A DNA stretch of 36,930 nucleotides from Candidatus Woesearchaeota archaeon (GCA_016180105.1 JACPBZ010000024.1:1-36930), one strand, 5' to 3'; shown: positions 1 to 36,930, counted from the stretch's first letter. Numbers and translations are program-made. Notes: generated by a model not told the origin, from the sequence alone.

Positions 1-1
1 A

Positions 2-289
2 ATAAAGGCATTTTTTGCAAAAAACAGCATTGAAGTCGCATCAGAAATAGCACAAAAAAAGGCAGAAGCAGAATTCATAGTGCTCCTCCCAAGCCCCGTA
101 GGCAAGCTGAAATACTACTGTGTTTCGAAAGGCAAAAAAACCTGCAGCGATGCAGACCTCAGCTCTGCAATAGTCCAGGGACAGCTTCACAAGCTCCCCG
201 TGCTCCTTCTAATAAATGGCGAGCTGACAAAAAAAGCCCAGGAACTGCTTTCGAGGGAAATAGGCTCAATCACTGTTAAGAAACTTTAA
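2..289 (+). CDS. 3' part of a hypothetical protein, truncated by the window edge
   Basis: Frame 2 is open from the window start (IKAFFAKNSIEVASEIAQKKAEAEFIVLLPSPVGKLKYYCVSKGKK...) to the taa at 287-289. The GTG at 80 is probably internal. Confidence 0.6.
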   Translation: MKAFFAKNSIEVASEIAQKKAEAEFIVLLPSPVGKLKYYCVSKGKKTCSDADLSSAIVQGQLHKLPVLLLINGELTKKAQELLSREIGSITVKKL

Positions 290-314
290 AAAAAGCCCTT
301 TACGCAATGCCCAT

Positions 315-1355
315 ATGGGCGTCCAGATAACAGAGCTTCTTCCAAAAAGGGAAATAAAACTTGAGGAACTTGCAGGCAGGATAGTCGCTGTGGACGCATC
401 CAACCACCTTTACCAGTTCCTGACAACCATAAGGGGGCCGGACGGCTCGCTTTTTACAGATTCCAAGGGCAATGTGACTTCCCATCTTATCGGACTCTTC
501 TCAAGGACAACGCACCTGATGAAGCTTGGCATAAAGCCAGCCTATGTCTTCGATGGCGAAATGCCCCAACTGAAACGACTTGAAATAAAGCGGAGAATGG
601 ATGCGAAGGAAGTTGCGATTCAAAAACTCGTTGAAGCAAGGAAAGAGGGCAAGGTGGAAGACGTGAAAAAATATTCTGCACTGTCAACGAAACTTACAAG
701 GGACATGGTTGCTGATGCAAAAGAAGTTGTTGCCGCACTGGGCCTTCCAGCAATACAAGCTCCTGGAGAAGGCGAAGCACAGGCAGCACGCATAGTTGCA
801 AACGGCGATGCCTTTGCAGTCGCATCTCAAGACGCTGACAGCCTGCTATTCGGGGCAACGAATGTCATCAGGAACCTTTCAATAGAAGGCAGGAGAAGGC
901 AGGCGGGCACACTCGGCTACAACCACGTTGAGCCGGAAATGATTGCCCTGAAAGAAGTCCTGTCCTCAATGGGAGTAAACCAGCAGCAGCTGATTTGCCT
1001 GGCCATGCTCGTCGGAACAGACTACAACTCAAAAGGCATCAAGGGAATAGGCCCCAAAAACGCCCTGAAGCTCGTCAAGCTTCACAAAACCCCCGAAGAG
1101 CTCTTCAGGGCAGCAAAATGGGACGAATTCTTCAGCTTTGCCTGGCAGGAAGTCCTTGAGCTTTTCGAGAAACCCAGAGTTGATAATGAATACAAACTGA
1201 CATTTTCCTCGTTTGACAAGGGAAAGTTGACACAACTCCTTTGCGAGAAGCACAACTTCTCCACGCAAAGAGTCGAAAAAACCCTCGACGAGCTTGAAAA
1301 AACTGCTGCGTCAAAACAACAGAAAGGACTTGGTGATTTCTTTGGCACGCGATAG
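315..1355 (+). CDS. fen: Flap endonuclease 1 (FEN1/XPG family)
   Basis: 346 aa. Contains N-terminal XPG motif (VAVDASNHLYQFL), internal XPG motif (QAPGEGEAQAA, SQDADSLLFGA), H2TH region (LVGTDYNSKGIKGIGPKNALKLV), and a C-terminal PIP box (QKGLGDFF). Confidence 0.97.
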   Translation: MGVQITELLPKREIKLEELAGRIVAVDASNHLYQFLTTIRGPDGSLFTDSKGNVTSHLIGLFSRTTHLMKLGIKPAYVFDGEMPQLKRLEIKRRMDAKEVAIQKLVEARKEGKVEDVKKYSALSTKLTRDMVADAKEVVAALGLPAIQAPGEGEAQAARIVANGDAFAVASQDADSLLFGATNVIRNLSIEGRRRQAGTLGYNHVEPEMIALKEVLSSMGVNQQQLICLAMLVGTDYNSKGIKGIGPKNALKLVKLHKTPEELFRAAKWDEFFSFAWQEVLELFEKPRVDNEYKLTFSSFDKGKLTQLLCEKHNFSTQRVEKTLDELEKTAASKQQKGLGDFFGTR

Positions 1356-2121
1356 CATAAGGGCTTTCGACATAATAGGCGACACAGCCCTTGTCGAGGC
1401 AGCCACAATTTCCGAAGCCAGGAAAATGGCCAAGAAGATAATGCTCCAGCACAAACACATCAAGTCGGCATGGCTTAAAGTCGGCGGGCACACAGGCAAG
1501 CTGAGAATACAAAAACTGAAGTGGGTCTCCGGGGAAAAGCGAACAACAACCACTCACAAGGAGAACGGCATATTGCTGAAACTGGACATAACAAAGACTT
1601 ACTTTTCACCAAGACAGGCAACCGAACGGAAAAGGGTGTACGGGCAAGTCAAAAAACCAGAAATAATCCTTGTTATGTTCTCAGGAATCGGGCCCTTTAC
1701 GGTGTCAATGGCGAAGAATACCCCTGCGGCAGCCGTTTATGGCGTTGAACTCAACAAATCAGCGCACAAATTTGCGGCCGAAAACGCTAAGCTAAACAAG
1801 GTCGAAGGCAAAATAAAACTTTTTTGCGGTGATGTGAGGAAGATAGTGCCGCAGCTGAAGCAAAAATTTGACCGCATTATTATGCCCTTGCCAAAAGAGG
1901 CTGAAAGCTTCCTTGACGTAGCTTTTGCGGCAGCTAAAAAAGGAGCCGTAATCCACTTTTACGATTTTGAAAAAGAAGAAGACATCCCCTCTGCAGCCGT
2001 CGCCAAGGCAGCCGCTGCCTCCACCGCAGCCAAAAAGAAAATCAGGATACTTGATGTCGTCAAGTGCGGGCAGCTGGCACCAAGAGCCTACAGGGTGTGC
2101 GTTGACTTCAAGATTGTGTGA
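1294..2121 (+). CDS. Trm5-family tRNA (guanine37-N1)-methyltransferase, class I SAM-dependent
   Basis: Motifs TYFSPRQATERKRV, MFSGIGPFTVSMAK, YGVELN, DRIIMPLP, LAPRAYRVCVDFKI. The start is uncertain: ATG 1294 or TTG/GTG at 1330-1342, overlapping the FEN1 3' end. Confidence 0.87.
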   Translation: MKKLLRQNNRKDLVISLARDSIRAFDIIGDTALVEAATISEARKMAKKIMLQHKHIKSAWLKVGGHTGKLRIQKLKWVSGEKRTTTTHKENGILLKLDITKTYFSPRQATERKRVYGQVKKPEIILVMFSGIGPFTVSMAKNTPAAAVYGVELNKSAHKFAAENAKLNKVEGKIKLFCGDVRKIVPQLKQKFDRIIMPLPKEAESFLDVAFAAAKKGAVIHFYDFEKEEDIPSAAVAKAAAASTAAKKKIRILDVVKCGQLAPRAYRVCVDFKIV

Positions 2122-2136
2122 TATGGCGCCGAAGGG

Positions 2137-2144
2137 TTTAAATA
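2137..2144 (+). promoter_or_regulatory. TATA box for the candidate sRNA
   Basis: TTTAAATA about 25-28 bp upstream of the terminal stem of the candidate RNA at 2166, the usual archaeal TATA-TSS spacing. Confidence 0.45.
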
Positions 2145-2165
2145 GCCGCTGTCGCTCCTTTGCAC

Positions 2166-2237
2166 GCGTGCGATGATCGCGTGAACACCCTCGGAGCCCA
2201 AAAGGCGGTGATGAACGGGAGTAACTGGAGAGCACGC
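2166..2237 (+). ncRNA. Candidate C/D-box-like sRNA
   Basis: Terminal stem GCGTGC (2166-2171)/GCACGC (2232-2237). C-like box GCGATGA (2170-2176), perfect C' box GTGATGA (2208-2214), D-like CTGG (2225-2228), weak D' (TCGGA 2191-2195). TATA box at the correct distance. No ORF explains the interval. D boxes are non-canonical. Confidence 0.38.
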
Positions 2238-2242
2238 TTAAC

Positions 2243-2270
2243 CTTTTACTTTCCTGCGGGAAAGCAAAAG
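2243..2270. terminator. Strong imperfect hairpin between the sRNA and the truncated ATPase gene
   Basis: CTTTTACTTTCC-TGCG-GGAAAGCAAAAG: 11 of 12 positions pair around a 4-nt loop. Terminator role is inferred. Confidence 0.45.
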
Positions 2271-3266
2271 CTTAACCAAAAACGACTAATGTCCAGAAAT
2301 AATTCACCCAAACACTCAGCGCCCGTAAAGCAATCTGTCAAGTCAACAACGGCGCCAATGTCAACCTTTCCAAGGCTCATGCTTCTGCAATGAATTTTAA
2401 GTATTTTCTCCCTTGCCTCCTTTGATGGCAGGGGGAAGTGGATGTGCCTTTCAAGCCTTCCAGGCCTAAGAATTGCAGGGTCAAGAATGTCCTTCCGGTT
2501 AGTGCTGCCTATTATTTTTACGTTTTCAAGGCCGCGGAAGCCATCAATTTCAGCCAGGAGCTGGACAAAGGTCCTTTGCACTTCCCTCTCGCCAGAAGTG
2601 CCAATGTCAACCCTTCTTGCCGCAAGGGCGTCCAGTTCGTCAATGAAAATGATTGAAGGCGCCTTCTCGCGGGCTGTCTGAAAAATTTCCTTCACCAGCT
2701 TCGCACCCTCGCCTATGAACTTCTGGACAAGCTCCGAGCCAACCACCTCAATGAATGTTGAATTGGTGGCTGTAGCAACAGCCTTTGCAAGGAGAGTCTT
2801 GCCTGTTCCGGGATGGCCGTGAAGCAGAACGCCCTTAGGCGGCTGTATGCCAATTTGCTCAAACAACTCAGGCTTGTTCAAGGGCAGCTCAACAATTTCC
2901 CGAATTTCCCGCATCTGGTCATCAAGGCCGCCAATATCATTCCAACCGACATTAGGTTTTTCGACAATTATGAATTTCTCGCTGTTAAATTTCCTCGTGA
3001 CATTGGCCTTCCTCACAATCGACAAGTTTTTCTGCTCAACAAACACAGTGTCGCCAGGCCTCAACTTGCCACAATCAGAAAGAACTTCGACCAGGACACA
3101 CCATCAACGGGGCCCGCCTTATCCGGTCAAGATCTTCCTTGAGACTGACCATGGTTTTCCTGAGGACGGCATTTTCCTCCTCCAAGACACTCATAGCCTC
3201 CCCAAAAACAAGCGAACTTAGCCTTTCCTCGTTTTTGAGAGCTCCTTCAGAAGATATTTTGCACAC
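2246..3266 (-). pseudogene. Frameshifted and 3'-truncated proteasome-activating nucleotidase (PAN)-like AAA ATPase
   Basis: The N-terminal coiled coil (ORF 3075..3266: LEEENAVLRKTMVSLKEDLDRIRRAPLMV) and the AAA core (ORF 2246..3064: GHPGTGKT Walker A, IIFIDELDAL Walker B, GSTNRKDILDPAILRPGRLER) are in different frames. The sequence between rejoins if shifted (VLVEVLSDCGKLRPGDTV). Homology ends at TGAE, with the lid domain and HbYX-type tail absent. Confidence 0.75.
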
Positions 3267-3294
3267 CTCTTACCTTTTCCTGCCTTAATGAGCG

Positions 3295-4659
3295 CTACTC
3301 GACAGACTTCGTGACCTTGACTCCCTTCACGAGCACGGATGGCGTCGACGTTGGAACCTCAACCTCCCATCCGAATACCTGCTCCTGCTCCGAGCCAACA
3401 GCCGAAATCCCCTGAAGTATCCTTATCAGGTTGTCGCTAATCCTCAATTCCTTTACCGGCCCGGTTACCTTGCCATTCTCAACAAGGAAAATGCCATCCC
3501 GGGGTATTGTCGAAAAATCTCCCGCCTCATAGTTCTGGAATCTCGTGTACCAGACATTCGTTACTATGAGCCCACGCTTGACCTGCCGAATCATTTCTTC
3601 CTTATTAAGATTTCCATTTTGCAAAACAAGGTTAAAGGGCGTTGGGGCAACAAGGCCAGCATTCGCTGTTGTCTTCACCTTGTGCCTCCTGGCAGTCGAA
3701 GTGTTATGCAGGTAAGTCTTAAGCACGCCTTTCTCTATAATCACGTTGCGCTGGGTGGGAACGCCCTCCTCGTCGAATTTCACGCTGTCAAAGCCATTCG
3801 GCAGCGTCGCATCATCGACAAGAGTCACGCCCTCGCTGCCAACCTTTTTCCCAAGCTTGCCTGCAAAGCAGGAAAGCTTAGACTCAACATTGAATATTGA
3901 AGCAGCCTTGCCCACGCTCTCCAAAAGATTCGCGAACGGCAGGGGGGCAAAAATCACGTCATAAATGCCCGGCTCCCCGCTTTTCGGACTAACAGCCTGC
4001 TTAGCTATCACAGCAGCCCTTTCAGCACTTGCTTCAGGCGTGAACTTCCTGAGAACCCTCGAATTGCAGGTGTGATGGCCTGAAGCGTACTTGTCAACAA
4101 ACGCCCTCAACGAAAAATAAGCCTTAGTCCCCCTATCCTCAGCCTCAACACCCCCGGAAGTCAGGAGGTAAGCCGAATTTGAATGCATTTCGAGAATGCC
4201 TGCAGTCCTCTTAGCGCCATTCCTGTGCGCAACATCAATCGCAGACTTCAAAACATCAACAGCTCCCTCCCCAAGCTCAACTATGGCCGGGTCATAAGTG
4301 TCCTTAATGTCATTATAACTGAAAGGGCCGCTCGCAATCCCAGAGTATTCCTTATTCGGAACAGCAGCCTTGGCAAACTTAAGCATCCTCGCAATAGCAT
4401 CATCCGCCGCAGCAGCCGACATTTCCCGAATGCTGGTGCTCACCAGGCGCTTGTCAATAGCCAGAAAAATGTTGAGCCTCTCAGACTGCCAACTCTGGGT
4501 AGTGCTTATCCTGCTATTGGAAAACTTAAGCTGGGCTATCTCATCAGACGAAGCACTGACAACGACATCATCAGCGCCCTTTTTCCTGAGCTGCCTGACA
4601 GCGTGAGCTGCAATGGACTGCCTCGATTCAATGTCCGACGATTTTCCAACTGTTTTCAT
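3295..4659 (-). CDS. pmbA: TldD/PmbA family protein, PmbA (TldE)-type subunit
   Basis: 454 aa. PmbA-like C-terminal half (GIYDVIFAPLPFANLLESV, LPNGFDSVKFDEEGVPTQRNVIIEKGVLKTYLHNTSTARR, GDFSTIPRDGIFLVENGKV). No HExxxH. Paired with tldD. Confidence 0.92.
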   Translation of the reverse strand: MKTVGKSSDIESRQSIAAHAVRQLRKKGADDVVVSASSDEIAQLKFSNSRISTTQSWQSERLNIFLAIDKRLVSTSIREMSAAAADDAIARMLKFAKAAVPNKEYSGIASGPFSYNDIKDTYDPAIVELGEGAVDVLKSAIDVAHRNGAKRTAGILEMHSNSAYLLTSGGVEAEDRGTKAYFSLRAFVDKYASGHHTCNSRVLRKFTPEASAERAAVIAKQAVSPKSGEPGIYDVIFAPLPFANLLESVGKAASIFNVESKLSCFAGKLGKKVGSEGVTLVDDATLPNGFDSVKFDEEGVPTQRNVIIEKGVLKTYLHNTSTARRHKVKTTANAGLVAPTPFNLVLQNGNLNKEEMIRQVKRGLIVTNVWYTRFQNYEAGDFSTIPRDGIFLVENGKVTGPVKELRISDNLIRILQGISAVGSEQEQVFGWEVEVPTSTPSVLVKGVKVTKSVE

Positions 4660-4663
4660 TTTT

Positions 4664-6118
4664 CTAAAAACTGAGCTTCAAGTTCCTTATTCGCATGCTC
4701 GGGCCACCAAACCAGACCGGAATTGCCTGCATTGGCTCAGCCTTGCCGCAAGTCCCGGCGTGAAACTCCATATTGCCAGCAACAGCATCAACAGAACCCC
4801 AAAGCTTTGGCGTTGAGACCTCTATAGTTGGCCTCCAAACAGGCTCAGCGAGCCTTCCGTTGCGAATCATAAACGCCTCAGCACCAGTGTACTTGGCATT
4901 GAGGCGCTTGTCATCAATATTCCACTCCATGAAATTCTTTATGAAAACACCAAACTTCACAGACTCTATCAGCTCAGCTTCGGTGTAGTTGCCAGGCTTG
5001 ACAATCGAGTTGGCCATTCTCACAATGGGCTCCCGGTCATAGCCAGTCGCCCTTGCTGACCCGTTGCTCCGCCCGCCCATAATCGCGGAAGTCTCGCGAT
5101 TATGCAGCAGCTCAGTGATAATGCCGCGCTTAATCAGCCATCGCTCCCTTGCCTTCACACCCTCATCATCGTAAAGATAGTAGCCAAAGCTCCCTGGAAT
5201 CGTAGGGTCATCAACAATATTCACGGCATCAGAGCCAATCCTGGTCCCCAGCATCCCGGCATTAATGAATGACTCGCCTGCCTGGGCAGCCTCCCTTCCA
5301 AGGACGCGGTCCGCCTCATAAGGGTGGCCAACGCTCTCGTGCACCATAATCCCAGTTATCTGGGGCGCGACAACAAGGTCAACCTTTTCCTTCGGCGCAA
5401 CAACAGCCTTCTTCAGGTTGGAATGAGTTGCCTTGACCTCAGAAGCCAAAAGCTCTGGAAATCCGTGATTGTAAATTGTCTCAAAACCGCCAGCAGCGCC
5501 ATACTGCCAATACCTCTGGGCTGTCCTGCCGCCCTCCTCAACAGTGAGGAAATACCAGAAATCAGTCCTTGGAATCCTCGAAAGCACCTTGCTGCCCTCA
5601 GTGTTGACAAAATACTTTTCAGCATAGAAATCCGACATCGAAAAAAACCTTCCCGGGACATTAACCTTGGCAGCCTTGATGGCCTTTTCAGCATCAAACA
5701 ACACCTTCAGCTTCTCTTTCGGGCTAAGGTCTGCAATCTTGACCTTCTGTTTCACATCATAACTCGCAACAGCCGCCCCTTCAGGGCTAAACCTTACCTT
5801 CTCGCCAATCGATGACGCAGCAGAAGTGACTTTAACTGCCCTCTCCACGACCCTCTTCAAGTTTTCCCTTGACAAGATGTTAGTCGAGGCAAATCCCAAA
5901 GTGCCCTTGATGACAACCCTCAAGCCCAGGCCAGAGACGCGGTCAAATCCCGCGACTTGCGGAACGCCATTCTTCAACACAAAGCCATTGACGACCGTCG
6001 CCTCAAGCCGCGCATCAGCATAGCTCGCCCCAACCTTCCGCGCGTAATCTATCGCAAAATGAGCCAAGTCAAGGTCAAGCGCATCACCATCAGAAACCCT
6101 GTCAGATTTAGCAACCAT
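4664..6118 (-). CDS. tldD: TldD metalloprotease-type protein
   Basis: 484 aa. Zinc motif HESVGHPYE, YYLYDDEGVKARERWLIKRGIITELLHNRETSA, GRSNGSARATGYDREPIVRMAN. Confidence 0.95.
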   Translation of the reverse strand: MVAKSDRVSDGDALDLDLAHFAIDYARKVGASYADARLEATVVNGFVLKNGVPQVAGFDRVSGLGLRVVIKGTLGFASTNILSRENLKRVVERAVKVTSAASSIGEKVRFSPEGAAVASYDVKQKVKIADLSPKEKLKVLFDAEKAIKAAKVNVPGRFFSMSDFYAEKYFVNTEGSKVLSRIPRTDFWYFLTVEEGGRTAQRYWQYGAAGGFETIYNHGFPELLASEVKATHSNLKKAVVAPKEKVDLVVAPQITGIMVHESVGHPYEADRVLGREAAQAGESFINAGMLGTRIGSDAVNIVDDPTIPGSFGYYLYDDEGVKARERWLIKRGIITELLHNRETSAIMGGRSNGSARATGYDREPIVRMANSIVKPGNYTEAELIESVKFGVFIKNFMEWNIDDKRLNAKYTGAEAFMIRNGRLAEPVWRPTIEVSTPKLWGSVDAVAGNMEFHAGTCGKAEPMQAIPVWFGGPSMRIRNLKLSF

Positions 6119-6150
6119 AAAAAATCCCTTGCTGCAACGCGAGAGCGCAG

Positions 6151-6160
6151 GTATATAAAT
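6151..6160 (-). promoter_or_regulatory. TATA box upstream of tldD
   Basis: + strand gtatataaat, reading as a TATA element on the - strand upstream of the tldD ATG at 6118. Confidence 0.5.
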
Positions 6161-6268
6161 TTTATTGGATGACCTTGTTATCTCAACTCAAGCATTATCG
6201 CGGCCACAGTGACGAAAATCAAACACCCAACCACAGCAAGCTGTGGGGGTATGAACCTAATGAAGAAA

Positions 6269-7360
6269 TCATCTCGTAATCTGAAAGCTCCTCACCTGCT
6301 CAAGCAGCTTTTTCGCCTTCGCGTTCGATGCGAAATGCTTCCTCACAGGCTCAAGAAGCTCATTCAGCTTCTCGGCAACACCATTCTTGAGGTCCATCGG
6401 GTGGATTTTCCCCTCAGAATAAAGCTTTTCCAACTGGCCATAGCTTTCAACACTCAGACTGCCGCCAAACTTTTCAGGCCTCTTAACCTCCAAAGCACCA
6501 AACCTCTCAAAAACAATGTAGCGGCAGTATTCCATAATGGGATTCTCGTCCACTTTCTTCTCAGGGCAGTAAGCCTTGCTGATTTTTCTCTTCACATCCT
6601 CTTCCGAGTCAGTCATGAATATGGCCGTGTCCGGCTTTGACTTAGACATCTTCAGCTCAATCGCGCGCTCAGTGGCATCCGTAATGTCAGTCCTTGGCTC
6701 GCCAAGGCCCATAAGCATATGATGGCTTACCACAACAGGCTTCCAAAATCCAAGCTTGGGGCCAAGCTCCCTTGCCAAAATATTAACTTTTCTCTGATCC
6801 ATACCGAGCTGGCAAATATCAGCCTCAAGCTCAAATATGTCCGCTGCCTGCATGCACGAATACAAAATCATCGAAGCCTGCTGAACCTCAGACTCCTTGC
6901 GACCCATAATCTGCCCTGTCCTCACAATCCTCTGAATAGTGCTGTTCCTGGAAACCTGCAAGACCTTCTTCCAATAATCCTGCTTGCCAACAACATCGCT
7001 TGCCCTGACAAACTCCACCTTGTCAAGATTCATCCCTGCAGCCTTCCAAACCTCAACCAGGTAATCGCCACAAACCTGAATCTTCTCAAGGTCGCCACCA
7101 AGCTTGTTGTTCGCCCACGCGTGCCAGTCAGCAGCGTACATCTTGAACTTGCAACCTGCCTTTGTCACCTTGTTGACATTTATCGCCCTTAAAATGCCCT
7201 GGGCAACGTGAATCAAGCCAGAAGGCTCAAAACCATCATACGCAACAGGATGATCCTTTATCTCAAGAAGCTGCTTAAGCTCATCCACAGTAACGACTTC
7301 CTCACCGACTTCCCTGATCAGAGCTAATCGAGATTCAACATCCATGCTTACATAGGCCAC
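6269..7360 (-). CDS. tyrS: Tyrosyl-tRNA synthetase, archaeal/eukaryal type
   Basis: 363 aa. YDGFEPSGLIHVAQGI, ADWHAW, GMDQRKVNILARE, KMSKSKPDTAIFM. Confidence 0.96.
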   Translation of the reverse strand: MAYVSMDVESRLALIREVGEEVVTVDELKQLLEIKDHPVAYDGFEPSGLIHVAQGILRAINVNKVTKAGCKFKMYAADWHAWANNKLGGDLEKIQVCGDYLVEVWKAAGMNLDKVEFVRASDVVGKQDYWKKVLQVSRNSTIQRIVRTGQIMGRKESEVQQASMILYSCMQAADIFELEADICQLGMDQRKVNILARELGPKLGFWKPVVVSHHMLMGLGEPRTDITDATERAIELKMSKSKPDTAIFMTDSEEDVKRKISKAYCPEKKVDENPIMEYCRYIVFERFGALEVKRPEKFGGSLSVESYGQLEKLYSEGKIHPMDLKNGVAEKLNELLEPVRKHFASNAKAKKLLEQVRSFQITR

Positions 7361-7399
7361 AGCATATGATTTAAATCTTTTCGTTTTAAAGAAAAAAAG

Positions 7400-7822
7400 C
7401 TAAGCATAACCAAGAGTGCCTTGAATAGGCCCCAACGATATACCTTTGGCTGAGTCAAGCAAGTCGGAAACTTGAGCTTTCCTCCCAACAGCAGCAACAA
7501 TAGCATCATACGCCCTTGAGGCACTCCACCGAGACCTTCCAAAGTCAATGCTTACTACAGTTTGCTCGCCTGAATAGTTGATTAAGCCGTTGACTTGCCA
7601 AGTGATGCTCATTAAAGTTCCGCCCCAGGCACTTCTCACAGTCAAGCCACCAGGCATTCCAGCTGACCTGATTCCCTGGTAATTGCAGCTTCCATCGGAA
7701 TTCCTTGTGGGCAGGGGCTTTGCCAAACCTACATCAACAACGCCCTTAACAGCGGATCGCAAGATATCATCAAGAGCACCATCCGGCGCAAAAACCCGCA
7801 TCCCCAAAAACGGCGTACTCAC
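7400..7822 (-). CDS. Hypothetical protein
   Basis: 140 aa ORF with GTG start, no strong antisense competitor and an A/T-rich candidate TATA (gataaaaag) upstream. Family not recognised. Confidence 0.5.
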   Translation of the reverse strand: MSTPFLGMRVFAPDGALDDILRSAVKGVVDVGLAKPLPTRNSDGSCNYQGIRSAGMPGGLTVRSAWGGTLMSITWQVNGLINYSGEQTVVSIDFGRSRWSASRAYDAIVAAVGRKAQVSDLLDSAKGISLGPIQGTLGYA

Positions 7823-7917
7823 GCATTAGCAGGAATAGGCATCCCTTTTTATCCTTTCGTACATATTTTTCATATTTCCCAAAAATAAATTTATCAACCG
7901 CGAAACATTTCCCATAG

Positions 7918-7990
7918 CACTGGCCACTGGACAAACTCGCTGCTGCTCGTAGCCCAGTGACCACTGGCCACTGGACAATCGTCCGGACAA
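7918..7990. repeat. Cluster of CACTGG/GGACAA repeats upstream of the Cas4-like gene
   Basis: 17-bp direct repeat CACTGGCCACTGGACAA at 7918-7934 and 7962-7978, an inverted CCAGTG between them, and a third GGACAA (CCGGACAA) just before the TATA element gatatttaaa (7991-8000). Confidence 0.7.
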
Positions 7991-8022
7991 GATATTTAAA
8001 GCACCACCCCTAACAATGGGGA

Positions 8023-8847
8023 ATGCAAAAAGAGAAATTGGCTGCAGCTGAAGCCGGCCGGATAATTTCCGTATCTGACTTGTCTTCCTTTATGTATTGC
8101 CCAAGGCTTCTTTACCAGCAGAAAGTTCTCGGGAAAAGGGAAAAGCTCAACACGGCAATGGTCCTGGGCGCGATAAGGCACAACTTCCACGACCTTGCCA
8201 ACAAGCACGAGGAAAACATCATTGTCCACCTCCCGCAAAAACTTACTGGGGAAGAAGTCATTTCTGCTTACGCAGCCATTTACGAAAACCTGCTCAGGAC
8301 TGCAGTGATGACGCACTCAAAATCCCTGTCCCTTTTTGACATCCAGCCCTTTGAAGTAATTGAGCAGCTCAAAACAATGGCAAACGAGGAAGCACGCTCC
8401 AGGGCAGCCAACGTCTTCACCTTTTCAGAAGCCAACAACATTCACGGAGAACTGCTTTGGAAAAAACTAAGCCCAAAAATAATGACAGAGCTCAAGGTCA
8501 AGTCAGCAAAAATGAGGCTGAAAGGCATAGTTGACAGGATAGAAGTATACCCAGATACTGTGCTGCCAATAGAACTCAAGACGGGAAAAATGCCCTGCGA
8601 TGGCGTGTGGCCAGGCCACAGGGTCCAAGTGGCAGCCTACATGATGCTCCTGCAGGAAACATTCAACGCGCCAGTCAAAAAGGCAATCATAAGATACCTG
8701 GACCACGACACCAGCAAGACAGTGGTGCTAAACCCCTATATGGAACTTGAAGTCACCGAACTCACGGAAAAAGTGAACAGGCTCCTGCTTGGCAAGGAAC
8801 TGCCCAAGCCTTGCGGAAGGGAAAACTGCAACTGCTCAACTACCTAA
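8023..8847 (+). CDS. Cas4-like PD-(D/E)XK nuclease with putative Fe-S cysteines, stand-alone
   Basis: 274 aa. FMYCPRLLYQQK, LKGIVDRIE (motif II D), LPIELKTGK (ExK), HRVQVAAYMMLLQE (Qxxx(A)Y), C-terminal CGRENCNC. No cas1, cas2 or CRISPR array in the window. Confidence 0.87.
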   Translation: MQKEKLAAAEAGRIISVSDLSSFMYCPRLLYQQKVLGKREKLNTAMVLGAIRHNFHDLANKHEENIIVHLPQKLTGEEVISAYAAIYENLLRTAVMTHSKSLSLFDIQPFEVIEQLKTMANEEARSRAANVFTFSEANNIHGELLWKKLSPKIMTELKVKSAKMRLKGIVDRIEVYPDTVLPIELKTGKMPCDGVWPGHRVQVAAYMMLLQETFNAPVKKAIIRYLDHDTSKTVVLNPYMELEVTELTEKVNRLLLGKELPKPCGRENCNCSTT

Positions 8848-9868
8848 TCCTGATCCTGGCATCGGCAAATTCCCTGGTCAAGTTCTTTATGAGCTCGTGA
8901 GCCACAAGCTGCTTGTTCAAGGCATCGTCCACCTTTATGCTCACCGTAAACACAATGTTGACAGAGCCGAACTCCACAAAGCGCACAAAAGGCTCATAAT
9001 CAACCTGTCCCTGCATTTTTTGCTGCACCAGCTTGGCAGCCTTCAAGGCCAGGCGCTCAACCTTGTCAAGGTCAGAATCATACGCAACCCCAAGCCTGAC
9101 AAACACATTAGTGCCCTGGTTCGGCAGGTAATAATTTACCACAATGCTCTGGGCAAGCTTGCTGTTAGGCATTATGATGAAATTATCATTCAATGTCCTT
9201 ATCTTTGTCGAGCGCCAGCCAATGTCAGCAACCAAGCCTTCCTCGCCGTTCTCAAGCCTTATGAAATCGCCAACCCTGACCGGCCTGTCAGCCATAACGT
9301 AAATCCCGGCAAAAAAATTTGCCAGCGTATCCTGCAAAGACAAGGCAACAGCAAGGCTAAGAACACCCACGCTTGCAACCAACGCAGTAACCTTCACATT
9401 AAACTGGTCAAGCAAGCCGATGACTGCAACAATGTAAATAAACACTGTCGCAGCCCTGTTGGCCAGGGGCAGGAAATGCCTCGCGACCTGAGTCTCGGCA
9501 CCGCGGCGCTTTCCCATATGCCAAGCCACGAACGCCGTGAAAATCTTGGAAGAGGCGTAAGCGACAAGGACTATGAGCCCTGCCTTGTAAACCCTTGTCA
9601 AAACATCAATGAAACCTGAGAGAATGCCAAGCTGCAAAATGGCCAGAAAGCCGCCCGTAAAAAGGACAAGGGCATACATCGGCTTCTTCAATGCGGAAAC
9701 CAAGGTGTCATCAAGCGTCGTGCCTGTCTTCTTGGCAATAGTGGCCAGATAAATGTTCATCAAGGTATGCACCAGGACAGCCAAGGCAAGCGACAAAACA
9801 ATGATGATTAACGCCAGCAGGAAGCTTGCATAAGGAGAAGCGGCCAACGAATCAAGCGAAAACACCAT
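8840..9868 (-). CDS. mscS: MscS-family small-conductance mechanosensitive channel
   Basis: 342 aa. TM helices followed by VALSLQDTLANFFAGIYVMADRPVRVGDFIRLENGEEGLVADIGWRSTKIRTLNDNFIIMPNSKLAQSIVVNY. Confidence 0.95.
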   Translation of the reverse strand: MVFSLDSLAASPYASFLLALIIIVLSLALAVLVHTLMNIYLATIAKKTGTTLDDTLVSALKKPMYALVLFTGGFLAILQLGILSGFIDVLTRVYKAGLIVLVAYASSKIFTAFVAWHMGKRRGAETQVARHFLPLANRAATVFIYIVAVIGLLDQFNVKVTALVASVGVLSLAVALSLQDTLANFFAGIYVMADRPVRVGDFIRLENGEEGLVADIGWRSTKIRTLNDNFIIMPNSKLAQSIVVNYYLPNQGTNVFVRLGVAYDSDLDKVERLALKAAKLVQQKMQGQVDYEPFVRFVEFGSVNIVFTVSIKVDDALNKQLVAHELIKNLTREFADARIRIR

Positions 9869-10014
9869 ACGAACGGGAATTTTCGCCTGATTTTATGGTT
9901 TTCGATTCAGCCTGGAGGCCGTCCACAACATTTAAATATAAGCTCTGCCCAGAAAAAGCCAATTTCATTAGCATTACATAATAGTAACTGCTGGGGTTTG
10001 GAGGCGTTATTTCA

Positions 10015-10278
10015 ATGGCAGATGATGACAAGAAATTCTCAAGGCAAATAATCGGCAAGGTCGTTGTCAGCAAGTCAGGCAAAAGATTCGGGGAAGTCTC
10101 CGACATCGTTTACGAGACAAAAACAGGAGAGCTGATTCACCTCGTCCTTGCAAATCCAACCCCATACATCCAAAAGCTTGAGCTTGAGAGAGATGGCGAG
10201 GGCAACATACTAATCCCATTCAGCGCAGTCATGGCAATGGGCGACTTTTTAGTGATTTCTGAAGAAGACATAGTATGA
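10015..10278 (+). CDS. PRC-barrel domain protein
   Basis: 87 aa. IIGKVVVSKSGKRFGEVSDIVYETKTGELIHLVL...NILIPFSAVMAMGDFLVI. TATA (catttaaatata) upstream. Confidence 0.88.
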   Translation: MADDDKKFSRQIIGKVVVSKSGKRFGEVSDIVYETKTGELIHLVLANPTPYIQKLELERDGEGNILIPFSAVMAMGDFLVISEEDIV

Positions 10279-10329
10279 TTTTTTCCCAATGGGAAAACTT
10301 TATATTAAATCCTGCAACCCGCCAAACCA

Positions 10330-11289
10330 ATGGACAGCGCTTTGTGGGCGGAAAAATACAGACCATCAGATTTTTCTGACATAATTGGACAGGAAGAGAT
10401 AGTCAAGAGAATACAAGCCTTCGTGAAGCACAAAAACCTCCCTCACCTGATGTTCGCGGGGCCACCAGGAGTCGGAAAAACATCAACCGCACTGGTCATT
10501 GCGAAGCAGCTCTACGGCGAAAACTGGCGGCAAAACCTGATAGAGCTGAACGCGAGCGATGAAAGAGGCATAGATGTTGTCAGGACCAAAGTCAAGGACT
10601 TCGCAAGAACGCGAGCACTGGGCGACGTGCCTTTCAAGATATGCATCCTTGACGAGTCAGACTCCCTCACAAGGGAAGCCCAGCAGGCCCTGAGAAGGAC
10701 AATGGAGAACTACACGGCAACCTGCCGCTTCATCCTGCTTGCCAACTACTCCTCAAAAATAATAGAGCCAATCCAGAGCAGATGCGCTGTCTTCAGGTTC
10801 AAGCCCCTTGCCGAAACAGAAGTGACAAAAATCATCGACAGGATAGCCGCTTCCGAGAAACTGGCAGTGAGCGAAAAAGCCAAAAAAGCGCTCGTGGAAG
10901 TCTCAGAAGGCGACTGCAGGAAGCTGGAAAACATACTCCAAAGCTGCGCCGTAATGTCCAGCGAGATAACCGATAACCTCATTTATGAGGTTGCAAGCGT
11001 GGCGCGGCCAAAAGAAGTAAAAGAAGTCATAAGCCTCGCCTTTTCAGGAAATTTCGGCAAGGCAAGAGACAAACTGCTCGAGACAATGCTTGCCCACGGA
11101 CTTTCAGGCCTCGACATCATAAAGCAGCTGCAAAAGGAAGTGCTGGAAAGCGAAATAGACGCCAGGAAAAAGCTCCTCCTAATAGAGAAATGCGGTGAAA
11201 TAGAATTCAGGATGAGCGAAGGAGCAGACGAGTTCGTGCAGCTCGAGGCGCTCCTAAGCCAGATTGCACTCGCCGGCCAGAAAACATAG
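10330..11289 (+). CDS. rfcS: Replication factor C small subunit (clamp loader)
   Basis: 319 aa. WAEKYRPSDFSDIIGQEEIV, FAGPPGVGKTS, ILDESDSLTREAQQALRRTMENY, ANYSSKIIEPIQSRCAVFRF. Confidence 0.97.
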   Translation: MDSALWAEKYRPSDFSDIIGQEEIVKRIQAFVKHKNLPHLMFAGPPGVGKTSTALVIAKQLYGENWRQNLIELNASDERGIDVVRTKVKDFARTRALGDVPFKICILDESDSLTREAQQALRRTMENYTATCRFILLANYSSKIIEPIQSRCAVFRFKPLAETEVTKIIDRIAASEKLAVSEKAKKALVEVSEGDCRKLENILQSCAVMSSEITDNLIYEVASVARPKEVKEVISLAFSGNFGKARDKLLETMLAHGLSGLDIIKQLQKEVLESEIDARKKLLLIEKCGEIEFRMSEGADEFVQLEALLSQIALAGQKT

Positions 11290-11356
11290 CAGAAAGCCAA
11301 TTCCCGCAATCACAAATATTTAAATACACAAGACTCCAGAATTTTCATCCGGGAAG

Positions 11357-13987
11357 ATGGGATTCAGGAAGCAAAAAGAGGCAGAAAGAGGCAGTCCAGA
11401 GAACACACTGTCATATCAGGTATACTCCCCTTCTCCCAGCGATGAACCGCTGAAGCAGCTGGCCAGCCAGCTCGCCCAAAAAAACACGGACATAGACCGG
11501 CTCAGAAGATACATCACCCAGCTTGAGGAAGGCGAGAAGGGCATAGTCCAGGAGCTGACAAGGCAGCTCGCATCAAAAGACGACGAAATAAGCCGGGTTG
11601 CCGCCCTATACTCGAAAAAAGAGGCAGAAAACAAAAAACTTTCTGACGCGTTCGAGGCGCACATTGTTTCTGAGCGAGACAATGCCGAAAAGATAAAGCA
11701 ACTTCTCCTTAGGAAAGAACAGCAAAACTCAGCCACAATCGACAAGCTGGGAGCAGAACTCGCCAAAAAAGACCTCGAAATAAGCTCGCTACGAAACGCG
11801 CTTGTCGAAAAAAAAGCCACGCTGCCAAGGCAACTGCCAGAGGAAAACCTAACCCAAAAAGCAGAGCTGCACGAAAAAGACCGCCTCATAGGCCACCTCG
11901 GGAAGCTCCTGGAAGAAGAACAACAGCTGAGCAGGGCAACCCAGCAAAAACTATCCAAGCAAATAAGCGAAATGGCGTGGCAAATAAGCCAGCTCAAGGG
12001 CTTTGTCGCAGAAAAAGAAAAAATCATCCAAAGCCTCGAATCAACTACGGAAACAAGCCTCACAACAAGGGATGCTGAGATAAAACGGCTGAGAGAAGCA
12101 ACCGAGAAAAACAGAGAGATGCCACAGCCGCAATCGGCTGAAACCAGTCCACACCACGAAAAACTAATCTCCCGCCTTCGCCACGAATCGACAGCCAAAG
12201 ACGAGGAAATCTCAGCCCTAAGGGAGCAACTCGTTCAGAAAAACTTTAGGGAACAGCGCGAAAGCCCTCACGGCAAGCACTTGGAAGAGCTTGACAGGCT
12301 GCGAAGCGAACTTGAGGAAAAAGAGCATCGGATTGGAAGACTTGAAAGGGACCTGAATGAAGAGCAAAAGCTTGCGGGACACTCACAGGCCAGGCTGAAA
12401 GAGCAAGTGTCAGAAATGGCCAAGCAAACAGAAGAACTGAAAGCATTCCTAATAGAAAAAGAAAGGCTACTGCAAAACCTCGAGACGGCTTTTGAAAAAC
12501 GCCTTGCCGCCAAGGAAGAAGAACTGAGAAGGCTCAAGGAAGCAGTGCACAAAAAGCCAGAGCTTCACTTTCGCGGAGACGTTGACAAGCTCCAGTCAGA
12601 ACTCCAGGTAAAGGAACAGGCATCCAAGATGATGGCCGAAGAAATAGCAAAGCTCAAGGAGCAGTCCGGCCTGCTGAGGAAAAGGCTTGAGGAAAGGCAA
12701 AGGCTATTCTTCGAAAGCGAAAAAGCATACGAGGAACTCATAGCCAAGCTCCGGGAGCAGCACGACACCAGGCTAAGGTCGCTCGTGCAGGACTCATCAC
12801 AAAAAGAAGCAGCGCTACGGACAGCAATTGAAGAAGAAAGGATAAAACTGCAGCAGGAAAGAGCGCTCATCAGGGAAAAAGAACATCAGATCGAGGAAAC
12901 CCTCCAGGCATTTAACGCTACCTCGCAGAAGCTCATAAGGCTCGGAAGCCCTGCTGAAACAGGCTCCCAAGACGAACTGGCACTTCTCCAGCAGCAGCTC
13001 GACGAAAGCAAAAAAGCACTGGAAGAGAAAAAAGCCTACATAGAATCGAAAGAAACTGAACTGAAACAGCTCCTGTCAACAACAGAGGAAAAAATAGCAG
13101 AACTCAAGGCAAAGGAAGCCACGATAGACAGAAAAGAGCAGCTCCTGCTCCAGGAACAGCAAGCCCTCAACCGCGAATTGGAAGTGCTCTCCAACGCAGG
13201 CATAGAAATATCGAAGTCAAAGGACTACATAAAGCAAAAACTGGAACAAGTCGGCACTCAGGAGGCTTACGCGCCATCACCGCAGCCAATCCAAAAATAC
13301 CCGCAGCAATCGCAACAGAAAACTGCCCCAATACCGCAGCCAAAAATGGCATCAGCTGATTTCGGCCTTGCAACGGGTGAAGTGCAGGAAGCACAGGAAG
13401 AAGAAGGCTTTGAAAACCAAAAATTCACAGGAGCAACTTCACCACAGTCAACAGTCCAGGAAGCAGCATCGGCAGCAATAGAAGAAGGCGTGCGAGAAGA
13501 CCTCTTCCCAGCCAAGACAGCCCCAGCGCCAAAGCCCCAAATCAAGCCAATAATGGCAGCAAAGCCAGCCAAGCTAACCAAGACGCAACAAAAGAAGCTG
13601 GCCCAAAAACTCAAGGCAGAGGCCAAGACAGCGCGACTACAGCAGCTAAAACTCAAAAAACAAGCAGCAACCGCACTAAAACAGCAGCAAAAAATAGCCG
13701 CACAGCAGCTAAAGCAAAAGCCATCGCAACCTATGCAAAAACCACTGCCAATAACAACATCACAGCCAAAGGAAATGGCAATAGGAGCAAGGGAATCGGA
13801 AAACCACTCACCAGACCAGGAACTGTTCTCAGAAATGGGAGGCTACTCAGAAACAGACGAGATAAAATCAATAGTCGAAGTCGGACTCTCCCACGGCGAC
13901 TCAGTAGAACAGATAAGAGACTCCCTGCTAACATCAGGCTACTCAAAAGCCAACATCGAGAAAGTCCTCAGCAACGCAAAGAAGTAA
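11357..13987 (+). CDS. Large coiled-coil protein with a basic Q/K/A-rich segment and a small C-terminal helical motif
   Basis: 876 aa of heptad-rich E/K/L/Q sequence. Then low-complexity (KPAKLTKTQQKKLAQKLKAEAKTARLQQLKLKKQAATALKQQQK). C-terminal EIKSIVEVGLSHGDSVEQIRDSLLTSGYSKANIEKVLSNAKK. TATA aatatttaaatac upstream. Confidence 0.85.
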   Translation: MGFRKQKEAERGSPENTLSYQVYSPSPSDEPLKQLASQLAQKNTDIDRLRRYITQLEEGEKGIVQELTRQLASKDDEISRVAALYSKKEAENKKLSDAFEAHIVSERDNAEKIKQLLLRKEQQNSATIDKLGAELAKKDLEISSLRNALVEKKATLPRQLPEENLTQKAELHEKDRLIGHLGKLLEEEQQLSRATQQKLSKQISEMAWQISQLKGFVAEKEKIIQSLESTTETSLTTRDAEIKRLREATEKNREMPQPQSAETSPHHEKLISRLRHESTAKDEEISALREQLVQKNFREQRESPHGKHLEELDRLRSELEEKEHRIGRLERDLNEEQKLAGHSQARLKEQVSEMAKQTEELKAFLIEKERLLQNLETAFEKRLAAKEEELRRLKEAVHKKPELHFRGDVDKLQSELQVKEQASKMMAEEIAKLKEQSGLLRKRLEERQRLFFESEKAYEELIAKLREQHDTRLRSLVQDSSQKEAALRTAIEEERIKLQQERALIREKEHQIEETLQAFNATSQKLIRLGSPAETGSQDELALLQQQLDESKKALEEKKAYIESKETELKQLLSTTEEKIAELKAKEATIDRKEQLLLQEQQALNRELEVLSNAGIEISKSKDYIKQKLEQVGTQEAYAPSPQPIQKYPQQSQQKTAPIPQPKMASADFGLATGEVQEAQEEEGFENQKFTGATSPQSTVQEAASAAIEEGVREDLFPAKTAPAPKPQIKPIMAAKPAKLTKTQQKKLAQKLKAEAKTARLQQLKLKKQAATALKQQQKIAAQQLKQKPSQPMQKPLPITTSQPKEMAIGARESENHSPDQELFSEMGGYSETDEIKSIVEVGLSHGDSVEQIRDSLLTSGYSKANIEKVLSNAKK

Positions 13988-14005
13988 AATCAAATTCATC
14001 TTTTC

Positions 14006-15208
14006 TTAATTTGGCGTGCCACCTGGAGAAACACAGGCAGACCAAGCGCCACTGCGGCAAACCCGGACGCCAGTTCCACCTGCTCCTGTTAAACATTTAT
14101 CATCAAGCGCGCCTTCCGTGCACGCACCCTGAACGCCAGCCCCGCTACTTGAACTACTGCTGGAACTACCACTTGAGCTTCCACCACTACTTCCACTACT
14201 ACTGCTCGAACCACTCAATCCTGAAGCACCTGTGCCGTCAGTGGGCAAGTGCTTCACCAAAAGCTTGGTGGACGCGCTAATCAGATGATTGTAGTCAAGC
14301 TGGATATTGAACTTCTGGACAGCATCAAGATTAACCCCGCTCTGGATGCAGGTCACAGAGGCTTCGCCATTTACAAGCCTGACATCCTTTGTCAGGTCAG
14401 CGCCCCAGCCGCTGCAGGTCAAGCCAGCCACGCCACTGTTCACAGTAACCTTAACATAATCCTCTTCCGAGAACCTGCCCCTGTTGCAGGCAGCAGCGCC
14501 AGTGTTGGTCTTGTAGAACGTGCCAGCACCAGACGACTTAACCTTGAACTTCAGTATGACCTTCTGCGTGCCACCCACAGCCTCCTCAAAGGAAGTAACC
14601 TGAACCGGGCCTCCAGAACTGAAGACCGGCTTCGAGCCCTTCACATCACATACTCCCGAAGTAGCCTTTGTCAAGTCCTTCCTCATACAAAAGTCAGCCA
14701 CAGCCCTTGTCTTGTAAGGATAGCAAACATCAGCCTGAATTGGAAATTCATTGTTGCCTTCCAACGACTTGATGTACGCCAGGCGCGTGAAGCTCACTTC
14801 ATCAAGGCCGCCAGTTATCTTGCCACCTTCAGGATCCTTCTTAACCCCATCAAGCTTGAAGGGAAGCTGCTTCTCAAGGCTTGTTGTCGGCTTTCCAACG
14901 CCAACATTGAAATCGCTAGGATAAATGCCACCAATTGTCGTCTTTAGCGTGTTAGCCGGAATATCCTGCTCGCCAACATTCTCAACCCTCAGGGCGATGT
15001 CAAATTCAGAGTTATCAGCAGGTTTGCCTGTTGGGTTGTCGAGCGTTTCTTTTGGCGGAGCATTTTCCAAGAAGCCCACTCTAACACCTTCAGTTCCACC
15101 AATGAACGGCGTTGAGGCTGATGACACAGAACCCTTGTCCCCGCCCTTGCAGCCGGCAATTGCCAAGACTAATACAACGAGAAGAACTGCACAAACCTCT
15201 TTTCGCAT
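14006..15208 (-). CDS. Secreted lipoprotein with Ser/Gly linker and 4-Cys C-terminal module
   Basis: 400 aa. Lipobox LAIAGC after an N-terminal hydrophobic segment. GSSSSSGSSGGSSSGSSSSSSSSG linker. CTEGALDDKCLTGAGGTGVRVCRSGAWSAC tail. Paralogous to 18580..19704. Confidence 0.85.
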   Translation of the reverse strand: MRKEVCAVLLVVLVLAIAGCKGGDKGSVSSASTPFIGGTEGVRVGFLENAPPKETLDNPTGKPADNSEFDIALRVENVGEQDIPANTLKTTIGGIYPSDFNVGVGKPTTSLEKQLPFKLDGVKKDPEGGKITGGLDEVSFTRLAYIKSLEGNNEFPIQADVCYPYKTRAVADFCMRKDLTKATSGVCDVKGSKPVFSSGGPVQVTSFEEAVGGTQKVILKFKVKSSGAGTFYKTNTGAAACNRGRFSEEDYVKVTVNSGVAGLTCSGWGADLTKDVRLVNGEASVTCIQSGVNLDAVQKFNIQLDYNHLISASTKLLVKHLPTDGTGASGLSGSSSSSGSSGGSSSGSSSSSSSSGAGVQGACTEGALDDKCLTGAGGTGVRVCRSGAWSACVSPGGTPN

Positions 15209-15246
15209 TTTAATCCAAAACCGGAAAATGTCGTATTTAAATGTTT

Positions 15247-16364
15247 CTATGCATAATTGAATCCCAGGTCGCAGGTTGGGGAGTCCCGGTTATTCTTGTT
15301 TTCAGCGTAAAGCCATATCCCCTTGCCCAAGTCATCCTGCTCGAAAACGTGAGTCGCTTGAACAAGATTCCAGCCGCCAGTAACAGGATCATATTCGTCA
15401 GCAAAGAAGATACTGCATTGTCCCTCTACATCGGAAAGCTTCTTGCCAATCATCTGGGGCACTACGCTGATGAAGCTGAGAACCTTTGTCTTGACCCTGT
15501 CGCCTCTACTTATCAAATATAGTGCATCACTGTCGTATTTTACCAACAGTGTGCATTCCGGACCATCATTGTGTACCCATGCACCGGCTGCTTCCGTCTG
15601 ACTCAAATTGGATATCCTGTCCGCATCCCGTGATGCCTTGGTTGCCTCAATAAGTGCAGGCGTGTGCCCGCTGTTCTTGAGCTTAAGCTTATTGGTTGCC
15701 TCATCAATGTCAAACAAGAGCTTCCCCGCGAACATGAAATCCCGGAACAGGACCTCGTGAAGCCGGACGACGCGGGCCGACTCGAACTTCCAGCGAAAAT
15801 CCTCCACCTCGTCAGCGGCCTCCAGGTTGACCTTGAAGGCGGTATCCTCCTGTTTCTTCTTTCCAGCTTGTTTTCAGGAACCGCCTCTGCGCACTGTTTC
15901 GTTAGGTAAGTTACCCTTTTGTTATTGTCTTCAATTGCCTCCTCGACATCGTTTCTGCTGTCCACAAACAGCTCAAAAACATTCACGCCACATTTTAGTT
16001 CATCCCCCGAACCGGGTTCGAAGATAAACCCTTTAGCGTACTGATAAATGTCGCCAGCAGGCTTAGGAACATATCTTTCGTTAATCACTTCACCGTTCAG
16101 GCTTAATGAATTAAAAAACCCTTTGCTGACACGTGCCTGGAAGGATTTGTCAAGCAAAATATCCGCACTCACTGAGACCAATTCAAGGTCATTGCTACCT
16201 GTGGCAACAAAATTTTCTATACTGAGGTCAGGCAGAGCGGTCACTGTCGTCACCTGAGCTCCTGTAATGGGGGGGGCAGTGCCACTAAGGGCGTCAAACC
16301 CGACCAGCGCGGCAAGTAGAAGAACAATAACAACTGTCCATTTGGCTCTTTCTGATGTCGGCAT
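15247..16364 (-). pseudogene. Frameshifted membrane-anchored, CARDB-like secreted protein
   Basis: ORF 15603..16364 has an N-terminal TM, LPDLSIENFVATGSNDLE and CGVNVFELFVDSRNDVEEAIEDNNKRVTYLTKQC (CARDB-like). After NKLE it continues in the -1/+2 frame as KKKQEDTAFKVNLEAADEVEDFRWKFES... (ORF 15247..15807). The shift is near 15850-15866. Confidence 0.75.
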
Positions 16365-16451
16365 CTCTTTTCAGCCATCTCTTCAAATACTAATATATAA
16401 ACCCTTTTTTTTTGGAAGATGCGGCAGTAACAGCACTTTTTTTTCAGAAAG

Positions 16452-16459
16452 ATTTAAAT
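16452..16459 (+). promoter_or_regulatory. TATA box for the secreted protein at 16483
   Basis: atttaaat about 27 bp upstream of ATG 16483, consistent with leaderless expression. Confidence 0.5.
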
Positions 16460-16482
16460 CAGGCATTAAGAAAAGAGGGCAT

Positions 16483-18573
16483 ATGCATCATTCGGCAGCG
16501 AAAAAGAGGGCTCTTGTCGCACTAATCATTCTCTCCTTGCTTGTCCCGGCTGCTGCCGGCCAAGTCTCAATAGGGGAAGGAGCAAACGACATAGCAGTCT
16601 CAGACGATATGGCCGGACAGAAGCTTGAGAGCTTCCAGGGCGACTGCGGCTCAAGCATCATAATGGCGTCCTTAAGAGGCGATGGCAAATGGCAGCCTGT
16701 TTTCTTCCCCCCATTTTCAATACCGATTGAAAGCAGCGCTGTTGGCAAAGGGCTAAGAGTGATATCAGTGGGCAAATGCACCCTTTCAGCAAAAGCTTCC
16801 GCAGAAAGACTGGGCACAGAAGCAGCCAAGCTCAAAAAAGGCTACAATCTCATATCAGTCACCAAATCAATGGCAGACAGGTCACTCAGCGAACTGCCAG
16901 GCTGCACATTCGAGGCAGCAAGGCTTTACTCACCCATAGCGTGCAGCCAGCCTGAAACGGAAACCTGCAGCGGAGACTTTGAAATAATAGACCTAACACG
17001 AAAACTTGACCAGTATGCCTTGAAAGGAATCTGGGCAAAAGCGGCAGACAGTTGCATACTGGATGATGAAAAGAGAAAGATTGACCTCGTCGGAGAATTC
17101 CATATAGGGGTATACGACGACCTTGTTGGCCAAAGCCTCCAGAATTTTCTTTCTGATGAATGCAAGTCAAAGGTTTCCTTTTCCGTGTTTGATTACGAGA
17201 GATACGGAGTTCCAAGCGATAAGGCATCACAAGGCATGGAGGGGCTAGGCTTATATGTGAAAAGCAGCGCGTCACAAGGCGAGTGCAAACTGACGACAAA
17301 AGGCTATAATGAAAAACTCGGTTCCACGGCATTAAAACTGTTCGGGGGAATTCCCGGGATTAGAGTTATCCCAAACAGCATGATAGAAACCTCAAAATCA
17401 TTTCAAGACATTAAAGGCACCTGTGAGATGACAGCATTATTTCTGGCCCCCCAGTCAGATCCAAAATGGACAGAGAAAAAAGCCCCTGTTGACTTCAAGT
17501 TCTCATCAGAGTATCTCGGCAAGCCAGTTACTATCACTTCAGGAAATGATTGTGAACTCGAAACCATTCAATCTGCGCCAGCAAGCGCACCAGTTCCTGA
17601 AAAAGCAAACCTCGCCCCAATGCTCAAGCTTTACAAAAGCGACGGCACAGAAATAACAGAAGGCTCCACCCTGAAAGGGGGCCAGACAATAAAAGTCGAG
17701 CTTCACGTCAAGAACACGGGCAAGGCAGCCACCAAAGTCACCGACCTGAAGGACCAAGGGGACCCAACAGTATACAATACTGTCAATTTCCACAAAAACG
17801 CTCCAGGCGGAGGAAACATTGCAGAGCCTGTTTATTCAACCATCAACCTCGTGCTTCCAAACGATAACATCGCCGCAGGCCAGTCCTTGAAGACAAAGGA
17901 ATGGCAAATCCAGCTGCCTTCAGATTTCACGGGAAAGGCTGTCGTGGCAGCGGCAGTCGACACGCAAGACGACTATATTGAAGAAAACTCCGACAACAAG
18001 CAAACGGTCACGTTCAATGTCGTTGCCCTGAAGCTGCCGAACCTCGTGCCAACAACAATCACGCAGACCATAACCCCAGCGACAAGCACATCGGAGGCAG
18101 TCGTGACTGACATAACAGCCAACGTAAAAAACACTGGCGAGCTTCCCGCGCTTCCTGTTTACAACGGATTTGAGCAGTTCATAGAAGTCACCATCACGGT
18201 GCGCAAGGGCGACACGGCAATATGCAAGGAGCTAAGCAGGAGAATAGTCACCGTGAAACCTGGCGAGGAAGAACAGTTCCCTGTAGTGCCGAAGGCAATG
18301 GGCGGCAACGGGCCCTGCAAGCTGCCAGATGCCACTGCCGCATACGGGGTAATTGTTGAAGCTGACACGCTCAAATCAGGAAGCGTCACAGGCATAGTTC
18401 AGGAGGAGAGCGAAGAAGACAACCTCAAGAGCTATGTTCTCGGAAGTGCCACGAGCAAGGCCACGGCCGGCCAGGCGTGCAGCCAGGACATTGACTGCGA
18501 GTCAGACCTGTGCGTGAGAAAGAAGTGCATGAGCGACGCGCAAAGGGAAGCAATCCTCAGAATATCAGGATAA
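16483..18573 (+). CDS. Secreted protein with signal peptide, internal duplication, CARDB-like domains and a C-terminal Cys cluster
   Basis: Longest ORF begins at 16267, but ATG 16483 gives a signal peptide (MHHSAAKKRALVALIILSLLVPAAAGQV) and is preceded by a TATA box. Duplicated KKGYNLISVTKSM...GCTFEAARLYSP / GGIPGIRVIPNSM...GTCEMTALFLAP. C-terminus CSQDIDCESDLCVRKKC. Confidence 0.85.
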   Translation: MHHSAAKKRALVALIILSLLVPAAAGQVSIGEGANDIAVSDDMAGQKLESFQGDCGSSIIMASLRGDGKWQPVFFPPFSIPIESSAVGKGLRVISVGKCTLSAKASAERLGTEAAKLKKGYNLISVTKSMADRSLSELPGCTFEAARLYSPIACSQPETETCSGDFEIIDLTRKLDQYALKGIWAKAADSCILDDEKRKIDLVGEFHIGVYDDLVGQSLQNFLSDECKSKVSFSVFDYERYGVPSDKASQGMEGLGLYVKSSASQGECKLTTKGYNEKLGSTALKLFGGIPGIRVIPNSMIETSKSFQDIKGTCEMTALFLAPQSDPKWTEKKAPVDFKFSSEYLGKPVTITSGNDCELETIQSAPASAPVPEKANLAPMLKLYKSDGTEITEGSTLKGGQTIKVELHVKNTGKAATKVTDLKDQGDPTVYNTVNFHKNAPGGGNIAEPVYSTINLVLPNDNIAAGQSLKTKEWQIQLPSDFTGKAVVAAAVDTQDDYIEENSDNKQTVTFNVVALKLPNLVPTTITQTITPATSTSEAVVTDITANVKNTGELPALPVYNGFEQFIEVTITVRKGDTAICKELSRRIVTVKPGEEEQFPVVPKAMGGNGPCKLPDATAAYGVIVEADTLKSGSVTGIVQEESEEDNLKSYVLGSATSKATAGQACSQDIDCESDLCVRKKCMSDAQREAILRISG

Positions 18574-18579
18574 TTTTCT

Positions 18580-19704
18580 TTAAGCCTTGCACTCGCTGCC
18601 CCAGGAGCCCTCATCGCTGCACGTCTGCCACCCTTTCAGGTTGTCCCTTGTCGTGCACGCTCTTTTGTCCTTGGGCTTGCAGCCAAGACCCTTCTCAACC
18701 CTTATCGGGACAGGAGCTGAAATAGCGTTATAGCCGTAACGAAGCTCAAGCTTCAGGGAAGTGACAAATGCGCCAAGGTTTGCTTCCTCGGTGAACTCAG
18801 TTTCAAAGCCTTTAGGGCGATAGCTGCAGAGAATGTAATCCTTTTCAGCCTTCCCGGAAAGATGGATTCCGCCATCCGCGTCCTTGCTGCACTCCAAAGC
18901 CTGCCCATTCAGCTCAGCCCTGTCTATGAAAACAACATTAATCCTGTCCTTGTCCCCGCTGATTGTCTTTGCCGTGCAGAAAAGGTCCAGGCTGTCCTTG
19001 TCTATCACAATGCCATTGCCAACGTTAGCAACGTAAATCTTGAACTTTGGCCTGATAACTTTCTTGCCATTTACATCGTAACGCTCCATCACGGTCTCAA
19101 TCTTCCTGACAGCAACAGGGGCGCCCTGGCTTTTCAAGGCAACAGGCACCTTTGAGTCACAGGCCTTGCGCTGCTTCTGGAAGCTGTACGTAGAGGTATC
19201 AACGCAAACATTCGCGGCCAGCTTAGTCACATATTGATAACAGGCGCTCGCAAGAAAGCCAGTGTCAATAGCCTCATCGTTGTCAGAAAAACTCCTTGCC
19301 CTTGCCGTTACCCTAAACCCGTTCAGATAGCCTGCCGCGCTGGTCGTTTCCTTGCCTTCCAGCTGCTTCTTCACAGTGATAATCGGAGTCTTGAAACTGA
19401 AGCTACTATCACCAGCCAGGTCCACACCCTCAACAGTGAAAGCACCTCTTGTATCCCGCAAAGTGATTATGGCGCCTTCCGGCACCGTGGTTGCCCCCTT
19501 ATTTGAAATCATAAGAGCAAAATCAACAGAGCTGCCTGCCGTGATTGGGCTGGCCACGCTTTCAGGAGCAACCCAGGCATTCATCCCCTCAACACCCGTG
19601 AACGCATCCGGAATCTCAACACCCCTTGAGCCGCCCTTGCAGCCTGAAACCAGGACTACGATAAGCAAAATCATAATCACAGCCACAATGTTGCCCTTTG
19701 CCAT
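18580..19704 (-). CDS. Secreted lipoprotein, paralog of 14006..15208
   Basis: 374 aa. Lipobox LVSGC followed by KGG. ACYQYVTKLAANVCVD. C-terminal CKPKDKRACTTRDNLKGWQTCSDEGSWGSEC. Confidence 0.85.
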   Translation of the reverse strand: MAKGNIVAVIMILLIVVLVSGCKGGSRGVEIPDAFTGVEGMNAWVAPESVASPITAGSSVDFALMISNKGATTVPEGAIITLRDTRGAFTVEGVDLAGDSSFSFKTPIITVKKQLEGKETTSAAGYLNGFRVTARARSFSDNDEAIDTGFLASACYQYVTKLAANVCVDTSTYSFQKQRKACDSKVPVALKSQGAPVAVRKIETVMERYDVNGKKVIRPKFKIYVANVGNGIVIDKDSLDLFCTAKTISGDKDRINVVFIDRAELNGQALECSKDADGGIHLSGKAEKDYILCSYRPKGFETEFTEEANLGAFVTSLKLELRYGYNAISAPVPIRVEKGLGCKPKDKRACTTRDNLKGWQTCSDEGSWGSECKA

Positions 19705-19706
19705 AT

Positions 19707-21728
19707 TCAGGTCTCTCCTGCGCCTGTCGCAGGGGGGGAATCAGCAACTTTCACATCTGCGCCCTTCACATCAAAACTCACAGACCTCTTGGTGGAAAAC
19801 AGGTAATCAACACTCACCCTGAAAGTTGCGCCAACCCAGTCAGGGTCCATTTCATTAACCACCCCGTCTCCGTTGACGTCAAAAGCCGTATTTGACAGGA
19901 TAATCTTGCACTCAAAGGGGAGGCTCTCGCCAACAAACTTCAAGTTCCCAGGGTCTTCCGTATTAGCAGTGCCATCTCTCGTCAAGTAGCCCTCCCTGAC
20001 CTCATATCTTCCTTTAGTAGTATCCGCGGTGAAAATTTCGCCACATCTTTCGTCTGAAAGGTCAAGGCTTATTTCCTTGGGGGTTGTCAAGGCAAGCTTA
20101 CTTATTCCCCCTATCTCACCTTCCCAGCCGCCGCTCCTGGCAATGTAAATCACAAAACCGGAGGACTTTGCGCCTTCAATGTCAATCCTCACTGGCGGAT
20201 TGGCAAGCTCCACAGGACCCCACCTTATCGCAACAGGACCATTGTCGTGCTTTGCCTCTGCAGGAGGAACATCCTTCAGGCCCAGCTTCATCACATTAGG
20301 GTCCTTGGCAGTAATCAAAGCGTCAAGCTTATCAGAGCGCATAAATGCCGTTGACAGATACCCGTCAGCCTTGAAAGAGTACTTAACGTCAAACTCCACA
20401 CTCCTTGCTCCAGGCTCGCCGCCCTCAAACTCGCACTTTGCAGTAATCGGCCTCCCATAGCTCACAAGCAAAGGCTTAGGAGGAGTTTGCTTAATCCTCT
20501 GCTTCAGCTCTTCCGCCGTAACAGGCTCAATGAGAGCGCCCTCTGCCTCCCCTGCAGGGTCACTGCAGCTAATGCCAACAACCTCAATATATCTCTTTTC
20601 AGCATCATCCGGCAATGGATTTGGCACGTCAAGAACAACACCGGGAGTTGGGTTCTTATTGAAGTTCAGATTGAAACTGCTGGGCATATTAGGGTCATTA
20701 GTAAGCTGAAGCCCAATCTTCGGCCCCTCCTCAGGCTCGCCAAAGCCGTAAATCTGCTCAGCCCTCTCGTAAGCGGCAGCGACAGGCGCCTTGAGGAAAT
20801 CACCCCGCAGTATTCTTCCAGCGTTTGTCTGGAATCTTGACCAAATGCTCTCAGCAACCTCCTTTTCCTCTGGAGTCAGGCTGGAAACCTTGGCGTGGTA
20901 AACTGACGTAACTGTTGGCAATGCCGCGATGAAGTAGAAAATAAGCAACGAAATGAATATTCTCCTCGCTACCCTGGTGTTGTTGTAAAGGGTTGCAGCG
21001 GGAAAATAAATCCAAAGCGGAAACAAGAGCCTGTTGAAAATGAAGGACAGGATAGAATAAGCCATCGCGCCGAAGCTGCCTGCAAGGTTGCCAACGCTTT
21101 CCACAACCCTATCACGGAATATTGGCATTCCATAAACATCAACAAAGGCGATAAGTGGAAGGTACCTGAAAAAATCCGCGCCGGGCTTCTCCATAAACTT
21201 GGCAGTCAGCCTCCAGTAAAAGTAAAATGCCACAACCAAGGCGAAAATCGTGGGAATCCGCGCAATTTGCGACTCGGCGTTTAACAATCCCGTAAGAGCT
21301 ACCAAAAGGCCTGCTGCTGAAAGCGCAACGCCAATATTCATGAACTCCAGGGCAACGCCAAAGGCAATAAAGGCAACAACCGCGAAAAGAAGGTGCATAT
21401 AGGACGCGGCCCCAATATTAAAACCGAAAACTTTCCAGTCAAGCCAGAAAAGAACCACGCCTCCCCACATCATGAATCCGGCAATGTTCTCAGGAAGCCA
21501 GTTAAGGACCCAACCAGCAACGCCCTGGATGGGCTTTGCAACGAGCTGCCCAGCTGCAAAGCCGGCACCGGCAGAAAAACCCTGCCCAATGCTGCCCGCC
21601 AAGGCCGGAGCGTGGCCGCTGCCAACATTCCTCAAGCCCTGACCCAATCTGGCAAACAAGGCCTGCCAGCCTCCTCCGCCAGCCGCAGCCCCAATCACGC
21701 CAGCAGCCGCACCTACCAATAAACACAC
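19707..21728 (-). CDS. Multi-TM membrane protein with large exterior region and an EF-hand/dockerin-like loop
   Basis: 673 aa from GTG. Gly/Ala-rich N-terminus, several TM helices, then a long soluble region with DVNGDGVVNEMD. Ends next to the lipoprotein start. Confidence 0.82.
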   Translation of the reverse strand: MCLLVGAAAGVIGAAAGGGGWQALFARLGQGLRNVGSGHAPALAGSIGQGFSAGAGFAAGQLVAKPIQGVAGWVLNWLPENIAGFMMWGGVVLFWLDWKVFGFNIGAASYMHLLFAVVAFIAFGVALEFMNIGVALSAAGLLVALTGLLNAESQIARIPTIFALVVAFYFYWRLTAKFMEKPGADFFRYLPLIAFVDVYGMPIFRDRVVESVGNLAGSFGAMAYSILSFIFNRLLFPLWIYFPAATLYNNTRVARRIFISLLIFYFIAALPTVTSVYHAKVSSLTPEEKEVAESIWSRFQTNAGRILRGDFLKAPVAAAYERAEQIYGFGEPEEGPKIGLQLTNDPNMPSSFNLNFNKNPTPGVVLDVPNPLPDDAEKRYIEVVGISCSDPAGEAEGALIEPVTAEELKQRIKQTPPKPLLVSYGRPITAKCEFEGGEPGARSVEFDVKYSFKADGYLSTAFMRSDKLDALITAKDPNVMKLGLKDVPPAEAKHDNGPVAIRWGPVELANPPVRIDIEGAKSSGFVIYIARSGGWEGEIGGISKLALTTPKEISLDLSDERCGEIFTADTTKGRYEVREGYLTRDGTANTEDPGNLKFVGESLPFECKIILSNTAFDVNGDGVVNEMDPDWVGATFRVSVDYLFSTKRSVSFDVKGADVKVADSPPATGAGET

Positions 21729-21781
21729 CTCATTTTACTCATTACTTCCTGAAATTGCCGTGGAGTGTTTTAAACTTTTCC

Positions 21782-22264
21782 CTAATGAAGCTGTTCAGGC
21801 CTGATTCTTTGTATGTCGTTAAGCTTGTCAAAATCAGCGTCAGTGGACAATATTTTCTTGCAATCATACAACTTCATTGTTTGGTAATGTATGCTGTCTC
21901 GTGGCAAAATCCCTTTTTCCAAAAGTTCTGGTATGACTGCAGCCAAATCCCCATCAGCGTCGGCAATCTCAAGGTTGTCGAATGAGAACATTACTTCAAA
22001 GACCTCCTTAATTTTAGGGGCGAATTCCAGCACAACTTCAGGATTTTTTCTTATTTTTTCTGCAGGGTGAACGGCGTATTTGCTCTTGATAAGCCTCATT
22101 AGAATGACATAAGCCAACTCATCAAGGGTCAAGCAACTTGTGAGACCATACCTTTTCCCTTTCTGCATCTCATCAAAGATTTTCTTTACACCTTCAAAGA
22201 ATTCAGATTTCTCAAAAAAGAAGGCGTAAAAGGCGTTCGTATCAAGATAAATCATTTCGGTCAT
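21782..22264 (-). CDS. vapC: PIN-domain ribonuclease, VapC-type toxin
   Basis: 160 aa. YLDTNAFYAF, DELAYV, LPRDSIHYQTMKLYDCKKILSTDADFDKL (conserved acidic residues). ATGA overlap with the upstream antitoxin. Confidence 0.85.
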   Translation of the reverse strand: MTEMIYLDTNAFYAFFFEKSEFFEGVKKIFDEMQKGKRYGLTSCLTLDELAYVILMRLIKSKYAVHPAEKIRKNPEVVLEFAPKIKEVFEVMFSFDNLEIADADGDLAAVIPELLEKGILPRDSIHYQTMKLYDCKKILSTDADFDKLNDIQRIRPEQLH

Positions 22265-22497
22265 TCTGTTTTTTCATACTCCCAAATCAGGTCCTTGACC
22301 CTTGTAAAATCTTTGTCTTTGCCAAGCATGCCAGCCTTTTCAATGGGGTTTGAGATTTTAGGCATCAAGATAATCTCATTACCCACCGCTTTAGCTATCA
22401 ATTCAGAGCCTTTCCTAATCCGTAGCTCTTCCCTAATTTCTGAGGGCAGCGTTATTTGACCCTTCTCTCTCACTTTTATTAGTGTTACATTTTTCAT
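22261..22497 (-). CDS. vapB: AbrB/SpoVT-family antitoxin, VapB-type
   Basis: KVREKGQITLPSEIREELRIRKGSELIAKAVGNEIILMPK. Internal ATG at 22497 preferred over the ORF-track start at 22527. Confidence 0.87.
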   Translation of the reverse strand: MKNVTLIKVREKGQITLPSEIREELRIRKGSELIAKAVGNEIILMPKISNPIEKAGMLGKDKDFTRVKDLIWEYEKTE

Positions 22498-22560
22498 AAA
22501 GTTCTCACTAATCGAGAAAAGTATCACTATTATTTAAATGTTCCCACTTTAAATGTTGCG

Positions 22561-23772
22561 TTAACTGCACTCGGAAGCCCTTCTACAGTCAAGAACAAGC
22601 CTTAGCTCTATTATGCTCAGAGTTGTTTCAGGCACCAGCCTGAGGAAGTTCGTGCCGGCAATCAGGAAGGAGTCAACATTCTTCGAGTAGTTTGCCGCCC
22701 TGGTATCAAGCCTGGTCTTCTGGTTGTTAATCTCAACGGTTGCAGTCTTCCTTTCAAGGTCGTCCACAAAAGTTATGCTCAACGTTGAGTTTATGCTATT
22801 GTTTTCAATCCTCTTGAAGACTGAGCTGTTTATGCTAAAAAAGTATATCGGAAATATGGGCTCCTTCAGCTTGGTCCTGAGAACGGCCTGGTCAAGGAGA
22901 TACGTGCCCTTTTCCGCAACAAACCTGAAATCATTCTTGCCTGCCAAAAGGTCTTTCGGGTCAAGCTGAAGCCTTTCAGGGTTACCACAGTCCGGAACTT
23001 TCGAAGCCAGAAGCTTTTCATTGACATAAACAGAAAGGACGCCGACATCCTTCAAGCTGCATTCAACAAAGTAGCTGAGAGAGGCTTCTGAAATGAGGTT
23101 AAACTCCTCCTGGCCCAGGATTACCGTGTGCCTTGCTTCCTTGTTGTCGACCTTCTCTACCGTACCCGTGATTTTCACATCCCTCAAGTCATAGAAATTC
23201 TTCGAGAAAGGCTTATACCAGGGGACAGGCTCAGTGGAAAACTCAAACAAGTTCTCTTCCTTAAGCTCCAGGCTCAACGGATCAGTGAACGCGTCAACTT
23301 CCCCCCTGAAAATCTCAGTTTCATCCTGGGCAACTATAAGGACTCCACTGTGGTCGTTCACCGAAAAGCTAAGCTTTGCGTTCTCAACCTTATCCTTGAC
23401 AGCCAGGACAACAGACCTTTTCCTTTGAACACTGCGTGAAGTCTCAACATTAATTGAGTCAAAGCTCTTAAGGATGGCATCCTCCTTCTTGGTGAAAAGA
23501 TTGAATGACGGAATCCTATGCTCAAACTCCTTCTCCCTCAGCTTGGTCAGGACACCCGGGTTTTCCTTGATGAGAACTGCGCCAGCTATCGCTTCCGGGG
23601 ATATTGCCTTCGCTGCAGAAATGTCCCTTTCAAGCAGCTTATCCCTCTCGCCCTTAGGCAAGAACAATATGTAGAGTATTATGAAAGCAGCAATGACCAT
23701 GACAAGAATGGCAGCATTAGCACCAGTCGGAAGAGAAGGAGGCTCTGCACCCTTTTTCCCGTAATTCCTCAT
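22561..23772 (-). CDS. Single-TM anchored exterior protein, function unknown
   Basis: 403 aa. One N-terminal TM (AAILVMVIAAFIILYILFLP) then a beta-rich soluble region. TATA upstream. Confidence 0.8.
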   Translation of the reverse strand: MRNYGKKGAEPPSLPTGANAAILVMVIAAFIILYILFLPKGERDKLLERDISAAKAISPEAIAGAVLIKENPGVLTKLREKEFEHRIPSFNLFTKKEDAILKSFDSINVETSRSVQRKRSVVLAVKDKVENAKLSFSVNDHSGVLIVAQDETEIFRGEVDAFTDPLSLELKEENLFEFSTEPVPWYKPFSKNFYDLRDVKITGTVEKVDNKEARHTVILGQEEFNLISEASLSYFVECSLKDVGVLSVYVNEKLLASKVPDCGNPERLQLDPKDLLAGKNDFRFVAEKGTYLLDQAVLRTKLKEPIFPIYFFSINSSVFKRIENNSINSTLSITFVDDLERKTATVEINNQKTRLDTRAANYSKNVDSFLIAGTNFLRLVPETTLSIIELRLVLDCRRASECS

Positions 23773-23790
23773 ACACTCTTTTCCCGTAGA

Positions 23791-23803
23791 TACATATATA
23801 AAT
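23791..23803. promoter_or_regulatory. Single TATA-like element shared by divergent genes
   Basis: tacatatataaat sits about 25 bp from the - strand ATG (23772) and about 30 bp from the + strand GTG of pelA (23827). Confidence 0.5.
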
Positions 23804-23826
23804 GTTTTTCCTCCCGCCCCAATGCC

Positions 23827-24864
23827 GTGAGGATACTAAAGAAAGACCTGAGAAACGGGAAAATTGCCGTGCAAGCCCAAAGCCTTGATGACCTGTGGTG
23901 CCTCAGCCAAACCGTGGCGAAAGGCGATACCGTTATAGGCAAGACCGCAAGGAAAGTCAAGCTGGGTTCTGCCGAAGAGGCAGTCAAGAAGACTTACGTA
24001 CTGTCAATAGCTGTTGAAGAAGTCAAGTTCGAGGACCAGGCGCTAAGGCTGGCCGGAGTGACGAACGAGGCAAAGGAAGACATACCGCAAGGGTCCCATC
24101 ACACCATAACCCTGGAGCCAAGCGAGACCATAACCATAATAAAAGAAAGGTGGCCAAAATACCAGCTGGACAGGCTCAACCAGGCAACCGAAGCCCAGCT
24201 CACGGCGCTCATCGTAGTGCTTGACCGGGAGACGGCAATACTGGCAAAGCTCAAAACAAGAGGCTACGAAATAATCACAGAGCTAAAAGGAAAGGTAAGA
24301 AAGAAAGATTACAAAACAACAGAAGCAACTAATTTCTACAAGGAAATCACCGCAGCAATCAAGGATTACGATGACAGGAACAAGCCAGACAAGATAATAA
24401 TCGCCAGCCCAGCGTTCTGGAAGGAAGAGCTGATGAACGAGCTGGAAAGCGATGCCAAGGCTGGACTGCTGAAAAGCAAAATCGTGGCGGCAACGTGCAG
24501 CAGCGTAAGCCAAAACGCCATAGACGAAGTGCTCAAGAGGCCTGAAATGAACACTGTGCTGGCAACAGCATCTGCGGCAAGAGAGCTGAAGATTGTCGAT
24601 GAAGTAATGACAGAAATAGCAAAGGAAGGCAAGGCAGCCTACGGCAGAAAAGAAGTTGAGGACGCGGTCGAGGCCGGCGCTGTTGAAAAGCTCCTGGTGA
24701 CAGACGTGAAAGTTTACAATGACAGCAGCCTCGAAAGGCTGATGAGAAAGGCAGAGGAAAACGGCGGCAAGGTCTTCATAATAAACTCAGAGAACGAGGC
24801 AGGGCAGAAACTGGACGCCTTGGGAGGAATGGCAGCAATACTGAGGTATAAACTTTCCTATTGA
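23827..24864 (+). CDS. pelA: Pelota mRNA surveillance protein (aPelota)
   Basis: GTG start at 23827 gives MRILKKDLRNGKIAVQAQSLDDLWCLSQTVAKGD. Central domain IIIASPAFWKEEL. C-terminal ARELKIVDEVMTEIAKEGKAAYGRKEVEDAVEAGAVEKLLVTD. Confidence 0.95.
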   Translation: MRILKKDLRNGKIAVQAQSLDDLWCLSQTVAKGDTVIGKTARKVKLGSAEEAVKKTYVLSIAVEEVKFEDQALRLAGVTNEAKEDIPQGSHHTITLEPSETITIIKERWPKYQLDRLNQATEAQLTALIVVLDRETAILAKLKTRGYEIITELKGKVRKKDYKTTEATNFYKEITAAIKDYDDRNKPDKIIIASPAFWKEELMNELESDAKAGLLKSKIVAATCSSVSQNAIDEVLKRPEMNTVLATASAARELKIVDEVMTEIAKEGKAAYGRKEVEDAVEAGAVEKLLVTDVKVYNDSSLERLMRKAEENGGKVFIINSENEAGQKLDALGGMAAILRYKLSY

Positions 24865-27036
24865 CTATTTCCTTCTTGCTGTTACTGCCACTGCAGCAGG
24901 CTGCTTCGTCATTTGCCCCAGGAACTCGCCCCTTTTGATAAGGGCGTGCATGGCAACCACGGCCTTCCGGATATCATTGAAGTCGGGAATGCGCATATTA
25001 TCAAGGTAATGCATTCCTTTCCTGCTGAACCTGCCACCCATAAAACAGCTAATAATGGGCTTATCTGGATGAAGCTTGTGCGCCTCCACAATAACCTTGG
25101 CATTTGCCACAGGATTTGTCATTGCCTGCAAGGTCTGGATGACAATGAGGCCGTGAATGTAAGGCTCGTCAAGAAGCGAATTCACGGCAAGGGCATACCT
25201 GTCCGCAAGGGCATCACCCACAATGTCAAGAGGATTCCTCCTCGAATATGCGGGATGCATTACGCCACTCTTGTCAAGCGCCCTTATGAGGCTCTTCTGA
25301 AGCTGCGGCAAATTAACGCCCAGCTCATCACAATAGTCTGAGCATATAACACCGCAACCACCACCATTTGTCACAACGGCAACGCCATTGCCCCCGCATA
25401 CAGGCTGCTCAGCAAGAATCTTGGCCAGGTCAAAAAGCTCCTCGACAGTTTCGGCAACGAAAGCTCCAGCCTGCCTCACCGCGGCTTCAAAAACCTTAAC
25501 ATTCCCGGCCAGGGAAGCAGTGTGAGTTGCAGCAGCAGCCACGCCAGACGACGTCCTCCCGCCCTTGAGAATGACAACAGGCTTCTTTGCCGCAAGGCTC
25601 ACAAGCTGCTCAAAAAACCTTCTGCCATCACCAACCCCCTCGATGTAAAGCGCGACTGACTTCGTCTCATCATCACCTGAAAGGAAATCAAAAAAGTCAT
25701 TGCAGTCAAGCATCGCCTTGTTGCCATAGCTGACAAGGGCGCTAAGGCCATACCTCGACTGGATTGCCCAGTCAATTATGCTGTCCGCAAGGGCACCAGA
25801 CTGGCTCACAAAAGCGACCTGGCCTTTCGGAGGCATGCTCGGAGCAAAGCTCGCGTTAAGATTAAGCGACGGCCTGATAATGCCAAGGCAGTTGGGGCCC
25901 AGCATCGGAATTTTTGCCTTTGCGAAAAGCTGGGCAATCTTCTCCTGGAGTTTTCCGCCTTCACTGCTGAACTCGCCAAAGCCAGCGCTAATGATTATGA
26001 CAGCCTTGACTTTCTTCCTTGCGCATTCCTCAGCAGCCTTGAGCACGAGCTGGTGGGGAATGGCTATGATGGCAAGGTCAACACTTTCGGGAACTGCCAG
26101 GATGGAAGGGTAGCATTTCAAGCCCAAAATCTCAGAGGCAAACGGATTCACCGGGAAAATCCTGCCAAGAAACGGCCTGCAATACTCGCAACGATGAACG
26201 CACCCAATTGTGAGGTTGCGCATTATTGCCTGACCCACGGACTCCTGCTCCCTCGAGGCGCCAACGACAGCCACTGATGCAGGAGTGAAGAAGCTTTTCA
26301 CGGCAGGGAACGCTGCAACAGCTTTTCCTGCTTTCTTTTCTGCGGCAACAACAATCCTTGCGTCGACAGCAGTGATTTTTCCGGAATCATCCACGATTAA
26401 CGGATTGACATCAAGCCCTGAAATATCAGGCCTCCTGAGCATCAACCCGGAAAGCTTGGCCACCAGGGCAGAAAGGCTGCGGCCAATTTCGTGGCCGTTT
26501 TTCCCACCAAGAATTTGCCTGCCAAAAGCAGTTTCAGAAACCGCGGCCAAGGCAGCATCTTCCTTGACAGGGCACAGCCTGACCGAAACATCATCAATGA
26601 CTTCTGCCATTACTCCGCCCGAGCCAAAAACAACAATTGGCCCAAAAGAAGGGTCCCGCCTTGCGCCAATAATGCACTCCTTCCCAGAAATGGCCTTTTG
26701 GACAGCCACCACAAGCTTCCGGTCAATGACGTGCTTCACCGCAAGCCTCGAATGGGCTGCAGCAAGCTTCCTGAAAGCCCCAGAGCAGGCTTTTTCCCCC
26801 TCACACTCAACGACCAGGCCTTGCCTTGCCTTGTGAATCGCGCCCTCCCCAACCGGAGATGAAACAACCTTGAGAAAGACAGGAAAACCAAGCCTTGACG
26901 CTGCCGAAATCACGTCTTTTTCAGTCTCAGCAAAGGCTGTCTCGACGAATGGGAAGCCCTCTTTCTTAAGCAAAACAGCAGCATCCCTGAAAGGCAGGTT
27001 CCGTGGATAACCAATACGCTTTGCCATTTGGGACAC
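24865..27036 (-). CDS. ADP-forming acyl-CoA (acetyl-CoA) synthetase, fused subunits in beta-alpha order
   Basis: 723 aa. N-terminal ATP-grasp-like region (IVVFGSGGVMAEVIDDVSVRLCP, DVNPLIVDD) then CoA-binding/ligase domains (VAVVGASREQESVG, MLGPNCLGIIRP, VAFVSQSGALADSIIDWA, THTASLAG, VTNGGGCGVICSD). Confidence 0.93.
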   Translation of the reverse strand: MSQMAKRIGYPRNLPFRDAAVLLKKEGFPFVETAFAETEKDVISAASRLGFPVFLKVVSSPVGEGAIHKARQGLVVECEGEKACSGAFRKLAAAHSRLAVKHVIDRKLVVAVQKAISGKECIIGARRDPSFGPIVVFGSGGVMAEVIDDVSVRLCPVKEDAALAAVSETAFGRQILGGKNGHEIGRSLSALVAKLSGLMLRRPDISGLDVNPLIVDDSGKITAVDARIVVAAEKKAGKAVAAFPAVKSFFTPASVAVVGASREQESVGQAIMRNLTIGCVHRCEYCRPFLGRIFPVNPFASEILGLKCYPSILAVPESVDLAIIAIPHQLVLKAAEECARKKVKAVIIISAGFGEFSSEGGKLQEKIAQLFAKAKIPMLGPNCLGIIRPSLNLNASFAPSMPPKGQVAFVSQSGALADSIIDWAIQSRYGLSALVSYGNKAMLDCNDFFDFLSGDDETKSVALYIEGVGDGRRFFEQLVSLAAKKPVVILKGGRTSSGVAAAATHTASLAGNVKVFEAAVRQAGAFVAETVEELFDLAKILAEQPVCGGNGVAVVTNGGGCGVICSDYCDELGVNLPQLQKSLIRALDKSGVMHPAYSRRNPLDIVGDALADRYALAVNSLLDEPYIHGLIVIQTLQAMTNPVANAKVIVEAHKLHPDKPIISCFMGGRFSRKGMHYLDNMRIPDFNDIRKAVVAMHALIKRGEFLGQMTKQPAAVAVTARRK

Positions 27037-27239
27037 CTGCCGCCACCAAATTATTTAAAACTATTCTAAAATCCGGGCTTCCGGAGAAGTGAAAAACAGC
27101 GAAACTTAAATATTCGCTTAAAAATGTTGGCAATTCTTCTTTAACTGCGATAGAGTAAAAAAGCGTAACATATTAATAGTAGTGTTTCCACGTCACCCCC
27201 ATCACCAAATAAAATTTCAAAGTGTTGGGAGGGTTCAAT

Positions 27240-28061
27240 ATGATTGTCAAAGAGGAGTTCCTGAGCAAGCTACGCACCTATTTCTCACTAAACCTTTACG
27301 AAGTCAAGATATGGACGGCGCTTCTTTCGAGGGGAGTCGCAACTGCAGGAGAGCTGTCAGACATCGCAAACGTCCCCAGAAGCAGGAGTTATGACGTTCT
27401 TGAAAGCCTTGAGAAAAAAGGCTTTGTCATAATGAAATTCGGCAAGCCCATCAAGTACCTCGCAGTGCAGCCCGCAGAAGTCGTCGAAAGGGTAAAGAAG
27501 CACATGAAAGAGGAATCCGAAAAGAAAATCAAGAGGCTTGACGAAGTCAAGAACACGGAAATCGTTGACGAGCTGAAAACACTCCACCAGCAGGGCATCG
27601 AGCTCGTTGAGCCAACAGACTTGTCCGGAAGCCTGAAAGGCAGGCACAACCTGTACAATCACCTGGACTTAATGATAAAGAACGCAGAGAAGACAGTCAC
27701 CCTGATGACAACCTCACAGGGATTCCTGAGAAAAATAGAGGGACTAAGGCCGACCTTTGAGAAAGTGAAGAAAAGGGGAGTCAAGATAAGAATTGCAGCC
27801 CCAATATCAAAGGAAAACAAGCACGCCCTCGACGCAATAAGCGACATTGCAGAAGTAAGGCACACTGACGCAAAAGGCAGGTTCTGCATTGTCGACAGCA
27901 AGGAGCTGATGTTCATGGTAATGGACGACAAGGAAGTCCACCCAACTTATGATGTCGGCATCTGGGTAAACACGCCCTTCTTTGCTTCAGCGCTGGAAAG
28001 CCTTTTCGAGGCAGCCTGGAAGAACATGAGGCCTTCGCTGGAAGCTGTAAAAAGAGCTTAA
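27240..28061 (+). CDS. TrmB-family transcriptional regulator
   Basis: Winged-helix YFSLNLYEVKIWTALLSRGVATAGELSDIANVPRSRSYDVLESLEKKGFV. PLD-like effector region (KRGVKIRIAAPISKEN...FCIVDSKELMFMVMDD). ATG 27240 preferred. Confidence 0.88.
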   Translation: MIVKEEFLSKLRTYFSLNLYEVKIWTALLSRGVATAGELSDIANVPRSRSYDVLESLEKKGFVIMKFGKPIKYLAVQPAEVVERVKKHMKEESEKKIKRLDEVKNTEIVDELKTLHQQGIELVEPTDLSGSLKGRHNLYNHLDLMIKNAEKTVTLMTTSQGFLRKIEGLRPTFEKVKKRGVKIRIAAPISKENKHALDAISDIAEVRHTDAKGRFCIVDSKELMFMVMDDKEVHPTYDVGIWVNTPFFASALESLFEAAWKNMRPSLEAVKRA

Positions 28062-28071
28062 TCTCGGCGGC

Positions 28072-28090
28072 GGTATAGCAGCTATATACC
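28072..28090. repeat. Imperfect inverted repeat GGTATAGCAGCTATATACC
   Basis: Arms GGTATAgC/GcTATAtACC just after the TrmB-family stop and just upstream of the next TATA element. Confidence 0.5.
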
Positions 28091-28125
28091 AAAGCATTTA
28101 AGCAACCTGAGAGTTACTGACTCCT

Positions 28126-28206
28126 ATGAATAAGGCTGTTGCCGCAAAAAGCGAAAAAAGCGCAGGCAGCTTCAGCTTTTTCTTTTTTGGGTTTGCATTT
28201 AACTGA
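28126..28206 (+). CDS. Candidate 26-aa leaderless peptide
   Basis: MNKAVAAKSEKSAGSFSFFFFGFAFN. TATA-like catttaagc at 28095-28103, about 27 bp upstream of the ATG, the same spacing as other leaderless genes here. Confidence 0.3.
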   Translation: MNKAVAAKSEKSAGSFSFFFFGFAFN

Positions 28207-28324
28207 TTTTCTTCTGCCATAAGCTTGGGCCTGAAAAGCCGCGATGAAAAAGCGAAAGGCGGACGTTCTGGGTTGTGTTGTGCCCGTAAAAAGGGAGATT
28301 GATTAAACTGTTAAGGTGACTCTT

Positions 28325-28786
28325 ATGTATAATTTGACTGAATTGCGAGATATGCTGCTTGAAAGGCCAGCTTTAGGCGTATACCCGACAGATAAGCCGC
28401 AAGCCTGTGCTCAGGTAATAACCGGAATCGGAGGTGTGAGCGGAAGAAAAGTAGCCATTATTGACCCAAATACGCAAACCATTGAAGCGCTGGTGGTTAA
28501 AGAGTATGTTTCTGGAGGGCCTAACCTCTGGGCAGTTGCACAACCAATGAGCCACGTGATTGAGTGGCCAAACACAGGCAAGCTGAAAGTGACCCAGCAG
28601 CCAGGTTACAAGGCAGAAGTCCCCTCTGGGCTCTATGTGCCGTCAAATAGCGAAAGACGGATTGTTGGCATCACTGAACAAGAAAGAAGGACCTTGCTGC
28701 AAGCATATGCAATGCAGCAAAACATCGGGCTGAAAACAAGAAGCGAAATGTCAAGGCAACCGTTTCTGCCGCCGCTACACTGGTGA
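28325..28786 (+). CDS. Hypothetical protein
   Basis: About 153 aa from ATG 28325 (ORF track uses GTG 28316). Soluble, family not recognised. Confidence 0.6.
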   Translation: MYNLTELRDMLLERPALGVYPTDKPQACAQVITGIGGVSGRKVAIIDPNTQTIEALVVKEYVSGGPNLWAVAQPMSHVIEWPNTGKLKVTQQPGYKAEVPSGLYVPSNSERRIVGITEQERRTLLQAYAMQQNIGLKTRSEMSRQPFLPPLHW

Positions 28787-28832
28787 GAGCCCGCAAAACC
28801 TTTAAATAACGACATAAGGCTGTTTGAAGACA

Positions 28833-30374
28833 ATGCCGGATGATGCGAAAGTTGCAGAAATAGCAGACTCGCTGCACAGGTATGAGCGTGCAGTGCTGCC
28901 CCTGCTTGAGAAGCACAGCAGCGTTTCAGACTTGGTCAAGGCATCGGGGCTGCAAGAAATCGAAGTGCTTCGCGGATTGAACTGGCTTCAGAACAAAGGT
29001 CTTGCAAAGATAACCGAAGTAACAGAAGAACTCATTAATCTTGGAGGCAACGGGAGAAAATACGCGAGTTCACAGCTGCCGGAAACGCGATTTCTTGATG
29101 CCATCAAAGAGCAGCCGCTATCCCTTTCAGAAATAAAGCGAAAGACAAGCCTTACCGATGAAGAAACAAGCGCGAGCATAGGCGCCCTTATGAGGCTGAG
29201 GGCAATAGAATCAGCCATAGTGCAGGAAGGAAAAGGATTCAAGGCAACCGAAGCTGGCAAAAAACTCGCTGCAGAAGGAACACCTGCGCAAAGACTCCTC
29301 TCAAGAAAATTCCCAATTCCCGAAAAGAACTTAACCCCTGACGAGAAGGCTGTTGTCGAGGAACTGAGAAAACGAAAGGATGTCATCAGGCAGGATGTCG
29401 TGAAAAACAAGTCTGCCACCATAACCGACCTGGGAAGGCAAATTGCCCGGAAAAGCATCTCTGCCGAGAAAATAATAGACAGATTGACGCCTGAAATGCT
29501 CCTGACAGGCTCGTGGAAAAAAGCCAAGCTAAGGCCATACGACCTGTCAACAGCAGCGCCAAGGGCATTCTTCGGAAAGCTCCAGCCATACAGGGAATTC
29601 CTCGAGGAAGTAAGGGACAAGTTTGTAGGCCTCGGCTTTGAGGAAATGACCGGGCCAATCATCGAAAGCGAGTTCTGGAACATGGACGCGCTGTTCATGC
29701 CACAGTTCCACTCGGCAAGGGACATCCACGACGTTTACTACATAAAAGAGCCAAAGCACGCAACAGACCTGCCAAAAGAGCTCGTCAAGAAAGTCAAGGC
29801 AGCCCACGAAAACGGCTTCGGAACAGGAAGCAAGGGATGGCAGTACGAGTTCAGCGAGGAAAAAACAGCCCGGCTCATAATGAGAAGCCAGACTACTGCC
29901 TGCAGCGCAAGAAAAATGGCGTCGAAAGACCTGAAAATCCCCGGAAAGTACTTTGCAATAGGGCGATGCTTCAGGTACGACGTAATAGACGCGAAGCACC
30001 TGGCCGACTTCAACCAGGTTGAGGGAATAATAATCGAGGAGAGCCTCAACCTCAGGCACCTCATCGGATTGCTGAAACTTTTTGCAAAAGAATTCTGCCA
30101 AACCGACAAGGTAAAAGTAGTGCCATCGTATTTCCCATTCACCGAGCCGTCAGCCTCGCTGTACGCAAAGCACCCTGCCCTTGGGTGGATGGAACTTGCC
30201 GGTGCCGGAATCTTCAGGCCCGAAATGGTCAAGCCACTGATAGGCAGGCACGTCCCAGTCCTGGCCTGGGGAATAGGAATTGACCGCATAGCGATGTTCA
30301 AACTCGGGATGGATGACATCCGCAACCTGTTTAGCCACGACCTGAACTTCCTCAGGAACGCAAAGGTGGTATGA
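28833..30374 (+). CDS. pheS: Phenylalanyl-tRNA synthetase alpha subunit
   Basis: ATG 28833 after TATA tttaaata. FWNMDALFMPQFHSARDIHDVYYI, IGRCFRYDVIDAKHLADFNQVEGIII, PALGWMELAGAGIFRPE, LAWGIGIDRIAM. Confidence 0.97.
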   Translation: MPDDAKVAEIADSLHRYERAVLPLLEKHSSVSDLVKASGLQEIEVLRGLNWLQNKGLAKITEVTEELINLGGNGRKYASSQLPETRFLDAIKEQPLSLSEIKRKTSLTDEETSASIGALMRLRAIESAIVQEGKGFKATEAGKKLAAEGTPAQRLLSRKFPIPEKNLTPDEKAVVEELRKRKDVIRQDVVKNKSATITDLGRQIARKSISAEKIIDRLTPEMLLTGSWKKAKLRPYDLSTAAPRAFFGKLQPYREFLEEVRDKFVGLGFEEMTGPIIESEFWNMDALFMPQFHSARDIHDVYYIKEPKHATDLPKELVKKVKAAHENGFGTGSKGWQYEFSEEKTARLIMRSQTTACSARKMASKDLKIPGKYFAIGRCFRYDVIDAKHLADFNQVEGIIIEESLNLRHLIGLLKLFAKEFCQTDKVKVVPSYFPFTEPSASLYAKHPALGWMELAGAGIFRPEMVKPLIGRHVPVLAWGIGIDRIAMFKLGMDDIRNLFSHDLNFLRNAKVV

Positions 30375-31991
30375 ATGCCGACAATCAGCTTCTCCCACAA
30401 AGACTTCCAAAAACTCCTCGGAAGGAAAATGCCAATAGAGGAGTTCAGCGAACTGCTGCTGCTTTATGCAAAAGCAGAACTCAAGCCAGGCAACACGCCA
30501 GATGACCTGACAGTGGAACTTGATGACACGAACCAGCCCTACATATGGTCTGTTGAAGGCCTGGCGAGGCTGCTCAGGGGCATAACTTCCAAAAAGGAAG
30601 CAGCACCGCTTCGACTCCAAGCCGGAAACTACTCAATTGAGGTTGACGAATCAGTCAAAAACGTAAGGCCCTGCATTGCGGCATTTGTCGCAAAGGGAGT
30701 CAAACTCGACGATTACCTCCTGAAGCAGCTAATCCAAATGCAGGAAAAGTTTGACACAGGCTATGGCAGGAGAAGACAAAAAGTCTCCATAGGGCTATAC
30801 TCATACAAGAGAATAAGCTTCCCAATAAGGTACACGGCCGTGAAGCCAGACTCGGTGAAATTCATCCCCCTGGGCTTTGAAAAAGAACTCAACCTCAAGC
30901 AGATACTGGAGCAGCACCCCAAAGGGCAGGAATACGGCTGGATACTGAAAAATTCCCAGGATTATCCCCTCCTGCTCGACAGCAATGGCCAAATCCTAAG
31001 CTTCCCGCCAATAATAAACTCAAACTTCACGGGAAGGCTCGAGGTAGGAGACAGCGAGCTGCTGTTCGAGGCAACAGGCCACGATGACGAGTCGCTCAAC
31101 CTGGCTGCCAGCATATTCGCCCAAAACCTGCAGGACAGGGGATTTGCCATACATTCAGTCATCATAAAACACAAGTCAAAAACAACGAAGACGCCTTCTG
31201 TTGAGAGAAAGCTGGTAAAGATAACCCCCCAGGCTGTTGAAGCCGTAACAGGCCTAAAGCTGAAAAGCAGCGAAATATCATCGCTTTTGCAGAAGATGGG
31301 ATACCAGGCAAGGGGCGAGACTGCAATAATCCCAACATACCGGGCGGACATAATGCACCCTGTTGATGTCATAGAGGACGTTGCAATAGCTTACGGCTTC
31401 GACAGGATAAGCGAGGAGCCGCTAAGAAGCTACACGGTCGGAAAGAAAGACAGGGCGTTCGAGCTCATTAACCCAACAAGGAAACTGATTGCTGGGCTTG
31501 GCTTCCAGGAAATATTCAGCCACATACTCACAGACAAGAAATCCGTGACAGAGAAATCGGTCGAGCTCCAAAATTTCATGTCAGAGACACACTCTGCAGT
31601 AAGGAATTCCCTGCTACCGCAGCTTCTGGATGTCTTTGCGAAAAACAAGCATTCCGATTATCCGCAAAAAATATTTGAGGAAGGCCTCGTGGCTTCGCGA
31701 GAAGCCACCAAGCTTGCCGAATGGAGGTCAATTGCCCTGGCGAGCGCACATTCAAAGGCAGACTTCACTGAGATGAAGCAATACCTTTCAGCGCTCCTTG
31801 GCTCAATTGGGCTGCAGCTGGAAGTCAAGCCAGCAGAGCACACAATGTTCATCAAGGGGAGAGTAGGAAGCATCCTCGTGAACAAGCAGCACCTGGGCTT
31901 CATCGGGGAAGTAAAGCCAGAAATCCTCGAAAAGCACGGAATTGAAATGCCAGTCGCAGCGGCAGAATTAAACCTTAGCCTGCTGCCCTAA
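30375..31991 (+). CDS. pheT: Phenylalanyl-tRNA synthetase beta subunit
   Basis: 538 aa. IPTYRADIMHPVDVIEDVAIAYGFDRI, ELINPTRKLIAGLGFQEIFSHILT, HSAVRNSLLPQLLDVFAKNKH. Abuts pheS. Confidence 0.97.
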   Translation: MPTISFSHKDFQKLLGRKMPIEEFSELLLLYAKAELKPGNTPDDLTVELDDTNQPYIWSVEGLARLLRGITSKKEAAPLRLQAGNYSIEVDESVKNVRPCIAAFVAKGVKLDDYLLKQLIQMQEKFDTGYGRRRQKVSIGLYSYKRISFPIRYTAVKPDSVKFIPLGFEKELNLKQILEQHPKGQEYGWILKNSQDYPLLLDSNGQILSFPPIINSNFTGRLEVGDSELLFEATGHDDESLNLAASIFAQNLQDRGFAIHSVIIKHKSKTTKTPSVERKLVKITPQAVEAVTGLKLKSSEISSLLQKMGYQARGETAIIPTYRADIMHPVDVIEDVAIAYGFDRISEEPLRSYTVGKKDRAFELINPTRKLIAGLGFQEIFSHILTDKKSVTEKSVELQNFMSETHSAVRNSLLPQLLDVFAKNKHSDYPQKIFEEGLVASREATKLAEWRSIALASAHSKADFTEMKQYLSALLGSIGLQLEVKPAEHTMFIKGRVGSILVNKQHLGFIGEVKPEILEKHGIEMPVAAAELNLSLLP

Positions 31992-32743
31992 TGAAGCTTC
32001 AGCAGCTTTCTCAACACCATCGACAAGGCCAGCGAAAAAACCAAATAAGTCGCAAGCCAGCCAGGCTTCCAGCCAGCTATCGAGAGGTCGCCGAATGGAT
32101 TGACGCTCTTGAGGTCAACAGAAATGCGCTCAATCGCGCTATTCTCCTTCAAGCCCTTCTTCCTGGCAAGAACAGGGTTTTCATACTTGTATTCATCAGT
32201 CACGAGAACGCTCAGGGAATAAAGCTCATCGCCAAAGGAATAAGCAAGCTTGTGAGTCCCGCCCTCAATGGCCTTCAATCTCCACACGACAGCACCGTTG
32301 CCGACCGCCAGGGTCTGGTTGGAGAGCAACTGCAAGCCACCTTCTGCCGAAAGCAAAGCCTGCCCAGCAACGCCTGGCGCAAATTTCATTGTCGAAGTGA
32401 ACTCATCACCAACCGAGATTGGCTCATAAGCAAGATGGCTTCCCATCCAGGTGAAAATCAAAATCGCTGGAACAAAGAAAATCAGCGTGGACTTCATAGA
32501 GGCGCTGAACTGCTTGTGCATGCTCTTCATCATCTCCTTTTGGAGATGGCCTGCCTTTGCAGGATCGGCCTTCGCTTCAGCTTGCAGCCTCTTTATGTCG
32601 TCCTTTATCTCCTTCATCAGCTTCTGGTTCGTCGTGAACTTGTAAATCAGCGTGCTAATCAGGGAAACAACGACTGAAATGGCAAAGATTGAAGCGAGAG
32701 GAGGCAGCTTCAAAAACACGTTCATAAAATCAAGCCAAGCCAT
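31988..32743 (-). CDS. DUF106/EMC3-type (Oxa1 superfamily) membrane insertase homolog
   Basis: 251 aa. TM1, coiled coil (MKEIKDDIKRLQAEAKADPAKAGHLQKEMMKSMHKQF), TM2 (STLIFFVPAILIFTWMG), extra-cytoplasmic insertion, C-terminal TM (LATYLVFSLALSMVLRKLL). Next to secY. Confidence 0.82.
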   Translation of the reverse strand: MAWLDFMNVFLKLPPLASIFAISVVVSLISTLIYKFTTNQKLMKEIKDDIKRLQAEAKADPAKAGHLQKEMMKSMHKQFSASMKSTLIFFVPAILIFTWMGSHLAYEPISVGDEFTSTMKFAPGVAGQALLSAEGGLQLLSNQTLAVGNGAVVWRLKAIEGGTHKLAYSFGDELYSLSVLVTDEYKYENPVLARKKGLKENSAIERISVDLKSVNPFGDLSIAGWKPGWLATYLVFSLALSMVLRKLLKLH

Positions 32744-32752
32744 TTTTTTCCC

Positions 32753-34132
32753 TCACTGAATGAACTTCTTGAGCATCGGGTTCATATCAACAGCGTGCTG
32801 CTGCGCTATTTCCTCATAAAGCTTGTACACAATCATAACCGTCAAAAGAAGGCCTGTTCCAGAAGTGAGGGCGCCCATCACGTCAGCAAAGGCGGCCAGG
32901 AATCCAACAGTTACCGCACCCATCACTGTCAGAGCGGGAATGTACCTGTCAAGCAGGCTCTCAACGACCCTCTCATCCCTCCTGAAGCCAGGAATCTGCA
33001 ACCCGGATGACATTATCTGCTTTGCCTGGCTCCTCGCATCCATTCCAGCGGTCTTGACCCAGAAAAGCGAGAAAAGCACAGAGCCGCCTATCATCAGGAG
33101 CGTGAAAACAATTATCCTCGGGATGACATCGACAAAGTTCAACGTTCCTGTCGCAAGGTTGTTGACAAGATTAACCGGGTTAATCAGCGAGACAAAACCC
33201 GTGGAGACGCCCGCCGGGTCATATGTGCCCAGAAAAGTGAAACCGCGACTTTGCAAAAGCCTTGCCCAAAGCTGAATGTTTGCAAGCAGGGCAGCTGTAA
33301 GAATGACTGGAATGTTGCTCGTATAGATGAACGCCAATGGCCAGCGAATGCCGTGGCCCCTAATCCTCCCGAACGAGAGCGGCAGCTCAACCTTCATCGA
33401 CTGCGCATAAACCGCTATTATGAACACCATCAACGTTGTCGCAATCACGAAAACATTCGCAAACACCTCGGTGAAGTCGCCCTGTATGAAAAAGTAAAAC
33501 AGCGCGAGCAATGCGCCAACAGGCGCCTCTCCAGAAGTGAACGCAAGGCTGCCTGAAGAGCTTAGAGGACTAAGAAGCCTGATCATTATCTCCTTTGAGA
33601 CGCCAGCTGCAATAAATAAGCTGACACCCGAGCCAAAGCCCCACTTGCTCACAACCTCATCCATCAGCAAGATAAGCACGCCACCAACAATGAGCTGCAA
33701 AACCAGCGAAAGGCTGCTGCCCCCGGGATTCGGGGCGAGGCCGCCAGTGTAAACGTAAACCATTGCCTCAAAGATAATGAATGCAAAAACAAGCGCCTTC
33801 TGCACGCCCTGGAAAAGCCTTTTGCCATCAGGGCTGGTAAGGTCAAACTTCAGCACGCCAGAGCCATTAAGGAGCTGCAGCAAAATGGATGCGGTAACAA
33901 TCGGGCCAATGCCCAGGGAGATTATCGAGCCAAACTCGGCACCGAGAATTATTGAAAGAAACTGGAACTGCGCAAGGGAATTCGCGCCCAGCCCGTGAAG
34001 GGGAATCATCCCAAGCGCGAAAAAAAGCAGGAGAACTATGCCTGTCCACTTAAGCTTGTCCTTGAAAGGCAGCCTTCGCTCGGAAGGGGCAGAAACCTCC
34101 GGCAGGTTAAGCAATATGTCCTTTATTCCCAT
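32753..34132 (-). CDS. secY: Preprotein translocase subunit SecY
   Basis: 459 aa, ten-TM pattern. EFGSIISLGIGPIVTASILLQLL, WGFGSGVSLFIAAGV, SFGRIRGHGIRWPLAFIYTSNIPVILTAALLANIQ. Confidence 0.97.
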   Translation of the reverse strand: MGIKDILLNLPEVSAPSERRLPFKDKLKWTGIVLLLFFALGMIPLHGLGANSLAQFQFLSIILGAEFGSIISLGIGPIVTASILLQLLNGSGVLKFDLTSPDGKRLFQGVQKALVFAFIIFEAMVYVYTGGLAPNPGGSSLSLVLQLIVGGVLILLMDEVVSKWGFGSGVSLFIAAGVSKEIMIRLLSPLSSSGSLAFTSGEAPVGALLALFYFFIQGDFTEVFANVFVIATTLMVFIIAVYAQSMKVELPLSFGRIRGHGIRWPLAFIYTSNIPVILTAALLANIQLWARLLQSRGFTFLGTYDPAGVSTGFVSLINPVNLVNNLATGTLNFVDVIPRIIVFTLLMIGGSVLFSLFWVKTAGMDARSQAKQIMSSGLQIPGFRRDERVVESLLDRYIPALTVMGAVTVGFLAAFADVMGALTSGTGLLLTVMIVYKLYEEIAQQHAVDMNPMLKKFIQ

Positions 34133-34136
34133 TTTG

Positions 34137-34583
34137 TTAGCTCTTTTGGCCAGGCAAGAGCACTTCTCCGCCAGCAGCCTTCACGGCATCAACAGCTTCC
34201 TTGGATGCGCTGTCGGCCTTAATGATAAGCTTTTTCCTGACCTGTCCGCGGCCAAGCAATTTATCGAAGCCAATTTCCGAAAGATCAATCTCGTAAGAGC
34301 CGTTTTGGTGCTTGGCAAGGCTTGCCTTGACGAGCTTTTCAACGCTCTCATCCAGGAAGCCAACGTTGACAGTGCTAAGCCTCTTGCCTCTTGACGCGAA
34401 ACCGTGCTTCCCAAAATAATCGTCCTGCCATATGGAGGGCTTTTTAGAGTCAGCCCTCTTGCCTGTCCCGGCCATTCCCTTACCGCCACGGTTGCCAGAG
34501 CCACGGTGCTTTTTCTTGCTGCCCCAACCGTGGGTGTGCGAGCCGCGCTGCCGTGTGTCCTTTTTTCTCCTGTTAACAGTCAT
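34137..34583 (-). CDS. rpl15: Ribosomal protein uL15
   Basis: RKKDTRQRGSHTHGWGSKKKHRGSGNRGGKGMAGTGKR. Spc-operon position. Confidence 0.95.
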   Translation of the reverse strand: MTVNRRKKDTRQRGSHTHGWGSKKKHRGSGNRGGKGMAGTGKRADSKKPSIWQDDYFGKHGFASRGKRLSTVNVGFLDESVEKLVKASLAKHQNGSYEIDLSEIGFDKLLGRGQVRKKLIIKADSASKEAVDAVKAAGGEVLLPGQKS

Positions 34584-34584
34584 T

Positions 34585-34968
34585 TCAAATCATCCTTTTC
34601 AGCAAATCATTTATCTTTTCCTTCCTCTCTCCAAGAGCGCCAGACTTGCCAAACGAAGCCTTTATGCCCCTTGGCCCCAGCCCGCCTCTCGGAGGATTAA
34701 GCTTGAACAGTTTTCGCTCACCCAACTCAACAGCCTTTCGCTTTTCAGCAATGGCCTTAAGGGTGGAATCGTCGATAATTCCCCAGGTGATATAATCCTT
34801 TGCCTTCCTTACCATTCCCATAAGCTCAGGAGTTTCCCTGGCAACCAGGCAGTTATTGATGCGCTCAAGCTTCATAAGCTCCAAAGTGAGTGCTATGTCC
34901 TTGTTTATGCCGGTTCGGCCCCTTAACCTGATGATTGCGACATTCCTTTCAGTTTTCATTTCCATCAA
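34585..34968 (-). CDS. rpl30: Ribosomal protein uL30
   Basis: VAIIRLRGRTGINKDIALTLELMKLERINNCLVARETPELMGMVRKAKDYITWGIID. Confidence 0.95.
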   Translation of the reverse strand: MMEMKTERNVAIIRLRGRTGINKDIALTLELMKLERINNCLVARETPELMGMVRKAKDYITWGIIDDSTLKAIAEKRKAVELGERKLFKLNPPRGGLGPRGIKASFGKSGALGERKEKINDLLKRMI

Positions 34969-35753
34969 ACCTTCGCGCCTTCAATTATGCCCATACTCTC
35001 AATGTTTTCCTGCCTTATCTTCTTGCCACCGAGGGCCTTGAGCGCCGCAAAGCAAGCAGAGGCAAGGTTAATCGTCGTGCGAGTCTGGCCAAATGTCGTG
35101 CTCCAGACATCACTCACGCCAGCAAGCGCAAGAACTTTCCTGCACTCTTCGGCAACCCTCAGCCCGCTTCCTTTTGGGGCTGGCATAAGCTCTATCGTGA
35201 CAGAGCCGCACTTTCCCCGTATCTTGAATGGAATCGTGTGAGGAGTCCTGCATCCGCACTGCCAGCTTCCGCATCCGCGCCTTATCTTGATGATGTTCAG
35301 CTTGGCGTTCCTCAAGGCCTTCTCCCTTGAAAGGACAGTTTCGCGGGACTTGCCATAGCCGAGGCCGACGTAGCCGTTGCGGTTGCCTATCACGACCATT
35401 GTCCCGAAGCTGGGCTTGTTTCCCTCAGCAGTTTTCTTCTGCGTCTGCTTGAAAGCCCTTCTCTGGCCGCCGCCGAACTTTCCCTTGGACTGACCTATCA
35501 GCAGCAGGTCATTGCTCAACTCTCCGAGAAGAGCATCAACAATTTCCTGCTCCATTATCCTTTGGCCTGAGTCAAGTATCTGGTCGATTGACGTTATTTC
35601 CCCTGATTTCACCCGCCTGCCCAGGTCTGTCCTGGGCTTCCACGCCTCAATGCTCGCCTTGGCAGCCTCGTTGCGCTTCAGCTTTTGCTCTTCCGTAAGC
35701 TCGACGGCCTTCTGGAATCCTTCCCTTCTTCTTCCTGGTTTTCTTTGTGCCAT
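34965..35753 (-). CDS. rps5: Ribosomal protein uS5
   Basis: FGTMVVIGNRNGYVGLGYGKSRETVLSREKALRNAKLNIIKIRRGCGSWQCGC...APKGSGLRVAEECRKVLALAGVSDVWS. Confidence 0.96.
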   Translation of the reverse strand: MAQRKPGRRREGFQKAVELTEEQKLKRNEAAKASIEAWKPRTDLGRRVKSGEITSIDQILDSGQRIMEQEIVDALLGELSNDLLLIGQSKGKFGGGQRRAFKQTQKKTAEGNKPSFGTMVVIGNRNGYVGLGYGKSRETVLSREKALRNAKLNIIKIRRGCGSWQCGCRTPHTIPFKIRGKCGSVTIELMPAPKGSGLRVAEECRKVLALAGVSDVWSTTFGQTRTTINLASACFAALKALGGKKIRQENIESMGIIEGAKV

Positions 35754-35758
35754 TTAAA

Positions 35759-36337
35759 CTAACTCTCCTTGTTTTTTGGAATGCGCCATTTGCCCGACTC
35801 AATCGCGGACTTCAACTTTTCAAAATCCTCAGAGATCTTTAATGCATTGCCCTTTGCTTTTGCGAACTGGCTTTTACCAGCAACTTTCGCGTAAGCTGAA
35901 ATCCTTTGGCCGGATATGGCGGAAGAATCCGGGGCAATATCCTCGGAGATTGCAATGTCAAGCCCAGCATCCTTTGCTCCCTTCAGGGCAGCAAATATCT
36001 TGCCCCCTTTCGTGATGCTTTGAAGGCCGAGGTCAGGCACAGCCTTTAAAATCTTCTTTTCGAGAGCCATTTTTCCCGCCAGCAACCCTGAAAGGTAAGC
36101 TGCGGGTATGTTCTTGCAGCTGTGATTCCAGCCAAGCTTCCTCAACATAGCCGAGCTTGCGGTCAGCCTTACGATGTCCCCCTTGTCCTCAAAGTCCACT
36201 ATCTGGAGAAGGATGCTTGTCAATGTCTTCCTAACAACCAGCCTTGGCAAATTGGACTTGAGCAAGACAAGCCTTTTCCTGTAATTGGTGCGGCCTGAAC
36301 GCCTCCTGGCAAAAGGAACAGATATCACGCTTTTCAT
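35759..36337 (-). CDS. rpl18: Ribosomal protein uL18
   Basis: FARRRSGRTNYRKRLVLLKSNLPRLVVRKTLTSILLQIVDFEDKGDIV...NIPAAYLSGLLAGKMAL. Confidence 0.95.
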   Translation of the reverse strand: MKSVISVPFARRRSGRTNYRKRLVLLKSNLPRLVVRKTLTSILLQIVDFEDKGDIVRLTASSAMLRKLGWNHSCKNIPAAYLSGLLAGKMALEKKILKAVPDLGLQSITKGGKIFAALKGAKDAGLDIAISEDIAPDSSAISGQRISAYAKVAGKSQFAKAKGNALKISEDFEKLKSAIESGKWRIPKNKES

Positions 36338-36789
36338 TTCTTTTCCCCTCCCAGGCCCTTCTCGGCGAGATAAAGCTCAAGATGCCTCTTGCTCCTGAAA
36401 AATCCGCCCTTGATTTTCTTGTAAATCTCAACAAACTCCTTTTGCTTGACAGTTCCGGCAAGCCTTAATCCCTTAATGTAGCGCCTCTGAAGCCTGACCC
36501 GGTTCACCCAGGACTTCTTCCTCTTGGTTCTCGCCCCGGCCGCACCCTTCCTGCTTCCCTGGCCTTTCCTCTTGTCCTTTCTTCTCTGGCCCATTGCGAA
36601 CCTTATCCTTGAGCGGGAAATTCCCCTTGCAGGAATGCTCCTTATCGCGCCCTGCTCAATCAAGGCCCTCAAGTCTGACTTTGTTATGGCTTCCTTGATG
36701 TCAGCGAGCTTCTCAGTATCAAACACAACCCTCTTCGGGGAGCATCCAAGAATTCCCGCTGCCAGCCTTTTCTGAACGTTAAGCATCAT
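36334..36789 (-). CDS. rpl19e: Ribosomal protein eL19
   Basis: LNVQKRLAAGILGCSPKRVVFDTEKLADIKEAITKSDLRALIEQGAIRSIPARGISRSRIR. Confidence 0.95.
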   Translation of the reverse strand: MMLNVQKRLAAGILGCSPKRVVFDTEKLADIKEAITKSDLRALIEQGAIRSIPARGISRSRIRFAMGQRRKDKRKGQGSRKGAAGARTKRKKSWVNRVRLQRRYIKGLRLAGTVKQKEFVEIYKKIKGGFFRSKRHLELYLAEKGLGGEKK

Positions 36790-36798
36790 TTCAAGCCA

Positions 36799-36930
36799 TT
36801 ACCTCGCCTTTGTTATTATCTTGTCCTTTTCAGCCTTCTCGGCCTTCTTCTTTTCGTCGTCAACTAGGGCTTCGTCGATTCCTTTTTCGACAGGGCCGGC
36901 TTCCTTCTGAGCCTTGGCTGCTGTTGCTGC
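36799..36930 (-). CDS. C-terminal end of a ribosomal protein, probably eL32 (partial)
   Basis: Open frame from the window edge ...AATAAKAQKEAGPVEKGIDEALVDDEKKKAEKAEKDKIITKAR*. eL32 is expected immediately upstream of eL19 in archaeal spc operons. No diagnostic core motif is visible. Confidence 0.55.
   Translation of the reverse strand, partial: AATAAKAQKEAGPVEKGIDEALVDDEKKKAEKAEKDKIITKAR

Follow-up and report, generated by a model that had tools for sequence, protein, structure and literature searches.

Results

The window, by which we mean the whole stretch of 36,930 nucleotides analyzed here, comes from a member of the order Woesearchaeales (phylum Nanobdellota, DPANN archaea) with a genome of 0.89 Mb in 49 contigs. 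An earlier, sequence-only reading had proposed that six exterior or membrane proteins, consecutive apart from an inserted TA pair, form an undescribed cell surface assembly, and all six are present where it placed them. Read on the minus strand from high to low coordinate, the order is F, VapB/VapC, E, L1, B, and L3, with C on the plus strand between L1 and B. Pelota flanks the surface locus on one side, and a coiled-coil gene and the gene for replication factor C flank it on the other. The features, labeled according to the putative module defined below, are as follows.

23824-24864, plus strand: Pelota, divergent neighbor of F (start approximate)
22561-23772, minus strand: F, one N-terminal TM anchor plus a region read as three jelly-roll domains; module core
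21782-22527, minus strand: VapB/VapC pair, between F and E; outside the module
19707-21728, minus strand: E, multi-TM protein with an ectodomain of ~400 residues; module core
18580-19704, minus strand: L1, lipoprotein of the first-position class, with a 2-bp gap to E; module core
about 16483-18573, plus strand: C, secreted, repeat-bearing protein; accessory in the L2 slot (start inferred from the signal peptide)
15247-16364, minus strand: B, signal-anchored, CARDB-like protein with one C-type repeat, frameshifted; accessory
14006-15208, minus strand: L3, lipoprotein of the third-position class; module core
11357-13987: coiled-coil protein of 876 residues, between replication factor C and L3
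10330-11289, plus strand: replication factor C small subunit (RfcS), neighbor past the last lipoprotein
10015-10278: 87-residue protein with a possible C-terminal TM segment, beside replication factor C

The six proteins do lie next to one another, but because C is on the plus strand, their genes do not make up a single operon. None of the six gave a Pfam or NCBIfam match above the cutoff. The inserted TA pair consists of VapC (PIN) and a VapB-like protein with the MazE/AbrB fold. Beyond L3, the 876-residue coiled-coil protein has relatives in the genus, in the family, and in one other family (L058), and the 87-residue protein (sequence MAEEDKKFSKQLIGKTVVSKTG...) is kept beside replication factor C throughout the order.

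C carries about four copies of a repeat of ~90 residues, and the same repeat occurs once in B. Neither protein reaches the Pfam cutoff, C giving only a weak match to CARDB (E = 0.046). B, described earlier as a CARDB-like anchored protein, does exist, but it has no Pfam match above the cutoff and is broken by a frameshift near position 15,850, with its N-terminal part in an ORF at 15603-16364 and its C-terminal part, in a different frame, in an ORF at 15247-15807. The interruption (window positions 15603-15870) falls in an A-rich stretch. The frameshift could be an assembly error or a real mutation; programmed frameshifting is less likely. Homologues of C were found only in the window's genus and one other genus of its family, and relatives of B only in the genus. 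The two sit exactly in the slot of L2 and appear to be recent local additions, that is, genus- or family-level inserts. A VapBC-like pair fills the gap between F and E in two members of the genus (window, 21782-22527; L039, 11117-11844), and other small-gene pairs occur within the module locus in other genomes. In L091, a 1472-residue gene on the opposite strand (6160-10578) lies between E and the first lipoprotein and is comparable to C; taken with C in the window, it makes the interior of the module look like a recurrent insertion site.

A first search with E matched 38 of 79 related genomes. The loci around these matches were fetched, ORFs were called, and iterated HMM searches were run; nearly every locus holds F, then E, and then two or three lipoproteins of one family. 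We compared 57 loci drawn from the order and from elsewhere in the class, most of them chosen by a match to E or F; in 53, lipoproteins follow downstream of E. F lies on the same stretch in 44 of these 53 loci and within 155 bp of E in 39, and in 18 loci the first lipoprotein gene shares 4 bp with E. Because the loci had mostly been chosen through E or F, independent whole-genome searches were added for F and for the lipoproteins. In 28 of 32 genomes, the top-scoring lipoprotein proved to be no more than 12 kb from F, and whole-genome matches to E mostly coincide with the places of F and the lipoproteins. In one genus (g7), F has been relocated away from E.

Within the class, the F profile matched 183 of 281 genomes (130 of 157 when only those of good quality are counted) and 195 of 236 genomes in a sample of the phylum (181 of 207 of good quality), mostly as a single copy, and a broader profile recovered F in 19 of 27 genomes where it had previously been absent or weak. 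Deep families keep the order F-E-L-L(-L), some with TM anchors replacing lipid. In family f77 (L117 and L118), divergent F, E, and two small anchored proteins adjoin Pelota; the divergent copy of L118 lies beside Pelota in a single-contig genome of 668,961 bases with about 25% GC, which is probably that of Nanobdella aerobiophila. In family f83 (L116, 3798-6751; L121, 7080-9949; L122, 1939-6684), TM-anchored proteins of ~300 residues occupy the lipoprotein places, an apparent switch of anchor type from lipid to TM. A scan of named genomes with narrow peptide patterns gave matches only in close relatives, all of them Woesearchaeota or Nanoarchaeota; the named close relatives are Candidatus Woesearchaeota, mostly groundwater genomes.

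In 37 of 61 loci, Pelota is at most three ORFs upstream of F, and in 26 of 45, RfcS is at most three ORFs away from the last lipoprotein. That these two are also kept indicates that gene order changes slowly here, and the position of Pelota beside F is probably ancestral gene order only. Judged by gene order, the conserved set comprises F, E, L1, L2, and L3 in fixed order, with four of the window's six proteins belonging to it. Conservation of the neighborhood, which had been envisaged for all six families, thus extends to F, E, and the lipoproteins, whose orthologs are the opposite of scattered, being co-located in most genomes that have them; B and C are local. The proposal of an undescribed surface assembly survives as a conserved core that matches no named family, but its scope is narrower than envisaged: B, C, and the multi-TM form of E are local, and L2 is missing from the window. 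The idea that F, E, and the lipoproteins may act together is better than a guess.

L1 and L3 are true paralogues (E = 3e-9 in an L1 search of the window's own genome, which returned nothing besides L1 itself and L3). The motifs that had been ascribed to them, namely, CKGG after the lipobox, F-x-G-x-EG, CYxYxT...C, and a Cys tail, are real in both; however, the Cys tail is not a trait of the family, being found in 5 of 126 members, all from the window's genus. In a tree of these 126 sequences, the clusters correspond to first, second, and third position, and for loci with three lipoproteins the tree requires just 4 switches of position label. L1 of the window falls in the first class, and L3 groups with the third; L2, the second class, is missing in the window's genus and present in most relatives of the order. 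Since the lipoproteins sort by position on the tree, we regard them as old, distinct subunits rather than recent copies. The model of L1 (pLDDT 91, pTM 0.83) is that of a lipoprotein of beta-sandwich domains, and Foldseek searches with it returned generic Ig-like matches only (e.g., integrin).

As had been read from the sequence, E is a multi-TM protein with a long exterior part; in the window, residues 114-275 hold about five or six hydrophobic stretches, and ~400 residues follow. Elsewhere, in other orders, most E proteins have about 430 residues and one TM segment, and the multi-TM part therefore looks like something gained in the Woesearchaeales and a small number of other lineages. When the profiles of E and the lipoproteins were compared, the match was weak (2% probability) but collinear over 167 columns. 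The lipoprotein HMM matched 17 of 54 E proteins at E <= 1 and none of 324 controls (shuffled or reversed sequences); it also matched 8 of 651 other proteins, in several cases at the signal peptide. Given a profile comparison this weak and these off-target matches, we go no further than to suggest that E and the lipoproteins have an ectodomain in common. No convincing match to a solved structure was obtained with any of the three family profiles.

The AlphaFold2 model of F (pLDDT 88, pTM 0.55) has a TM helix followed by an all-beta region, which we read as three jelly rolls. Its top Foldseek matches are largely carbohydrate related (beta-galactosidase, other GH2-type sugar-binding domains, and many chains of BcsB), and the whole-model TM-scores of the top matches for both F and L1 reach at most about 0.3. 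PF03170 (BcsB) recognizes 3 of 43 F proteins, at best with E = 4.1e-6, and the F of the window is not one of them. No relation to E or the lipoproteins was found with the F profile. Some F variants are ~560-590 residues long (L057, 499-2187; L091, 14763-16475; and further genomes), and in these the profile match breaks off at about position 320. In L057 it resumes some 150 residues further on with the terminal part of the profile, so variants of this type contain a large insertion close to the third jelly roll. A Pfam scan of the long variants gave no match.

In 11 of 40 Woesearchaeales E genes, a Pfam scan placed a peptidoglycan hydrolase at the end of the protein, C-terminal to the conserved ectodomain, as follows.

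SLT transglycosylase: L067, L063, L049, L059
Glucosaminidase: L043, L050, L090
Amidase_2: L051
M15: L053
M23: L091
NlpC/P60 (marginal): L041

Among 145 genomes of the order, nine further ones have SLT, two have glucosaminidase, and one has M23 at the place of E, the hydrolase in each case being encoded by a long open frame situated 2-5 kb downstream of F and assigned by position rather than by alignment to E. SLT at the E position was found in 13 genomes in all, and E seems to terminate in a hydrolase from one of six unrelated families in no fewer than 23 Woesearchaeales genomes. Four of the seven above-cutoff glucosaminidases in the 145 genomes are at the E position (binomial, ~1e-10 if placed at random genes). 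E of the window terminates 15 residues past the ectodomain, and no hydrolase was found in it by Pfam; E has no hydrolase tail in the window's genus, nor do E genes from most other orders. The window's genome gave zero matches to SLT, glucosaminidase, or Amidase_2 and only a subthreshold match to M23. That six unrelated enzyme families are found at the same end of E suggests that E is a carrier with an exchanged payload. The archaea in question are not known to produce murein, so the target of the hydrolases should be bacteria. We regard the predicted fusions as the first functional clue to the module.

Discussion

The core of the module has no clear match to any Pfam or NCBIfam family or solved structure. 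Like F, the cellulose synthase subunit BcsB is membrane anchored and extracytoplasmic with jelly-roll, carbohydrate-binding-like domains, and Foldseek matched F to BcsB oligomers. However, F differs in its predicted three jelly rolls and its N-terminal anchor, the whole-model TM-score is about 0.2, and no glycosyltransferase that could be a cellulose synthase partner occurs beside F among the Pfam-scanned window genes. The predicted secretion system arCOG01314/DUF4350 (PMC5898192) resembles the module in having several co-encoded membrane and secreted proteins and Ig-like ectodomains. We rejected it because its signature, DUF4350, was found in 0 of 29 relatives, the window's own genome included, by a search that was positive in 3 of 14 control genomes. 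The sequence-only reading had recognized no pilus or archaellum here, and we concur: the Pfam-scanned window genes include no component of either and no ATPase or platform protein of a type IV secretion system, type IV pilus, or archaellum.

In the same archaea, exterior proteins bearing peptidoglycan-degrading domains have already been described. Large murein transglycosylases occur in Woesearchaeota and Pacearchaeota (PMC8204110 and PMC9723730); they are described as single proteins or genes, whereas the module would be a conserved multigene carrier with six exchangeable hydrolase families. E might belong to the published family fam00969. A survey of modular hydrolases (PMC12352652) reports archaeal peptidoglycan hydrolases that kill bacteria and are prominent in Nanoarchaeota; these are archaeal enzymes aimed at bacterial walls, as the E tails would be. 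The available portions of the three papers do not mention a carrier module. Module 98 of PMC8204110, which consists of 51 mostly uncharacterized families common to Woesearchaeota and Pacearchaeota, could include the F, E, and L genes.

Gene order, the lipoprotein classes, the anchor signals, and the hydrolase fusions are documented here at the level of sequence. We infer, in addition, a physical complex, glycan binding, and contact with a partner. F, E, L1, L2 (where present), and L3 would form one membrane-anchored complex outside the cell, for contact with another cell. F and E would be held by TM helices and the lipoproteins by lipid, the remainder consisting of beta-sandwich domains outside the membrane. 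The jelly rolls of F probably bind glycans, either those of the cell's own coat or those of the partner, and E would be the variable tip, which in many Woesearchaeales is hydrolase tailed and might open a bacterial wall locally on contact. In the window's genus, where E has no enzyme, binding may instead come from C and B, which sit where L2 would be. We give an even chance to this reading of the module as a surface contact platform that is armed against bacterial walls in some lineages. Against it, the tail is absent from the window's own E and from E of most other orders, jelly-roll and Ig folds are generic, the kept flanks point to slow change of gene order, and the near-universal presence of the module could equally mean a housekeeping role in the envelope.

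Given how widespread the module is, a role of this kind is the chief competing explanation: its proteins would anchor or build an S-layer or sheath, and the hydrolase tails would be a later addition in one order. The mostly single copies, the all-beta ectodomains, the exchange of lipid and TM anchors, and the enzyme-free module outside the Woesearchaeales are all consistent with this, but for a coat that contains no murein it is hard to see why murein hydrolases should have been fused on again and again. Moreover, the S-layer proteins proposed for Nanobdella have other gene numbers (MJ1_0160 and MJ1_0707; PMC11420986), a comparison of numbers rather than of sequences, and on balance we find a housekeeping role rather unlikely. 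Alternatively, the sugar-binding-like jelly rolls of F and the varied murein hydrolases on E could belong to a surface scavenging complex that binds and, where armed, digests environmental wall fragments or polysaccharides for nutrients without cell contact. The reduced metabolism of these archaea, known from the literature, would favor such a complex, but the conserved block contains no transporter or cytoplasmic sugar-use gene and is enzyme free in most lineages, and we think scavenging quite unlikely. The combination of a multi-TM E, lipoproteins, and anchored ectodomain proteins is also reminiscent of secretion machines, and bacterial type IV secretion systems likewise carry wall-cutting enzymes. 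A new secretion or transfer apparatus with the multi-TM part of E as its channel is nevertheless highly doubtful, as E has one TM segment in most loci of other orders, the window locus has no ATPase of such a system among its Pfam-scanned genes, the 29 relatives lack DUF4350, and the Pfam matches of E include no channel family. Finally, unrelated surface genes might simply have stayed together where gene order changes slowly, as Pelota and RfcS have stayed near. However, the F-E-L order outlives both flanks, which vary between orders, and the overlapping starts in 18 loci and the three lipoprotein classes kept in order also make neutral synteny most improbable.

A contact platform might also have a visible counterpart. 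In cryo-tomograms, Nanobdella aerobiophila and YN1 bear a cone-shaped attachment organelle that lies, in place of the S-layer, on the exterior side of the cytoplasmic membrane and has been proposed to be widespread in Nanobdellota (PMC11104419 and PMC11420986). As the module is membrane anchored, outward facing, and nearly phylum-wide, F-E-L1-L2-L3 might be building blocks of this organelle, the hydrolase-tipped E being the version for bacteria. Distribution and topology fit, but we consider this identification unlikely.

The Nanobdellota are tiny, mostly partner-dependent archaea. For their biology, the module amounts to a short list of four or five phylum-conserved candidates for how DPANN archaea hold, breach, or feed on other cells, usable for proteomics, labeling, and structure work in existing cocultures. 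The exchangeable tails suggest that many Woesearchaeales act on bacteria via a fixed surface carrier. If true, this would join scattered reports of enzymes into one testable system.
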